Origin: Arenibacter catalasegens
GTDB lineage: Bacteria; Bacteroidota; Bacteroidia; Flavobacteriales; Flavobacteriaceae
Assembly: GCF_002909235.1 (NCBI RefSeq)
Contig: NZ_PHQQ01000021.1
Coordinates: 44,949-108,948, forward strand
Direction: 5' to 3'
DNA: 64,000 bases
Shown here: positions 1 to 64,000 of the stretch, piece after piece
Position numbering within the stretch: position 1 is the stretch's first letter
Layout: each line of letters begins with the position of its first letter
Translations under genes and position numbers: made by a program
Notes under the pieces: generated by a model
The model's input: only the letters and a program-made list of their open reading frames with translations
Databases searched by the model: none
Told to the model about the DNA's origin: nothing

Positions 1-1
1 A

Positions 2-523
2 AAATTGGGCGTACCAGTATATAATTCCGATGTTGAGGCAAAAAAATTAATGTCCCGTTCAAAAAAGATAAAAAAAGACATTGAAGCCTTGTTGGGAAAG
101 CAGAGTTATTTGGAAGGGGAGCTGAACAGGGAATATATAGCGAAATCAGTGTTCAAGGATAACCATTTATTACAGGCCTTGAACGGCATTGTGCATCCCG
201 CTGTAAGACGTCATTTTGTTAGTTGGTCCAAACAACAGAAAGCACCTTATGTAATACAGGAAGCAGCCATCATCTTTGAAAATGGAAACAACGAATTTTA
301 TGATAAGATTGTTTTGGTCACCACCCCGTCCGAAATTAGAATACAAAGGGTTGTTGATAGGGATGGGATTGCCCCTGCGAAGGTGAAGGAACGCATAAGT
401 AATCAATGGCCAGATAGTAAAAAGGAAAAGCTTGCAGATTTCATAATTGAAAACATCAATCTTGAAAATACGGAAGAAAAAGTTTCCCAGATTCACTATA
501 AACTACTTAAAATAAGTGCTTAA
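2..523 (+). CDS. coaE: Dephospho-CoA kinase, 5'-truncated by the window edge
   Basis: Last step of coenzyme A synthesis: ATP-dependent phosphorylation of dephospho-CoA in the cytoplasm. The visible 173 codons carry the CoaE pattern after the P-loop: a G-VPVY-SD segment (substrate-binding Asp), the LNGIVHPAVR helix, and the lid-like RVVDRDG region. The family is usually about 195-200 residues, so roughly the first 25 residues including the P-loop lie before base 1. An in-frame TTG at position 5 exists but is internal to the protein and should not be taken as the start. It is followed after 80 bases by the sensor kinase gene on the same strand. Confidence 0.93.
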   Translation, partial: KLGVPVYNSDVEAKKLMSRSKKIKKDIEALLGKQSYLEGELNREYIAKSVFKDNHLLQALNGIVHPAVRRHFVSWSKQQKAPYVIQEAAIIFENGNNEFYDKIVLVTTPSEIRIQRVVDRDGIAPAKVKERISNQWPDSKKEKLADFIIENINLENTEEKVSQIHYKLLKISA

Positions 524-533
524 GAGCATAATT

Positions 534-596
534 TTAACATTTTTGTTAAGGTTAGGTTAAACGTACAATCCGCTAAATGTTAAATTTATAATTTTG
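534..596 (+). promoter_or_regulatory. Promoter region of the rprXY-like operon with inverted and direct repeats
   Basis: A TAATTTTG box (589-596) matches the Bacteroidota -7 consensus TAnnTTTG and ends only 7 bases before the ATG at 604, so the mRNA would be nearly leaderless. No convincing TTG -33 element is seen. Upstream lies a perfect inverted repeat TTAACA-4 nt-TGTTAA (534-549) followed by GGTTAGGTTAAAC, which could be a regulator site, perhaps for autoregulation. The operator role is inference. Confidence 0.5.
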
Positions 597-603
597 TTAA
601 TAA

Positions 604-2178
604 ATGAATAAGAGGTTATTTGGTCTTTTGGTAGTCTTAATGAGCCTTTCCCTAATTGGAATCATCTTTGTTCAGAGCTATTGGATAAATAAGTCAGTAG
701 AGGATAAGGAGGAACAATTTTCAAATAGCGTCAACCAAATTTTAAGTAGGGTTGTCGAGAATATTGAAAAACGGGAAGTGCAAGATTACCTTAACGAATT
801 TTACAAGTTAAAGGATAGTATAGGAAAGCCAAAGGCAACCCATCTTAAGAATTTCTTTTTTTTTGATCGCGATATCAATTCCAATGAAATACGGTTTTAT
901 ACCCATGGTATTTTGGAGGAGGATTACAATATGGCATCTACGTTCTTTGATATAGGCTTGGACACAACAACCTTTAGAAATATTACGAGTACTAGAAAAA
1001 CCGAAATTTACAAAGAAGATTTTGGTCTGGATGGTAGGCAATATTCCTTGACACCGGTCCAAAAGCTCGAGAAAATCGGTGGGCTTTCATCTATTGATAA
1101 AGCTGCATTGGATGATGTATTTAGGGAACAAGCGAAATCTAGGTCTATTCACAAACGAGTATCCAAACAGGAGATAGAATTGTTCCTTAGTAGGGAACTT
1201 GAGAATAGGGGAATAGATATAGACTACGAATACGGAGTTTATAGCAAAGGACTGCCAACAAAAGTGAAATCTAAAAAATTTAAGTTTACACAAACAACAC
1301 TTTACAAGGCACCATTATTTAAGGATAGTGAAGGGAATACCAATTTTTCCCTCTTGCTCACCTTTCCCAAAAAGAAAAGGTTCCTAATTCAGTCCATTCT
1401 CGGAATGGCAATATTGTCCTTAGCATTTACCTTGGTTATTGTAGTGGCGTATTCCAGTGCTATCTATCAGTTGATAAAACAAAAGCAGATTTCAGAGATA
1501 AAATCAGACTTTATCAATAATATGACGCATGAGTTTAAAACGCCAATAGCAACAATAAATTTAGCTGTTGAAGCTATAAAAAATCCAAAGATAATAGATG
1601 ATAAGGAGAAGGTGTTGCGCTATTTACAAATGATCCGGGATGAAAACAAAAGAATGCATGCGCAGGTGGAAAATGTGCTGCGGATATCCAAGTTGGAAAA
1701 AAATCAGTTGGATATTAGTAAGGATAGGGCAGATGTGCACGACATAATTGAAGATGCTATTACCCATGTTGAGCTTATTGTTGCGGATAGGGGAGGATAT
1801 ATTAAGCCCCATTTGAAGGCGGAACGCACTGAGGTATTGGCCAATGAGATGCATTTTACCAATGTAATTGTGAATATATTGGATAATGCGGTTAAATATT
1901 CGCCAGAAGTACCAAAGATTGATGTTTTTACTGAAGTGGTCGGTAATTCTATCATTGTGAAAATACAGGATCAAGGTGCGGGAATGAGCAAGGCAGTGCT
2001 AAAGAAGGTTTTTGAAAAGTTCTATAGGGAACATACAGGAGATATACACAATGTAAAGGGGCATGGTTTAGGGCTTTCTTACGTAAAAAAAATAGTTGAT
2101 GATCACCAAGGTGAGGTTTATGCAGAAAGTGAAAAAGGTAAAGGAAGCACTTTCTATATAAAACTGCCTTTAATTTAA
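604..2178 (+). CDS. rprX: Membrane sensor histidine kinase (RprX-like)
   Basis: Inner-membrane sensor kinase of 524 residues. A first membrane segment spans about residues 5-27, then a periplasmic domain of some 230 residues with no recognised fold, a second membrane segment at about 262-288, a HisKA dimerisation helix with the H-box NNMTHEFKTP (His at about residue 309), and a C-terminal HATPase_c domain with N-box NILDNAVKYS and G-boxes DQGAGM and GHGLGLS. Partner regulator starts 7 bases downstream, so the two are one operon. The layout matches the RprX family described in Bacteroidota. The signal sensed cannot be read from the sequence. Symbol by family resemblance only. Confidence 0.85.
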   Translation: MNKRLFGLLVVLMSLSLIGIIFVQSYWINKSVEDKEEQFSNSVNQILSRVVENIEKREVQDYLNEFYKLKDSIGKPKATHLKNFFFFDRDINSNEIRFYTHGILEEDYNMASTFFDIGLDTTTFRNITSTRKTEIYKEDFGLDGRQYSLTPVQKLEKIGGLSSIDKAALDDVFREQAKSRSIHKRVSKQEIELFLSRELENRGIDIDYEYGVYSKGLPTKVKSKKFKFTQTTLYKAPLFKDSEGNTNFSLLLTFPKKKRFLIQSILGMAILSLAFTLVIVVAYSSAIYQLIKQKQISEIKSDFINNMTHEFKTPIATINLAVEAIKNPKIIDDKEKVLRYLQMIRDENKRMHAQVENVLRISKLEKNQLDISKDRADVHDIIEDAITHVELIVADRGGYIKPHLKAERTEVLANEMHFTNVIVNILDNAVKYSPEVPKIDVFTEVVGNSIIVKIQDQGAGMSKAVLKKVFEKFYREHTGDIHNVKGHGLGLSYVKKIVDDHQGEVYAESEKGKGSTFYIKLPLI

Positions 2179-2185
2179 AACAATA

Positions 2186-2893
2186 ATGGAAACAGCAGAT
2201 AAGAAAATATTACTCGTAGAGGATGATCCTAATTTTGGGATTGTACTTAAAGATTATTTGGCAATGAACGATTTTGACGTTACGTTGGCAAAAAACGGAA
2301 TGGAAGGTTTTGAAAAGTTTAAGAAAGACAATTTTGACGTCTGTATCTTGGATGTTATGATGCCTTACAAAGATGGATTTACCCTTGCCAAGGAAATTCG
2401 TGAAAAGAACGAAAACGTACCTATTGTTTTTCTCACCGCTAAGACTATGAAAGAAGATGTCCTGAAAGGATATAAGGCAGGTGCCGACGATTATTTGAAC
2501 AAGCCTTTTGATTCAGAAGTCCTACTGATGAAACTTAAAGCTATAATTCAAAGAAAGTCTTCGAGTTCTTTATCGGATAGTAAGCAATTTGAATTTACCA
2601 TTGGTGGTTTTCAACTGAATTCCAAGCTCCGGTTCTTAAAATATAAGGAGGAAGAGGCTTCTAAATTGTCACCTAAGGAAAATGAACTGCTTAGATTGTT
2701 GGCTTTGCACGAGAACGACTTAATGCCAAGAGAATTGGCCTTGACCAAAATCTGGAGGGACGATAATTATTTTACTTCTCGAAGTATGGACGTATACATT
2801 GCGAAATTGCGTAAATACCTTAAAAAAGATGAAAATGTGGAGATTTTAAATATCCACGGTGAAGGGTTTAGATTGGTTATTAAAACCGAGTAA
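2186..2893 (+). CDS. rprY: OmpR-family response regulator (RprY-like)
   Basis: DNA-binding response regulator, 235 residues. Receiver domain residues 1-125 with acidic pair E12-D13-D14, phosphoacceptor Asp56 in ILDVMMP and conserved Lys106 in DYLNKPF; C-terminal winged-helix transcription-activator domain about 135-233 (KLSPKENELLRLL, SMDVYIAKLRKYL, NIHGEGFRL). All key receiver residues are intact, so phosphotransfer from the kinase encoded just upstream is expected. Target genes are unknown; an inverted repeat before the kinase gene is a candidate own site. Confidence 0.9.
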   Translation: METADKKILLVEDDPNFGIVLKDYLAMNDFDVTLAKNGMEGFEKFKKDNFDVCILDVMMPYKDGFTLAKEIREKNENVPIVFLTAKTMKEDVLKGYKAGADDYLNKPFDSEVLLMKLKAIIQRKSSSSLSDSKQFEFTIGGFQLNSKLRFLKYKEEEASKLSPKENELLRLLALHENDLMPRELALTKIWRDDNYFTSRSMDVYIAKLRKYLKKDENVEILNIHGEGFRLVIKTE

Positions 2894-2915
2894 GTCCTTT
2901 GTATCTAGATATTTG

Positions 2916-2948
2916 AAAAAACACCAGGGGAGACTTTGGTGTTTTTTT
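2916..2948 (+). terminator. Intrinsic terminator after the rprXY-like operon
   Basis: Perfect 11-base stem (AAAAAACACCA, 2916-2926; TGGTGTTTTTT, 2937-2947) around a 10-base loop with a T-run built into the 3' arm. It lies 23 bases after the response regulator stop. Confidence 0.9.
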
Positions 2949-3005
2949 ATTCGTGAGACCCGCATTTCAAAAGCTGCAGGCTCATGGAATTACAACAGTC
3001 GAACG

Positions 3006-3029
3006 AACCCCGCCTTTTTTGGTGGGGTT
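3006..3029. terminator. GC-rich hairpin between convergent operons
   Basis: AACCCCGCC - TTTTTT - GGTGGGGTT stem (one G-T pair) 70 bases beyond the end of the gluconate kinase gene read on the minus strand. It lacks a strong T-run, so termination of the minus-strand operon is plausible but not certain. Confidence 0.45.
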
Positions 3030-3098
3030 TCTGGTTATATACCCATACCCTTAGGGCCATATCTTTAAGGGCGCTAAGGAATTCTCTAGCGTTTAATA

Positions 3099-3605
3099 TT
3101 ATTGAGTTCTGGAATATTCCTTTAATATTGTATCGACAATTTCTTGGGGACTCGGCTCAATGGTAATTTTTATAGCCCTGGTAGGAGCTTCAAAAGTGTC
3201 TAGTTGAGATCGCAGTAAATCTGCTGGCATAAAATGGCCCTTCCGCTTTTGTAAACGGTCCAACAACAATTCAAAAGAACCTTCTAGGGAGATCCATATC
3301 ACCTTGTCTTCAATTTTGCTTTCGAGTAATTTTCTATAGGATTCCTTTAAGGCGGAACATACTATTACGGCACCGGTTTCTTTATTGTTTACGGCCAGTT
3401 TATTTAAAGTTAGAAGCCAGTCATATCTATCCTCGTCGGTCAAAGGATTTTTATTGGCCATTTTTTGTACATTGGATTCTGAGTGGAAGTCGTCGCCATC
3501 AAAAAAAGCTAGGTTCAATTTTTCAGCCAACAACTTACCAACGGTAGACTTACCGGTACCGGAAACACCAATTACAAAAAGAATATCTTTTTTGCCGTCT
3601 GTCAT
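3099..3605 (-). CDS. gntK: Gluconate kinase (GntK/IdnK family)
   Basis: Phosphorylates D-gluconate to 6-phosphogluconate, feeding the pentose phosphate or Entner-Doudoroff route. The 168-residue protein has the P-loop GVSGTGKST (13-21), the FFDGDDFH substrate segment, the LTDEDRYDWL motif and the KGHFMPADLLRSQLDTFE block diagnostic of the family. Its ATG overlaps the miaA stop by 4 bases, so the two are translationally coupled although unrelated in function. No gluconate transporter or regulator is seen nearby. Confidence 0.93.
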   Translation of the reverse strand: MTDGKKDILFVIGVSGTGKSTVGKLLAEKLNLAFFDGDDFHSESNVQKMANKNPLTDEDRYDWLLTLNKLAVNNKETGAVIVCSALKESYRKLLESKIEDKVIWISLEGSFELLLDRLQKRKGHFMPADLLRSQLDTFEAPTRAIKITIEPSPQEIVDTILKEYSRTQ

Positions 3606-4516
3606 TTTCTATCTGTTTCTTGTGCTACTTTTTGTAGAAGTTCCTCTAGGTCATATTCGTAATCTACCCAAAGGATATCTTCTTTTTTCCTCAGCCATGT
3701 TAATTGCCGTTTTGCAAACCTCCGGGTATTCTTCTTTATTTCTGCAATAGCGGTATCCAAATCATATTCTCCATTAAAATAACTAAATAGCTCTCTATAG
3801 CCTACGGTTTGCAGTGCATTTAGGTGCTGTTGTTTTTTTAAGGATTGCACTTCTTCCAACAGGCCTTGTTCCAACATTATAGCTACTCTTTGGTTTATTC
3901 GATCGTAAATAGTCTTCCTCTCCGCGGTTATGCCTAGGGTAATTGAATTAAAATTTCTAGAAACTTTTTCTTGGTTAAGGAAGGAGCTGTATGGGAGGCC
4001 AGAGCCAATACAGATCTCTAGAGCTCTAATAAGCCTATGTGGGTTGTTTAAATCTACTTTGTTGTAATATTCGACATCTAAAGATTTAAGCTTCGCCTGG
4101 AGGCTTAAAATTCCTTCGTCTCTTAAGGTACTGTTCAGTGTTTCGCGCACTTCCGGGTCTATTGTGGGAAAATTATCCAGGCCGTTTTTAATGGCATCAA
4201 CATATAATCCACTGCCACCGACCATTACAACAATATCGTGTTGTTCAAAGAGTATTTCTAGCTTTTTTAGGACCTCCCTTTCAAAGTCCCCAACGGTGTA
4301 TTCTTCAAATATACTTTTATGCTGAATAAAATGATGGGGAACGGATGCTAATTCATCCACTGATGGTACCGCGGTCCCAATGGACATTTCTTTAAAGAAC
4401 TGACGGGAATCGGCTGAAATGATCTCGGTACCGTAATGTTTGGCTATGGCAATGGCCAAGGATGTCTTTCCAATTGCAGTTGGTCCAACAACGCTAATAA
4501 GATTTTTTCCCTTCAT
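3602..4516 (-). CDS. miaA: tRNA dimethylallyltransferase
   Basis: Transfers the dimethylallyl group from DMAPP to N6 of A37 in tRNAs reading U-starting codons. 304 residues, normal length. P-loop GPTAIGKTS (11-19), the ISADSRQFF substrate motif, GGSGLYVDA, and the C-terminal RRFAKRQLTWLRK signature are all visible. The start codon overlaps the stop of the upstream channel gene by one base (TAATG arrangement), and the stop overlaps gntK by 4 bases. Confidence 0.96.
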   Translation of the reverse strand: MKGKNLISVVGPTAIGKTSLAIAIAKHYGTEIISADSRQFFKEMSIGTAVPSVDELASVPHHFIQHKSIFEEYTVGDFEREVLKKLEILFEQHDIVVMVGGSGLYVDAIKNGLDNFPTIDPEVRETLNSTLRDEGILSLQAKLKSLDVEYYNKVDLNNPHRLIRALEICIGSGLPYSSFLNQEKVSRNFNSITLGITAERKTIYDRINQRVAIMLEQGLLEEVQSLKKQQHLNALQTVGYRELFSYFNGEYDLDTAIAEIKKNTRRFAKRQLTWLRKKEDILWVDYEYDLEELLQKVAQETDRK

Positions 4517-5343
4517 TAATCTTCACTTAATCTATGCCCACATTGCCTACAGTAATGGGCATCTATACGCATAATTTCTGTGCCACAATCCGGGCAGGTT
4601 CTCCCAGTGTCAATATTTTTTTTATTGATTGCGGCAGAAGTATATTCGGCAGATACAATTCCTGTAGGTACTGCAATTACCCCATAACCAATGATCATAA
4701 TCAAGGTGGCGATAAATTGCCCCAAGGGGGTTTCTGGAGAAATATCTCCATAGCCAACTGTAGTTAAGGTAACAATGGTCCAATACACACTGTGTGGGAT
4801 ACTAGAGAAACCATGGGTAGGCCCTTCAACGATGTACATCACCGTTCCCAATAAAACGGATATTACAATAACAAAGAATACAAAAACAAAGATTTTGGTT
4901 CTACTGGCATGTAGTGCTCTTATTAGATTATTGGATTCTCCTACAAAACGTACCAACTTTAATATTCTAAAAACCCTTAACAATCTTAAAATACGAAAAG
5001 CGGTAATGTATTGGGAACCGATTAGGAAAAGGGAAAGGTATTTGGGTATGGTGGATAGCAAATCTACAATACCGAAAAAACTAAAAATATATTTTTTGGG
5101 CCGGTTGATAGAAACAATTCGTAATATGTATTCAATGGAAAAAAGAATTGTCACAATCCATTCCGAAAAGTTTAGAAACCTATGATGCTTTTCGTCAAAG
5201 GTGGGGATGCTTTCCAGCATTACGATGATAACACTATAAACTATTAAAACTAGTAAAAGGATGTCAAAGAGTTTTCCGGCAGGAGTATGTGTCCCGTAGA
5301 TTACTTCGTGTATCTTCTGTTTCCAACTTCTTTTTAGTTTCAA
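4516..5343 (-). CDS. Voltage-gated K+ channel-like protein with C-terminal zinc ribbon
   Basis: Six-transmembrane cation channel of 275 residues. S1-S3 lie within about 25-110, S4 at about 113-133 carries Arg/Lys roughly every third position (FRILRLLRVFRILKLVR), the pore helix and selectivity filter TLTTVGYGDIS are at 192-202, and S6 ends near 235. The tail 250-268 is a CPDC...CRQC zinc ribbon, which is not part of the standard Kv fold. It lies 3 bases after the upstream exonuclease gene and overlaps miaA. K+ selectivity is inferred from TVGYGD; the gating stimulus is unknown. Confidence 0.9.
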   Translation of the reverse strand: MKLKRSWKQKIHEVIYGTHTPAGKLFDILLLVLIVYSVIIVMLESIPTFDEKHHRFLNFSEWIVTILFSIEYILRIVSINRPKKYIFSFFGIVDLLSTIPKYLSLFLIGSQYITAFRILRLLRVFRILKLVRFVGESNNLIRALHASRTKIFVFVFFVIVISVLLGTVMYIVEGPTHGFSSIPHSVYWTIVTLTTVGYGDISPETPLGQFIATLIMIIGYGVIAVPTGIVSAEYTSAAINKKNIDTGRTCPDCGTEIMRIDAHYCRQCGHRLSED

Positions 5344-5346
5344 AGT

Positions 5347-6714
5347 TTAGTATTTAAGTTCTAGAATTTTAAGGACCTTTTTTTTTCTAAGGTAGGATGA
5401 AATAATGTGGGTCGTGTTTTCATTTCCTTCCATAGGCGTTATTATGGATTCCAAGATATGAATATTATTTATTTGATGGTTTAAATTAAAATAGCCAAAG
5501 CCTTTAAAAACACCATCCTTGATTTCAATCCCACAACGTTCGCCAATTTCCCGCCCCTTATCCATAAGCAAGATGCTCTTTTTTGAAAAACTGTATTTAT
5601 CAATCGCCTGCCTTGCTCTTTCATTGTAGGCTTCCGCTGGCTCTTGTTTAATGCATCCGCCAAGGCAACTGCGGTCCTCATAATGGGAACAGTGCATTTT
5701 AGCCTGAGACAGTCCATTTATTTTATTGCACAATTGAAATTCCTCTCTAATTTTATGAAGGAAATTCTCGGCACCTTGGAAGCTGTTAAAGGTAGCCACC
5801 GGTCTTTTTTTAGAGTCTATTGCTGCTACGGTCAGCGCTATATAACCATTCTCGTTTATGGATTGGTACAGGCCATGCGAAAACAGCCTTTTTTTGTAAA
5901 GGGAATTGTATTTAGGTTTGTTTCGTAATAGCTCTGCATTTTCTTTTAGCAAGGCGGCCAATTCGTTGCCAGTTTTTTCATAAGAAACACTTTTGGTCTC
6001 TTTTTGAATTTTTCTGGCTTTTGGACTATTGTTCGTAAAATGCTGATTTACTCTTTTTTTTATGTTGCTACTTTTGCCCAATAAGATAATATCACCATCC
6101 TTATTATGCAGATAGAAGACCCCTGTTTCGGAAGGTAATTCGTCTACCATATCCAGCTGCCTAGGTGAAAGTTCACCTTGGGTTTCATTTCTTAAAACAC
6201 TTTTAATTATCGTTTTGTCTAGATCTTTTGAAAGTAAAAGTTTAAATAGTTGTAAAGTGGCGAGTGCATCCCCATTCGCCCTATGTCGGTCACTTACTGG
6301 TATTCCCAACGAGCGAACCAATTTACCCAGACTATAGGATTCCGCATCCGGCAGTAATTGTTTGGAAAGTTCAACGGTACATAGGGTCTTACGTTCAAAA
6401 TTAAACCCTAACCGTCTAAATTCAGTGCGCATTATACGGTAGTCGAACTGAGCATTGTGCGCAACTATTACTGCGTCTTCCGTAATTTCGACTATGCGCT
6501 TGGCTACTTCATAGAATTTAGGGGCCGTACGTAACATATTGTTGTTAATGCCCGTAAGATTGACTACAAATGGCTGGATTTCTTTTTCAGGGTTTACTAG
6601 GCTAATAAATTGATCCACTACTTTATGCCCGTCAAATCTGTGAATAGCAATTTCCGTAACCCCCTCTTCATTGTACTTTCCTCCCGTGGTTTCAATATCT
6701 AAAATGACGTACAT
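5347..6714 (-). CDS. DnaQ-like DEDDh exonuclease with a degenerate GIY-YIG domain
   Basis: 455-residue two-domain protein. Residues 1-175 form a DEDDh 3'-5' exonuclease like Pol III epsilon: LDIETTGG (Asp6, Glu8), AHNAQFD, and RHRANGDALAT with the His and final Asp. Residues about 195-285 match the UvrC/Cho-type GIY-YIG fold (GVFYLHN ... LLGKSSNIKKRV ... GNELAALLKENAEL ... KPKYN), but both signature tyrosines are changed (GVF, LLG) while the Arg and Glu remain. The remaining 170 residues include a Cys-rich HCSHYEDRSCLGGC segment. Epsilon-UvrC-like fusions are known in Bacteroidota and Actinobacteria; a repair role is inferred. Confidence 0.88.
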   Translation of the reverse strand: MYVILDIETTGGKYNEEGVTEIAIHRFDGHKVVDQFISLVNPEKEIQPFVVNLTGINNNMLRTAPKFYEVAKRIVEITEDAVIVAHNAQFDYRIMRTEFRRLGFNFERKTLCTVELSKQLLPDAESYSLGKLVRSLGIPVSDRHRANGDALATLQLFKLLLSKDLDKTIIKSVLRNETQGELSPRQLDMVDELPSETGVFYLHNKDGDIILLGKSSNIKKRVNQHFTNNSPKARKIQKETKSVSYEKTGNELAALLKENAELLRNKPKYNSLYKKRLFSHGLYQSINENGYIALTVAAIDSKKRPVATFNSFQGAENFLHKIREEFQLCNKINGLSQAKMHCSHYEDRSCLGGCIKQEPAEAYNERARQAIDKYSFSKKSILLMDKGREIGERCGIEIKDGVFKGFGYFNLNHQINNIHILESIITPMEGNENTTHIISSYLRKKKVLKILELKY

Positions 6715-6741
6715 GTATTATTTATAATTCGAATTGGTAAA

Positions 6742-6749
6742 CAAAGATA
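6742..6749 (-). promoter_or_regulatory. Bacteroidota -7 box for the exonuclease gene
   Basis: On the minus strand this reads TATCTTTG, a match to TAnnTTTG, 27 bases upstream of the exonuclease ATG. A TTG -33 element at proper spacing is not clear. Confidence 0.5.
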
Positions 6750-6785
6750 CATATTCTGTGGTCAAAGAAATAGCCACAATACCCT

Positions 6786-7439
6786 CTAATTTCTGGCTCC
6801 AAAAATAAAACTACCAACGCGTATCATAGTACTCCCCTCGGCAATCGCTATCTCGTAATCGCCACTCATTCCCATAGAAAGCTCGGTTATATCCGGGAGT
6901 TTGGTTTTGGCTTTGTCAAACAAACTTTTTAGCCGCTTAAATTCTTTTCTAATTTGTTGTGTGTTATCGGTAAATGTTGCCATGCCCATTAATCCAGCAA
7001 TCTTAATGTTGCTTAGTTGCAGTAAATCAATAGAGGTAATTATTTCATTTAATTCATTCTCGTCAAAACCAAATTTAGTTTCTTCCTCGGCAATGTCAAT
7101 TTGTAGCAGGCAGGGAATGGTGCGATCGCAATTTTTGGCATGTTTATTAATTTCCTTCAGGAGTTTTAGGGTATCCACTCCATGGATCAACGATACATAT
7201 TCGGCCATATATTTAACCTTGTTGCGTTGTAAATGGCCAATCATATGCCATTGGATATCCTTGGGCAGTACTTCCCATTTCTGAGTCATTTCCTGTATTT
7301 TATTTTCACCGAAAACCCTTTGCCCAGCCTTATAAGCTTCCATTATATCCTCTATGGGCTTGGTCTTGGAAACTGCAACCAGTTTAACATGGACGGGGAG
7401 GGATTCCTTGATTTTTTTTAAATTTTCTTTGATGGACAT
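6786..7439 (-). CDS. yggS: YggS-family pyridoxal phosphate homeostasis protein
   Basis: Cytoplasmic PLP-binding protein that keeps vitamin B6 and amino-acid pools balanced; fold type III barrel without known catalysis. 217 residues, slightly short but complete. The PLP lysine is in LVAVSKTKP (Lys25), followed by FGENKIQE, WHMIGHLQRNK, the MGMSGDYE phosphate-binding segment and the end motif STMIRVGSFIFG. It has its own strong promoter upstream, so it can be transcribed separately from the neighbouring genes. Confidence 0.95.
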   Translation of the reverse strand: MSIKENLKKIKESLPVHVKLVAVSKTKPIEDIMEAYKAGQRVFGENKIQEMTQKWEVLPKDIQWHMIGHLQRNKVKYMAEYVSLIHGVDTLKLLKEINKHAKNCDRTIPCLLQIDIAEEETKFGFDENELNEIITSIDLLQLSNIKIAGLMGMATFTDNTQQIRKEFKRLKSLFDKAKTKLPDITELSMGMSGDYEIAIAEGSTMIRVGSFIFGARN

Positions 7440-7486
7440 GCACTTATTTTTTTGACTTTAATCTTTTTTGGGCCATTTTAAACGAT

Positions 7487-7516
7487 CAAATATATAATTG
7501 AAATAAAGGGTTTCAA
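7487..7516 (-). promoter_or_regulatory. Consensus Bacteroidota promoter for yggS
   Basis: Minus strand shows TTG (7516-7514), 19 bases, then TATATTTG (7494-7487), the complete consensus. Predicted start is near 7480, giving a leader of about 40 bases. Confidence 0.75.
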
Positions 7517-7523
7517 TTACCTA

Positions 7524-8411
7524 CTAATTAAACTGTTTTGAAACTTTTTCAGACTTTCTGGATTGGGAATAATCATAAAATCCTTCCCCTGATTTAATGC
7601 CTAATTTTCCTGCGGTTACCATATTTACCAATAGAGGACATGGCGCATATTTGGGATTTTTAAATCCGTCATACATAACATTTAGGATAGACAAACAAAC
7701 ATCCAACCCAATAAAATCGGCCAGTTGTAAGGGACCCATAGGGTGCGCCATTCCCAATTTCATGACGGTATCTATTTCGGCAACACCGGCAACTTTATTG
7801 TACAAGGTTTCTATGGCTTCATTGATCATGGGCATTAATATGCGGTTGGCCACAAATCCTGGATAATCATTCACCTCCGTAGGGGTTTTTCCAAGTTTTA
7901 GAGAGAGTGCCATAATAGTTTTTGTAACCTCATCAGAAGTGTTGTAACCACGTATGATCTCTACTAATTGCATAATGGGCACAGGGTTCATAAAATGCAT
8001 TCCTATAACCTTATCCGCCCTTTTGGTGGCCGCGGCTATTTGTGTAATGGAAATGGATGAGGTGTTGGTAGCTAAAATGGTGCCTGTCTCGCAGATGGTG
8101 TCCAGTTCTTTGAAGATGTTAAGCTTCAAAGTAGTGTTTTCCGTTGCGGCCTCTATTACCAAGTCTGCCTGTTGAACTCCGTCCGCCAATATGGTGTATG
8201 CAGTTATATTTTCCAAGGTAGATTTCTTATCATTTTCGGTGATAAGCCCCTTGGCTACCATTCGGTCCAGGTTCTTGCCAATGGTCGCTAACCCTTTGTC
8301 CAAGGAATCCTGTGAAATGTCTATGAGGTTGGTTTTATATCCATTTTGGGCAAATACATGGGCAATGCCATTACCCATTGTCCCGGCTCCTATGACTGCT
8401 ATGTTTTTCAT
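7524..8411 (-). CDS. 3-hydroxyacyl-CoA (3-hydroxybutyryl-CoA) dehydrogenase
   Basis: NAD(P)-dependent oxidation of 3-hydroxyacyl-CoA to 3-ketoacyl-CoA (or the reverse). 295 residues, the normal size of the stand-alone Hbd/PaaH type. N-terminal Rossmann motif VIGAGTMGNGIA (GxGxxG at 8-13), the NTSSISIT and HFMNPVPIMQLVEII segments with the catalytic His, then the C-terminal domain with DYPGFVANRILMP and MAHPMGPLQLADFIGLD. No other beta-oxidation genes are adjacent, so the pathway (fatty-acid, butyrate or phenylacetate) cannot be fixed. Confidence 0.92.
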   Translation of the reverse strand: MKNIAVIGAGTMGNGIAHVFAQNGYKTNLIDISQDSLDKGLATIGKNLDRMVAKGLITENDKKSTLENITAYTILADGVQQADLVIEAATENTTLKLNIFKELDTICETGTILATNTSSISITQIAAATKRADKVIGMHFMNPVPIMQLVEIIRGYNTSDEVTKTIMALSLKLGKTPTEVNDYPGFVANRILMPMINEAIETLYNKVAGVAEIDTVMKLGMAHPMGPLQLADFIGLDVCLSILNVMYDGFKNPKYAPCPLLVNMVTAGKLGIKSGEGFYDYSQSRKSEKVSKQFN

Positions 8412-8481
8412 TATGGTATGTTTTTACCTAGAATTTAGACCCAATAGCTTACTTGGGCATTTTTAACATTAATCCTATCTT

Positions 8482-9450
8482 TTATTTCTTTTGAAACGAT
8501 TTAATGACTTCTAAAGCAACCCTTAATGCGCGGGTACCCTGTTCTAGGGTGACCACAGGGACCGTATTGTGGTTAATAGCGTCTGCAAAAGTTTCCAATT
8601 CTTCCAGAATGGCATTGTTTGGGGCTATATCCGGGTTTTCAAAATAAATCTGTTTTTTTAAACCTTCGGCATTCTGTAAGATCATATCAAAATCTCCTGG
8701 TTTTTCAGGAGCATCTTTCATTTTAACCACTTCCACCTTTTTCTCCAGAAAATCCACAGCGATATAAGCATCTTTTTGGAAAAAGCGCGACTTTCGCATG
8801 TTTTTCAAGGAAATTCTACTGGCCGTTAGGTTGGCAACACAGCCATTTTCAAATTCGATTCTGGCATTTGCAATATCCGGGGAATTACTGATAACGGATA
8901 CCCCGCTGGCATTAATTTGTTTTACCTCGGATTTTACAACACTTAGTATGGCATCGATATCATGGATCATTAAATCCAAAACAACAGGTACGTCGGTACC
9001 CCTGGGGTTAAATTCGGCCAATCTATGGGTTTCAATGAACATAGGGTTGTTAATGTTCTCTTTTACTGCCATAAAAGCGGGATTAAATCTTTCCACATGG
9101 CCCACCTGGCCTTTCACCCTATATTTTATCTCTAACTCCAATAACTCATTTGCCTCTTGTAATGTATTGGTGATGGGTTTTTCAATAAAGACATGTTTCC
9201 CTTTTTCCATTGCTTTCTTGGCGCAATCGAAATGAGAAAGGGTAGGGGTTACAATGTCTATAACGTCAACGGCATCTATTAATTTGTTTATGTTGTCGAA
9301 AAAAGTATAACCGAATTCGGCTTCCACTTTTTTGCCATTAATGACATCCGGGTCGTAAAAACCTACTAAATTATATTTTTGGGACTCATTGAGTAATCTA
9401 AGATGAATTTTTCCTAAATGTCCTGCTCCGAGGACGCCAACATTAAGCAT
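8482..9450 (-). CDS. Gfo/Idh/MocA-family oxidoreductase
   Basis: NAD(P)-dependent sugar or cyclitol dehydrogenase-like enzyme, 322 residues. Rossmann motif GVLGAGHLGKIH (5-16), the family motif IEKPIT with the conserved Lys, VGHVERFNPA, and the LDLMIHDID segment with the usual catalytic-site His. Substrate cannot be told. It lies 70 bases upstream of the hydroxyacyl-CoA dehydrogenase on the same strand; a functional link is not evident. Confidence 0.9.
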   Translation of the reverse strand: MLNVGVLGAGHLGKIHLRLLNESQKYNLVGFYDPDVINGKKVEAEFGYTFFDNINKLIDAVDVIDIVTPTLSHFDCAKKAMEKGKHVFIEKPITNTLQEANELLELEIKYRVKGQVGHVERFNPAFMAVKENINNPMFIETHRLAEFNPRGTDVPVVLDLMIHDIDAILSVVKSEVKQINASGVSVISNSPDIANARIEFENGCVANLTASRISLKNMRKSRFFQKDAYIAVDFLEKKVEVVKMKDAPEKPGDFDMILQNAEGLKKQIYFENPDIAPNNAILEELETFADAINHNTVPVVTLEQGTRALRVALEVIKSFQKK

Positions 9451-9466
9451 ATTTGTTTATTTTCTT

Positions 9467-9474
9467 CAAAAATA
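9467..9474 (-). promoter_or_regulatory. -7 box upstream of the Gfo/Idh gene
   Basis: Minus strand reads TATTTTTG, a match to TAnnTTTG, 16 bases before the ATG. No properly spaced TTG is seen. The rest of 9475-9718 is AT-rich with a small GGGTAG/CTACCC hairpin (9597-9620) and no gene. Confidence 0.45.
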
Positions 9475-9718
9475 AGGATAGTTTGCAAGTTTAAGGGCTT
9501 TAAAAATAAAAGTTGGGTTTTATATCCCATCTTTAGTGCGATAATTTAAAACCATTAAAAAAGATAAAACAAGCGTGGGCAATACAGCTTTGGATTGGGT
9601 AGTTGAAAATAAATCTACCCGCATTTAATAGAATGAGTTAGATTGCAGCATGTAATTTAAACGATTTTTTCATTTTAAGTTTTTCATTTTTTTAACTTTA
9701 CGGACCAAAACCAAACAA

Positions 9719-10360
9719 TTGAAGGATACATTAAAACATCGCGGAATGCGTAACAAATTGGCAGACATTCTTGCGGAAAAAGGAATTCTGGATAATGCCG
9801 TACTAAATGCTATTCGCGCTGTACCAAGGCACTTATTTTTGGATAGTAGTTTTGAGGACCATGCCTATCAGGACAAAGCATTTCCAATTGGGGCGGACCA
9901 AACAATATCCCAGCCCTATACTGTGGCCTTTCAGTCAGAACTTTTACAGGTTAAGCCTAACCATAAAATATTGGAAATAGGGACGGGTAGTGGTTACCAA
10001 ACTGCAGTATTGTTAAAACTGATGGCTAAAGTTTATACTATTGAGCGCCAATTGGAACTCTTTAAAAAAACAAATCTCTTTTTTAAGAAGATGGGTTACA
10101 GGCCCAAAAAAGTAATTTTTGGTGACGGTTATAAAGGATTGCCCGAAGAGGCGCCTTTTGATAGTATCATAGTAACTGCTGGGGCACCATTTGTGCCAAA
10201 TCCTTTGTTGGCGCAACTTAAGGTAGGTGGTAGGTTGGTAATACCTGTGGGCTTGGACGAGCAAATTATGACCTTGTATGTAAGAAAATCGGCCAAGGAA
10301 TTTGAAAAAAAGGAATTAGGGTCTTTTAAATTCGTCCCTTTATTGGAAGATAAAAATTAG
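9719..10360 (+). CDS. pcm: Protein-L-isoaspartate O-methyltransferase
   Basis: SAM-dependent repair of isoaspartyl residues in damaged proteins. 213 residues. Family motifs: VPRHLFL, AYQDKAFPIG, the active-site loop ISQPYTVA, SAM motif I LEIGTGSGYQTAVL, and VTAGAPFVP. The start is a TTG codon; no ATG is available before the conserved MRNKLADIL segment except one ten codons in, and the TTG follows a TAACTTTA -7-like box (9693-9700) by 18 bases. Convergent with smpB, 8 bases between stops. Confidence 0.92.
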   Translation: MKDTLKHRGMRNKLADILAEKGILDNAVLNAIRAVPRHLFLDSSFEDHAYQDKAFPIGADQTISQPYTVAFQSELLQVKPNHKILEIGTGSGYQTAVLLKLMAKVYTIERQLELFKKTNLFFKKMGYRPKKVIFGDGYKGLPEEAPFDSIIVTAGAPFVPNPLLAQLKVGGRLVIPVGLDEQIMTLYVRKSAKEFEKKELGSFKFVPLLEDKN

Positions 10361-10368
10361 TTGATCCA

Positions 10369-10830
10369 CTAATTATTAAAACTCTTTTTAATTCTGTCCA
10401 GGTTTTTCTTATTATCTCGGTCTTTAATCGTTTCGCGCTTGTCAAATAACTTTTTACCCTTTGCCAAAGCAATATTTATTTTAGCCAAACCCCTGTCGTT
10501 CAGGAAGAGGTTTAAAGGGATTATGGTAAGGCCCGAATTTTTTACCTCTTTTTCCAGTTTTTTAAGCTCACCACGATTCAAAAGGAGTTTTCGCTCTGCT
10601 TTTGGCAAATGGTTGTAATGGGATCCATGGGAATATTCATCTACCTGCATATTAATGACAAATAATTCGCCCAGATCATTAAATTCACAAAAACTTTCAG
10701 AGATCGAAGCCTTGCTCTCCCGGATAGATTTAATTTCGGTGCCCGATAATACAATGCCTGCTGTATAGGTATCCAACAACTCATAATCAAACCGAGCCCT
10801 TTTATTTTTTATGTTTATTTTTTTCTGCAT
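10369..10830 (-). CDS. smpB: SsrA-binding protein SmpB
   Basis: Binds tmRNA and brings it to stalled ribosomes for trans-translation. With the ATG at 10830 the protein is 153 residues, the usual size; the longer open frame upstream is rejected because it covers the promoter. Motifs: [55 protein letters not shown], and the basic C-terminal tail [15 protein letters not shown]. The tmRNA gene itself is not in this window. Confidence 0.96.
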
Positions 10831-10838
10831 ATGTTTGA

Positions 10839-10846
10839 CAAAAATA
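10839..10846 (-). promoter_or_regulatory. -7 box of smpB, very short leader
   Basis: Minus strand reads TATTTTTG ending 8 bases before the ATG, so the transcript would begin almost at the start codon. Confidence 0.5.
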
Positions 10847-10966
10847 GAAACAATTATCCGATTGGCAATTAGTGCCCACACATAGATTTTGCATTGTGCT
10901 TGGATACATGTTTGTTTTTTTTGTAATGACTGGTACATCTTTACGATTAACCATAAAATTAATAAG

Positions 10967-11713
10967 ATGAGAATAGTAGTTCCTGTGTTTGTGGTTTTGT
11001 TGATTATTTCCTGCAAGGAGAAAGTAAGAACCGCTATTTCTGCCCAAGAAATAGTGGATAGGTCTATCAAAGTAAGTGGCGGAGAGTTGTATACTACGAG
11101 TGATATTTCCTTTAAATTTAGAGATTATCATTACACCTCGGAATGGGATGATGGGAGTAGAATTTTAAAGCGTATTAAACTCACTGATTCCACAAAGGTG
11201 GTAGATGAAAAAGGCATCAGTGGATTAAAGCGTTTTGTTAATGATAGCTTGGTTCCCTTAAAAGATTCGATTGCCAATGTATATGCAAATTCGGTAAATT
11301 CTGTCCATTACTTTGGGCACTTGCCCTACGGTCTAAATGATCCCGCGGTTAAAAAGGAGTTGCTGGGCCAAGTTACGCTGAACGGTAAAGAATATTATAA
11401 GCTAAAGGTGACCTTTGATAAAAAGGGGGGAGGGGATGACTATGACGATATTTATTTGTATTGGTTTAATAAGGAGACTTTTAAGCCCGATTACCTAGCG
11501 TATGAATTTCATGTGGATGGCGGTGGAATCCGTTTTAGAGTGGCTTATAATGAGCGTATCGTAGGAGGAATCCGTTTTGTGGATTACGAAAATTATGAGG
11601 CCTCAGCGCAAGATGCCTCAATAATTGGGATCGATGATCTATATGGACGGGGTGAGTTGAAATTGTTATCAAAAATAGCGTTGGAAGATATTTCCGTAGT
11701 GGTGGCCGATTAG
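10967..11713 (+). CDS. Lipoprotein of the DUF6503-like family
   Basis: Probable outer-membrane or periplasmic lipoprotein of 248 residues. The start at 10967 gives a textbook signal [16 protein letters not shown] with lipobox Cys16; the open frame continues upstream but would bury the signal. The rest is mostly beta (repeated short strands such as [49 protein letters not shown]), resembling Bacteroidota lipoproteins annotated as DUF6503/outer-membrane-lipoprotein-sorting-like. Function unknown. Its stop overlaps the stop of the convergent phosphatase gene by 3 bases. Confidence 0.75.
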
Positions 11714-12246
11714 TCCATTTTCAACCTAATATCGGAAGCTTTCCCATTTATAATCCGCACAATAAAAAGACTGCTATTATCATAATCGTCCATGTGTTCA
11801 TATTTTTCTTGCCCCAACATAAGATTTACAAATTCAGGGGTGGTATTACTGTGTCCGACAATAAGAACGTTCTTGCCTAGGTTCTCTTTTTTAAATTCTT
11901 CTAAAATTATCGCTTTGGGGTCATAATATTGAGGGGTTATTTCTTTTTTTATGGAGGTAGGGGCTGCGGTCATTGCAGTTCTTTCAAAATCCGTGATGTA
12001 AATGGCATCAAGGGCTACGGGGTCAAAAACCTCGGCCCAACGTATTGCCCGTCCCAATCCGTCCTGGTTCAATTCTGGATCTATATTTTCCGGGTCGCTG
12101 CGGTCTTTTTCGGCATGTCTTATAAAATAAAAGGTAGAAATATAATCTTCTGCATTTTCCAATGGTACCTTGGGTTCATCTTTACAGGCTAGGTTGCCAA
12201 TAGTTAATGCTAGAATTAATAGCAGTTTTATATTTTTCATGGTCAA
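11710..12246 (-). CDS. Histidine-phosphatase (phosphoglycerate-mutase-like) lipoprotein
   Basis: 178 residues. N-terminal lipoprotein signal with lipobox IGNLAC, then a branch-1/2 histidine phosphatase domain: TFYFIRHAEKD with the catalytic RHA(E), GLGRAIRWAEVF, and ILIVGHSNTTPEF with the second histidine. An envelope phosphatase acting on small phosphate esters is inferred; the substrate is unknown. Confidence 0.85.
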   Translation of the reverse strand: MTMKNIKLLLILALTIGNLACKDEPKVPLENAEDYISTFYFIRHAEKDRSDPENIDPELNQDGLGRAIRWAEVFDPVALDAIYITDFERTAMTAAPTSIKKEITPQYYDPKAIILEEFKKENLGKNVLIVGHSNTTPEFVNLMLGQEKYEHMDDYDNSSLFIVRIINGKASDIRLKMD

Positions 12247-12336
12247 TTCTATTTTTGGTAAATGATTATTCTAGTAATGTAACTAAAATTACATTAAAAA
12301 AGTATGTAGTGCCCGCAGTTTTTTGTTCTTTTGTAT

Positions 12337-13944
12337 ATGGATAAAAAGTATGCTATTTATGCTGTTTTGTTTGCGATATTTTTTTCGCATGCCCAAGAGG
12401 TTGCACTTCCGACCGATCTAAGGCAGCATAACTTAAATGAATTCAATTCCAGTTTATTTAATCCCGTTTTTTCCCTCGACCGGAACAATCCCCAGTCCAT
12501 TGCATGGTGGTCCAGGTATCAATGGCAAACTATTGACGCTGATCCAACTTCCATGTTTCTAAATTATTCCAAAAAAATAAACGATCAATCGGCTATTGGA
12601 GTTGGTTTTATCCAGAATAATACGGGTGTGTTTTTAAATACAGGAGGAGTGCTTAATTATGCATATGCCTTTAATTTCGACAATAATATGCAACTGTCTC
12701 TAGGGTTGAATGTTTTTGGTTTTAGTAGTGAAATTGCGGATGACCGTTATAGTCCAGATCCTGATATTTTAATTCCTCAATTGCAGGTGTCCAATGCCTT
12801 TATTATGCAATTTGCACCTGGTGTACGATTTTCCGTAGACGGATTTGGTGTAGGTTTTACGGCAGAAAATCTTTTTGATTATAATTTTTCTACCAATAAG
12901 AGTTTTTCAGAATCCGATGAAAAAATCTATATGGGTATGGTGGACTATCGCCTTCCGTTAACACTTTTTGATGGAGCAGATAATGCCTACTTACAGCCTT
13001 TGTTGTATGTGAAGTCGGTTCCTTATGGCGATACCCAGGTTGGGTTAAACGCATTATTGTCGTCCAATATATTTTGGGTGCAAGGGGGCTATAATAGTTT
13101 TTATGGGCTATCTGGTGGATTGGGAGGTAGGTTCTTTAAGCATTTGTCGTTGGGTGTCCTAATGGAATATGGTCTGGATGCTGATATTAAGGATCAGGAT
13201 CCGAGTTTTGAAATAATCGCAGGATACACTTTCGGTAGTCCCGATGCCCGTAAAAAGGTAGTAGGTTTTGAGGAGGAAGAAGAACAGATGGAGCTGGTAA
13301 AACAGGAGAATGAAAATGAATTGAAAGAAGCAGTCCAGGAAGAAGAGGAGTTGAAAATGAAGGAGGAGCTTACAAAAGCAGAGGCTTTGGCTGAGAAAAA
13401 TGCCGATAAAAAACCTAAAAAACAGAAAAGGGTAAGAGGTAAGAAAAAGAAAGCTCTTGCTGAAGAATTGAGGCTGGCCCAAGAATTGGCCGATGCAAAA
13501 AGTTTGAAGGAGAAGCAGGAGGCCGAAGCTTTGGCTAAGGCTATTCAATTGAAGGAACAGCAAAGATTGGACTCGATAAAGGGTATGGAACTGGCACTAG
13601 CAAATAAAATTCAGGAAGATTTGGATAGGATTGCAGCTAGGAAGAAGGCTGGTAAGTCCGTGACTCAAGGCCATTATGAGGAGGTAGATAAATTGGAAGG
13701 GCACAAGGCCGGATTTTATCTAATTGGCAATGTATATGGAACCAGTAGGTATCGTGACATATTTATTCAAAATCTCAAGAAGAAAGGGATTGATGCCAAG
13801 TTTTTCTACTTAGCCAAGACCAAATGGGACTATGTGTATTTGGAAAGGTTTGATACTTTGAGCGATGCCGAAGCGGCACGGGATAATAACTTCGGTGGCA
13901 AATATTCAGAAAAAACGTGGATTCTTAGGATTATCGCGGAGTAG
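12337..13944 (+). CDS. PorP/SprF-like outer-membrane protein with coiled linker and SPOR-like C-terminus
   Basis: 535 residues. Signal peptide 1-19 ending in SHAQ, then a beta-barrel of the PorP/SprF type (HNLNEFNSSLFNPVF, WWSRYQWQTIDADP, GVGFIQNNTGVF, LGLNVFG) to about residue 300; a Glu/Lys/Ala-rich helical linker about 310-430 (EEEEEQMELVKQ, KKKKALAEELRLAQEL); and a final 85 residues resembling a SPOR-type domain (GFYLIGNVYGTSRYRD ... DYVYLERFDTLSDAEAA). PorP/SprF proteins belong to type IX secretion and gliding machinery. The ATG at 12337 is preferred over a TTG two codons earlier. Monocistronic. Exact role is inference. Confidence 0.75.
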   Translation: MDKKYAIYAVLFAIFFSHAQEVALPTDLRQHNLNEFNSSLFNPVFSLDRNNPQSIAWWSRYQWQTIDADPTSMFLNYSKKINDQSAIGVGFIQNNTGVFLNTGGVLNYAYAFNFDNNMQLSLGLNVFGFSSEIADDRYSPDPDILIPQLQVSNAFIMQFAPGVRFSVDGFGVGFTAENLFDYNFSTNKSFSESDEKIYMGMVDYRLPLTLFDGADNAYLQPLLYVKSVPYGDTQVGLNALLSSNIFWVQGGYNSFYGLSGGLGGRFFKHLSLGVLMEYGLDADIKDQDPSFEIIAGYTFGSPDARKKVVGFEEEEEQMELVKQENENELKEAVQEEEELKMKEELTKAEALAEKNADKKPKKQKRVRGKKKKALAEELRLAQELADAKSLKEKQEAEALAKAIQLKEQQRLDSIKGMELALANKIQEDLDRIAARKKAGKSVTQGHYEEVDKLEGHKAGFYLIGNVYGTSRYRDIFIQNLKKKGIDAKFFYLAKTKWDYVYLERFDTLSDAEAARDNNFGGKYSEKTWILRIIAE

Positions 13945-13951
13945 CACTAAA

Positions 13952-14548
13952 CTACTTCTTGATTTCGTGGACAATTAATTGGTCCAAGTAGGCTATAGTG
14001 TTCAGTAAGTATTTTCTATCGCCTGTAATAGTGGCCATGGAAACTGCGCCTTGTATCATGGTAAAAAGTTGTTTGGAAAATTGAAGAGGGGTAACGGGTA
14101 ACTTTAGTTCATTGTTGTTGGATCCATTTTCCAGGACCAAGGCAATTTTTCCTTCAATAGTTTTTATAATTTCTCTTGTGGCGGCCAACAACTGTTTGTT
14201 ATTGTGATTAGCATCAATACCAACATTTAAAATTGGGCAGCCCCCCAAATCTTCTACAAAGGTGTCATAGTGCCGATAAAAATTGGTAAGGACAAAAAGT
14301 TTCTCAAGTGATGTTCCATTTGAATTTAATTTTTCATCAATTTCAGTTAGGAGTTTTTTACTATTGTATTCAAATGCGGCAAGCGCCAAGGAATCTTTAT
14401 TTTCAAAGTTTCCGTATATGGCTCCTTTGGTAAGTCCAGTAGCCTCTGTAAGATCACTCATACTTGTTCCTACATAACCGAGCTTGTTAAAAATAGGCGC
14501 AACGGTTTCTATGATATAGGCGGTGGTTCTTTCAGCTTTTGTAGACAT
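13952..14548 (-). CDS. TetR/AcrR-family transcriptional regulator
   Basis: 198 residues. N-terminal TetR helix-turn-helix at about 10-57 (TSMSDLTEATGLTKGAIYGNFENKDSL), then an all-helical ligand domain with GGCPILNVGIDANH typical of the subgroup that represses efflux or stress genes. It has no adjacent divergent target; the neighbours are the PorP-like gene (convergent) and clpB (upstream, same strand). Ligand unknown. Confidence 0.9.
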   Translation of the reverse strand: MSTKAERTTAYIIETVAPIFNKLGYVGTSMSDLTEATGLTKGAIYGNFENKDSLALAAFEYNSKKLLTEIDEKLNSNGTSLEKLFVLTNFYRHYDTFVEDLGGCPILNVGIDANHNNKQLLAATREIIKTIEGKIALVLENGSNNNELKLPVTPLQFSKQLFTMIQGAVSMATITGDRKYLLNTIAYLDQLIVHEIKK

Positions 14549-14604
14549 CTCCTTACAGTTTTATGCTAATATAAAAAATATTATACTGCATGGTATTTAT
14601 TGTT

Positions 14605-14640
14605 AATAAAAAAAAGGCATCCAATTATGTATTGGATGCC
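14605..14640 (-). terminator. Intrinsic terminator of clpB
   Basis: Perfect 10-base stem GGCATCCAAT/ATTGGATGCC with a 5-base loop, followed on the minus strand by eight T residues. It starts 21 bases after the clpB stop. Confidence 0.93.
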
Positions 14641-14660
14641 CAAGTATTGACAATGATAAT

Positions 14661-17261
14661 TTATTTTGCTAATTCGTTCTCATTTCTAAATACCAACTGG
14701 TCGTCAAAGGAGTCTATGAGGATAAGCCCACCTGGTTGAATATTGCCACTTAATAATTCTTTGGAAATATTGTTCAATACTTCTTTCTGAATTACCCTTT
14801 TTATGGGACGTGCACCATATTGTGGGTCGTATCCTTTATTGGCCAAATATGCAATGGCCTCATCCGTTGCATCAATTGTTATATTCTGCTTGGCAACCAA
14901 TTTTTTAAGCAGATCTAATTGTAGGACTACTATCTTGCTGATATCTTTTTTATTTAAAGGGGTAAACATGATAATGTCGTCTATACGGTTTAGAAACTCT
15001 GGTCGTATCGTTTTTCGCAATAGCCCAAGCACTTCTACCCTTGCGGCTTCTGTGGCGCTATAGATGTCTTTGTTGTCTTCAAACTTTTCCTGTATAATAT
15101 GGCTTCCCATATTACTGGTCATTATTATTATGGTATTCTTGAAGTCTGCCACCCGGCCTTTGTTGTCCGTTAATCTACCTTCGTCCAGCACTTGCAACAA
15201 GACGTTAAAGGTATCTGGATGGGCTTTTTCAATTTCATCCAGTAATACTACGGAATAGGGTCTTCTTCGCACTGCTTCGGTCAATTGCCCTCCTTCGTCA
15301 TAACCAACATATCCTGGAGGTGCCCCTACCAATCTACTCACAGCATGTCGCTCTTGATATTCACTCATATCAATTCGCGTCATGGCATTTTCGTCGTCAA
15401 AAAGATAGGCGGCCAATGTTTTGGCCAATTCTGTTTTTCCTACCCCGGTTGTTCCTAAAAATAAGAAGGAGCCAATGGGTCTTTTGCTATCCTGTAATCC
15501 GGCCCTACTTCTTCGTATGGCATCGGAAACCGCTTGTATTGCTTCTTCCTGTCCAACCACTCTTTTGTGGAGCACGTCTTCCAACTGCAACAGTTTTTCA
15601 CGTTCGCTTTGGAGCATTTTTGTAACAGGGATTCCTGTCCATTTGGCCACCACTTCGGCTATATCTTCGCTAGTTACCTCCTCTTTAATAAGAGTCTCCC
15701 CAAGCTGTTGTTGTTCCAGTTCGGTTTCGAGTTTTTCCAACCGCTCTTGGGCTTCTTTTATTTTTCCGTACCGGATTTCTGCAACCTTTCCATAATCCCC
15801 ATTTCGTTCCGCTCTTTCGGCTTCCACCTTAAAGTTCTCAATATCGTTCTTTGTTTTTTGGACGTCGTCTACAACGGTCTTTTCGCTTTCCCATTTAGCA
15901 AATATTTCATTGCGTTCCTCCTTTATATTGGCCAAATCTATGTTTAAAGCTTTTAATTTTGAGGTGTCGTTCTCTCGCTTTATAGCTTCTATTTCAATCT
16001 CCAACTGCATTATTTTGCGATCTAAAACATCGAGTTCCTCGGGCTTGGAGTTGATTTCCATTCTTAACTTGGAAGCTGCCTCGTCAATAAGGTCAATAGC
16101 CTTATCCGGCAAAAATCTATTGGTAATGTAGCGTTGCGATAATTCTACTGCAGCAATTACAGCTTCATCCTTAATTCTCACCTTGTGGTGCGCCTCATAT
16201 TTTTCTTTTATCCCCCTAAGAATGGATATTGCACTTTCGGTATCCGGTTCATCTACTATGATCTTTTGAAACCTTCGTTCCAGGGCCTTGTCTTTCTCAA
16301 AATACTTTTGATACTCGTCCAAGGTAGTGGCTCCAATGGCACGCAGCTCTCCACGGGCCAAGGCTGGCTTTAGTATATTGGCTGCATCCATGGCACCTTG
16401 GCCCCCGCCTGCGCCAACGAGAGTGTGGATTTCATCTATAAAAAGCACAATGTTTCCATCGGAAGAGGTTACTTCCTTGATAACAGCTTTCAAACGTTCC
16501 TCAAATTCCCCTTTGTATTTAGCACCAGCAATTAGTGCGCCCATATCCAATGAAAAAATTATTTTATCCTTTAAATTTTCGGGGATATCCCCTTGTACTA
16601 TTCTATGGGCCAAACCTTCGGCAATAGCAGTTTTACCTACTCCCGGCTCACCTACTAGCATAGGGTTGTTTTTGGTTCTCCTAGAAAGAATTTGCAACAC
16701 CCGTCTTATTTCCTCGTCCCTTCCAATTACTGGATCCAGTTTACCACTATCTGCAAGTTCATTAAGATTACGGGCATATTTATTCAAGGAATTGTAAGTG
16801 TCCTCTGCGCTTTGTGAGGTGACTTTCCCTCCCTTTCTCAATTCGGAAATGGTAGCCTTAAAATCCTTCTCCGTAACCCCTTGGTCTTTTAGGATTTGGG
16901 CTATTTTGCTTTTGGATTTGAAAATAGCCAATAACAAATGTTCTATGGAAACATATTCATCTTCCATTTTTTTTGCGATAATACTAGCCTCGGTCAAGGT
17001 TTTATTGGCTTCCCGGGAAAGCATAATTTCTCCACCTGAAACTTTAGGGAAGCTTTCCAGTTCCTTTTCTAAGATTTGATTTAATAAGGTGGTATTGACA
17101 TTCAGTTTTTTGAGAATAAATGGGAGCACATTTTCCTCAACCTCGGAAATGGCCTTAAAAATATGTTCGTTCTCAATTTGTTGGTGGCCTAAACCTTGCG
17201 CTATTTGTTGCGCATGCTGTATGGCCTCCTGTGATTTTATAGTGAAGTTATTAAAATTCAT
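14661..17261 (-). CDS. clpB: ATP-dependent disaggregase ClpB
   Basis: Hexameric Hsp100 chaperone that pulls polypeptides out of aggregates with DnaK. 866 residues, full length. N-domain 1-145 (MNFNNFTIKSQEAI), NBD1 with Walker A GEPGVGKT (about 205) and Walker B FIDEIHTLVGAG, the coiled-coil M-domain about 400-525 that separates ClpB from ClpA/C, NBD2 with GTTGVGKTELAK (about 605) and LLDEIEKAHPD, and the C-terminal KGYDPQYGARPIKR motif. Divergent from ytxJ. No sigma-32 site is expected in Bacteroidota. Confidence 0.97.
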   Translation of the reverse strand: MNFNNFTIKSQEAIQHAQQIAQGLGHQQIENEHIFKAISEVEENVLPFILKKLNVNTTLLNQILEKELESFPKVSGGEIMLSREANKTLTEASIIAKKMEDEYVSIEHLLLAIFKSKSKIAQILKDQGVTEKDFKATISELRKGGKVTSQSAEDTYNSLNKYARNLNELADSGKLDPVIGRDEEIRRVLQILSRRTKNNPMLVGEPGVGKTAIAEGLAHRIVQGDIPENLKDKIIFSLDMGALIAGAKYKGEFEERLKAVIKEVTSSDGNIVLFIDEIHTLVGAGGGQGAMDAANILKPALARGELRAIGATTLDEYQKYFEKDKALERRFQKIIVDEPDTESAISILRGIKEKYEAHHKVRIKDEAVIAAVELSQRYITNRFLPDKAIDLIDEAASKLRMEINSKPEELDVLDRKIMQLEIEIEAIKRENDTSKLKALNIDLANIKEERNEIFAKWESEKTVVDDVQKTKNDIENFKVEAERAERNGDYGKVAEIRYGKIKEAQERLEKLETELEQQQLGETLIKEEVTSEDIAEVVAKWTGIPVTKMLQSEREKLLQLEDVLHKRVVGQEEAIQAVSDAIRRSRAGLQDSKRPIGSFLFLGTTGVGKTELAKTLAAYLFDDENAMTRIDMSEYQERHAVSRLVGAPPGYVGYDEGGQLTEAVRRRPYSVVLLDEIEKAHPDTFNVLLQVLDEGRLTDNKGRVADFKNTIIIMTSNMGSHIIQEKFEDNKDIYSATEAARVEVLGLLRKTIRPEFLNRIDDIIMFTPLNKKDISKIVVLQLDLLKKLVAKQNITIDATDEAIAYLANKGYDPQYGARPIKRVIQKEVLNNISKELLSGNIQPGGLILIDSFDDQLVFRNENELAK

Positions 17262-17264
17262 ATA

Positions 17265-17295
17265 GTTGTTTTTTTTAGGTTATTGTTTACTTTTG
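17265..17295 (+). promoter_or_regulatory. Promoter toward ytxJ with a hairpin at the predicted start
   Basis: TTG (17265-17267), 20 bases, TACTTTTG (17288-17295): a full Bacteroidota match on the plus strand. Transcription would begin near 17302, giving a leader of about 125 bases. The leader opens with an imperfect hairpin (GTAAGTTGTT/AACAACCTTAC, 17295-17321). Confidence 0.5.
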
Positions 17296-17343
17296 TAAGT
17301 TGTTAAAGGCAACAACCTTACCACTGTGTTCTACAGGACAAAA

Positions 17344-17372
17344 TGTCGCTTAATCGTGAAAAATGAGCGACA
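17344..17372. promoter_or_regulatory. Inverted repeat between clpB and ytxJ
   Basis: Perfect 7-base inverted repeat TGTCGCT (17344-17350) and AGCGACA (17366-17372) around 15 bases, in the divergent intergenic region. Candidate operator for a stress regulator or a structured leader; nothing identifies the binding protein. Confidence 0.4.
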
Positions 17373-17427
17373 ATTAGGCAGCTTGTAATTTTTGAGGCCT
17401 TGTACGACTTAATATTAAAATTACGAA

Positions 17428-17823
17428 ATGGGAATTCTTAAGACGCTTTTTGGGAAAGATAATAATAAAGAAAAAAGGAAGGCCAAGGTGGCTCCGTGGA
17501 TTCCATTAGTGTCTGTTGAGCAGCTAGGGGAAATAAAGGAAAAATCCAAGGATAAGCCTCAGGCAATTTTCAAGCATTCTACGACCTGCGGAATTAGTAG
17601 TATGGTTATGAACAGGTTTAATGAAGGTTATGATATACCTACCGATAGTTTAGATCTTCATTATCTGGACCTGCATAATTTCCGCTCGGTTTCAAATGAA
17701 GCTAGCAATACCTTTGGTGTCAGACATGAGTCGCCTCAGTTGCTTGTAATTGTAAACGGAGATGTAGTTGCGCATGAATCCCACGGGGCTATTACCCAAT
17801 TGGATTTAAAAAAATACATCTAG
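17428..17823 (+). CDS. ytxJ: YtxJ-like bacillithiol-system monothiol redox protein
   Basis: 131-residue thioredoxin-fold protein of the YtxJ family, proposed to remove bacillithiol from S-bacillithiolated proteins. A single active-site cysteine lies in KHSTTCGISSM (Cys54), with no CxxC; the cis-Pro loop is in the HESPQLLVI segment near residue 108. Monothiol character fits a bacilliredoxin/glutaredoxin-like role. Divergent from clpB, which suits a stress context. Function is by family. Confidence 0.88.
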   Translation: MGILKTLFGKDNNKEKRKAKVAPWIPLVSVEQLGEIKEKSKDKPQAIFKHSTTCGISSMVMNRFNEGYDIPTDSLDLHYLDLHNFRSVSNEASNTFGVRHESPQLLVIVNGDVVAHESHGAITQLDLKKYI

Positions 17824-17850
17824 TTTTAAAGAGTTATCTTTCTTTAAAAC
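17823..17850 (+). terminator. Hairpin after ytxJ
   Basis: Perfect stem GTTTTAAAG/CTTTAAAAC (9 bases) with a 10-base loop beginning at the ytxJ stop. AT-rich and without an immediate T-run, so a weak terminator or attenuating end. Confidence 0.5.
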
Positions 17851-17878
17851 CAGATGCATTTTTCATTTTGGGGCTAAA

Positions 17879-17899
17879 AAAATAAGTAAGACTTATTTT
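17879..17899 (-). terminator. Terminator of the lipoprotein gene
   Basis: AAAATAAGT/ACTTATTTT stem of 9 bases with a 3-base loop; on the minus strand it is followed by a T-run. It starts 4 bases after the stop at 17903. Confidence 0.65.
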
Positions 17900-17902
17900 A
17901 CT

Positions 17903-19090
17903 TTAATTAAATCTATGTCTAGTGACAATTCCTTTTAATTTGGCTTTTAAATCTTCTCCGGCATCATAAACCATTTGTTCATTACTAGGGAACGGAACCG
18001 CAGTAAGTTGCAGCAAAGGCACTAGATCTTCTTCCAGGGCATTTGTGTCACCATTGTGTTTGGCATAAACGTGGTTAAAGATAAATTGGCTGGCCAAGGG
18101 ATAAGAATTAATTTGTTGTTGATTTTGTAAATCCAAAAAGCTTACATTTCCGACTACTTCAACCGACTTCTGCTGGGTAAATTGATAAAAGTTACATTTT
18201 ACGGTTTTAAATTTGTCCACCTTTATTTTGTTACCCAAACTGTCCTTTAAAACCTCTCCTTGAGGGTTTGTGGCATATTTGTAACCATCCTTGATCTGCT
18301 TTTCTTTGGAGATTTGTTTTTCGGTAACTTGTTCCGGACTTATGTTTATATCCCTGAAAGCCACTTGCAGCTCATAGTCATATTTAATATTTTCCAAAGC
18401 ATTGGTGTGATAAACTGTCCAAAGATCGTTTAACCCGTAGGTGTTGAAATTTAATAATTCCTGTTCCAGACGATTAGGGACTATTTGTTCCGAATCGTTG
18501 ATCATGACTACTTGTACATAATCCATGCCTTTGTTATGGGCTTCTTCCAATTTAAGCCCGGTATCCTTGTAATTGGGACTTAGCTCGTTTAAATAGGTAA
18601 ATTGGTCAAAAGCTTTTCTAAAATCTTCTTTGTAGTTGCCAGTGTTTAAGAGGGCAGTGGCGTTGTTGTACAGATAGTCGGACAATTGCCGTTTCGACTT
18701 TAGTATTTCCTCGTCATAATTCTTAAAGGCAAATCTAGCGTCCCTATTATCATCCTGCAAATTTAAAGGCATTAAAGGTTTTATGCGCTCCTGAATTGAT
18801 TTTAGGTTCTGATAACGATTAAAGATTACCTCATGGTTTGCCGGATTGTTATCCTTTTTCAAGAATGCAATCTCTTGAAGCTCACGTTCGGTATTTTTCT
18901 TAAAAGCTTCCTCCAACAACTGAATGTAAGGTTGATTGGACTTCTTTGTCTTATTTTCTGCAATGTTTTTCAATGCTGTATTAATGGCATTGCCATAATT
19001 ACCCGTATTTAGGGCTTCCTGTGTTTTTTTAACCCCTCCACAAGAGATTAAAATGAACAGCATTAATGAGGTGAGTAATGATTGTTTCAT
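17903..19090 (-). CDS. Lipoprotein with N-terminal TPR-like helices
   Basis: 395 residues from the ATG at 19090, chosen because it gives a proper signal MKQSLLTSLMLFILISC with lipobox Cys17. A TPR-like first stretch (ALNTGNYGNAINTALKNI, LLNTGNYKEDFRKAFDQF) is followed by a largely beta/alpha domain of unknown type. Conserved-looking Bacteroidota envelope protein, function unknown. Monocistronic, with a terminator at its 3' end. Confidence 0.75.
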   Translation of the reverse strand: MKQSLLTSLMLFILISCGGVKKTQEALNTGNYGNAINTALKNIAENKTKKSNQPYIQLLEEAFKKNTERELQEIAFLKKDNNPANHEVIFNRYQNLKSIQERIKPLMPLNLQDDNRDARFAFKNYDEEILKSKRQLSDYLYNNATALLNTGNYKEDFRKAFDQFTYLNELSPNYKDTGLKLEEAHNKGMDYVQVVMINDSEQIVPNRLEQELLNFNTYGLNDLWTVYHTNALENIKYDYELQVAFRDINISPEQVTEKQISKEKQIKDGYKYATNPQGEVLKDSLGNKIKVDKFKTVKCNFYQFTQQKSVEVVGNVSFLDLQNQQQINSYPLASQFIFNHVYAKHNGDTNALEEDLVPLLQLTAVPFPSNEQMVYDAGEDLKAKLKGIVTRHRFN

Positions 19091-19203
19091 AATGTTTGGT
19101 TTAAAAATATTATGGACATAGTTCAATAGCTATGCCAAAATAGTTCTATACACAAACGGGAAACTATTCAGTATCGTACAAATAGCGGGTATTTTTTGGG
19201 ATC

Positions 19204-20493
19204 TTATTTCTTCTTTTGCTGAAAAACAGGTAGTAATTTGGTAGTAACTTCCCCAAAACCAATTCGCACATTATCCTTTTGGCAATATCCGGTTATGGAC
19301 ACTGTGTCATAATCCTCAATGAACTTTCTAGTTGATCCATCTTCCAAGGTCAAAGGCTTTTCTCCACGCCAAGTTAGTTCCAACATGGAACCATATGTAT
19401 CAGGGGTTGGGCCAGAAATGGTCCCACTGCCCATCATATCGCCACTATTTACGTTGCACCCATTTATGGTGTGGTGGGCCAGTTGTTGGGCCATAGTCCA
19501 ATACATATACTTAAAGTTGGACCGGGTTACAGTGGTGGCCTTGGCCTTCTCTGGCTTAATGGAAACCTCTAAATTAATATCGAACCCTTTTTTTCCTGTT
19601 TGCTGTAAATAGGGTAGGGGTTTAGGCGTTTGTACTGGACTTCCCACTCTAAATGGTTCAAGGGCATCCAAGGTTACTATCCAAGGAGAGATGGATGATG
19701 CAAAATTTTTGGCTAAGAAAGGGCCAAGTGGTACATACTCCCATTTTTGGATATCCCTAGCACTCCAATCATTAAAAAGTACCATTCCAAAAATGTAATT
19801 CTCTGCCTCCTCCACTGGAATAGGTTCTCCCAAAACGTTAGCATCCGTAGTGATAAAAGCCATTTCCAATTCAAAATCCACTAGTTTAGAAGGACCAAAA
19901 ATGGGTTGGTCCGCCCCTGTGGGAAGGGTTTGTCCCATTGGTCTTCTTACAGATGTGCCACTTGGTACAATAGAAGAGCTTCTTCCATGATATCCTACTG
20001 GTATGTGCAGCCAATTGGGAAGAAGTGCATTTTCTGGGTCCCTGAACATTTTGCCAACATTAGTGGCGTGTTCTTTACTGGAGTAAAAATCTGTGTAGTC
20101 TCCAATTTGGACCGGAAGCTGCATTTCTATTTCATCCATCGTAAAAAGAACAATATTCTTATGATTTTCGTTGTTCTTTAATTCGTTGTTATTAATATCG
20201 AAAATCTCACTGATTCGGTTTCTTACCAAACGCCACGTCTTTTTACCGTCGGATATAAAATCGTTGAGGGTGTCTTGTAAAAATATGTCATCTGTCAAGG
20301 GGATATCCTTAAAATACCCCAATTGATGCAATGCTCCCAAATCTATAGCGTAATCACCAATCCTGGAACCTATGGTGATAATGTCATCCCTAGTCAAGAA
20401 AACTCCAAAAGGAATATTCTGAATTGGAAAATCAGAATCGACCGGTACAGGTAACCATGTTTTTTTTTCTGGATGATTAGTTTTTAGTGGCAT
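19204..20493 (-). CDS. fahA: Fumarylacetoacetase
   Basis: Final step of tyrosine degradation: fumarylacetoacetate to fumarate and acetoacetate. 429 residues, full length. N-terminal SH3-like domain (FPIQNIPFGVF), then the FAH catalytic domain with YTDFYSSKEHATNVGKMF, GYHGRSSSI, DFELEMAF, FNDWSARDIQKWEYVPLGPF and GSGTISGP. Divergent from glyA; homogentisate dioxygenase and other pathway genes are not in the window. Confidence 0.97.
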   Translation of the reverse strand: MPLKTNHPEKKTWLPVPVDSDFPIQNIPFGVFLTRDDIITIGSRIGDYAIDLGALHQLGYFKDIPLTDDIFLQDTLNDFISDGKKTWRLVRNRISEIFDINNNELKNNENHKNIVLFTMDEIEMQLPVQIGDYTDFYSSKEHATNVGKMFRDPENALLPNWLHIPVGYHGRSSSIVPSGTSVRRPMGQTLPTGADQPIFGPSKLVDFELEMAFITTDANVLGEPIPVEEAENYIFGMVLFNDWSARDIQKWEYVPLGPFLAKNFASSISPWIVTLDALEPFRVGSPVQTPKPLPYLQQTGKKGFDINLEVSIKPEKAKATTVTRSNFKYMYWTMAQQLAHHTINGCNVNSGDMMGSGTISGPTPDTYGSMLELTWRGEKPLTLEDGSTRKFIEDYDTVSITGYCQKDNVRIGFGEVTTKLLPVFQQKKK

Positions 20494-20530
20494 CTTCGAA
20501 TTGTTAACTTGTGTTTAATAAATATCTTAT

Positions 20531-20538
20531 CAAATATA
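20531..20538 (-). promoter_or_regulatory. -7 box of fahA
   Basis: Minus strand reads TATATTTG, exact TAnnTTTG, 37 bases before the fahA ATG. It sits 33 bases from the divergent glyA -7 box, so the two promoters probably interfere with each other. Confidence 0.5.
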
Positions 20539-20570
20539 TTATTTTCTTCCAATTAACGCTCTGCAATTTG

Positions 20571-20578
20571 TATTTTTG
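20571..20578 (+). promoter_or_regulatory. -7 box of glyA
   Basis: TATTTTTG, exact TAnnTTTG, 26 bases before the glyA ATG. No TTG at the expected -33 distance. Confidence 0.5.
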
Positions 20579-20604
20579 CGCATTATTTAATAGAATATTA
20601 CAGT

Positions 20605-21879
20605 ATGCAACGCGACAATCAAATTTTTGAACTAATTGAGGCGGAAAAGGAACGCCAAATTAATGGAATTGAACTTATTGCTTCCGAGAACTTTACCAGT
20701 CCCCAAGTTATGGAGGCTGCAGGATCGGTATTGACCAACAAATACGCCGAAGGTTATCCTGGTAAACGCTATTATGGAGGTTGTGAGGTAGTGGATGAAA
20801 TAGAGCAATTGGCTATTGATAGGGCCAAGCAACTATTTGGAGCAGCTTATGCCAATGTTCAGCCACATTCTGGTTCACAGGCCAATGCTTCAGTTTATCA
20901 CGCATGTTTAAAGCCTGGAGATACTATTCTTGGATTTGATTTGTCACATGGAGGTCATTTAACCCATGGTTCACCGGTAAATTTTTCAGGCAGATTGTAT
21001 AATCCCGTATTTTATGGGGTTGACCAGGAGACAGGTGTTTTAAATTACGATAAAATACAGGCCATAGCTACCAAAGAACAGCCTAAGCTTATAATCGCTG
21101 GAGCTTCTGCCTATTCCAGGGATATGGATTTTAAGAGATTTAGGGAAATTGCGGATAGTGTAGGCGCCCTATTATTGGCAGATATATCCCATCCTGCAGG
21201 ACTTATTGCTAAGGGAATTCTGAACGATCCTATGCCACATTGCCATATTGTAACTACAACAACCCATAAGACATTGCGGGGACCAAGAGGAGGTCTTATT
21301 TTAATGGGAGAGGACTTTGATAATCCTTTTGGTATGAAGTTGAAGAACGGGACTTTAAGAAAAATGTCAGCTTTATTGGATTTGGCAGTTTTTCCAGGTA
21401 ATCAGGGAGGTCCTTTAGAGCATATTATTGCGGCAAAAGCAATAGCCTTTGGAGAAGCTTTGACAGATGAATTCTTGCACTATATGTTACAGGTCAAGAA
21501 AAATGCAGCGGCTATGGCCAGTGCCTTTGTTGAAAAGGGATATAATATTATCTCTGGAGGTACCGATAACCATATGATGCTTATTGATCTTAGAAATAAG
21601 AACATTACAGGTAAAGATGCCGAGAATGCTTTGGTAAAAGCAGATATTACGGCGAATAAGAATATGGTTCCATTTGATGATAAATCACCTTTTGTTACTT
21701 CGGGAATTCGGTTTGGTACAGCAGCCATTACCACAAGAGGTTTAAAAGAAGATCAAATGAAGACTATTGTAGAATTTATTGATCAGGTAATCATGAATCC
21801 TGAAGATGAAAAGATTATTGATAAGGTAAGGGAAAGTGTAAATGCTTTAATGAATTCAAGAGCATTGTACAACGCCTAA
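20605..21879 (+). CDS. glyA: Serine hydroxymethyltransferase
   Basis: PLP enzyme interconverting serine plus tetrahydrofolate with glycine plus methylene-THF, the main one-carbon source. 424 residues, full length. [47 protein letters not shown], the PLP-lysine motif [14 protein letters not shown] (Lys222), FPGNQGGP and [13 protein letters not shown] are intact. Own promoter and terminator. Confidence 0.98.
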
Positions 21880-21892
21880 GAGATTATAGATC

Positions 21893-21963
21893 GCTGTCCA
21901 TAAGGTTTAATTATGGTTTTGCTCCCAGAGTAAGATTTTAATGCTTTTTGGACAGCTTTTTTT
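21893..21963 (+). terminator. Long-loop terminator of glyA
   Basis: GCTGTCCA (21893-21900) pairs with TGGACAGC (21949-21956), followed by seven T residues. The 48-base loop is unusually long but the stem plus T-run is convincing. Confidence 0.7.
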
Positions 21964-21977
21964 ATAGATCAATTCTT

Positions 21978-22649
21978 CTATTCACTAAGGATTTGAATAT
22001 CTCCATGTATGATTTTTTTAGAATTTAGGTCGTAAATGGCCGCTTCTTCAGTTTGGTCATAATACATGCCCCAAAATCCGAAATAATCATTTATATTATT
22101 ATTGTCAGAGACAATATTCTTCATTTTGGTATCACTTTCCAAAGTATCTTCCTCAAATACAGGTATAAACATTTCAAAGGGAGTCTCATTTAGGCCCTTT
22201 GTATAATAAACGTTGTGTTTAACAAGTTCCGTAAAGATATTCTCGGCTTGGTCAGCGATACTTTGTTCGTAAATTTTACTGATAAGAATAGTAGTGTCTG
22301 TCAAGGAAATGGTCAGCTCACTTATGTCTATGTCTATAGTGTTCAATTTTTTAAGTTCGGAATAGGCCAATAGGAACAAAATAGTCTTTTCGGGACTAGA
22401 TTTTTTGTGGGTCATATCGTTGGGCGTTATTTTGTTTAAATAAAACAAGGATTCGTCCAGACTGAGGTTACATTTGATGTCTATAATCAAATTGGCCGAC
22501 TCTTCTTTAGGTCCATAGTTGCCAATATTAACTTCTGCAAAAAAATTCTTTTCCAAACTTTTTCTAAACAGCTCAAGACCAGTAATGTGGTCGGTGCTTT
22601 TTACTCCAATTCTTGGATTATTAAAAAATTCGTTTCCTAACTTAGACAT
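21978..22649 (-). CDS. Hypothetical protein, 223 residues
   Basis: Not recognised. Cytoplasmic-looking, no signal or membrane segment, acidic, with alternating helix/strand character and Asn/Asp-rich C-terminal part. Segments such as SPEKTILFLLAYSELKKL and IYEQSIADQAENIFTEL are probably helical. The start MSKLGNEFF is the only ATG at the 5' end. It lies upstream-alone between glyA (convergent) and the NarL-type regulator gene (same strand, 255 bases apart). The 22650-22904 gap holds a perfect 8-base inverted repeat (22756-22781) and nothing else I can name. Confidence 0.65.
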   Translation of the reverse strand: MSKLGNEFFNNPRIGVKSTDHITGLELFRKSLEKNFFAEVNIGNYGPKEESANLIIDIKCNLSLDESLFYLNKITPNDMTHKKSSPEKTILFLLAYSELKKLNTIDIDISELTISLTDTTILISKIYEQSIADQAENIFTELVKHNVYYTKGLNETPFEMFIPVFEEDTLESDTKMKNIVSDNNNINDYFGFWGMYYDQTEEAAIYDLNSKKIIHGDIQILSE

Positions 22650-22904
22650 CTTGAAATAAATTTATTGAAAAACTAATTTCAAAATTAGCTTAATGCTTTG
22701 TCCTTAATTCAATAAAAACCTTAGAAAAAATAAGGTTTCCATTCAAATGGGGTGTATTCATCGAAAAATAAGACGATGAATGGTAAAGCAATGCTTTTTG
22801 ATGTCCCAGCGAGGGTATTAAAGGTACTTGGTGATATTTTTTAGGCTTACTGAGCCCCCTACTTAAAAAGAGGTTGTTGTATTGCTAAAAGGTCAGAAAT
22901 TCAA

Positions 22905-23573
22905 TTATAGAAACCCTCTGTTTCTAGCTTCGTGTACCAAGGCCAAATCATTTTGTTTTTCCACGCCAAAAATAACTTTAAGCTGTCTTTTCCTGTTTTC
23001 GATGCCGGCCAGCGAAAGGTTTACGAAATCGACCATATCCTTGGTTCTGGTGCCAATGGATACATGATATAGTATTTTCTTGTCATTGTCATCCAATAAT
23101 AGATCATTGGATACTTTCTTTCTTATGGCCATAAGTGCCTTTTGACTATAATATGGGGGTGAGTTAATTACACCCTTGACCATGGCAATAAGTGATTTTT
23201 CATCAACTTCCGATTTTACCATATAGCCATCGGGATTTACGTTTTTTAAAATACTGTTTATTCTGTAGTTATCGCTAAAGGAAGACATAAAGACAATTTT
23301 GGTGTCCGGAATTACTTTTCTGGCGAATATTCCCAAGTCTTCCCCGGTATGAGGTTCCTCTAAATGGGTCTCTGTTAATTGTACATCCAGTAATAAAAGG
23401 TCATATTTAAATGATCTGGCGGAATCTTCAATTTTTTGCTTCCCGGTTTCAAAAGTGTTGGCAATTTCAACTTTGACCTGAAACTCTTCAAATTCGGAAG
23501 CCTCCAAAAGATATTTATAACCAGTAGTGATCATTTCATGATCATCTATCGTTAGGATCCTTAAAGTTCTCAT
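22905..23573 (-). CDS. NarL/LuxR-type response regulator
   Basis: 222 residues from the ATG at 23573; the longer frame runs back into the kinase gene and lacks support. Receiver domain with Asp10-Asp11 and phosphoacceptor Asp63 in LLLLDVQL, conserved Lys in DGYMVKSE. The C-terminal 65 residues form a divergent LuxR-like helix-turn-helix (ILYHVSIGTRTKDMVDFVNL, GIENRKRQLKVIFG). 22 bases downstream of its kinase, hence one operon. Confidence 0.85.
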   Translation of the reverse strand: MRTLRILTIDDHEMITTGYKYLLEASEFEEFQVKVEIANTFETGKQKIEDSARSFKYDLLLLDVQLTETHLEEPHTGEDLGIFARKVIPDTKIVFMSSFSDNYRINSILKNVNPDGYMVKSEVDEKSLIAMVKGVINSPPYYSQKALMAIRKKVSNDLLLDDNDKKILYHVSIGTRTKDMVDFVNLSLAGIENRKRQLKVIFGVEKQNDLALVHEARNRGFL

Positions 23574-23595
23574 TTTATACGCAATTAATAATATA

Positions 23596-25668
23596 TTATG
23601 CAGATTGTGGTTCCGCCTGTCTTTCCAAAACATAAGGAATGGTAACAATTACCTTTGTTCCAGTTCCTATGCTACTTTGAATATCATAGGTTCCATTTAA
23701 TTTATCCAATCTGGAATTTATGTTTTTAAGTCCAATGCCTCTTTTTCCTTTCTTCTGATCAAAACCAACTCCGTTATCCAATACTACAATTTTCACATAA
23801 TCTTCTTCAGATTCAAAGAGTAGGTCCACTTTTGTAGCTTTGGCATGTTTTATACAATTCTGTAAGCTCTCTTGTACAATTCTATAAATGTTAATTTTGA
23901 TATCACCCTTTAATTCATCCCAATCTATTTTATCGTCGTACTCAAAATGACATTTCATCTTGGAAGAATCCTGAATTGTTTTAACCAATTCCTCTATAGA
24001 TACAATAAAGTTATGAATTTTTTCTTCGGATGCCCTACTTAATTCATGTGAAATTGTACGAATTTCCTCCTCTAATTGTTGCAATTTCTTTAAAAGGTCA
24101 CTCCGTTTTAAAACGGAGTCGGAATCGGTTTTATTGTTGAGGGCGGTTAGAATTAAGCGTATTCCTAACATTTGTCCCAATATACCATCGTGTAATTCTT
24201 CGGATATACGTTTCTTTTCTAATTGCTTACCTTCTTCAACCTTTTTGTTTTGTGCCAATAAAAGATTAAAAATTTCTTGATTCGCCTCTTGTTGGGCCTT
24301 TTCAAATCTTAATTTTTGGTTTTTTCGGCGTTGATCAATGGTGATCAAGGTTAAAGCGGCTAAAATAAGTACGGCTACGGCAATACCGATCCATAATTGA
24401 CGCTGTCTGGTCAATAATTCATTTTGTTCAATAAATTCATCCGTTTCAAAGCGAATCCTGGTAAATTTGTTTCGGGTAGCTCGTTCCTCGCGAATTAGAC
24501 TATCGTTTAATCTTATGTATTCCTGTGAATAACGGGATGAAAGTGCAGGGTCAAGCTTAGCCATAAGCTCCAGGGATTCTAACAACCTTCTATTGTTGCT
24601 GGTCCGTTTTGAAATGTTCTTGGCAAATTGAGCATTAATCAAAGCTAAGGCAGTATCTTTTTGATGTAAATAATATTCTGACAATTCGAAATATGTAATA
24701 GCTAAACCCCTCGAATCTCCAATGCTATCCTTTATTTTTAACGCTTTTTTAAATGACGACAAAACGCCAACTGTGTCCCCTAACTTACTTTTACTTTGGG
24801 CGTAATTGGAAAGTGCCTGAGCATATAATTCAGTATCCTTAAAATAGATACTATCGGCCTTAATAACCTTTTCAAAGCTTTCAATGGCCTTTTGGTCTTC
24901 CCCTTTGGCCTGAAAGACCATGCCTATATTATTAAATGCTTTGTTTCTCAAGCGATTCGATTGGTCTCTATTTGATTTATCTAAGTAAAATAGAGCCTTG
25001 TCGTAGTATTCTAGGGCCTTGTTATATTCATTTAGTGCATTGGTCACAGAACCCAAATTATTATAACATAAGAATAGCTGGTAATATTTGTCCAAAGGTT
25101 TAAATAATTCAATAGCCTCTATGGTGGTGACTTCACTTGCTGTATAATCCTTTATATAGGATTGTACCCTGGCTAAACTATACAGAACTCGAGCGGTAGC
25201 AAAGTCATCCTTTGATAGTCTAAAAATCTTCTCTGCTTGTGAGTAATGGTAATATGCACTGTCTTGCAAAGCATTGTCTTCCAGAAAAGAACCCAAATCC
25301 CAATGATTATTGCCTAAGGCATTAGAGTCTCCAATTTTTTTTGATAGGGTAAGGGCTATTTTGTTGGAGCGCCTAAATTGCAAAGAATCACCTAATAGGG
25401 AATAGTAGTAGGAAAATTTTGAAAAATACCTAGATTTCAGGGAATCGTTTTCTTCCTTTAGCGCCAAATCAAAGCCCTTTAAAAGATTATTTTTATAATT
25501 TTCTTCGGAAGTGCTGTTTTCTTCGTAAAACCAATATTGAATACTATCGTGTTGAATTAAGGCTTTAGATTGTTTGGTGCCAGCATTTTTTTTATTACAA
25601 CCAATGAGTATTAGTTGTAATAAAAGAACCAAATAAAAGATAAATCTGCCTGACACAATTTTGTTCAT
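23596..25668 (-). CDS. TPR-containing NarL-type sensor histidine kinase (lipoprotein signal)
   Basis: 690 residues. N-terminal hydrophobic segment with lipobox-like LILIGC (Cys24), then about 380 residues of TPR repeats (YYHYSQAEKIFRLSKDDFATA, LCYNNLGSVTNALNEYNKAL, KAFNNIGMVFQAKGEDQKAI) facing outside the cytoplasm, a membrane segment about 425-445, coiled linker, HisKA_3 box RISEELHDGILGQML (His493), and HATPase_c with DNGVGFD and GIGLKNI. TPR kinases of this build are common in Bacteroidota; the ligand is probably a protein or peptide, which is inference. Confidence 0.9.
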   Translation of the reverse strand: MNKIVSGRFIFYLVLLLQLILIGCNKKNAGTKQSKALIQHDSIQYWFYEENSTSEENYKNNLLKGFDLALKEENDSLKSRYFSKFSYYYSLLGDSLQFRRSNKIALTLSKKIGDSNALGNNHWDLGSFLEDNALQDSAYYHYSQAEKIFRLSKDDFATARVLYSLARVQSYIKDYTASEVTTIEAIELFKPLDKYYQLFLCYNNLGSVTNALNEYNKALEYYDKALFYLDKSNRDQSNRLRNKAFNNIGMVFQAKGEDQKAIESFEKVIKADSIYFKDTELYAQALSNYAQSKSKLGDTVGVLSSFKKALKIKDSIGDSRGLAITYFELSEYYLHQKDTALALINAQFAKNISKRTSNNRRLLESLELMAKLDPALSSRYSQEYIRLNDSLIREERATRNKFTRIRFETDEFIEQNELLTRQRQLWIGIAVAVLILAALTLITIDQRRKNQKLRFEKAQQEANQEIFNLLLAQNKKVEEGKQLEKKRISEELHDGILGQMLGIRLILTALNNKTDSDSVLKRSDLLKKLQQLEEEIRTISHELSRASEEKIHNFIVSIEELVKTIQDSSKMKCHFEYDDKIDWDELKGDIKINIYRIVQESLQNCIKHAKATKVDLLFESEEDYVKIVVLDNGVGFDQKKGKRGIGLKNINSRLDKLNGTYDIQSSIGTGTKVIVTIPYVLERQAEPQSA

Positions 25669-25684
25669 AGAGGTGGAAAGATAA

Positions 25685-25718
25685 AGAAAAAGCCCTAAAC
25701 AAATATGTTTAGGGCTTT
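25685..25718 (-). terminator. Terminator of the 28-residue-repeat gene
   Basis: Perfect stem AAAGCCCTAAAC/GTTTAGGGCTTT with a 6-base loop followed on the minus strand by a T-rich run. It separates the repeat gene from the sensor kinase gene, so the two are not simply co-transcribed. Confidence 0.9.
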
Positions 25719-25773
25719 ATATTTTAACGAAGTATAGCTTACTTCAAATCTTGAAAAATTTAGTTTAATGGAC

Positions 25774-26382
25774 TTAAGCTATAGCACTATTTGTTTTTTG
25801 TAATTCCGACATCACTGGAGGAGGATCTCTTCTTTCCTTTGGAATGTTATCACCATCGGTAGCAACGGCATTGTCATTGTACTGGAAATCGTTCATCACC
25901 GGAGGAGGATCTCTTCTTTCCTTAGGGATGTTATCACCATCGGTAGCAACGGCATTGTCATTGTACTGGAAATCGTTCATCACCGGAGGAGGATCTCTTC
26001 TTTCCTTAGGGATGTTGTCACCATCGGTAGCAACGGCATTGTCATTGTACTGGAAATCGTTCATCACTGGAGGAGGATCTCTTCTTTCCTTAGGGATGTT
26101 GTCACCATCGGTAGCAACGGCATTGTCATTGTACTGGAAATCGTTCGTTACCGGAGGGGCATCTCTTCTTTCTTTTGGAATATTGTCACCATCGGTAGCA
26201 ATGGCATTGTCATTGTTTTGGAAATCGGACATTACCGGAGGAGGATCCCTTCTTTCTTTTGGAATATTGTCACCATCGGTGGCAATGGCATTGTCTACAG
26301 CTGGAAACATTTTTTCGGTTCCCATAGCAAATAAGCCCATACTTAGCAGTACAACTGCAAAAATAGATAATAATTTTTTCAT
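25774..26382 (-). CDS. Secreted protein of six 28-residue tandem repeats, function unknown
   Basis: 202 residues: signal-peptide-like start (MKKLLSIFAVVLLSMGLFAM), ten linker residues, then six repeats of exactly 28 residues (31-198) and a partial seventh (SAIA). Each repeat has an ATDGDNIPKERRD core, a PPPV turn and an NDFQYND-like tail. Repeats 3-5 are identical in protein. The Asp-rich TDGDN resembles, but does not match, Ca-binding loops; KERR is a dibasic site. No known domain. It has its own terminator and lies between a LytTR regulator (upstream) and a TPR kinase/regulator pair (downstream), all on the minus strand. Adhesin, matrix protein or peptide precursor are all possible. Confidence 0.7.
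   Translation of the reverse strand: MKKLLSIFAVVLLSMGLFAMGTEKMFPAVDNAIATDGDNIPKERRDPPPVMSDFQNNDNAIATDGDNIPKERRDAPPVTNDFQYNDNAVATDGDNIPKERRDPPPVMNDFQYNDNAVATDGDNIPKERRDPPPVMNDFQYNDNAVATDGDNIPKERRDPPPVMNDFQYNDNAVATDGDNIPKERRDPPPVMSELQKTNSAIA
25789..26292 (-). repeat. 84-bp tandem repeat array, six units
   Basis: Six head-to-tail 84-bp units encoding the 28-residue repeats. The central units are nearly identical at DNA level, including synonymous positions, which points to recent expansion or ongoing homogenisation; the 5'-most units and the last unit are more diverged. Confidence 0.95.
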
Positions 26383-26449
26383 TTTTAAATGGTTTTCGAG
26401 GGTTAATAATGTATTGCTAAATTAATACCGATGACCCATGAAAAAATTA

Positions 26450-26513
26450 TGTAAGAATTATCTTTAGTGTGTGTCCGAGTTCTATTAGTGAACGTACGGT
26501 TTTTGTAAGAATT
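26450..26513. promoter_or_regulatory. Direct repeat TGTAAGAATT upstream of the repeat gene
   Basis: Two identical 10-mers at 26450-26459 and 26504-26513, 54 bases apart (close to five helical turns), between the LytTR gene stop and the repeat-gene ATG. LytTR regulators bind direct repeats, so these are candidate sites; spacing is longer than the usual LytTR arrangement. Confidence 0.35.
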
Positions 26514-26516
26514 CGA

Positions 26517-27248
26517 TTAATTAAGTGCGGAAATGGTATTTTTGGCTAGAACCTGCTTTAGGTTATCTATATTGCTTTTATAAGATTTGGAAAAAGGCAA
26601 CTGTAGTTTTCCATGCTTTAAAGTGCATAAGCCTTTTCCATAGTTGATTCTGGAAACAAAGTTAATATTGATAATGTAACTCTGGTGAACCCTTACAAAA
26701 TTTGCTGGCAAGTTGTTCTCGAACGTCTTTAACGTTTTAAAAGCGCTTATCGTACTTCCGTCCTTCATAAAAAAGTCGGTAGCATTATTATCGGCCTGTA
26801 AATACATGATTTCTTGTGTATTTATATAGCGGTAGTCTTTATAGGATTGCAGTAATAGTGTCTTGGGTTCTTGTTCCTTTGGTGTTTTTAATTTTAATCG
26901 TAGAAGGGTCTTTCTTATGTCGAATTCGTTATATGGTAATAACCAGTAATCGAAAAAATGACATTTTAATGCTTCAAAAGCGAATTGCTTGCTTTTTGAA
27001 ATCCCTATAAATAAAGGAATTTCCTTTATATATTGGTGCATTTCCATTATCATATGAAAATAGTCATGAGCCTTTTCATTTAAATGAATAAAAACAACAT
27101 CCGGAGATTTCTTAAGTATATTATTTAAACCATCTATGCTGTTGGTAACTATACCCGCGCAATAGAACTCGCTATATTCTTCCATATAGTGTTGTAGCTG
27201 TAAATTGGATTGGGCATCGGAATCCAAAATGGTATAGGAATATTCCAT
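26517..27248 (-). CDS. LytTR-family regulator with a degenerate receiver
   Basis: 243 residues. Residues 1-120 have the shape of a receiver but the phosphoacceptor position is His55 (VVFIHLNE) and the conserved Lys is Leu104 (DYWLLPYNEFD), so phosphorylation is not expected. C-terminal LytTR DNA-binding domain about 138-238: EIMYLQADNNATDFFMKDG, TLKTFENNLPANFVRVHQSYIIN. No LytS-like kinase is adjacent. It may act by other means than phosphorylation, for example ligand or protein binding. The promoter region of the repeat-protein gene is directly downstream. Confidence 0.85.
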   Translation of the reverse strand: MEYSYTILDSDAQSNLQLQHYMEEYSEFYCAGIVTNSIDGLNNILKKSPDVVFIHLNEKAHDYFHMIMEMHQYIKEIPLFIGISKSKQFAFEALKCHFFDYWLLPYNEFDIRKTLLRLKLKTPKEQEPKTLLLQSYKDYRYINTQEIMYLQADNNATDFFMKDGSTISAFKTLKTFENNLPANFVRVHQSYIININFVSRINYGKGLCTLKHGKLQLPFSKSYKSNIDNLKQVLAKNTISALN

Positions 27249-27394
27249 ATTTTACATGATTTTAAGGCAAATTAGTAATAGTTGGTAGCACATGAAGGTG
27301 TTTCAACCTTAGAAAAACTAGGGTTTTCATTTTAATGGCAAAATATACAAAATTAGGAGGAATTTTCTTTCAAAAATTAAAGAGAAATAGTATT

Positions 27395-28918
27395 TTAATT
27401 CACGTAAAATACTTCGTATGAACCAATAGCGGGATTTATTGTCCTGTCTGTACCTAAAATATCCAAGGGGACTAACTTTGCTGCATCCAGATTTCCTGCT
27501 CCAATTACGCTAGAGTTTTCTGGGATCATAAACGTGTTATTGGCGGGGGAGATAAAGAGTGGTTCCAGATTTAGTAGTACATTTTCATATTGGGAAGCAT
27601 TGCTAAAATCGTATAAACTATTTTCTGAATTATTGGTATACTTTATTAGGCAGTTTAAAAAGTGAAAATTAAATTCCTTATCGGTGGCCTTGCTTAAATT
27701 CAGTTCATTGGAATTACTTCCATAAACGATACAATTTATAAAGTCAGCTTTGGTCAAGTTATAGGATTTGCCGTCAATCTTGGAAAAATTGTCCACTTGT
27801 AACGCTGTACCGGAACGAAACCCATATTTCCAATAATTGGCAATGGTAGCATGAATAAAGCTGTAGTTGCCTCCCTGATTACAATATAGGGATATATTTC
27901 CAGCACCTCCCAGGACCAAATTTTCACTCCGTATTATTGCTGTTTTTGCCCATAAGTTAATATTGCTACTATTGTATATTTGAGAATTACTTATGGTCAA
28001 TGTGGTTTCCTCAAGGGCATTATCTCCCTGGACGAGAATACCAACAGTAGCATTTTTAATAGTCAGGAATTCTATTTTGTTATTTATACTTCCTTTAGAT
28101 ATCCAAATAGCCCCCCATTGCCCAGGGGTGTCGGAATAGGAAGGTTCTAAACGGCTGCCCTCAAAAATAACTTCATTTTCCAACGAATCCTTATTCTCGC
28201 TTAGCCTACCATTAATAATTATGTTGGCATTTTCTTTTACCAATATCCCGGAATCCTTGTGAAAGTGCACTCGCGCACCTTCTTCAATTGTCAAGGTCTT
28301 ACCTTCGGGTACCGAGGCGTATCCGTAGATGACATAGGGTTTGTCATTAGTAAGTATCAGCTGATCCTCTTTTAGTTCAAAACCCTCGACCACAATGTCT
28401 TCCCCTGTTTCATTTACATCAAGGACAAGTGTTTCACGTTGTCCGTTTACCAATCTTTGTGGGAAATAAAATATGGCATCTTTTACCAAGGTCACTAATT
28501 GCACTTCTTGCAAGTGGTTTTCTATATCAAATTGTATAGCATCTGTGTACAAAAATTCCATGGCCCCCGAATTGCCAATATCAAAGGAGGTCTCTACAAA
28601 TATGTATAGGCTATCCTTGGCAAATAAAGGGACGTCCTTAAATTGCTGTCCCGCTTCCCCATCCACATTTAAACGATACTTGCTGTTGCCTCCATTTTTT
28701 AGCCCAATACTCGGAATGCTTATATCGTCGGAACTTCGGTTATATACTTTTAGGGTGTAGGTGCTGCTTCCTATATTGCTGAAAATGGTATCCAGAAAAA
28801 CGGTATCCTTCGAAAATTCCAAGGAGCCATTGCTTTTTGAAAAATCGAAGTCTACCCTGCAGGAGAAAATCATGAGGAGTAGAAGGAGGATGGGAAATAT
28901 ATAAAATGTTTTATACAC
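27395..28918 (-). CDS. Lipoprotein with right-handed parallel beta-helix
   Basis: 507 residues. Signal with lipobox LLLLLMIFSC (Cys about 20), an Ig-like/CHU-type N-terminal domain (DTIFSNIGSSTYTLKVYN), then from about 195 a beta-helix with repeated short turns (ARVHFHKDSGILVKENANIIING, WISKGSINNKIEFLTIKNATVGI, TLTISNSQIYNSS). Widespread in Bacteroidota; may be a surface adhesin or a glycan-binding protein, but no catalytic site is evident. Last gene of a three-gene run with the thioesterase and glutamine cyclotransferase. Confidence 0.8.
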   Translation of the reverse strand: MYKTFYIFPILLLLLMIFSCRVDFDFSKSNGSLEFSKDTVFLDTIFSNIGSSTYTLKVYNRSSDDISIPSIGLKNGGNSKYRLNVDGEAGQQFKDVPLFAKDSLYIFVETSFDIGNSGAMEFLYTDAIQFDIENHLQEVQLVTLVKDAIFYFPQRLVNGQRETLVLDVNETGEDIVVEGFELKEDQLILTNDKPYVIYGYASVPEGKTLTIEEGARVHFHKDSGILVKENANIIINGRLSENKDSLENEVIFEGSRLEPSYSDTPGQWGAIWISKGSINNKIEFLTIKNATVGILVQGDNALEETTLTISNSQIYNSSNINLWAKTAIIRSENLVLGGAGNISLYCNQGGNYSFIHATIANYWKYGFRSGTALQVDNFSKIDGKSYNLTKADFINCIVYGSNSNELNLSKATDKEFNFHFLNCLIKYTNNSENSLYDFSNASQYENVLLNLEPLFISPANNTFMIPENSSVIGAGNLDAAKLVPLDILGTDRTINPAIGSYEVFYVN

Positions 28919-28935
28919 AGAACCGATTCAATATA

Positions 28936-29334
28936 TTAGGTTTGGCTAATAAAAATACTCTCAATTTCCGGGGAAATACGCATGGGTTTAAAAGTTTCGG
29001 AGTTCAATAAGCACCATTCTGTCTTGGACCTAACAAGTAATTGATTGCTTTCTTTGTTGTACATTTCTACAACCCTTACACTTACAGGGCCTTTGGTCTT
29101 ATCGATATAGGTTTTCATTAAAATAATATCATCCAACTTGGCGGAACTTTTGTAGGTAATATGATGGGTTAAGACCACCCAAACCGTACTATTGATCAAG
29201 TCTTTAGGTGCCTTAGTTAACCAATGTTCCTTTGCTATATCTTGCATCCATTGTACATAACGTACATTGTTTACATGTTTAAGGTCGTCCAGATCATCTT
29301 CTACCACCTTTATGGTTTTTTCAAAAATTCCCAT
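28936..29334 (-). CDS. Acyl-CoA thioesterase (4HBT, YbgC/FadM type)
   Basis: 132-residue hot-dog-fold protein hydrolysing acyl-CoA thioesters. The DLDDLKHVNNVRYVQWMQD segment is the 4HBT active-site helix (Asp then HVNN), and KTYIDKTKGPVSVRVVEM the central strands. Two bases separate its ATG from the stop of the glutamine cyclotransferase gene, so they are co-transcribed. Chain-length preference unknown. Confidence 0.9.
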   Translation of the reverse strand: MGIFEKTIKVVEDDLDDLKHVNNVRYVQWMQDIAKEHWLTKAPKDLINSTVWVVLTHHITYKSSAKLDDIILMKTYIDKTKGPVSVRVVEMYNKESNQLLVRSKTEWCLLNSETFKPMRISPEIESIFISQT

Positions 29335-29336
29335 TG

Positions 29337-30377
29337 CTATTTTTTAAGGATGTTTACCTCAAACAATTTATCCCAGTTTTTTCCTGTAACGAAGAAAGTC
29401 TTTCTTTGTGGATGGTAGGCCACACCATTAAGTACATCGAGATTTTGATGTTGGGTTACTTTTTCCTTTAGGCCGCCAAAATTTATTACTCCTTCGATCG
29501 CGCCACTTTTAGCATCAATGATCATCATACTTTCCTTTTGATAGACGTTGGCATATATTTTTCCGTTTACATATTCCAGTTCATTGGCCCTATTGAAAAT
29601 TGAGGTATTGGTCACTGTTTCAAAATGCCCCTCTTCGGCCAAGGTTGTCGGATTTAAAAACCATATTTTTTCTGTACCATCGCTCTTGAATATTTTACTA
29701 CCATCATTGCACAGGCCCCATCCTTCCTTACTTTTGTTGTATTTAAAACTGTCTATTTTCTTAAAATCTTTAAGGTCGTAAATAAATCCAACTCCACTTT
29801 GCCAGGAGAGTTGATAAATTTTATCATTTAAGATGGTTATACCTTCACCAAAATAGGTATTGTCCAAGTCTATTCTTTTTAAGATTTCACCCGTTCTATA
29901 ATCTACCTGTCTCAAAGAGGACTTCCCTTTTTTGCCGGTGCTTTCATATAGTGTATCGTTATGGAATTCCAAGCCTTGGGTATAAGCCTCTTTGTCATGT
30001 GGATATTCGTTGAGGATTTCATAAGTGTAAATCTCGGGGGCATGTTCTGCCAATAATTTAATCCCTTTAGACACTTCAACCGTTACCCCATCGAAACTAA
30101 TATTGGCGGTCAATGTTTTAGCTCCCAGTTCTGTTTGATCAAGTGTAATTTTATCGTTTTTGGGGACAATTTTCTTATTGTCCAAAGTATACGTAATCTG
30201 TTCAATTTCTTTATTCTTTAGATTCTTGACGGAAATACCTACGACCTGATTTTTCTGAAATTCAGTTAGGTTTCCTTCCAATTGAATTTCAAAGAGCTTT
30301 GAAGGGTTGGTAGTGCCATCACAGGCCAAAAAGAAAAGTGGGATTAAGAATATTAAATTTAGTTTAAAGATGTTCAT
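29337..30377 (-). CDS. Glutaminyl-peptide cyclotransferase (bacterial/plant-type propeller) lipoprotein
   Basis: 346 residues from the ATG at 30377, which gives the lipobox FLIPLFFLAC; the longer frame adds 20 residues before the signal. After an Ig-like segment the catalytic five-bladed propeller begins near residue 110: PHDKEAYTQGLEFHNDTLYESTGKKGKSSLRQVD, TYFGEGITILNDKIYQLSW, GWGLCNDGSKI, RANELEYVNGKIYANVYQ, LNGVAYHP, typical of the glutamine cyclotransferase family that forms N-terminal pyroglutamate on exported proteins. The motif HxxxAYTQGL is the hallmark. Confidence 0.92.
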   Translation of the reverse strand: MNIFKLNLIFLIPLFFLACDGTTNPSKLFEIQLEGNLTEFQKNQVVGISVKNLKNKEIEQITYTLDNKKIVPKNDKITLDQTELGAKTLTANISFDGVTVEVSKGIKLLAEHAPEIYTYEILNEYPHDKEAYTQGLEFHNDTLYESTGKKGKSSLRQVDYRTGEILKRIDLDNTYFGEGITILNDKIYQLSWQSGVGFIYDLKDFKKIDSFKYNKSKEGWGLCNDGSKIFKSDGTEKIWFLNPTTLAEEGHFETVTNTSIFNRANELEYVNGKIYANVYQKESMMIIDAKSGAIEGVINFGGLKEKVTQHQNLDVLNGVAYHPQRKTFFVTGKNWDKLFEVNILKK

Positions 30378-30549
30378 TTTCGTATTGCAGGTATAATTTA
30401 TTATATAAATATAGTGGGTAAAGTACTTGTTTTGCACAACTATTTCCTTTGTATCTGTTATAGTTGTCTTAAAATCAACTTGCTATATAGAAATAAATGT
30501 GGCGACTTTTAAGGGCAAGATATTTAATAAAATTAAGACCTGAAAACGA

Positions 30550-30579
30550 TTGCAAAAAAAATAAAACATTGTATATTTG
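30550..30579 (+). promoter_or_regulatory. Consensus promoter of the SRP RNA gene
   Basis: TTG (30550-30552), 19 bases, TATATTTG (30572-30579): exact Bacteroidota primary sigma consensus, 4-5 bases before the mature 5' end. Confidence 0.9.
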
Positions 30580-30583
30580 CATC

Positions 30584-30677
30584 GGCAAGTCCTACACGAC
30601 CAGCTCCTGTAGAATCCCCCAGGGTGGGAACGCAGCAAGGGTATATGGTTGTAGCGGTGCGATGTAGGTAGCTTGCC
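30584..30677 (+). ncRNA. ffs: Signal recognition particle RNA, small bacterial type (4.5S)
   Basis: About 94 bases. The conserved SRP apical domain GGTGGGAACGCAGCAAGG is present and the ends pair (GGCAAG at 30584-30589 with CTTGCC at 30672-30677). A short T-run follows (30679-30684). Works with Ffh in co-translational membrane targeting. Ends are set by the stem and could be off by a few bases. The remaining gap (30378-30549, 30685-30801) holds no other gene that I can see. Confidence 0.95.
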
Positions 30678-30801
30678 ATTTTTTGTGCCCTAAAATGAGC
30701 AAACAATTTCAGCTTTTTTGCGTGTCATTACCCAGATATAACTCCTTTAACAACTTCAATTCCTCTTTTATTCGTTAATTTGCAACCTTAATTTTCTATT
30801 G

Positions 30802-31611
30802 ATGAAGCAAAAGGTTGTGCTGGTTACGGGAGGTTCTTCGGGAATTGGAAAATCTATCGGTATTTATTTAAAATCAAAGGGTTTTAAGGTTTATGGTACT
30901 ACAAGAAAGGTGGCCAACTATCCTGATTTTACAGATTTTGAACTTTTGGAACTGGATGTTAGAAATCCAGAAAGTATACAGAGTGCTATTTCCAGGTTGA
31001 TTACCAAAGAAGGTAGAGTAGATGTTTTGGTAAATAATGCTGGAATTGGAATTACTGGGCCCATAGAGGAAACACCACATTCCGAAATATTAAAAGCTTT
31101 CGACACCAATTTTAACGGTCCCTTACACATGTGCAAAGCGGTTTTACCGCATATGAGAGCTCAAAAAAGTGGTCTTATTATTAATATTACATCCATTGCC
31201 GGTTATATGGGGTTGCCGTATAGAGGTATTTACTCGGCCAGCAAAGGTGCATTGGAGTTGGTGACAGAAGCACTACGAATGGAAATTAAAGGCTTTGGAA
31301 TTAACATTACAAACTTGGCCCCTGGCGATTTTGCCACCAATATAGCCTCTGGTCGCTATCATTCACCAATATTGGAGGATTCACCTTACAAACAACCTTA
31401 CGGTAACACCTTGGAAATGATGAACCAGCATGTGGATGCTGGCCAAGATCCTATGTTGGTGGCTCATATGGTATTCAAAATTATAAGTACCAAAAAACCT
31501 AAAGTTCACTATAAGGTAGGGGAGTTCATGCAAAAGTTCTCATTGTTTCTTAAAAAAATATTACCGGACAAAGTATATGAGAAACTCCTTATGAACCATT
31601 ATAAATTGTAA
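30802..31611 (+). CDS. Short-chain dehydrogenase/reductase (SDR)
   Basis: 269 residues, classical SDR. NAD(P) motif TGGSSGIGKSIG (about 8-19), NNAGIG, catalytic Ser131 (ITSIAGY), Tyr144 and Lys148 (YSASKGALE). Basic residue at the end of strand 2 (TTRK) suggests NADP. The ATG at 30802 is preferred to the adjacent TTG. Substrate unknown; membrane-associated C-terminus KKILPDKVYEKLL resembles family members acting on lipids or steroids, but this is weak. Confidence 0.9.
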   Translation: MKQKVVLVTGGSSGIGKSIGIYLKSKGFKVYGTTRKVANYPDFTDFELLELDVRNPESIQSAISRLITKEGRVDVLVNNAGIGITGPIEETPHSEILKAFDTNFNGPLHMCKAVLPHMRAQKSGLIINITSIAGYMGLPYRGIYSASKGALELVTEALRMEIKGFGINITNLAPGDFATNIASGRYHSPILEDSPYKQPYGNTLEMMNQHVDAGQDPMLVAHMVFKIISTKKPKVHYKVGEFMQKFSLFLKKILPDKVYEKLLMNHYKL

Positions 31612-31683
31612 TTTTGCATCACCAAAAAGGTTGACTTGCAAATAGACATATCTTTCAAATTAATAATTTAAAAAGCAATTAAC

Positions 31684-32337
31684 ATGAAGTTCTTTATTGA
31701 CACCGCTAATTTAGCACAGATAAAAGAAGCCCAGGAATTAGGAGTATTGGATGGTGTAACCACAAATCCATCCCTTATGGCCAAGGAAGGGATTACAGGA
31801 AGAAACAATATCCTAAAGCATTATGTGGATATCTGTAATATCGTGGATGGCGATGTATCCGCAGAGGTTATTTCAACAGACCTTAAATCAATGATCAAAG
31901 AAGGTGAGGAGTTGGCAGAACTACATGAGCAAATTGTAGTTAAAGTTCCTATGATAAAGGACGGGATTAAAGCTATAAAATATTTTACGGATAAGGGAAT
32001 TAGAACAAATTGTACCCTAGTGTTTTCTTGTGGACAGGCTTTGTTGGCTGCTAAGGCAGGTGCTACTTATGTTTCACCATTTATTGGTAGATTGGACGAT
32101 ATCTCTACCGACGGATTAAACCTGATTTCAGAAATTAGACACATTTACGATAATTATGACTTTCAGACTCAAATTTTGGCTGCGTCTGTTAGACATACAA
32201 TGCACGTGATCGATTGCGCCAAGTTAGGTGCAGATGTTATGACTGGACCTTTGTCAGTTATAGAAGGTTTGCTAAAGCATCCTTTAACGGATAGTGGTTT
32301 GGCAAAATTTTTGGAAGACTACCAAAAAGGAAACTAG
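31684..32337 (+). CDS. fsa: Transaldolase-like fructose-6-phosphate aldolase family protein
   Basis: 217-residue class I aldolase of the short transaldolase (TalC/MipB/FSA) subfamily, for the non-oxidative pentose phosphate pathway or dihydroxyacetone aldol reactions. [27 protein letters not shown], the Schiff-base Lys87 in [38 protein letters not shown] and the ASVRH motif are all present. In Bacteroidota these generally act as transaldolase; the choice cannot be made from sequence alone. Confidence 0.92.
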
Positions 32338-32363
32338 ATTTCAAATTAATCATAAATATAAAC

Positions 32364-32406
32364 AAGCCTCTTTTGCTTAATCGTTCAAGAGGCTTTGTTA
32401 TTTTAT
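32364..32406 (+). terminator. Terminator of the transaldolase-like gene
   Basis: AAGCCTCTT/AAGAGGCTT perfect 9-base stem with a 14-base loop, followed by a T-rich run (TGTTATTTTAT). Confidence 0.85.
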
Positions 32407-32480
32407 ATTGTGATTTGGGTTGTTTGATAAGCGGGATACTTAGCTCCATTAAAAGCGCCTACCCTTTAAATCTAGGCCAA

Positions 32481-33869
32481 TTAAAAACTACTATAAAGAT
32501 TGGCAAAAGCATCCACGATAAGTCCGTCTTTGGTTATAATACCCTTATTGAGGCTTCCAATGACCAAGGCATTTTTCAAATTTTCAAAATCGGCGGTGCG
32601 AAATTGTTTGTCCATGTCCAATTGATTCGTACTTAATAAGGACTGCCATCTTAAGGCGTCCGTGTTGCAATTTATTCCAACAAAGGTGTACTCAGGTTTG
32701 TTTTCCGTTAATAGGGCAACACGGTTAAGAACATTCTCAAAATTGGATCTCTGGGTGCCGGACCAGAAATAGAACACTGTGTTTTTTTCTTTTTCGGCAA
32801 TTTCTTGGAGAGTCACTAATTCGCCATTAGTGTTGAAAACTGAAATATTGGGCAATTTCTTCGTCGGTTGCAAATTGTTGACACCTTCATAAATAGCTTC
32901 TATTTCGGCACTGTGTCGGTTATTTCCCGATAGTTTATGAAATTCCTCAATAAAAATTCTATTGTTCGCATCGGTGTCATGGATGTTGATCAGATAATCC
33001 ATAGCTACGTTTCTGAATAAATTATCACGCAAATCCCTTTCAGTTACCAAGCTATCTATCAGTTTTAGTTTATGCTGATTAAAATGTAATTTATTATTAA
33101 TAATAGCATAATGTTCACCCTTGCATTTCGAATAACAACCCATATAGGATAAATTATTGAAGTGGGTTTTCATGAAATTATAGTAATATCTATGATATGC
33201 CAGATTTTCGTTGTTGTAATCCAAGTTCTTTCTATAATCATAAAAATGGGCGGGCAACTCCGGAATGGTCGTATTTCCAGTTTTTCTTCTGTTCCAAAAA
33301 GGATATTTTTCCTTATAGATGTAATAGTTGTAATCTATACTGGCCTTGGCCATTTCTAAAGCTTTGGGAGATAGCGCCACTTCCTTTACAAGTTCGTTCA
33401 GGGAGTTAACCTTTATTCCTTTAAGTGAATCCAGTTTGGAATTGAAGTCATCCGGACCAAGTTGGGAAAAGGAATATATGAATGATGGCTCAGCTTCCGT
33501 GGTTAAAAAGAGATCTAATAGAAAATTATTTATTTCCTCCCCTTTACCGGAAAAAATCAATGATTCATCAAAATCCTCGGTGTTTAATCGGATCATTAGG
33601 CTGTCCCCTTTTTCCAGGTATACGTATTGGAGTTCTGGGTTATGGTCAAAATGATATAAACCTTCCTTAACTGAATCCAATTTAATGGCAAACCTATTCT
33701 CATCATCCAGTTTAGCGGAATCAATCACGATATCGTCCTTGAATAGAACAACGTATTCGCTAGTTGGATTTACAATTTCACCAGCAAAAAAGACACTAGG
33801 GGATTTTTTTTCTATCGAACCGCAACCTACTAATGCGATAAGAAAGGAATATAGTAAAGGTTTATTCAT
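32481..33869 (-). CDS. TlpA-like lipoprotein lacking the CxxC
   Basis: 462 residues. Lipobox SFLIALVGC (Cys16); N-terminal DUF4369-like beta domain (FAGEIVNPTSEYVVLF), helical middle part about 110-330, and a C-terminal thioredoxin-like domain from about 345 (LPNISVFNTNGELVTLQEIAEKEKNTVFYFW). Where TlpA proteins have WCxxC this one has FWSGTQRSN, so it cannot be a dithiol oxidoreductase. Otherwise like the Bacteroidota DUF4369-TlpA lipoproteins. A binding or scaffold role is inferred. Confidence 0.75.
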   Translation of the reverse strand: MNKPLLYSFLIALVGCGSIEKKSPSVFFAGEIVNPTSEYVVLFKDDIVIDSAKLDDENRFAIKLDSVKEGLYHFDHNPELQYVYLEKGDSLMIRLNTEDFDESLIFSGKGEEINNFLLDLFLTTEAEPSFIYSFSQLGPDDFNSKLDSLKGIKVNSLNELVKEVALSPKALEMAKASIDYNYYIYKEKYPFWNRRKTGNTTIPELPAHFYDYRKNLDYNNENLAYHRYYYNFMKTHFNNLSYMGCYSKCKGEHYAIINNKLHFNQHKLKLIDSLVTERDLRDNLFRNVAMDYLINIHDTDANNRIFIEEFHKLSGNNRHSAEIEAIYEGVNNLQPTKKLPNISVFNTNGELVTLQEIAEKEKNTVFYFWSGTQRSNFENVLNRVALLTENKPEYTFVGINCNTDALRWQSLLSTNQLDMDKQFRTADFENLKNALVIGSLNKGIITKDGLIVDAFANLYSSF

Positions 33870-33988
33870 ATGAGAATAGCTACTTTATAGTAAACAAATC
33901 TAATAAACTCAACAGATACAGGCTGTTAATTGTGAGTTAAAACTACAGGGACTAAGTTAAAATGCTATTTAAAGGCGTTGTAATATAG

Positions 33989-35671
<1,683 letters not shown>

Positions 35672-35697
35672 TTTTATTTGGCCCAAATTCTTACTTT

Positions 35698-36827
35698 ATG
35701 AAAACCTACATATTAACATGCATAATTATTGCATGTCTTGCCATGGGCTGTTCTGAGGAAGGAGTAGGAGACAAGGATATCGAATCTCTTAACTTAACAG
35801 CTGACTATACCGTTTTGTTGAAAAAGGACGGTGTTTTACAAAGTGCTTATTTAAATGCCGATACGGATGGTATAACCGTTAATACCGACAAAAGTAATTT
35901 TGAGTTAGTGCCATTGCCGGAACTTAGCTATAGGAATGGCTCGGCAATGGGTTTCTATAATTCCCAGGTGGATTGTAGCAGTACATTAAAAATTCATGAC
36001 TTCGGTGATAATTCGGTTGTAAACACCATTGTGTTCTCGGAGGATATAAATTGCGATTTTCTTGTAAGGTCCATGGCTTATTCGGAAGCAAAGGCTTTTG
36101 TAGCCTTTGTTGCTCCTTCAAATACTAAAAAAGACAACTATATTTTAAGGATTTTGGATTTATCTATAAATCAAAGCCCCTATACGGATGTGAAATTGGC
36201 TAAGGAACCAAAGCAAATATTAGTTTCCGGTAACAAGGTATTTGTTCTGGCATGGGATACTGATATTACCGACAAATATGCTATGATCGTAATAGATATA
36301 GATAGTGGGGCTATTACCCATGAATCCAACTTGGGAACGGATGTTTTAAAAATTTCAAAGGATGGCTTGGGTAATATTCTGGTAAGTTATCCCCATTTAC
36401 ATAGCCTGTTTGATGGGAAAACAATGATTTTGGGAATTACCACAAATTATTTATTGGGGAAAGAACCTGGGTTTGGATATGCCAAATCGGAATTTTTCGG
36501 GGAACAGACCTTGTATTACCCTATGGAGTCTGGTTCAAAAAGTTCTTATCCCCATATTGCCGCGGTTTACGATTTTAAGGAAAATGTATCTATTCTCTAT
36601 ATATATATGAAAATTTTCTTACCCTAGAGGAGCGAAACCTTAAATATGAAATAGAAGATACTACTATGGTTTCCTATGATTCCAAAAACAATTTGATTTT
36701 GATTGGGTATAAGAAAAAAGGGGAAAGTGATAAAGGGGGACTATTGAGGATAAAACCAATACCTGACCCAAAATTTTTGGATAATGTTGATCTGGATGGT
36801 ATACCAATGGAATTGTTCCTCAATTGA
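35698..36827 (+). pseudogene. Lipoprotein gene interrupted by a frameshift at a TA tract
   Basis: Starts with the lipobox signal MKTYILTCIIIACLAMGC (Cys18) and reads as a beta-propeller-like lipoprotein to residue about 303, then stops at 36627 after switching to non-coding-looking SILYIYMKIFLP. From 36609 the next frame gives 72 further sensible residues (ENFLTLEERNLKYEIEDTT ... NVDLDGIPMELFLN) to a stop at 36825-36827. The break lies in TATATATATAT (36598-36608); loss of one TA unit restores a single 375-residue protein. Either a mutation, a phase-variable switch or a sequencing error. Function unknown. Confidence 0.75.
36598..36608 (+). repeat. (TA)n dinucleotide tract at the frameshift
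   Basis: Eleven alternating T/A bases exactly where the lipoprotein reading frame changes; slippage by one unit restores the frame. Confidence 0.85.
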
Positions 36828-36855
36828 TACCTACAGAATTAAAATTAAATTGTCC

Positions 36856-37575
36856 TTAGGTTTTAAGATATTTACTGTTCCAAATAGCCGGATTGAAATT
36901 TTTGCCCAAAGCAAAGCCGTAAAAAATTACTACCGCGGCAATGCATTTAAACATAAAAAAGAAGATTACCCAAAATTGAAGACTTGAACTCTCCTTTGAG
37001 AACAAGCCATTAGGAACCAATAGCGTTACAAAATAACTAAAGGCCATTATTAGGGCGGTAAGATTTATAAGGCTCTTAAAAGGCCACATCAATAATTTCC
37101 TTAAAGGATGTAAATCTCGGCCCCATTTATGAATCAAATAGTAATAGTCGTTACCCATAGGAGCGAACAAGATAGGGTCATCCCTGTCTTCCAGTTTAAA
37201 AAGTTTAGAGGGGGCAAGAATCTTAAATCCTTTTATTTCCAATCCGTGGTCCTTTTCCATTTTTTTGATTTTGGAAATAGCTTCAAGTGGAATTTCTCCT
37301 TTAAAATAATGGGAATCCAGAAAACGCAACCTATAATTTATCGCTATTTTCTTTATGTGACGAATATGATAAATGCCAGTGGATTCAAGTAAATCAATAT
37401 TAAAGGCATTGTCAATTCTGGTATCCTTACTTTTTATGTTCAACTCAATTCTTTCTTGAGAAACCTTTTCTTTGGTTATAAGATTATAAACTTCATCTAG
37501 AATTTGATCTGCCGATGGGTCTTGTCGTTTTGCCAGAATAAGCTTTTCCTGAATATTGGTTCTTCTCAATAACAT
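36856..37575 (-). CDS. Hypothetical membrane protein, 239 residues
   Basis: Not assigned to a family. A soluble N-terminal part of about 165 residues (ending KFILAPSKLFKLEDRDDPILFAP-like region, then YYYLIHKWGRDLHPL) is followed by two membrane segments at about 175-195 (LINLTALIMAFSYFVTLLV) and 207-225 (WVIFFFMFKCIAAVVIFYGFA). Similar proteins are seen in other flavobacteria near housekeeping genes. Convergent with the broken lipoprotein gene; no operon partners. Confidence 0.65.
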   Translation of the reverse strand: MLLRRTNIQEKLILAKRQDPSADQILDEVYNLITKEKVSQERIELNIKSKDTRIDNAFNIDLLESTGIYHIRHIKKIAINYRLRFLDSHYFKGEIPLEAISKIKKMEKDHGLEIKGFKILAPSKLFKLEDRDDPILFAPMGNDYYYLIHKWGRDLHPLRKLLMWPFKSLINLTALIMAFSYFVTLLVPNGLFSKESSSLQFWVIFFFMFKCIAAVVIFYGFALGKNFNPAIWNSKYLKT

Positions 37576-37824
37576 TTTAAATCCTTTTTTAGCAATTAGT
37601 ATAAAGTTAAGGAAATACTGTTTTCAATTTTAATTCAGTGCGTTAAATATTCGATTTAGGCCCTTAGAAGCGCTTTAATTTAGGGGATTAGCATCAAAAG
37701 TGTTAATATTATGCCACTTCAAATTTGGTTAATAACTTTTTTTATTACTTCAGGTCTAATGTTGTATATTGTCGACGAAATTAACCTTTCATCGATTTTT
37801 TGTAATCCCAAGTCCCCAGAACAA

Positions 37825-38391
37825 ATGAAAAGCTATGTGTCCCTTTGCGCTCTATTATTTTTTATAACTTCCATTAATTACGGACAAACTTCCTACCAGG
37901 AAAATCGCTTTTTACAGAAGGAGAGCTCCATTGTTGAAAGTACTGCTGATTCTGGACATCATTTTACCTTATTGGAAGCGGTAAAGGCGGCCAACTTGGA
38001 TAAGATATTGAATGAGGACGGTCCTTTTACGGTTTTTGCACCTTCGGATATGGCCTTTAAAAAGCTATCTAAGGTAAATTTGAAGGAATTGTTGTTACCT
38101 GAAAACAAAAAGGAATTATTTTCACTTTTAACCTATCACATTGTCGCCGGTAATATAACAGCTTCCAAAATTTTAAAGGCAATGTGCAACGGTAACGGCA
38201 AAGCAAGTTTTACTACGGTACAGGGCGATAAAATTTATGCATCTATGGAGGGATTGGATATTGTGCTAATGGACAAGTCCGGGAACAGAGCTAAAATTAC
38301 CAGTGCCGACGCTAAGCAATGCAATGGGGTTATTCACGAAATAGATAGTGTAATTCTTCCCAATTCACTGTCAATGGCAAATTTACCTTAA
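37825..38391 (+). CDS. Secreted fasciclin-domain protein
   Basis: 188 residues from the ATG at 37825, chosen because it starts a signal peptide (MKSYVSLCALLFFITSINYG); the frame is open 38 codons further upstream. One FAS1 domain about 50-185: FTLLEAVKAANLDKIL, GPFTVFAPSDMAFKKL, LLTYHIVAGNITASKI and the terminal NGVIHEIDSVILP. FAS1 proteins mediate adhesion or matrix binding. Its 3' end overlaps pheT by 9 bases in convergent arrangement. Confidence 0.88.
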   Translation: MKSYVSLCALLFFITSINYGQTSYQENRFLQKESSIVESTADSGHHFTLLEAVKAANLDKILNEDGPFTVFAPSDMAFKKLSKVNLKELLLPENKKELFSLLTYHIVAGNITASKILKAMCNGNGKASFTTVQGDKIYASMEGLDIVLMDKSGNRAKITSADAKQCNGVIHEIDSVILPNSLSMANLP

Positions 38392-40809
38392 TTCGGCTCC
38401 TAATTCACTTTCATAACGCTGCAATAGCTTATTCATTATCTTATCTATCTGCTTATCGGTCAAGGTGCCATTTCCATCCTGCAAGGTGAAACCAACGGCA
38501 TATGATTTTTTGCCTTCGGGTAAATTTTTACCGTTATAAACATCAAATAAATTCACATTGGTTAAATATTTTCGCTCGGTCTGCAGGGCGATATCATGAA
38601 TTTGCTTAAAAGTGACAATCTCGTCCACTAAAAGTGCATAGTCTCTTTTTACTTCGGGATATTTTGGAATTTCCTTATAGGTTATCTGATTATGTAAAAT
38701 GGCCTCCAATATATAATCCCAGTCAAAATCAGCATATAGGACTTCCTCTTTGATATCGAATTCCTTTAAAACAGATTTCTTTACTACTCCAAGAGCCACA
38801 ATTTCCCTTTTGGCTATTCTTAAGGAAATTCCTTCAGATAGAATATCACTTGAGTTTGGCTGTGAATTAAGTTCCGTAAGACCCAATCTAGAAAGGAGAT
38901 TTTTAACAATGGATTTAAGGTAAAAGAAATCGGCCTTTTGAGCTGATGTTGTCCAAGTGTCTTCTAATCTATTTCCAGTAACAAGCATGCTTAGATGCTT
39001 TTTTTCCTCTCTCTTGTTTTGATATTGATGATAGGTTTTACCGAATTCAAAAATTTTAAGGTTTTGCATCTGCCTATTGCTATTGTGGGCAATGGCCTCT
39101 AAACCGGTGAACAACATAGATTGCCTCAACACAGATAGATCCGTGCTTAAGGGGTTCAGCATGGTAATGGTATGTTCGTCCCTAATATCCTCTGATAATT
39201 TGTTATAGGCAGGGGAGGTTAGGCTATTCGCCAAGATTTCATTAAATCCTTTAGACGCTAAAAAATTACCTATAATATTTTGGATCTTGTAATCTTCAAA
39301 TTTAGAAGTAGGGGCAATGGAAGCGTTCAATTTCTCTTTGAACTCAACATTGTTATATCCAAAAATCCGTAAAATTTCCTCTATAACATCAACCTCTCTT
39401 TGTACATCCACACGGTAAAACGGGATAGATAATCCTAGACCGGATTCCGTAACGTTTTTCACTTTAATGTCCAACGAGGCTAGAATAGATTTAATGGTAT
39501 CCTTAGATATTTCCTGACCTATTAGTTTATTTATTTTGTCGAAAGTTAAGAATACATGGTAGTCATCCTTCTTTTTGGGATATATATCTACAATGTCCGA
39601 TGTAATATCGCCCCCAGCAATTTCGTGGATCAATAATGCAGCACGTTTTAGACAATATTCAACATTGTCTATATCAATACCTCTTTCAAAACGGAAGGAT
39701 GCATCCGTACTTATACTATGCCTTTTAGCGGTTTTCCTAACAGATACGGGATTAAAGAAGGCGCTTTCTAAAAATATACTACTTGTGCTTTCGGAAACTC
39801 CAGAATTTTGCCCGCCCAATACCCCGGCAATGCAAAGTGGTTTTTCCGTATCACATATCATCAGATCCTCTTCGTTTAAGATACGCTGAACCCCGTCCAA
39901 GGTGGTGAATTTGGTTCCTTTTGGAAGTGTTTTTACCACTATTTTGTTGCCTTTTATCTTGGCAGCATCAAAGGCATGTAGGGGCTGACCCAATTCGTGC
40001 AGTACATAATTGGTAGCGTCCACTACATTATTTTTGGGAGTGATTCCAATAGATTTTAATCTATTTTTTAACCAATCGGGTGAAGGTTGTACAATAAGAT
40101 TACTTATAGTTATACCACAATACCTTGGGGCCAATTCGCTTTTTACGACCTCTACGTCTATTTTTAATGATCGGTTTATGATATTAAAATTGGTAACCGG
40201 TGGCGTAATCAATTCCTTAAGGATGTCCTTTTGCTTAAATCCCGCTTTTAAGTCCCTCGCTACTCCAAAATGGCTCATGGCATCGGCCCTATTTGGGGTA
40301 AGTCCTATTTCAAATATTTCATCTACTTCAATTTCAAATACCTCTGAACAAGGTGTACCCACCACTAAAGATTCTGGCAATACCATAATTCCGTCATGGC
40401 TTTCTCCTAATCCCAATTCGTCTTCGGCACAGATCATACCATGGCTTTCCTCTCCGCGAATTTTTCCTTTTTTAATTACCCAAGCCTCCCCTTCGGCTGT
40501 ATACAAGGTTGTGCCTATTGTGGCAACTGCCACCTTTTGTCCAACATCTACATTGGGCGCACCGCAGACAATTTGTAACGGAGCATTGCCGCCAACATTT
40601 ACGGTGGTCAATTTTAATTTATCAGCATTGGGATGTTTAACACAGCTTAACACTTCGCCAACAACTATTCCTTTTAATCCGCCTTTGACAGATTCAAAAG
40701 GAGAAACACCCTCAACCTCCAGGCCCAAGTCAGTTAATAGTTCAGCTGTCTTATTGGAGTCCCAGTCAATTTTTAAAAATTGTTTTAACCAGTTGTAAGA
40801 TATTTTCAT
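38383..40809 (-). CDS. pheT: Phenylalanyl-tRNA synthetase beta subunit
   Basis: Beta subunit of the (alpha-beta)2 PheRS. 808 residues, full length. N-terminal EMAP-type tRNA-binding domain about 40-150 (KHPNADKLKLTTVNVGG), B3/B4 domain with the editing site, B5 domain (IGQEISKDTIKSIL), core catalytic-like domain (NPLSTDLSVLRQSML, EFGKTYH), and C-terminal FDX-ACB anticodon-binding domain (YPEVKRDYALLVDEI). pheS is not in the window, as is common in Bacteroidota. Confidence 0.97.
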   Translation of the reverse strand: MKISYNWLKQFLKIDWDSNKTAELLTDLGLEVEGVSPFESVKGGLKGIVVGEVLSCVKHPNADKLKLTTVNVGGNAPLQIVCGAPNVDVGQKVAVATIGTTLYTAEGEAWVIKKGKIRGEESHGMICAEDELGLGESHDGIMVLPESLVVGTPCSEVFEIEVDEIFEIGLTPNRADAMSHFGVARDLKAGFKQKDILKELITPPVTNFNIINRSLKIDVEVVKSELAPRYCGITISNLIVQPSPDWLKNRLKSIGITPKNNVVDATNYVLHELGQPLHAFDAAKIKGNKIVVKTLPKGTKFTTLDGVQRILNEEDLMICDTEKPLCIAGVLGGQNSGVSESTSSIFLESAFFNPVSVRKTAKRHSISTDASFRFERGIDIDNVEYCLKRAALLIHEIAGGDITSDIVDIYPKKKDDYHVFLTFDKINKLIGQEISKDTIKSILASLDIKVKNVTESGLGLSIPFYRVDVQREVDVIEEILRIFGYNNVEFKEKLNASIAPTSKFEDYKIQNIIGNFLASKGFNEILANSLTSPAYNKLSEDIRDEHTITMLNPLSTDLSVLRQSMLFTGLEAIAHNSNRQMQNLKIFEFGKTYHQYQNKREEKKHLSMLVTGNRLEDTWTTSAQKADFFYLKSIVKNLLSRLGLTELNSQPNSSDILSEGISLRIAKREIVALGVVKKSVLKEFDIKEEVLYADFDWDYILEAILHNQITYKEIPKYPEVKRDYALLVDEIVTFKQIHDIALQTERKYLTNVNLFDVYNGKNLPEGKKSYAVGFTLQDGNGTLTDKQIDKIMNKLLQRYESELGAELR

Positions 40810-40828
40810 TGAGTATTTTTAAAGACCC

Positions 40829-40859
40829 CAAATATAAAACAATGCAATAAGACATTCAA
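40829..40859 (-). promoter_or_regulatory. Consensus promoter of pheT
   Basis: Minus strand: TTG (40859-40857), 20 bases, TATATTTG (40836-40829), 19 bases before the ATG. No attenuator or T-box is seen; leader is too short for one. Confidence 0.75.
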
Positions 40860-41026
40860 TACGTATTCGATCGAATGTTTATTTTTTATTATCCAAAAAT
40901 TTTCGTTACTTAAGCCTACTAATTCCCCAATACCATCTTTTAGTTCTCAATTCCAATTTGAGAATCGGTATGAGCTTCCCCCCAATATAGATTTCCCCCT
41001 TAGGTTTAATATTATAATTGTTAATC

Positions 41027-42250
41027 ATGACGAGAATATTCTTCATATTTTTTGTGTTTATCGCTTGTTATAGCTGTAAGGACGGGGAAGTAGTGGATTT
41101 AACAGAGGGATTTTGGTTGGCTGAAGTGGAGGTAGGGGATAAGCAGATATTGCCGTTCAACTTTAGGCTTATAAGATTGGGAGATGATAAGTATAACATA
41201 GAACTGTACAATGCCGATGAGACTATTAAAGTAGACGAAATTAAGGTAGAGGGAGATTCCGTGATTATTAAAATGCCGGTTTTTGAAGGGTATTTGGCCG
41301 GGAAATATACCGCTCATGAAATAAATGGAAAATTTGTCAAAGAAAATGAGGCAAGGGTTTTGCCTTTTAAGGCCATTCATGGGATAAAGGAGCGGTTTAA
41401 AAGGGCAGATATACCAATTACAAATATATCGGGGGATTGGGAGGTAGAGTTTAAACCAATTATGGAGAAAAGCTATATGGCGAAAGGTATCTTTAGTCAA
41501 GTGGATGACAAGATTTACGGTACTTTTAGGACCATGACAGGGGATTATCGGTTTTTGGAGGGAATCCATAGTGGCGATTCTATAAAATTATCAACCTTTG
41601 ATGGAGCGCATGCCTATTTATTTAAAGCTAGCGCCACGGACAGTTCCATGGTTGGGGTTTTTTACTCTGGGAATCATTCTAAGGAACCATTTGTTGCTAA
41701 ACGAAATGACAATTTCGAATTGCCCAATGCAGAATCCTTGACCTATTTGAAAAAGGGATATGACAAACTAAGTTTTTCCTTTACTGATGCTGCCGGCAAG
41801 TTGGTCTCCTTGGATGACGCCATTTTTAAGGATAAGGTTGTGATCGTTCAGGTTATGGGAACTTGGTGCCCAAATTGTTTGGATGAAACTAAGTTTCTAG
41901 TAGAATATTTAAAAGAATATTCACATGAACAGCTGGCCGTTGTTGCACTAGCCTTTGAGTATGCAAAAACAGAGGAAGCGGCATTTAGGTCTATAGATAG
42001 GCTCAAGGATAGAATTGGAGTTAAATATCCCATACTGTTGGCCCAATACGGCACGATTGACAAGGAAATGGCCCAAAAAAAATTACCCATGTTGAATCAT
42101 ATACTTTCCTTTCCCACTACTATTATAATAGACAAAATGGGAGAGGTGCGAAAAATATATACAGGTTTTAACGGCCCTGCAACTGGCAGTAATTACGATA
42201 GTTTTAAAAAGGATTTTCACAGCTTTATTATTCAGTTACTTGAAGCTTAA
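41027..42250 (+). CDS. TlpA-family thiol-disulfide lipoprotein
   Basis: 407 residues from the ATG at 41027 (a TTG lies 3 codons earlier). Lipobox FVFIACYSC; about 210 residues of beta-rich DUF4369-like sequence (two repeats, each with GDSI/GDSV turns), then a thioredoxin-like domain with active site GTWCPNC (Cys281, Cys284) and the cis-Pro region SFPTTIIID. Likely keeps envelope or cytochrome thiols reduced. In contrast to the lipoprotein at 32.5-33.9 kb its CxxC is intact. Confidence 0.88.
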   Translation: MTRIFFIFFVFIACYSCKDGEVVDLTEGFWLAEVEVGDKQILPFNFRLIRLGDDKYNIELYNADETIKVDEIKVEGDSVIIKMPVFEGYLAGKYTAHEINGKFVKENEARVLPFKAIHGIKERFKRADIPITNISGDWEVEFKPIMEKSYMAKGIFSQVDDKIYGTFRTMTGDYRFLEGIHSGDSIKLSTFDGAHAYLFKASATDSSMVGVFYSGNHSKEPFVAKRNDNFELPNAESLTYLKKGYDKLSFSFTDAAGKLVSLDDAIFKDKVVIVQVMGTWCPNCLDETKFLVEYLKEYSHEQLAVVALAFEYAKTEEAAFRSIDRLKDRIGVKYPILLAQYGTIDKEMAQKKLPMLNHILSFPTTIIIDKMGEVRKIYTGFNGPATGSNYDSFKKDFHSFIIQLLEA

Positions 42251-42398
42251 AGGAATGGCTCCATATTGATCACCGCATGTATATAGGGGTGCTAAAAGCA
42301 GCAACCTAAGGTGTGTTTTTTGTGAATAATGGATTCCGTTCTAGCCGTTGTTCCCTAAAAAACAAATCGGCTCTTTTGACGTATATCTTTGGATAAAA

Positions 42399-43517
42399 TT
42401 ATATGATGGTTGATTTTCCCAATCCTATATTTTCGTAGTTATAATTGAGGTTTTCATCAGAATCTATGATATTGCCAGCAATAAAATCGCCGACTTGACT
42501 CGTGCCGTATTTGCTTGTGGAACTTAAATCCCTAGTAACTACATGTTTTCTCATGGATTTGTCCACGGCTACCACAACGGCCCTGGATTCTTCATATAAT
42601 CCAAAATGGCTAAGCATCATAGCAGTGGACAGGATAGATGCCACGGGATTGGCTATGTTTTTTCCTTCGGCCTGAGGGTAGGAGCCGTGAAAAGGTTCAA
42701 ACATGGCATGTTCATTACCAATAGAGGCAGAAGGCAGTAATCCCTTGGATCCACAGATGGCACTACCTTGGTCAGATAGTATATCCCCAAACATATTGTC
42801 TGTAAGGATAACATCAAATTCGCTGGGTTTCAACATCATTTGCATGGCAGCATTGTCTACAAAGAGGAAATCCAGTTGCACCTCTGGATAGCTTTCTGAG
42901 ATTCTGGTCACCACTTTTCTCCATAGCCTAGAAGTGGCCAAAACATTGGCTTTGTCTACCAGTGTCAGTTTCTTTCGTCTCCCCTTAGCGGCTTTAAAAG
43001 CCAAATGGGCAATTCGGCTTATCTCTTTTTCGGAGTACTCGCATAAATCAGATGCTACGGTACCGTCTTCACTCAGTTTTTTTTCACCAAAGTAGATTCC
43101 CCCGGTAAGCTCACGATAGATTACGAAATCTGTTCCAAAAATAACGTGTTTTTTTAATGGGGATTTATTTACCAATGTGGGAAAAACCTTTACTGGCCTT
43201 ATATTGGTAAAAAGTTGTAACTCCCTTCGCAGTTGTAGCAACCCTTGTTCGGGCCGCACTTTTGCACTAGGGTTATCATCATATTTTAGGGTACCTATAG
43301 TACCAAAAAGAATGGAATCCGAGGCCTTGCAAAGATCAAGGGTCTCCTTGGGCAAAGGAGAGCCATATTTATCCATGGCAACGGCGCCTATTAGCCCTTC
43401 GGTATAGGTAAAATGATGGTTGAAGGTTTCTTCAACCGCCTGTAAGCATTTAACAGACTGTGCCAAGACCTCTGGACCAATCCCATCTCCACCTAAAAGA
43501 GCAATCTTTATATCCAT
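42399..43517 (-). CDS. leuB: 3-isopropylmalate dehydrogenase
   Basis: NAD-dependent oxidative decarboxylation of 3-isopropylmalate in leucine synthesis. 372 residues. LLGGDGIGPEV, LRRELQLFTNIRPVKVF, the DFVIYRELTGGIYFG motif, VDKANVLATSRLW with the conserved Lys, and DNMFGDILSDQGS metal-binding aspartates are present. One base separates its ATG from the leuA stop. Confidence 0.96.
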   Translation of the reverse strand: MDIKIALLGGDGIGPEVLAQSVKCLQAVEETFNHHFTYTEGLIGAVAMDKYGSPLPKETLDLCKASDSILFGTIGTLKYDDNPSAKVRPEQGLLQLRRELQLFTNIRPVKVFPTLVNKSPLKKHVIFGTDFVIYRELTGGIYFGEKKLSEDGTVASDLCEYSEKEISRIAHLAFKAAKGRRKKLTLVDKANVLATSRLWRKVVTRISESYPEVQLDFLFVDNAAMQMMLKPSEFDVILTDNMFGDILSDQGSAICGSKGLLPSASIGNEHAMFEPFHGSYPQAEGKNIANPVASILSTAMMLSHFGLYEESRAVVVAVDKSMRKHVVTRDLSSTSKYGTSQVGDFIAGNIIDSDENLNYNYENIGLGKSTII

Positions 43518-43518
43518 T

Positions 43519-44691
43519 TTAAGCTATACTTTTTATTTTAATACCACTGGCAATGACAATATCATGGATGTCCTCGTCAAAAATTTCTTTCTGCCTATCT
43601 GCAAATTTCAAAAATTCCTGATAAACTACATCAAGTTGGACCTTGGTAAGTTCGTAACCTACATTTTTGGCCCTATATGCCAATGCAGCTCTACCACTCC
43701 TGGCAGTTAGGATAATGGAAGACTCGTTAACCCCAACATCTGCTGGATCTATTATTTCATAGGTTTCCCTATTTTTTATTACCCCATCCTGATGAATTCC
43801 TGAGCTATGGGCAAAAGCATTTGCTCCTACAATAGCTTTGTTGGGCTGTACATATACTCCCATTTTTTGAGATACCATCTGACTAGTGTCATATAACAAT
43901 TTACTATTGATATTGGTGTCTAAATTTAGGGTAGGGTGTTGTCTTAGTATCATTACCACTTCCTCTAAGGCGGTGTTCCCTGCCCGTTCTCCTATGCCAT
44001 TAATGGTGCACTCAATTTGTCTGGCACCGTTGATAACACCGGAAATAGAGTTGGCAGTGGCCAATCCTAGATCATTATGACAATGACAGGATAAAATAGC
44101 TTTATGAATACCCGTTACGTTTTCCTTGAGGTATTTTATTTTTGCCCCATATTCATCAGGCAGACAATAACCGGTAGTGTCAGGAATATTCAATACGGTT
44201 GCCCCGGCCTTTATAACGGCCTCACAAACCCTAGCCAAAAATTCGTTGTCTGTTCTACCTGCATCCTCTGCGTAAAACTCTACATCCTCAACAAAGGATT
44301 TAGCATAACTTACGGCATCAATAGCCCTTTCTATTATGGCATCCTTATTGGAGTTGAACTTGAATTTAATATGGGATTCCGAAGTTCCGATACCTGTATG
44401 TATTCTTGGTCTTTTGGCATACTTCAATGCCTCTGCCGCAACTTCAATGTCTTTTTTAACAGCACGTGTAAGACCACATACCGTTGCGTTTTTTACAATT
44501 TTTGAAATCTCCTGCACAGACTTAAAATCCCCTGGACTTGAAACAGGAAAACCTGCTTCTATGATATCTACCCCTAAAACATCCAATCTTTCGGCGATAA
44601 TTAATTTTTGGCTAGTATCCAATTTACATCCGGGTACTTGCTCTCCATCCCTAAGTGTTGTGTCAAAAATATGTACCTTTTCTTTGCTCAT
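43519..44691 (-). CDS. leuA: 2-isopropylmalate synthase, short form
   Basis: Condenses acetyl-CoA and 2-ketoisovalerate, the first committed step to leucine. 390 residues: DRE-TIM barrel with [40 protein letters not shown] and [14 protein letters not shown]. The C-terminal LeuA_dimer regulatory domain of the roughly 510-residue form is missing, so leucine feedback is not expected through that domain. leuCD are not adjacent. Homocitrate or citramalate synthase activity cannot be excluded but leuB linkage favours LeuA. Confidence 0.92.
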
Positions 44692-44720
44692 TATATTTAC
44701 GTAATTTTATGTGCGCTATA

Positions 44721-44752
44721 CGAATATAGTACTAGTAGGTTTTCTAGTCCAA
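44721..44752 (-). promoter_or_regulatory. Probable promoter of leuAB
   Basis: Minus strand: TTG (44752-44750), 21 bases, TATATTCG (44728-44721), one mismatch to TAnnTTTG, 29 bases before leuA. No leader peptide with Leu codons is seen. Confidence 0.5.
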
Positions 44753-44838
44753 ATCGCAAAATGGCATTTACAACGTTAAATAACTTTTTAGAGTATTTAA
44801 ATAACTGAATATCAATTACATAAACCTTTATTATTACG

Positions 44839-46383
44839 ATGACAAATGCGCATAAAGATGCATTATTCGTTCTGGTCAAATCACTATCCAAGTCAGAGAA
44901 ACGACAATTTAAATTGTATGTGGGTCGCTTGGGGGTGAATACCGATGCCAAATTTCTTGCTCTTTTTAATTTAATGGATAAAATTAAGGTATATGATGAA
45001 AGATTAATACTGGAAAATGGGATAGTGAAGAAGGCACAGTTGTCCAATCTAAAGGCCCATTTGTATAAACAGATCTTGGTAAGTCTAAGACTTAACCCCG
45101 TAAACCAAAATATTAGGGTGCAGATACGGGAACAATTGGATTTTGCTACCATTCTTTACCAAAAGGGACTTTATAAGCAAAGCCTTAAAATATTGGACAA
45201 GGCCAAGGTTACCGCTATTGAAAATGAGGAGAAAAACGTAGCCTACGAAATTGTGGAATTTGAAAAGTTGATCGAGACCCAATATATTACCCGTAGTATT
45301 CCGGATAGGGCAGATGAACTAGCGGTACAGGCCAAGCAACTTTCGGCACAAAACGTTATCACCAGTAAATTATCCAATTTAGCGCTCCAGCTCTATGGGC
45401 AGATGCTAAAAATTGGCTATGTAAGAAGCGATGAGGATTTTAAACGAGTTCAGAAATATTTCGAAAAACACCTGCCAAAATATAAGATTGAAGACCTGGG
45501 CTTTAGGGAAAAACTTTGGCTATACAAGGCATATCTTTGGTACAGTTTTCTGACACAGGATTTTTTGTCCTGTTATAAATATTCCAGCAAATGGGTAGAT
45601 CTATTTTACGAAAATAAAGAAATGATCCATCTTAACCCTGTATTTTTTTTAAAGGGCAACAATTATTTGTTGGAATCCTTATTTTATGTAAAATATGGCT
45701 CCCAATTCAAGGAAACTTTGGAGAGATTGGAAAAGATTGTCGGCAGTAAAGAATTTCCTGACAATGACAATATAGCCTCTTTAGCATTTTTGTATATCAA
45801 TTCAAATAAATTAAACCTTCATTTTCTGGAAGGTAATTTTGAAAAGGGCCTTTATTTGGTCAAAATTGTAGAATACGGTATTAATAAGCACAAGGACAGA
45901 ATAGACCAGCATCATGTTATGGTATTGTATTATAAGATAGCCTGTCTCTATTTTGGTATTGGAGATAATAAAACCTGTATCCAATATTTAAAGCGAATCA
46001 TTAACAACAAGAATCTTAAAATGCGTGAAGATCTAATGTGCTTTGCTCGTGTTTTAAGCCTTATTGCCCATTATGAGGCCGGTATGGATTATCACTTGGA
46101 AGTGCAATTAAAAAGCACCTACAAGTTTTTGTTGAAAATGAACGACCTACATGCCGTACAAAAGGAAATGATCAAATTTTTAAGACGCTTGGGCGATATT
46201 TTCCCACATGAACTGCCTATTGAATTCCAAAAGTTATATGATGATTTAAAAAAATACGAAAACCATCCTTATGAAAAACGTGCCTTTTTATACTTGGACA
46301 TAATCTCTTGGCTGGAAAGTCATTTGCAAAACAAGCCCGTAGCACAGATTATAAAAGAAAAGGCCATGTCCGTTACCAGATAA
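44839..46383 (+). CDS. Hypothetical helical-repeat (TPR-like) protein
   Basis: 514 residues, no signal, almost all helical. TPR-like pairs such as ILYQKGLYKQSLKILDKAK and NLHFLEGNFEKGLYLVKIVE suggest a solenoid used for protein binding. The N-terminal SLSKSEKRQFKLYVGR segment is typical of a conserved Bacteroidota family without known function. The EamA transporter gene starts 9 bases later, so the pair is an operon. Confidence 0.8.
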   Translation: MTNAHKDALFVLVKSLSKSEKRQFKLYVGRLGVNTDAKFLALFNLMDKIKVYDERLILENGIVKKAQLSNLKAHLYKQILVSLRLNPVNQNIRVQIREQLDFATILYQKGLYKQSLKILDKAKVTAIENEEKNVAYEIVEFEKLIETQYITRSIPDRADELAVQAKQLSAQNVITSKLSNLALQLYGQMLKIGYVRSDEDFKRVQKYFEKHLPKYKIEDLGFREKLWLYKAYLWYSFLTQDFLSCYKYSSKWVDLFYENKEMIHLNPVFFLKGNNYLLESLFYVKYGSQFKETLERLEKIVGSKEFPDNDNIASLAFLYINSNKLNLHFLEGNFEKGLYLVKIVEYGINKHKDRIDQHHVMVLYYKIACLYFGIGDNKTCIQYLKRIINNKNLKMREDLMCFARVLSLIAHYEAGMDYHLEVQLKSTYKFLLKMNDLHAVQKEMIKFLRRLGDIFPHELPIEFQKLYDDLKKYENHPYEKRAFLYLDIISWLESHLQNKPVAQIIKEKAMSVTR

Positions 46384-46392
46384 AATTTATTC

Positions 46393-47253
46393 TTGAAAAG
46401 TAAAAGCCTTCACTTAAACCATCTGCTGGAGATTAATCTGGCCATGTTATTTATCAGTACTTCAGGAGCTCTGGGAAGATATGTGCAATTACCGGTGCCG
46501 GTTACTATAGCCAGTAGGGCGGGATTGGCATTTTTGTTCTTATTGCTCTATTGTAAATGGAAAAAAATATCGTTCCATATCGCAAAAAGAGATCGACCCA
46601 TAATTTTTTTAAGTGGCCTTTTTATGGGAATTCACTGGTTGACCTATTTTTATGCCCTGCAACTGTCCAATGTGGCAATAGGTATGTTATCCATGTTCAC
46701 CTATCCTATAATAACGGCCTTGTTGGAACCGTTGATCTTAAAAACGCCCTTCCAAAGAATACATTTTGTTTTGGGGCTTTTGGTATTGGCGGGTATTTAT
46801 TTGTTGGCACCCGAGTTTGATATTGGCAATTCCCATGTTATTGCCGTGGGCCTGGGTGTTTTTTCGGCAGTGGTCTACGCCATTAGAAATATTATATTAA
46901 AGTCCAGAGCGGCACATTATAATGGATCTTTGATGATGACCTATCAAACGGGGATAGTAGGATTTATATTGGCGCCTGTTTTTTTTATATATAATGTTGA
47001 AGCTATAAGCGATCAATGGCCGGCACTATTAACCTTGGCCTTGTTTACAACCGCCATTGGCCATACCTTGTTCCTAAATTGCTTTAAACACTTTAACATT
47101 ACTACCGTGAGTATTTTAAGTAGTATACAACCTATATATGGGATATTGATCGGAATAGTTTTCCTTTCAGAAATTCCTAGTTGGACAACGGTTATGGGAG
47201 GCGTACTTATTTTAAGTTCTGTGGTAATAGAGAGCGTGCGGTCGTATAAATAA
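46393..47253 (+). CDS. EamA/DMT-family transporter
   Basis: 286-residue integral membrane protein with about ten hydrophobic segments in two EamA repeats (TSGALGRYVQLPVPVTIASR in the first; VYAIRNIILKSRAAHYNG starting the second; SILSSIQPIYGILIGIVFLSEIP closing). Exports or imports small metabolites; substrate unknown. The start is a TTG, 9 bases after the preceding stop; no ATG is available before the first membrane segment. Confidence 0.88.
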   Translation: MKSKSLHLNHLLEINLAMLFISTSGALGRYVQLPVPVTIASRAGLAFLFLLLYCKWKKISFHIAKRDRPIIFLSGLFMGIHWLTYFYALQLSNVAIGMLSMFTYPIITALLEPLILKTPFQRIHFVLGLLVLAGIYLLAPEFDIGNSHVIAVGLGVFSAVVYAIRNIILKSRAAHYNGSLMMTYQTGIVGFILAPVFFIYNVEAISDQWPALLTLALFTTAIGHTLFLNCFKHFNITTVSILSSIQPIYGILIGIVFLSEIPSWTTVMGGVLILSSVVIESVRSYK

Positions 47254-47262
47254 TTAGATACA

Positions 47263-47787
47263 CTAATTGTTTATAGCAGGGGTATTTGGATTATACTCTT
47301 TGATCAAGCTTTCGGTAAGTTTTTCAAACTGATTGTTTTTTGCCATTTCGCGGACTTTAACAGGGTCAAAATCGCCATTAAAATAAAGGAAGGAACCGCT
47401 TTTAGTATTGTTGTTGAATATTAAAATTTCTTTTACCGAATTTTTACGTTCCCTTACAGAAATTACGGAACGTTTTAAATCATCATTTTTACGAAAAATC
47501 TCGATGAAGGAATTTCCGGTAATACCATTCATTTGTTTGTTCAGAAAATCTGCCTTTGCAGGGGTCGCCAAGGGAAACTGCATATACCTTAAATCTTTGG
47601 TATTGCCTATCAGGGCATTTATTTCCGGGGAAATATTACTTAACAGCGATATCATAAAATGGGGCACACGGATGGCGGTAACCTGGTTGTCGTTCTTATG
47701 GGCCTCGTAAAAGGTATCTATAGAATTGTAACTTCCACAGGAGACTAAAAGCATTATACTCAAAATAAATAGTGTTGTCTTGCCCAT
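47263..47787 (-). CDS. DUF4252-like lipoprotein
   Basis: 174 residues from the ATG at 47787, giving signal MGKTTLFILSIMLLVSC with lipobox Cys17. DUF4252-type features: a YEAHKNDNQVTAIRVPHFMISL start, LRYMQFPLATPAKADFLNKQ, and SFLYFNGDFDPVKVREMA. Function unknown; proteins of this kind are often encoded near ECF sigma factors, but none is here. The longer frame would overlap rluA-like gene and is not chosen. Confidence 0.8.
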   Translation of the reverse strand: MGKTTLFILSIMLLVSCGSYNSIDTFYEAHKNDNQVTAIRVPHFMISLLSNISPEINALIGNTKDLRYMQFPLATPAKADFLNKQMNGITGNSFIEIFRKNDDLKRSVISVRERKNSVKEILIFNNNTKSGSFLYFNGDFDPVKVREMAKNNQFEKLTESLIKEYNPNTPAINN

Positions 47788-47843
47788 AAAACTATGTTTT
47801 GCGTTGTAATTACGGCGATGCCTTTTGTTAAATGTAGTGAAAA

Positions 47844-48542
47844 TTACGTACATGCATTCCAAACACTATCCTCGGGTGGCGGGGCTATAAGTTGAAGTAT
47901 TTCTTTCTTTACAGGGTGTATAAAAGAAAGTTTTCTTGCGTGCAAGTGGATACTTCCATCTTTATTGCTTCGGTCCGAACCATATTTTAAATCACCTTTA
48001 ATAGCACATCCTATGGCTGCCAGTTGTGCCCTGATCTGATGGTGCCTACCCGTTTTTAGATCGATTTCCAATAAAAAATAACGATCTAAACTCTTGATGA
48101 CCTTATAGTCTAAAATGGCTTTTTTGCTTTCGGGGACTTCATTTTTATGACCGTAGGATTTATTTTGTTTTGTATTTCTCTTTAACCAATGGATTAAGGT
48201 ATCCGTTTCTTTTTCTGGCATTTTGTTGACCACGGCCCAATAGGTTTTTTGGGCATCCTTTTCCGCAAACAATTTGTTTAGTCTGGGCAAGGCCTTCGAA
48301 GTTTTGGCAAAGACTACTATACCTGTTGTTGGTCTATCTAACCGGTGTGCCACCCCCAAATAAACGTTACCCGGTTTGTTGTGTTTTGTTTTAATATATT
48401 GTTTTACAACCTCGCTTAGCGGAGTGTCCCCTGTTTTATCCCCTTGTACAATATCGCCTGCCCTTTTGTTGATGGCTATTAGGTGATTGTCTTCATACAA
48501 TACCTGAAGATTTTTAGGAGTAGAAATGATTTTTGTGGACAC
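47844..48542 (-). CDS. RluA-family pseudouridine synthase
   Basis: 232 residues. Catalytic motif GVAHRLDRPTTGIVVFAKT with Asp69, followed by KTYWAVV and the LKTGRHHQIRAQLAAIG block. No S4 domain, so it is the short RluC/RluD-like catalytic type; the modified RNA cannot be told. Lies 84 bases after panB on the same strand. Confidence 0.93.
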   Translation of the reverse strand: MSTKIISTPKNLQVLYEDNHLIAINKRAGDIVQGDKTGDTPLSEVVKQYIKTKHNKPGNVYLGVAHRLDRPTTGIVVFAKTSKALPRLNKLFAEKDAQKTYWAVVNKMPEKETDTLIHWLKRNTKQNKSYGHKNEVPESKKAILDYKVIKSLDRYFLLEIDLKTGRHHQIRAQLAAIGCAIKGDLKYGSDRSNKDGSIHLHARKLSFIHPVKKEILQLIAPPPEDSVWNACT

Positions 48543-48626
48543 TTAGGTAGAATTAATTTTCTAGTTCAAAAGCCAAAATTAATACATAACATGGCTTGCA
48601 TTTTAGAGTGTAATCTTAAGAATGGT

Positions 48627-49445
48627 TTAGTATTGCTCTTCGTCACTCGGGAAGTCCCTTGTTTTTACATCATCGACATATCTTGAAATGGCACTACCCA
48701 TTTCTTCATATAGGTTTAGATACCTCCTTAAGAACCTGGGATTAAATTCTTGGGTAATTCCCAGTAGGTCGTGAATCACCAAAACTTGTCCGTCAACACC
48801 ATTTCCCGCCCCAATGCCTATTATAGGAATTGAGACACTTTCTGCAACCTCCTTGGCCAACTTGGCAGGAATTTTTTCAAGGACTATACCAAAACAGCCC
48901 ATTTTCTCCAATAGTTTGGCATCTTCAATTAGTTTAACGGCTTCGTCTTCCTCTTTTGCCCTGACCGTATAAGTCCCGAATTTATAAATGGATTGTGGTG
49001 TTAGGCCCAAATGTCCCATGACCGGAATTCCAGCATTCAAAATTCTTTTGACCGATTCCTTGATTTCCTGGCCACCTTCAACCTTTACTGCATGGCCGCC
49101 ACTTTCCTTCATGATTCGGATGGCAGAACGCAACGCTTCTTTTGGATCACTTTGATAACTCCCAAAAGGTAAATCCACAACCACTAGGGCACGGCTTACC
49201 CCACGGATTACAGAGGAGGCATGGTAAATCATTTGGTCTAAAGTAATGGGCAGGGTGGTTTCGTGTCCGGCCATGACATTACTGGCAGAATCGCCTACTA
49301 ATATTACATCTACGTTGGCGGCGTCAACAATTTTGGCCATAGAATAATCATAAGCCGTTAACATGGATATTTTCTCACCGTTTTTTTTCATATCAACGAG
49401 AGATTTTACAGTAACTCTTTTGTATTCTTTTTTGGCAGTAGACAT
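48627..49445 (-). CDS. panB: 3-methyl-2-oxobutanoate hydroxymethyltransferase
   Basis: First step of pantothenate synthesis: transfers a hydroxymethyl group to 2-ketoisovalerate. 272 residues, full length. [34 protein letters not shown] (Mg-binding Asp), [26 protein letters not shown] and [10 protein letters not shown] are all typical. The intergenic region upstream (49446-49732) is AT-rich, with a possible TACTTTTA -7 box on the minus strand; no gene is visible. Confidence 0.97.
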
Positions 49446-49732
49446 TTATTTTATTTTTGGTAGGATAAAAGTAATGATTTGTTCCAAAAATTTAAGTTGT
49501 TTAAACTTTTTGTTTGAAATTGAGAATATTGGCTGTTGTACGCAGGGGAAGCCATTTTTGATTTGAATGATAAGGATAGGGCAGCCGGATATGGCAAAAT
49601 TCGGTTGCAAAATAGGATGTTTATAGGTGAAAATAAGGTTATGCTAGTTCATATTTAATCTGGGCACGGTGTGTTCCTATGGGTTTTGTTTTTTTTGATT
49701 ATTTTTAGTTGACTACTAAAAGCTCTATTGAC

Positions 49733-50191
49733 ATGTATAAAATTTGGTCCTTCTTTTCAATTTTTATGTTCACTTTTGGGATGCAAGCTCAGAATGGGGG
49801 AGAGGAGCAGGTGAGAAGTACTATTGCTTCGTTTTTTGAAGCGTTTCACCAACAGGATTCAATAGCTATAAAGGAAACGGTTTCCAAGGATATTGTAATG
49901 CAGACTATAGGAAGAAATGGAAATGGTTTAGAGGAAGTTAGGATCGAAAATTTTAGTCAATTTCTGAAATCGATTGTGTCCATTCCGGCCACCACAAAAT
50001 TTGAAGAAAGAATTAAATCCTATAATATCCAAATTGATGGCCCTATGGCGAACGCCTGGACTTACTATGAGTTTTGGGTGAACGATACCTTTAGTCATTG
50101 TGGCGTTAATTCCTTTCAACTCTTCAACCGAGAGGGTGTTTGGAAAATCATTTATTTGATCGATACCAGAAGAAAGGAAGGCTGTGATTAG
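49733..50191 (+). CDS. Secreted SnoaL/NTF2-like protein
   Basis: 152 residues from the ATG at 49733 (frame open 8 codons upstream from a TTG). Signal peptide MYKIWSFFSIFMFTFGMQAQ. The mature part reads as a DUF4440/SnoaL-like NTF2 fold: IASFFEAFHQQDSIAIKETVSKDIVM and NAWTYYEFWVNDTFSHCGVNSFQLFNREGVWKI. No catalytic residues can be assigned. Right next to the repeat-rich intergenic region. Confidence 0.8.
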   Translation: MYKIWSFFSIFMFTFGMQAQNGGEEQVRSTIASFFEAFHQQDSIAIKETVSKDIVMQTIGRNGNGLEEVRIENFSQFLKSIVSIPATTKFEERIKSYNIQIDGPMANAWTYYEFWVNDTFSHCGVNSFQLFNREGVWKIIYLIDTRRKEGCD

Positions 50192-50379
50192 GTTATAGGC
50201 TTTGGGTCAGGTAAATCTATTTTTACTCACTAAGTGAGATTTGATGGCTCCTACGCTTGCCAGTGCCTTTCGGGCGGGGTTGAAATGTTATCAGTAGTTT
50301 CCATCCGATGCCTTCTGGGCCTGCCTTTGTCGGCCTTTAGATTTGTATTATAAATATAATCTATGGTGATGTTGAAAAG

Positions 50380-50700
50380 AGGGGTCCGGGGGAGGACTTG
50401 AATAAGAATTCGGAATGAACGATAATAAAAAAGCTCCTTCCCTTGGTTAAGGGAAGGTGGATCCTTCGCTGGTAAGCGGAGGAGACAGAAGGGATTGCAA
50501 GCCCGAGCCTAGGGGGAAGATTGGAGTTCATAGGAATAAAACACACCCCTAACCCCCGCCAAAATGCGGGGCAGGCCTTCCCCAAGGGACCCCTCCCTAA
50601 CCCTCCCCCAAGGGGAGGGAACTAGTTAGTTGCTATTATTGTTTAATCTAAAAAGATTCCCCTCCTTGGGAGGGGGGTAGCCTGCCATTGTCGGCCGACA
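50380..50700. repeat. Composite intergenic repeat, type C (CCTTCCC / CCCCTAACC element)
   Basis: The 50192-50763 gap has no gene. It holds GC-richer repeat DNA: GCTCCTTCCCTTGGTTAAG near 50432, ACACACCCCTAACCCCCGC near 50542, GCGGGGCAGGCCTTCCCC, and two inverted CCTCCC/GGGAGG arms. Close relatives occur at 60.2, 60.5, 60.8, 61.5 and 61.8 kb. The 200 bases before it (50192-50380) are unremarkable apart from GCCTGCCTTTGTCGGCC. Confidence 0.75.
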
Positions 50701-50763
50701 GGTTTGCCCTGAGGTAATTGACTTGGCCAAGGTCCTATTTTTAGGAAATCTTTGAAAAAATAA

Positions 50764-51591
50764 TTAGCGATTTTCCTGGGAGGAAAGGAATTCAATCAAG
50801 GCTTCGGGTTGATCGGTTTGAATACCGTCCACGCCAAGCTTGAGTAGTTGTTGCCATTCGTGATGCCATTTCTTGGGGTCATCCTCATTGTCATCTACAA
50901 ATACCTTAACCTTATTTTTATGTAGTTGTTTCACAAAGGATTTTGAGATATGGCCTATATCGGAGGCCATAATCTTTGGTTCATAAGCACTAATGACCCT
51001 TTTAATATTTCTCTTTTCACCTGGATCTGGCATTATAAGGCATTCTGGACAATATGTTTTAATTTCCATTAATGTTTGGTGGTCCTTAGCAGAGATATAC
51101 CAAACTATGGCCTCTTGCATGCCATATTTTTTTATCATGGAGATCAAAGCCTGAGGGGCGGCTTCCTTTAGATCCAAGTAAATGCCAATCTTTCCCTTGC
51201 AAAGCAATAGGATTTCCTCAAAGGTTGGAATCTTGGTATTGCTCCACTTTTCATCTAATTTTATTCCAATATCCAGAGTGCGCAATTGGGACAAGGTGAA
51301 GTCGCTTACCTTTCCCGATGTTCCTATTACGTAGGCATCTATGGTAGCATTATGGACACTTACAAATTCACCATCCTTGGTGGTCCTTACATCAATTTCT
51401 ACGAAATCGCAACCCAAATCGATCGCTTTTTGATAGGCCGCCAGGGAATTTTCCGGAATCCCGTTATGTTCACCTCTATGGGCTATTACATAGGTATTGC
51501 CATTTTTTGGATTGGGCAGTACCTGTTGTGCATAGCCCCCGCTAAAGCTTAATAGAATAAAGAACAGGGCTATGGCGGCATATTTATGCAT
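50764..51591 (-). CDS. Exported glycerophosphodiester phosphodiesterase family protein
   Basis: 275 residues with a signal peptide (ALFFILLSFSGGYAQ). GDPD TIM-barrel: IAHRGEHNGIPENSL (His38, Arg39), FVEIDVRTTKDG (Glu65, Asp67), VSVHNATID (His80), and GIYLDLKEA, KVKVFVDDNEDD, GVDGIQTDQPEAL at the end. Catalytic and metal positions look retained. Hydrolyses glycerol-phosphodiesters; exported members may act on lipid head groups or glycerophosphate-decorated glycans. Last gene of the five-gene cluster, 45 bases after the propeller/toroid gene. Confidence 0.9.
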   Translation of the reverse strand: MHKYAAIALFFILLSFSGGYAQQVLPNPKNGNTYVIAHRGEHNGIPENSLAAYQKAIDLGCDFVEIDVRTTKDGEFVSVHNATIDAYVIGTSGKVSDFTLSQLRTLDIGIKLDEKWSNTKIPTFEEILLLCKGKIGIYLDLKEAAPQALISMIKKYGMQEAIVWYISAKDHQTLMEIKTYCPECLIMPDPGEKRNIKRVISAYEPKIMASDIGHISKSFVKQLHKNKVKVFVDDNEDDPKKWHHEWQQLLKLGVDGIQTDQPEALIEFLSSQENR

Positions 51592-51636
51592 TGGTTAGAT
51601 CATATAAGTAATTAAGTCCTGTATCTTCAACATAGT

Positions 51637-53763
51637 CTATGGTTTAAGTAGCTTGTGGTATGTAGCTAAGTAATAGGGCAGTATGTAAAAAGTGCCTTCG
51701 TGCTCCGCATATCCATCACCTTCGTTGTCGTGGAGAACAGTGGCATCACGGTCCAATCTTACGTGACCTCTTTCGTCTATTGGTAAGGCATAGGTATCAT
51801 TGCCCCAGCCCATATCTTTTGACTGGCCAGGTGTTGGGTCCAGCAAAATATCAAGGCGGTGTGTATTGTCCATATCATAGCCAATGAGATCTAAGGGAAT
51901 TCGTTGTAAAGTTTCCGTCATGTATTGGGTATCCAAACTACTCTTATAGTACCTGTTTATGGAAGCCTTTGCAAATAAGGGATTTTCAACAAATAACTCC
52001 TCGGGCTTAAAAAAGCCCTCATCCACTTTTTTGGTGAAAAAGCCTGTCATGGCACCGTAGAGTCCGTCCCAAAAGGCATTTTTCTGCTTGCTTATATGCA
52101 GCCAAGCATTTTCTAGGGCAATACGGTACATAATTTGTCTTTCAGGATGCTGTTCATAATTTATTAGGCCATAAAGACTCATTAATCCAAGGTTGTTATC
52201 CCATGGAACCGCATTTTCCGGTGGAAAAAATTCTTTGGCATGCATGGCGTAGATATCGTAATTTTCCTCTTCCCGCAGCTGTTCGGCCACTTCTTCATAT
52301 TTGGAGTCTCCGGTAACATGTGATGCAACATTTAAAAAGGAAAGCATCATCATGGCATTTAAACCGCGTTGGTCCCAGCCCCAAATGGAATTAAAATAAT
52401 CAGGATCAAAACTCCCCCAACGGGTTGGTTTTCCATCATAATCCACCAGTTTAAAACCGTGGCGAATAAGGTGGTCGGTAACATCGGCAACCACTTGTTT
52501 AACGGCATCTTTTTCTTCCTTGGTCTCGGCTACCAAATCATAGTAAATCCCATAATAAAAATAATGTCCGGCCAACTCATCCGAGCTGGTATCGCATTTC
52601 CATCTATATTTTCCGTCCTCACTGAGTGGGAAACGGGGAAAAATATCTTTCCAAAAGGGATCGTTTGCCTGATTTCGGCGATTGTACTCCTTACTGTATT
52701 GCTCATTTACAGGTTCGTGCCAATCTACAGGGATGATTACCCTTGCTGGAAATCCGGGCTCGTAAGTGATGTCTACCAGCCATTTTAGGGCGTAAAAACT
52801 TCTATTGGCCAGTTCCCTGGCCTCGGGGTCTTTGGTAAGTGCGTACCTAAATGCTTGTGCTGCCCCGTACATGGCCGTATACTGACCGTCATTGTCCGAA
52901 ATAGCCAATTCGCTGGTGTTGATATTGAACTGTTCGGAAAGATGGCTTTGACAAATAAAACCCATCCTGTTGTGTCTTTCCTCTACCTGATTTGTAAAAT
53001 GGGTGGCTTTTTCGGCATAGGTCATTTCCTTGGAAATAATTTGGGCAAGACCGTTTGTGGTCGCTATCCAAGCCGTTCCTTCCAAATCAACGGCAATATC
53101 ATTTACATGGTTATCCGGTAACCATCTGCGGTTGGATCGATAAAAGAATTTATCATCTTCAACCCTAAAGGCCCCATTCTCAGTACCAAACCAGACTTGT
53201 CCTTTTGGGCCCGAAGCTGCAGATGTGAAATGATTGTAGGGTACTCCTTCCTTACCTGTAAACAGTTTCCAGCTCCCCTTGTTTAAACGACCAACACCTT
53301 CCTTGGAACCGAACCACAATTGGTTATTGGAGTCTACCGTTAAAGCGGCAACCTCTTTTAAGGCCCAGCTGTAATTTTCGTCCGAGGGGAGTTCCAGTTT
53401 CCATTTATTTTTTCCGGTTTTTACATAAAGTCCGTTTTCGCATCCTACGTAGGTGGTATCATCATAAGTTGTCCAGCTCAAGACCTTACCGGAATTTTCA
53501 GGAAGACCTTTAAAACGAGGCGCGGGAATTGTTATTGCTGGCCTGTTATTAGAGGACCATTTCGAATTTTTCCATTCATATTGCCCGTTGGAGGTTGTTG
53601 CTATTGGCGTATTATTGGATATGGATATGTCGTGGATGTTTCCTTGGGGAAGTCCTTCGGTATTTCCATGAATAACAGCAATGTCCTGATGAAATTTGGT
53701 TTCCTGGGCATAAGAGCCAAGGGAAAAAATAATAAAAGTTATGAGTAATGAAATTGATTTCAT
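51637..53763 (-). CDS. Exported propeller plus alpha-toroid protein (paralog 3)
   Basis: 708 residues from the ATG at 53763, which begins a signal peptide (MKSISLLITFIIFSLGSYAQ); the frame extends back into the neighbour. Residues about 25-240 are two-component-type propeller repeats (NQLWFGSKEGVGRLN, GQVWFGTENGAFRV, GTAWIATTNGLAQI). From about 290 an all-helical domain with NDGQYTAMYGAAQAFRYAL, SSDELAGHYFYYGIYYDL, DYDGKPTRWGSFDPDY and WDGLYGAMTGFF, and the end motif EGTFYILPYYLATYHKLL, suggests an (alpha/alpha) toroid as in polysaccharide lyases and six-hairpin glycosidases. Shorter propeller and signal peptidase I rather than lipoprotein signal separate it from its two paralogs. Confidence 0.75.
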   Translation of the reverse strand: MKSISLLITFIIFSLGSYAQETKFHQDIAVIHGNTEGLPQGNIHDISISNNTPIATTSNGQYEWKNSKWSSNNRPAITIPAPRFKGLPENSGKVLSWTTYDDTTYVGCENGLYVKTGKNKWKLELPSDENYSWALKEVAALTVDSNNQLWFGSKEGVGRLNKGSWKLFTGKEGVPYNHFTSAASGPKGQVWFGTENGAFRVEDDKFFYRSNRRWLPDNHVNDIAVDLEGTAWIATTNGLAQIISKEMTYAEKATHFTNQVEERHNRMGFICQSHLSEQFNINTSELAISDNDGQYTAMYGAAQAFRYALTKDPEARELANRSFYALKWLVDITYEPGFPARVIIPVDWHEPVNEQYSKEYNRRNQANDPFWKDIFPRFPLSEDGKYRWKCDTSSDELAGHYFYYGIYYDLVAETKEEKDAVKQVVADVTDHLIRHGFKLVDYDGKPTRWGSFDPDYFNSIWGWDQRGLNAMMMLSFLNVASHVTGDSKYEEVAEQLREEENYDIYAMHAKEFFPPENAVPWDNNLGLMSLYGLINYEQHPERQIMYRIALENAWLHISKQKNAFWDGLYGAMTGFFTKKVDEGFFKPEELFVENPLFAKASINRYYKSSLDTQYMTETLQRIPLDLIGYDMDNTHRLDILLDPTPGQSKDMGWGNDTYALPIDERGHVRLDRDATVLHDNEGDGYAEHEGTFYILPYYLATYHKLLKP

Positions 53764-53773
53764 ATTGGTCTGC

Positions 53774-55168
53774 TTAAAGTTCGATGACAAAAATCTGCAT
53801 TGTCGATGTTTGCTCATTGTCTGAAACCATACGGTTATAGGCAATTTTACGCCCATCATGCGACCAAACTGGGTTTTTAGGAGAATTTTGGTTGGGCTTG
53901 GTTAAGACTATACTTTTTCCGGTGTCCATTTTTAAGCCTACCAGGGAATTCTGCCAAATATAGACCAAGCTATGTCCTTTGGGATGCCAACGCACTCCAC
54001 CTTGAACATCCGAATCATGAAAAGTGCGTTGTACGGGTTCCCCTCCCCAAGGAGAGATGGTAAATACCTGTTTAACGTTCTGGTCATCTTGGGCCAAATA
54101 GGCGAGCATGCTTCCTCCATAAGAAGAACGGACAATACCTTCACAGCCCGGATATTTATTATTGGATGTGAATGTTAGTCTGCGTTGTTGCGTTCCCATA
54201 GGGGGAGCGGGCATGGTAGTTTCTGTTCCTTCAAGCGGACCATCTCCTGGAATGGTAATATCTTCTGGAATATCCACGATATATACCTCATCTATCTGCT
54301 CCCCTTTTTTGTTGGTGGTTGTCCCAATAAAGGCCCTTGCCCTTTGGGTTGCACCATCCGATTTTAGGTAACCGTAATGTCCCACCCAACTATCTCCGGC
54401 CGCTTTGCTAATTTCATCCGAACCTGGCGATGGATCAGGAACTACTCTTACCACTAGGGCGCTGAACCACTCACCGGTAAAATTCTCACCGTCCTTGGAT
54501 TCTGGAACAATTACTTGATGATGCTTTTTGGATACCCCTATGGTTCGTAGATTATGTGTTACGCCCGTAGAATCCTCGAGTTTTTTCATAATGGCATCAT
54601 TATAGGTATAACCTATCCATTGCCCGTCACCGCTAAATTCATGTCGGTGCGTTCCTCCTCGAAGTGCTCCTACGGTAAACGGAAACGAGATATCCCTGGC
54701 ATCCATAAAAATTGGCTCTCCTGGTTTGTCATCTTGTATAATTACCCCGGATCTTCGCCATTGTTCGTAAGGTTGCTCGGGAGAACAGTTTAATAGGCCA
54801 TGTATAAAGACCACTTCATTATTGGAATGGCTATAACTTACGGCGCCAACACCTGGGCCAAAGGCCTGGTTTTGTTCCAATTGATATAAAACCACTTTTT
54901 TACCGGTTTTAAGATGTATCTTTTCTATTTTACCGTTGGCGCCAATGCCACCTTCAGTAGTTCTGGTATCATAGACCAACCATTCATCATCCGGAGAAAA
55001 ATTATCATTACTGTCCAGATCATGGTTGTAGGATAGATTATTGGTTATTTGTTTTTCCATTTTATAATTGTCTTGTCCACAAGCACTAAATAGTAATGGT
55101 GTTACGAATAATAGAAGAATTGGTCTATTTTCAAATTTAAATTTTAAATGCATTTTTGTCGTGTCCAT
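53774..55168 (-). CDS. DUF3748 (YidR-like) beta-propeller lipoprotein
   Basis: 464 residues. Lipobox-like LLFSACGQD near residue 30, then a TolB/PD40-type propeller: DNFSPDDEWLVYDTR, AVSYSHSNNEVVFIHG, EFSGDGQWIGYTYND, RWHPKGHSLVYIWQ, VWSHDGRKIAYNR. The overall order (VYDTR..., VVFIHGL..., RRSGVII, LRGGTHRHEFSGDG) matches the DUF3748 family that includes E. coli YidR, of unknown biochemical role. Ten bases upstream of the next gene in the cluster. A second ATG five codons in is possible. Confidence 0.8.
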   Translation of the reverse strand: MDTTKMHLKFKFENRPILLLFVTPLLFSACGQDNYKMEKQITNNLSYNHDLDSNDNFSPDDEWLVYDTRTTEGGIGANGKIEKIHLKTGKKVVLYQLEQNQAFGPGVGAVSYSHSNNEVVFIHGLLNCSPEQPYEQWRRSGVIIQDDKPGEPIFMDARDISFPFTVGALRGGTHRHEFSGDGQWIGYTYNDAIMKKLEDSTGVTHNLRTIGVSKKHHQVIVPESKDGENFTGEWFSALVVRVVPDPSPGSDEISKAAGDSWVGHYGYLKSDGATQRARAFIGTTTNKKGEQIDEVYIVDIPEDITIPGDGPLEGTETTMPAPPMGTQQRRLTFTSNNKYPGCEGIVRSSYGGSMLAYLAQDDQNVKQVFTISPWGGEPVQRTFHDSDVQGGVRWHPKGHSLVYIWQNSLVGLKMDTGKSIVLTKPNQNSPKNPVWSHDGRKIAYNRMVSDNEQTSTMQIFVIEL

Positions 55169-55207
55169 ACCACTTGCTTGGGTTGTTAATATATTAAATT
55201 CTATTTT

Positions 55208-57481
55208 TTAGTCCTGTTTTTGAGGTGCACTAATAACCCCTAAATACCTGCCCATCCAGTACGGTAATAACCAGGTATCTCCGGCACTGATCAGTTGTTT
55301 TCCATCACCGTCACGATCTAGATCAAAAATATTTCCATTATGACGGTACAAAGGTGTTTCGGTCATCGGTAACAGTTCCTTTGTAGTTTGTAACCTAAAA
55401 TTATCGGAAAGCAATGTAATGTCCTTCCGATGGGAATTCTGCATTTTCCAATTTCTTAAATCCATAGGATACGTTTTCAAAAACCAGATGGAATTGTCCA
55501 AATCAAATTCTTCGGCACCGGTAGCAGCATATATGAAATTCCACAGCGCATTTTTTTCAGGTCGCTCCACTTGCCAATGGTCCTGTATACTCTTCTTGTA
55601 ATCCTTTTGCAATTCTGGGGTGAAGGCGTAGGGATATAGTCCAAAATAGGCCAAGAAATACATTTCGTCATCGGAATGGTTCCATTCATGTGACAAGTTT
55701 TTACTAAGCTCATCATCATCGGATGGACCAATTTGGCTTATGGGATGCATCAGGTTGTTGAGATAACCATGTTCTTCCATTAATTGATAGGCACTGGTTT
55801 TATATTTTTCTTTCCCCGTAAATTTATAGGCTGTTTGCAGAAAAGCTATTATGTTCGATGAGTACAGCCTACGATCGCCAACATTGGAGGGAAAGCCATT
55901 TACATAGGATGGGTTCCATTTCCCCCAGAGGGTGGGTTCGCCGTCTACATCAATAATATAGAAGTCGTTATCTACAATATAGCCCATTAAATTGTCCAAG
56001 CATTCCAAGGCACGGTCTCTCCAATCCTGATCTTCCACTAATTCCAAGATGGCAGTAAGCGCAAAAATTTGGCCCACGGTCTGATCACTGCTTGCTGTTG
56101 ACCTCCAGGTCCAATTGGAATGGTCGTTGCCTGGGAGCCAAAGTTTGGCAGGACTACCCGAAAGCAGTTCCTTTTTTTGCCAACCCTCCTTTTTTTCATC
56201 CGTTACTTTATAGTCCCGTTCAAAACTTCTAGCAAACAGGCCCTTTATCGTTGTTATTTGGTGCAATCTTTCAAGGGCTTCAAATGACTCAAAGGCATTT
56301 TGTTTGGCTTCTTCCGAACCCGTTACTTTATACCGGTATAACTGACTTACCAGATACATGGCCGTCCAGAGGTTGTCACTAGGCTGATCTTTCATTACAG
56401 CGGAGGCGTACCCATTTGGTAGCCTACTTAAGCTACAGTTGAAGCCGTATCTGATATTTTTTTCACGGACTTGCTTTTCGTAGAACATGGCCTTGTCCTG
56501 GAGGGTCATTAGGCTAGATTCAATACTTCCCACCCCTTTATCGGTGAGGATCAAGATCGTATCCTCAGGACCTTTTGTAATACGTATTACTTCATTACCC
56601 GGCAACCAACGTTCCCCAGAATAGTACCCATAATTACCATCTTCCAGTAACTTAAAGGCTCCCCATGTTGTCCCAAACCAAAGAGATCCATTAATTTCCT
56701 CCATAGTGGTTATATTAGGCCAGGGCAGCTTGTCAACCAGTTTGTCCTCGCCTAAAAAAAAGTACCCTTTGGAGGTGCCAATCACTATTTTGTTGCCATT
56801 ATCGATCAAGGTAGCACAGTTGATTTCTGAACCCACATAGATATCTTTTAATGGCTTACCAGGAATAAATGCGGTTATTTTTTCTGGGGAAATCAATAAA
56901 AATCGCTTTTCGGCTTCTTGATAAATAATCTGAGAAATACCTTGATGGGCTGCCAATTCCAATTCTACCCCATCCTGGTTTAGATAGGAGAGTCGTTTTC
57001 CATTATAGACCAAGAAATGAAAATCGTCACCACCTGCCAGGAGCTTGGCATTCTCCAGACCATGTGCTATCTGAAGCTTTCCGGCCCATGCGTTGCTAAA
57101 TACATAGGAATCGTCCAAATACACTATGTGTTCCCTGTATTTAGTGAAGGCTGCAATATTCTTAGGCGTCATGGGACCGTAGGAAATATCGGGAGTAAGT
57201 GTTCCGGAATAAAACATTTGTCCGTTTTCAGGTACCAAAAGGCCTTTGTTGGAAAGAATTTGAATATTTCCATTGCGGTTGGATATTACATCCTTTAACG
57301 CATAGGCCTTTTGATTTTCGGACAGATTATATTTAACGGCATATTCCTGAACATATGGCGTGTCCAAGTAAATGGGTAGACCATTTGAATTGGAATTTGT
57401 AGCAATGGCAATTTCGCTGTTCTTACCACAACTCCAAATACATAGGACAAGTATGCCGAGGATACCGTATTTCACGTGCAA
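55208..57481 (-). CDS. Propeller plus alpha-toroid lipoprotein (paralog 2, altered motif)
   Basis: 757 residues, lipobox VLCIWSC (Cys18). Seven-bladed-like propeller to about 330 (SLWFGTTWGAFKLLEDGNY), then the toroid-like domain: NLWTAMYLVSQLYRYKV (about 370), DVDGEPTLWGKWNPSYVNG, SSNIIAFLQTAYKFTGKEKY, NHSDDEMYFLAYFGLY, NSHRKDITLL, GDTWLLPYWMGRYLGVIS. Where paralogs 1 and 3 have SSDE..GH this one has SSDQTVGQ (about 463), so if Glu and His are catalytic it is inactive. 48 bases after paralog 1. Confidence 0.75.
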   Translation of the reverse strand: MHVKYGILGILVLCIWSCGKNSEIAIATNSNSNGLPIYLDTPYVQEYAVKYNLSENQKAYALKDVISNRNGNIQILSNKGLLVPENGQMFYSGTLTPDISYGPMTPKNIAAFTKYREHIVYLDDSYVFSNAWAGKLQIAHGLENAKLLAGGDDFHFLVYNGKRLSYLNQDGVELELAAHQGISQIIYQEAEKRFLLISPEKITAFIPGKPLKDIYVGSEINCATLIDNGNKIVIGTSKGYFFLGEDKLVDKLPWPNITTMEEINGSLWFGTTWGAFKLLEDGNYGYYSGERWLPGNEVIRITKGPEDTILILTDKGVGSIESSLMTLQDKAMFYEKQVREKNIRYGFNCSLSRLPNGYASAVMKDQPSDNLWTAMYLVSQLYRYKVTGSEEAKQNAFESFEALERLHQITTIKGLFARSFERDYKVTDEKKEGWQKKELLSGSPAKLWLPGNDHSNWTWRSTASSDQTVGQIFALTAILELVEDQDWRDRALECLDNLMGYIVDNDFYIIDVDGEPTLWGKWNPSYVNGFPSNVGDRRLYSSNIIAFLQTAYKFTGKEKYKTSAYQLMEEHGYLNNLMHPISQIGPSDDDELSKNLSHEWNHSDDEMYFLAYFGLYPYAFTPELQKDYKKSIQDHWQVERPEKNALWNFIYAATGAEEFDLDNSIWFLKTYPMDLRNWKMQNSHRKDITLLSDNFRLQTTKELLPMTETPLYRHNGNIFDLDRDGDGKQLISAGDTWLLPYWMGRYLGVISAPQKQD

Positions 57482-57529
57482 ATATTGTTCAGTATTAAAT
57501 TAATTATTAAAACAGTTTAGCGCTCGTTA

Positions 57530-59776
57530 TTACTTAGAGGGCATAGGTTCACTAATAACCCCTAAATATCTTCCCATCCAATATGGCAATAGCCAGATAT
57601 CGCCAGCAGAAAATTCTTCAGAACCATCTTTGGCGTATTCTCTGTCCAATCTAAACATATTGGCGTTGTGTCTTTGTACCGGTCTTTCGTCCGGGGGTAA
57701 CACTTCACTAAGGGTCTGTTCCCTAAAATTGGGTTCCAAGAAGGTGACATCTTTTCTATGGCTGTTCATAATGTTCCAGGATACCATATCCATGGGATGT
57801 TCCCTAAGGTACCAGGCGGCCTCTTCCAAGTCGAATTCCTGTGTTCCGGTGAGGGCGGTTATAATATTCCAAGCGCCTTCTTTTTCTGGTCTTTCAATTT
57901 CCCAGTGATCAATGATAGCGTCTTTAAATTTTGTTTTTAGGGTGTCGTTAAAGGCATATTTATAAAGGCCCCAGTATCCTACAAAGTACATTTCATCATC
58001 GGAATGGTTCCAAGATTCGGATAACATCTTACTCCAATCATCGGAATCATCCGGCGCTTTGGCCACATCTTTCATGGGCCACATTAGGTTATCTAAATAA
58101 CCGTGATTATCCATTAGATCAAAGGCTTTTTCCTTGTATTTTTCCTTGCCTGTAAAATGATAGGCCGTTTGCAACATTGCTATAATATTGGAGGCATTAA
58201 TTTTTCTATCACCTACCATTTTTGGACGTTCATTTACGTATTCAGGATTCCATCGGCCCCACGTGGTGGGTTTGCCATCAAAATCTACCATATACAGATC
58301 GTTTCTTACAATATGGCTCATTAGAGTGTCTATAAGTACAATGGCGCGATCTTTAAGATCGTTGTCCATGAGTTCGGCCATAGCGCCATAGGCAAAAATA
58401 TGCCCAATGGCTTCATCGCTACTAGTGGTAGATTTCCAATCCCATTCAGGATCATTGGCAGGTTGCCATCTTTCAGGATCATGCAAGCGCTCTTTATAAC
58501 CACTTCTTTCAAAGGATCTGGAAGGAAAGCCTGGTACATTATTAATGCTGAACAACCTTTCCATAGCACCCATAGCCTCCCTACAGTTCTGTAGTGCATC
58601 TTCGGATTTGGTCACCTCATAACGAAAAACTTCTCCAGCTAGGTACATGGTAGTCCAAAGTCCGTCGTTGTCGGAATCGGAAAGTCGCCCTGAATCAAAA
58701 TTTCCATCTTCCATGCCTACCAAAGTCGCATTGAACCCAAGTCGGATATGTCTATTGCGTACCTGTTTTTCATAGTACTGGGCCTTGTCGAACAGGGTCA
58801 TTTCCCTATATACTATTTGTCCAAGTCCGGCCTCGGTCAATACAAGGATAGAACCATCGGTGCCTTTGGATATATGTTTTACCTTATTGCTTGGCAGCCA
58901 GCGTTTGCCATAATAATAATTGAATTTACCATCTTTCTTGAGCATAAATGCTCCTTTGGTGGATCCAAACCAGAGGTGGCCATCAATTTCTTCAACATAG
59001 GTGATTTCTGTCCACGGCAATTTGATTTTCTTTTCTCCAATTTGCTTTCCTGTTGTGGCATCTACTTCCAAATATCCATCCAAAGTGGTAAGTATCAACT
59101 TGTTTTGCAATAGGGCAAAGGAGGTGAAATTACCGTTTTGGAAAACCGTTTTCAAGCTTTGATCTTTTGGGTTGAAGGAAGCAATGGATTTGTCTCCCAA
59201 TATCCAGAAGGTATTGTTTTTAGGGTTGAATTTAATTGCGATCACCTTGTCCTTGTCAAGGGCTCCCATCCAACTCTTCTTGTTTTTGGAAACATATTGA
59301 AGTTTTTGGCCTTCACTGATCAAAAATTCGAAATCGCTGCCTGCCGCAATTATATTGGCCTTCGGTAATTCGTGTTTCAGGTAAAGACTACCTGCCCAAG
59401 CGTTACTGAGTACCGCTTTATCATCTAGATACACAAACTGATCTTTATATATGGTCATTGCCGAAATATTCTTATCGGTTAACGGGCGGTAGGTCTTATC
59501 CTGAATAAGGACTCCGGGATATAGGAACTGTCCGTCGTGGGTGCGCAATAAGCCTTCCGATGAAGCCACTTGGATAACTTCATTACGGTCCATAAAGGCC
59601 TGTGACAAGATAAGATTTTCCTCTTGCTTGTTGAATTTTATGCTATAATCCTGCAGGTAAGGTACATCCTTATAAACAGGTAGCGATGCTGTATTTGTTT
59701 CACTTTTAGGTGATTCTGAACAAGATATGGTGACCAAGAGTACGGCCCATATTAAATTGCGAAAGCTTTTTCTCAT
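57530..59776 (-). CDS. Propeller plus alpha-toroid lipoprotein (paralog 1)
   Basis: 748 residues, lipobox LLVTISC (Cys19). First gene of the cluster. N-terminal propeller to about 330 with GHLWFGSTKGAFMLKKDGK and GSILVLTEAGLGQIV, as in hybrid two-component sensor propellers but with no kinase. Toroid-like domain: GLWTTMYLAGEVFRYEV (about 370), SRSFERSGY, TTSSDEAIGHIFAYGAM (about 452), DFDGKPTTWGRWNPEYVN, NHSDDEMYFVGYWGLY, NSHRKDVTFL, GDIWLLPYWMGRYLGVIS. Close to paralog 2 throughout. An exported lyase or glycosidase is inferred from the fold pattern; the family is not one I can name. Confidence 0.75.
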   Translation of the reverse strand: MRKSFRNLIWAVLLVTISCSESPKSETNTASLPVYKDVPYLQDYSIKFNKQEENLILSQAFMDRNEVIQVASSEGLLRTHDGQFLYPGVLIQDKTYRPLTDKNISAMTIYKDQFVYLDDKAVLSNAWAGSLYLKHELPKANIIAAGSDFEFLISEGQKLQYVSKNKKSWMGALDKDKVIAIKFNPKNNTFWILGDKSIASFNPKDQSLKTVFQNGNFTSFALLQNKLILTTLDGYLEVDATTGKQIGEKKIKLPWTEITYVEEIDGHLWFGSTKGAFMLKKDGKFNYYYGKRWLPSNKVKHISKGTDGSILVLTEAGLGQIVYREMTLFDKAQYYEKQVRNRHIRLGFNATLVGMEDGNFDSGRLSDSDNDGLWTTMYLAGEVFRYEVTKSEDALQNCREAMGAMERLFSINNVPGFPSRSFERSGYKERLHDPERWQPANDPEWDWKSTTSSDEAIGHIFAYGAMAELMDNDLKDRAIVLIDTLMSHIVRNDLYMVDFDGKPTTWGRWNPEYVNERPKMVGDRKINASNIIAMLQTAYHFTGKEKYKEKAFDLMDNHGYLDNLMWPMKDVAKAPDDSDDWSKMLSESWNHSDDEMYFVGYWGLYKYAFNDTLKTKFKDAIIDHWEIERPEKEGAWNIITALTGTQEFDLEEAAWYLREHPMDMVSWNIMNSHRKDVTFLEPNFREQTLSEVLPPDERPVQRHNANMFRLDREYAKDGSEEFSAGDIWLLPYWMGRYLGVISEPMPSK

Positions 59777-60179
59777 GTAATTAATTATTATGGTTGCATT
59801 AAATGCGTGATGTGCAATGACTAGTATTAATTGGTATGCAATAAATAAGGTACAACAGCCTTCTACAAATAAACCCTATTTGCGAGTAGGGAACTTCCTA
59901 TATTTTACATGATTTACATCATATATTATCTTAATTCTTAATTTCTACCTCATTTTTTAAATAAAGTGTTAGAATAATTGAAATTTGGATGTTTCTGACT
60001 ATTGAAATTGGCAAGAAATTGATTATTGATGAAGTAGGTGTTCGGGAAATGAAAATCTTTTGGAAGCTAGAAGAGGTTAATTTGATAATGTGTCCATTTG
60101 GAAATGGGTGAATGTAAAAATGGGCATAAAGCATTGCTAATTGGGTATTGTTCAAAAGGTACTTTAAGTTAAAACTTTC

Positions 60180-60325
60180 GGCTCCTTCCCTTGAAGGACC
60201 CCACCCTAGCCCCCGCCAAAGGGCGGGGCAGGCTCTCCCCAAGGGGAGGGAATTTGTTAGGATGTGTTAATATATTTTTAAGATTTATTCCCCCTCCTCG
60301 GGAGGGGGTTAGGGGGAGGACTTTT
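60180..60325. repeat. Type C intergenic repeat, short copy
   Basis: GCTCCTTCCCTTGAAGG, CCTAGCCCCCGCC, GGGCGGGGCAGGCTCTCCCC and an inverted GGGAGGGGGTTAGGGGGAGG arm. Closely matches the element at 50.4-50.7 kb on the other side of the cluster. 59777-60179 is AT-rich and holds the presumed cluster promoter but no clear consensus box. Confidence 0.75.
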
Positions 60326-60451
60326 GGTCACTTCGACAAAGTCCCTTTTTGGACTCCCGATAGTTACCTTGAACATTAAACTTTGAACATTGGACCTAGA
60401 ATATGAAATTTTAACTGACCACTGTTTATTAAAAACTGTTCACTGTAAGAA

Positions 60452-60690
60452 GCAGATTGCCGCGCTGCGCTCGCAATGACGGAACAGGGAAAGCTCCTCC
60501 CTTGTGACGAAGGGAGGTGTCTTCGCATCAGGCGAAGAGGGAGGGTTTTGAAAGCCCAAGTCTTGGGTAAGTGCCAATACATAGGGTTGAGGTACAATGA
60601 TTCGGGATTTCTAACTCCCCTTTCTTTCCCCGCCCAAATGCGGGGTAATTCATTCCCCTCTTCGTTACAAGAGGGGAGCCGTTAGCTGTT
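60452..60690. repeat. Type A half-element followed by a type C element
   Basis: GCAGATTGCCGCGCTGCGC then TCGCAATGACGG (60452-60482), followed by GCTCCTCCCTTGTGACGAAGG, a GGCGAAGAGGGAGGG arm and CCCCGCCCAAATGCGGGG to about 60690. Confidence 0.7.
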
Positions 60691-60768
60691 GAACCCAACA
60701 AGAATTCTCACCTAATAGGTGCGTGATGCGAATGTCTTCATATATACAGGTTCACAATGATGTAACAA

Positions 60769-61164
60769 AAGGAGCTCCTTCCCTTGGTTAAGCCTGTCCC
60801 GCGTTTTCGGCGGGAGGACCAGGTGGATGCCCGCTTTTAAAGCGGGAAGACGAAAGGGATTGAAAACGTAGGTCTTTGGAATGGGTTAAAGGATAGTGTA
60901 ATGGATGAAACACACCCCTAGCCTCTCGCTAAAAATCGGGACAGGCTCTCTCAAGAGGGGAATTGGTTACGTTCTGATAAGTTCCGTCATTGCGAGGAGT
61001 GATAACGACGAAGCAATCTCTAGATAGGAACATGCAGATTGCCGCGCTGCGCCAGCCTGGCGGCTTGGCAGGCTCGCAATGACGGTTTTAGACCTTTCGT
61101 CAGTTCGAGTGCTTCTCGATACAATTTTATTGCGTTTCACTCTATAAAATCACTCGAAGTGACG
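60769..61164. repeat. Composite C-A-B repeat, copy 1 (about 396 bp)
   Basis: Type C (GGAGCTCCTTCCCTTGG ... CTCAAGAGGGGAATTGG), then type A palindrome bounded by CCGTCATTGCGAG and CTCGCAATGACGG, then type B bounded by CGTCAGTTCGAGTG and CACTCGAAGTGACG. Nearly the same sequence is found again at 61815-62211; differences are concentrated in the first 200 bases. Confidence 0.92.
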
Positions 61165-61250
61165 GGCATTCGACCTTCGCCCTTGGATCTATAATATTGA
61201 TTATTGCTAATTGATTACTGTTTACGGTTTACTGTAACAAACAGATTGCC

Positions 61251-61387
61251 GCGCTGCGCTCGCAATGACGGGTTTAGTACCACCGTCAGTTCGAGTGAAA
61301 TGGCGATAGCCATTTTGTATCGAGAACAGAGTGCTTCTCAAATCAATTTTGTTACGTTTCACTCTATAAAATCACTCGAAGTGACGG
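61251..61387. repeat. Type A half-element and type B palindrome
   Basis: CAGATTGCCGCGCTGCGC/TCGCAATGACGG (61251-61272) and a type B unit (61283-61387) from CCGTCAGTTCGAGTG to CACTCGAAGTGACGG with a longer middle than in the composite copies. Confidence 0.75.
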
Positions 61388-61507
61388 GGGCTGTCAACTG
61401 ACCACTGTTTACTGCAAACTGCCCACCAGCTACTTCGATTTCGACTACGCTCAATCTCCGCGAGGACCTTGAACATTGGACCTTGAACATTAAATTTTGA
61501 ACTGTCA

Positions 61508-61720
61508 AAAACCCACCCCTAACCTCCCGCTAAAAGGCGGGACAGGCACTCCCAAGAGGGGAATTGGTTACGTTTTGATAAGTTCCGTCATTGCGAGGAG
61601 TGATAGCGACGAAGCAATCTCTTCATAGGAACAAGCAGATTGCTACGCTTCGTACCCCTTCCGTCTTCTCCTATGTCGAAGCCACCATCCCCTGCCTAGG
61701 GGAAGGAGTTTTTTTTCGTT
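61508..61720. repeat. Diverged C-A element with an inverted C arm
   Basis: ACCCCTAACCTCCCGC, GGCGGGACAGGCACTCCC, CGTCATTGCGAGGAGTGAT, GAAGCAATCTC (to 61640), then CCCCTTCCGTCTTCTCC ... GGGGAAGGAG in the opposite orientation to the other type C elements. Confidence 0.7.
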
Positions 61721-61814
61721 GTTCCAAAAACATAGAATTTTGAATATTTTTTTTATTGCTAATTGTTCACTGTAAGTAGCAAATTGCTTCGCTTCTCTAA
61801 CAATGACGTCACAC

Positions 61815-62211
61815 AAGGAGCTCCTTCCCTTGGTTAAGCCTGTCCCGCGTTTTCGGCGGGAGGACCAGGTGGCTTCCCGCTTTTTCAAGTGGGAAGACGG
61901 AAGGGATTGAAAACGTAGGTCTTTGGAATGGGATAATGGATAATGTAATGGGAGAAACACACCCCTAACCTCCCGCTAAAAAGCGGGACAGGCTCTTCCA
62001 AGAGGGGAATTGGTTACGTTCTGATAAGTTCCGTCATTGCGAGGAGTGATAACGACGAAGCAATCTCTAGATAGGAACATGCAGATTGCCGCGCTGCGCC
62101 AGCCTGGCGGCTTGGCAGGCTCGCAATGACGGTTTTAGATCTTTCGTCAGTTCGAGTGCTTCTCGATACAATTTTATTTCGTTTCACTCTATAAAATCAC
62201 TCGAAGTGACG
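61815..62211. repeat. Composite C-A-B repeat, copy 2 (about 397 bp)
   Basis: Second copy of the 60769-61164 element in the same orientation, 651 bp apart between ends. The A and B parts differ by only a few bases. No open frame or transposase is inside. Between the repeats in 59777-62293 are short AT-rich word-like tandem tracts (for example CCTTGAACATTGGA units near 61470), but no gene. Confidence 0.92.
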
Positions 62212-62293
62212 ACTTTCAACTTTCAAACATTGGACATTGAACTAGTGTCTATTGCCTAATGCCTAATGGCTTTTGGCTGAAGAACACTGTTCA

Positions 62294-63718
62294 CTAACAA
62301 TCACTAAGGTATACCCCTACGGCGAGTCCGCCTTCGGAAGTTTCCTTGTATTTGGTGCTCATATCCTTAGCGGTTTCCCACATAGTGTTTACCACCTTGT
62401 CCAACGGAACTTTTGCATTGGCGGGGTCGGAATCCAATGCCAATTCTGCAGCATTGATGGCTTTTATGGCACCCATGCAATTGCGTTCTATACAAGGTAT
62501 TTGTACCAATCCACCTATGGGGTCACAGGTAAGGCCCAAGTGATGCTCCATGGCAATTTCGGCAGCCATAAGTACTTGCTCCGGAGTACCGCCCATCAGT
62601 TCTGTCAGGGCTGCAGCCGCCATGGCAGAAGAAACGCCTATTTCGGCCTGACAACCACCCATGGCCGCAGAAATAGTAGCGCCCTTTTTAAAAATGCTGC
62701 CTATTTCTCCCGCTACCAGGAGGAACTGCTTTATGTGCTCAAAAGTAGCCTCGTGGTTTTCAATAACCATATAGTACATAAGGACTGCGGGGATTACCCC
62801 GGCACTGCCATTGGTAGGAGCGGTGACCACTCTGCCCAAAGAGGCGTTCACCTCATTGACACTTAAGGCAAAACAGCTCACCCATTTGAGGATGGCCCTA
62901 AATTTAACTTCAGTATTTCTAATGGTAAGCAGCCATTCCTCTGGTGTGGAATAGGGGAGGTCCCCTTTTAATTTTATGTGGGTATCGTAGGCCCTTCGTC
63001 GTACATTTAGTCCGCCTGGAAGGTTTCCTTCTGTATGGCAGCCAATGTACATGCATTCCAGCATGGTATCCCAAATGTGGTGTAGTCCTTTATCTATTTC
63101 AGCATCCGATCGCAGGGAACGTTCATTTACCAACACCAATTGGGAAATGGATTTATTTTCTTTTTTGCAGGCCGCCAATAGGTCTACTCCTTTCTCTATG
63201 GGATAGGGGAAGGCTTTGAAAACTTCCAGTTTCTTTTTGGACCTTTTTAGTTCTTCCTTAACGACAAAGCCACCACCAATGGAATAATAGGTTTCCTTTA
63301 TTATTTTGCTGTTGGATAGGGTAGCCGTAAAAGTAATGCCATTGGCATGAAAAGGTAGAAATTGCCTTTGGAATAAAATATCCAATTTGGGGTCAAAGGA
63401 AATTTCTAGCGTATTGTTCAAAAGCAGCTTTTTACTATCCTGAATGCTTTTGATGATACCGTCAATATTTTTAATGGGAATGGTGACAGGGTCAGCCCCG
63501 GTGAGTCCCAGCATGATGGCCAGATCGGTGGCATGCCCCTTGCCGGTCAAGGCGAGGGAACCATATACTTCAATTTGGATATGGGTAACGGAACGGAACA
63601 CCTTTTTTTCCAGAAGTTCACCAATAAAACGTTCTGCGGCACGCCACGGTCCCAAGGTATGTGAGCTTGATGGCCCAACACCGATTTTAAGCATATCGAA
63701 AACACTAATGCACTCCAT
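62294..63718 (-). CDS. sdaA: L-serine ammonia-lyase, iron-sulfur type
   Basis: Deaminates L-serine to pyruvate and ammonia using a [4Fe-4S] cluster. 474 residues, single-chain type with fused beta and alpha domains. [48 protein letters not shown], and cluster-ligand cysteines Cys356 (GGCQAEIG), Cys398 (LTCDPIGG) and Cys409 (QIPCIERN). glyA in this window makes its substrate, but the genes are 40 kb apart. The tail 63719-64000 has no gene; it holds only AT-rich DNA and a GGTTTAAAGTTCAAGGTTCG tract. Confidence 0.96.
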
Positions 63719-64000
63719 GGATCAATGAGGTTAATTTTATATGGTAAATATAGGATTATCCATTGGGAATTGTGGTGGGGATTTAGTGGAGTTGGTAGGG
63801 AACTTGGTATCTGATTGTTATTAAGGAGTTTGCAAGGAAGAAGGGTTCGAGGTTTAAAGTTCAAGGTTCGAATAATGTCCATGCCTATATAGCATTGACC
63901 GCTTTTAGTTGAATGTTAATATACATTTATTGATTCTTTTTTCCTTAAACATCTCTTTTTATTTTCAAATTCTACCGGGTTCATTTTTCCTATTGAACTG

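What the first reader, a model, noticed from the sequence alone, without database searches (positions are those of the whole stretch)
50764..59776. Five-gene exported cluster built on three propeller/toroid paralogs
Seen: three adjacent minus-strand genes encode proteins with a signal or lipobox, an N-terminal propeller like those of hybrid two-component sensors, and a C-terminal helical domain sharing the motifs (L/Y)W/YT.MY, SSD(E/Q), D.DG.PT.WG and a closing LLPYWMGRYLG-type end. A DUF3748 propeller lipoprotein and an exported GDPD complete the run, with 10-48 base gaps. Known: sensor propellers bind ligands, often glycan fragments, and (alpha/alpha) toroids are used by polysaccharide lyases and glycosidases. 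Inference: an uncharacterised carbohydrate-processing or sensing set without SusC/SusD.
Basis: partly seen in the sequence, partly recalled or inferred. Interest (0 to 1): 0.78.

Follow-up and report, generated by a model that had tools for sequence, protein, structure and literature searches.

The report
Propeller-ring enzymes for acidic glycans
A bacterium close to Arenibacter carries five adjacent genes for predicted exported proteins; three are relatives that join a predicted propeller to a predicted helical domain not named in the protein-family libraries searched, and together they likely break down an acidic sugar chain.

Summary
Five co-directional genes (50764-59776, minus strand, gaps of 10-48 bases) encode paralogs P1, P2 and P3, a DUF3748 protein and a GDPD. 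P1-P2 share 46% identity, P1-P3 29% over 541 columns (E 3e-57). A confident P1 model (pLDDT 89.9) shows a propeller (about 40-326), then helices (328-738) in the order expected of an (alpha/alpha)6 ring. The helical domain has no accepted Pfam match and no significant PDB sequence match, yet three Asp, Arg420 and two Trp are invariant in 84 aligned sequences. Its fold could not be checked by structure comparison: propellers filled the lists.

Context decides the reading. In 397 family genomes, all 14 with DUF3748 are among the 17 with the helical family. In relatives these genes often lie with GH92, SusC/SusD, a GH67N/GH20b-type protein, transporters and 2-keto-3-deoxy-acid-type aldolases. A published yidR (DUF3748) deletion in E. 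coli grows poorly on gluconate and galacturonate. Most likely these are enzymes of an undescribed family in an acidic-glycan catabolic system, here lying apart from its SusC/SusD core. Catalysis and substrate are inferred; some loci show no sugar genes. 'Sensing' is not supported.

The parts
57530..59776 (-). P1: propeller plus helical domain, 748 aa, lipoprotein-like start (Cys19)
58799..59659 (-). P1 propeller domain, about residues 40-326
   Evidence: AlphaFold2 model; fold matches
57530..58795 (-). P1 helical domain, residues 328-748, predicted (alpha/alpha)6 ring
   Evidence: helix order; no accepted Pfam match, no significant PDB sequence match
55208..57481 (-). P2: paralog of P1, 757 aa, TTG start, lipoprotein-like start (Cys18)
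55208..56503 (-). P2 helical domain
   Evidence: alignment
53774..55168 (-). DUF3748 (YidR-like) propeller protein, lipoprotein-like start (Cys30)
   Evidence: Pfam; model; fold matches; enterobacterial relatives
51637..53763 (-). P3: third paralog, 708 aa from Met33 of the ORF 51637-53859, signal-peptide-like start
51637..53019 (-). P3 helical domain
   Evidence: alignment
50764..51591 (-). glycerophosphodiester phosphodiesterase-family protein (GDPD), signal-peptide-like start
   Evidence: Pfam
50659..50675 (-). terminator-like stem (7 pairs, 6 G-C) just after the GDPD gene
   Evidence: pattern scan; consensus match only, such sites are not more frequent here than in shuffles

Best explanation
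This is a five-gene cluster whose three proteins with a predicted propeller and a predicted helical ring are likely an undescribed family of exported glycan-cleaving enzymes that would work with DUF3748 and a GDPD to break down an acidic sugar chain. Shown: the genes, the paralogy, the P1 and DUF3748 models, the residues invariant in 84 aligned sequences, the co-occurrence with DUF3748, and the catabolic genes beside many relatives. Inferred: the helical domain is an (alpha/alpha)6 ring whose pocket lies at the N-terminal ends of the inner helices; Asp454 and Asp593, at the beginnings of two such helices, act as general acid and base, with Asp498 and Arg420 binding the sugar (hydrolysis preferred to elimination); the propeller holds the substrate; the paralogs share the work on different linkages; DUF3748 acts on the sugar-acid product; GDPD removes a phosphodiester; the freed sugar acid is imported and split by 2-keto-3-deoxy-acid aldolases encoded elsewhere. 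In Arenibacter the enzymes lie apart from the SusC/SusD-linked core that several relatives keep together.
For: Unnamed helical domain: no accepted Pfam match in 19 members, nothing significant in the PDB by sequence, no NCBIfam match for P1 or P2. Invariance: R420, W447, S452, D454, D498, W506 and D593 are identical in 55 of 55 propeller-bearing and 29 of 29 helical-only sequences, P3 included (84 sequences chosen by me from the listings, not all relatives); D454 lies at the start of helix 453-469 and D593 just before helix 594-606. Co-occurrence: all 14 DUF3748 genomes are among the 17 helical-family genomes of 397 (hypergeometric 3e-23 without correction for kinship; 10 of 10 genera against 12 of 237). 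DUF3748 is in 20 of 26 named P1 loci and is the next gene on the same strand after P1 (or after P1-P2) in 15 of 26. Of 13 P1-type stretches from family genomes: DUF3748 in 11, GH67N/GH20b-type protein in 10, SusC and/or SusD in 8, GH92 in 7, DHDPS or HpcH aldolase in 7. Of 30 helical-family stretches from family and class genomes, 14 hold a DHDPS gene against about 1.0 expected from own-genome density and 10 a GDPD against about 0.8 (my arithmetic). The own-genome helical-only gene (L035) adjoins a GH67N/GH20b-type protein, two DHDPS genes and an oxidoreductase. The DHDPS beside the helical-only gene of G503 (L157) scores 320 bits to a PDB entry named dihydrodipicolinate synthase, 154 to E. 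coli YagE, named 2-keto-3-deoxy-galactonate aldolase, and 91 to N-acetylneuraminate lyase. The E. coli yidR deletion has a growth defect on gluconate and galacturonate (PMC5293155, passages read).
Against: No activity or substrate is known to me for any member. The ring fold was not confirmed by structure comparison, because the propeller filled the lists, and the helical domain alone was never modelled. Profile comparison found no link to GH88, AGE or GH92 proteins, though the two GH88 controls also failed to find each other. Several loci show no sugar-degradation genes among what was scanned or matched: L018 and L021, L023, L124, L149 and L150. In the window itself no SusC-sized ORF exists (longest 866 aa) and ten long ORFs scanned are housekeeping or regulatory. 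Of 13 named Arenibacter loci, GDPD is in 5 and P2 in 2. Three of the 17 helical-family genomes lack DUF3748 (G374, G427, G540); in G580 the two lie on different contigs and in G636 about 30 kb apart, and G636 has a GH92-DUF3748-GH67N/GH20b-SusC/SusD locus without a P1 (L154). Exo-enzymes vary between loci (GH92, GH33, none), so the substrate cannot be fixed. The plasmid collection, which holds E. coli records with DUF3748, has no helical-domain match, so DUF3748 can do without it.
Confidence: 0.5

Rival explanations
1. P1-P3 are surface or periplasmic glycan-binding proteins without catalysis: propeller and helical domain both hold ligands for neighbouring hydrolases such as GH92.
For: Lipoprotein-like starts of P1 and P2 and SusC/SusD-type loci of several relatives; propellers of the sensor type commonly bind ligands (family knowledge); the P1 propeller is closest in fold to lyase, sensor and RACK1-type propellers.
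Against: Three Asp, an Arg and two Trp are invariant across propeller-bearing and helical-only sequences that share about 22% identity, more than a mere binding surface usually keeps.
Confidence: 0.2
2. P1-P3 are polysaccharide lyases (beta-elimination) with a ring fold; unsaturated sugar acids feed the aldolases.
For: Ring-fold lyases are known from Bacteroidota (PL40 passages, PMC12915356); loci of relatives hold aldolase-family genes for 2-keto-3-deoxy acids; the own genome has a GH88-type gene (51 bits) about 15 kb from the helical-only gene.
Against: [quoted passage not shown] the invariant set found holds three Asp and no Asn or His at 84 of 84 (H343 is at 81 of 84).
Confidence: 0.15
3. 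The propeller proteins are sensors or regulators that detect glycan fragments, as the propellers of hybrid two-component systems do.
For: Reg_prop repeats in P3; propeller matches to BT4663/BT4673; NCBI names some relatives 'ligand-binding sensor domain-containing protein'.
Against: No kinase or response-regulator domain in P1-P3; up to four scored copies in a genome (at most four scored); tied to catabolic genes rather than to a regulator.
Confidence: 0.08
4. The enzymes act on a cell's own envelope glycan (remodelling) rather than on food glycans; the GDPD points to a phosphodiester-bearing envelope polymer.
For: The Arenibacter cluster has no SusC-sized gene anywhere in the window; GDPD directly follows a helical-family gene in seven fetched stretches (L110, L113, L119, L126, L151, L153, L163).
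Against: Aldolases, symporters and SusC/SusD beside relatives point to uptake and catabolism.
Confidence: 0.07

Closest known systems
Propellers of hybrid two-component sensors (BT4663, BT4673; Reg_prop)
   Same: Sensor-type propeller at the N-terminus, exported; among the top Foldseek neighbours of P1.
   Different: No kinase domain; a helical domain follows; one propeller in the P1 model.
Ring-fold polysaccharide lyases (PL12, PL15, PL17, PL39, PL40)
   Same: (alpha/alpha) ring of about 400 residues, here predicted; acidic-glycan context (PMC12915356, passages read).
   Different: Their ring is followed by an antiparallel beta-sheet domain; here a propeller precedes the helical domain and no beta-sheet domain follows. 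No sequence match.
GH88/GH105 unsaturated glucuronyl hydrolases (fold and Asp pair recalled)
   Same: (alpha/alpha)6 fold with catalytic Asp at inner helix ends (recalled).
   Different: No PF07470 match in 19 members; profile comparison negative but insensitive.
DUF3748 / E. coli YidR
   Same: 35-39% identity over 83-92% of the length to enterobacterial DUF3748 proteins, one named YidR; Pfam above the cut-off.
   Different: In an operon with the helical family here; in the E. coli record seen it lies near the galactonate genes dgoR and dgoD.
PL22 oligogalacturonate lyase (3pe7, 3c5m; family number recalled)

Membership tests
DUF3748 (PF12566) | Pfam score over the cut-off | tested here: met
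   118.7 bits against 27
GDPD (PF03009) | Pfam score over the cut-off | tested here: met
   109.4 bits against 23.6
Hybrid two-component sensor | Sensor-type propeller | tested here: met
   Reg_prop over its cut-off in P3 only; fold match for P1
Hybrid two-component sensor | Histidine kinase and receiver domains | tested here: not met
   no such Pfam or NCBIfam match in P1-P3 at E up to 1
GH88/GH105 | Pfam PF07470 match | tested here: not met
   none in 19 helical domains at E up to 1
AGE / GlcNAc 2-epimerase | Pfam PF07221 match | tested here: not met
   none in 19 helical domains at E up to 1
Ring-fold polysaccharide lyase (PL12/15/17/39/40) | antiparallel beta-sheet domain after the ring | tested here: not met
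   the P1 model ends with helix 724-738 and one short strand
(alpha/alpha)6 ring fold in general | structural match to a solved ring | tested here: inconclusive
   lists filled by propellers; helix order agrees
PL22 oligogalacturonate lyase (DUF3748) | same propeller fold | tested here: inconclusive
PL22 oligogalacturonate lyase (DUF3748) | conserved metal-binding and catalytic residues | not tested
   no residue-level superposition was available
Polysaccharide utilisation locus | SusC/SusD pair in the locus | tested here: not met
   no ORF of SusC size in the window (longest 866 aa; that one is a Clp ATPase); SusC and/or SusD in 8 of 13 P1-type stretches of relatives
Glycoside hydrolase (any) | hydrolysis of a glycosidic bond | not testable with these tools
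   needs an enzyme assay

The most novel reading that the evidence does not exclude
Propeller-plus-ring proteins are a new class of glycan-cleaving enzymes of Bacteroidota, often present as adjacent paralogs, and with DUF3748 as near-constant partner in their family they form a system for an unidentified acidic, possibly phosphodiester-bearing glycan; the same system gives the YidR/DUF3748 family a biochemical role, on sugar acids.
Probability: 0.35. Interest if true: 0.75.

Novelty: new variant of a known kind. Interest (0 to 1): 0.58.

Why it matters
If right, a domain family of about 400 residues, so far without an accepted Pfam or significant PDB sequence match here, is tied to a conserved partner and to a recurring catabolic locus, so that its activity can be screened on a short list of acidic glycans. 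It would also link DUF3748 (E. coli YidR), which in the ten papers listed of the 47 that name yidR appears partly as a vaccine antigen or adherence gene (search listing only), to sugar-acid breakdown.

Tried and rejected
Sensor reading: dropped, no signalling domain. Profile searches of the helical domain against the PDB gave only chance matches. Weak Pfam matches of single members (best DUF2750, E 0.0021, and Baculo_VP39, E 0.013) were taken as chance. Profile comparison with own-genome GH88 and AGE proteins and with GH92: negative; three of the four ORFs picked for GH88/AGE were wrong ones, corrected, where the GH88 control pair also failed, so the test is weak. Plasmid collection: no helical-domain match. 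Sialic acid as the substrate: suggested by one GH33 between P1 and DUF3748 (L108 of G480) and sialidase-like BNR proteins in L028, L125, L147, L160 and L163 (L125 scanned, the others by match to it); not adopted, as most loci lack them and the one DHDPS tested scores higher to YagE than to N-acetylneuraminate lyase. Galacturonidase naming of the GH67N/GH20b-type proteins rests on their N-terminal 150 or so residues, far below the cut-off (5 of 6 tested), so it is not used as a substrate claim. Promoter and terminator scan: within about 1.5 sd of shuffles. No Rfam match in 44000-64000. Literature, all in the held library only: DUF3748 occurs in one paper; no paper holds all of 'two component regulator propeller', 'glycoside hydrolase', 'periplasmic' and 'toroid'; searches listed no paper on this cluster by title. 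Co-occurrence of the GH67N/GH20b-type protein in the 397 genomes was asked for but did not complete.

Limits of the counts. The class and family searches scored only three and four candidates per genome, so helical-family tallies are lower bounds. The 37 stretches from family and class genomes overlap with the 26 named loci (same contigs by length: G422/L012, G475/L014, G503/L007), several come from one genome, and many are close kin; the counts are not independent. 'P1-type' means a phmmer score to P1 above 1100 bits, not a tree. Gene labels come from single-sequence phmmer matches (counted from 60 bits). Expected values use the own genome's gene density only.
Full report
What is there. Five genes run on the minus strand from 59776 to 50764 with gaps of 48, 39, 10 and 45 bases (P3 start). 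P1 (748 aa), P2 (757 aa) and P3 (708 aa) are paralogs: P1-P2 46% over 763 columns, P1-P3 28.7% over 541 (E 3.4e-57), P2-P3 27.8% over 586. Between P2 and P3 lies a DUF3748 protein, and after P3 a GDPD. P1, P2 and DUF3748 have lipoprotein-like starts and P3 and GDPD signal-peptide-like starts, judged by eye. A terminator-like stem follows the GDPD gene, but such stems are not more common here than in shuffles.

Distribution. 2954 of 7998 scored database proteins match P1 at E up to 1e-3, some of them perhaps by propeller alone; the 120 listed cover nearly the whole protein. Matches of E 0 over nearly the whole model were seen in 3 of 295 genomes of the class, G000 included; 40 of 295 matched at 1e-10, the other 37 through the propeller region only. 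Helical-domain matches were seen in 17 of 397 genomes of the family. DUF3748 is in 14 of the same 397 and each of these is among the 17: 3e-23 by hypergeometric, without correction for kinship, and 10 of 10 genera against 12 of 237. In G580 and G636 the two are not neighbours. Among the 26 named P1 loci, 20 hold DUF3748. Among contigs of at least 20 kb in the two listings of 120 homologs, 16 of 59 P1 contigs share their exact length with a DUF3748 contig, against 0.01 on average for shifted lengths, a proxy for the same contig. The tree groups P2 of Arenibacter with two Cytophagales proteins that lie near P1, one with a GH92 gene in between (97/99 support), so that pair may be old; the second copies of Chitinophagaceae and Prolixibacteraceae fall elsewhere. 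One database protein, P0109, carries a P1-like helical domain and a whole P2-like protein in one frame.

Neighbourhoods. In two Kriegella and two Maribacter the P1 locus reads GH92, P1, P3, then on the other strand MFS, DUF3748, SIS, ROK and a GH67N/GH20b-type protein of about 790 residues. In a Cytophagales MAG it reads GH67N/GH20b-type, P2-like, GH92, P1, DUF3748, a second GH67N/GH20b-type, then a sodium symporter and two aldolase-family genes. Of 13 P1-type stretches from family genomes, 11 hold DUF3748, 10 the GH67N/GH20b-type protein, 8 SusC and/or SusD, 7 GH92 and 7 a DHDPS or HpcH aldolase. One has a GH33 sialidase between P1 and DUF3748. Genes like own-genome L033 lie, in many of the stretches, with DHDPS, symporter, oxidoreductase, an FG-GAP protein and often a GDPD directly behind them, in one case overlapping by 4 bases. 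Over 30 helical-family stretches, 14 hold DHDPS (about 1.0 expected) and 10 a GDPD (about 0.8 expected). DUF3748 without a helical-family neighbour was also seen next to DHDPS (L158), next to a symporter (L155), and in a GH92/GH67N-type/SusC/SusD locus (L154). The own-genome helical-only gene lies with a GH67N/GH20b-type protein, an FGE-like protein, two DHDPS genes and an oxidoreductase. The same set in G503 has a DHDPS nearest to a PDB entry named dihydrodipicolinate synthase and next to YagE.

Against. Some loci show no sugar-degradation genes among what was scanned or matched: Agaribacillus L018 and Chitinophagaceae L021, L023, and L124, L149 and L150. In Arenibacter the cluster stands alone; ten other long ORFs of the window are housekeeping or regulatory or unnamed. 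Of 13 named Arenibacter loci, 5 have the GDPD, 2 have P2 and 10 have P3. Exo-enzymes vary, so the glycan is not fixed.

Reading. The family is best seen as likely exported enzymes of an acidic-glycan catabolic system. Hydrolysis by an Asp pair is my first choice over elimination, because the ring lyases described in print have a beta-sheet domain, with the catalytic His in PL40 (PMC12915356, passages read), and this family does not. The cluster in the window would be a part of that system that has come to lie apart from its SusC/SusD-linked core. The sensing idea is not supported.

Noticed in passing
window 60133-62213: The 2.5 kb between P1 and the next gene is a patchwork of repeats, with copies up to 300 nt and 95% alike.
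   Followed up: partly
P0109 (protein): A 1109-residue database protein carries a P1-like helical domain followed by a complete P2-like propeller-helical protein in one frame.
   Followed up: no
L158:8093-10529 and L155:7530-10454: DUF3748 genes with no helical-family gene in the stretch lie next to a DHDPS aldolase and to a sodium symporter, so DUF3748 may be tied to sugar acids on its own.
   Followed up: no
L012, L013, L014, L015, L019, L025, L026, L035 and ten of the L107-L123 stretches: A family of GH67N/GH20b-type proteins of about 780 residues, matched by Pfam and NCBIfam only at the N-terminus, accompanies the helical family; the one member compared with the PDB had no match.
   Followed up: partly
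L110:12306-15421: A GDPD gene overlaps the end of a helical-family gene by 4 bases; GDPD directly follows such genes in six other stretches (L113, L119, L126, L151, L153, L163).
   Followed up: partly
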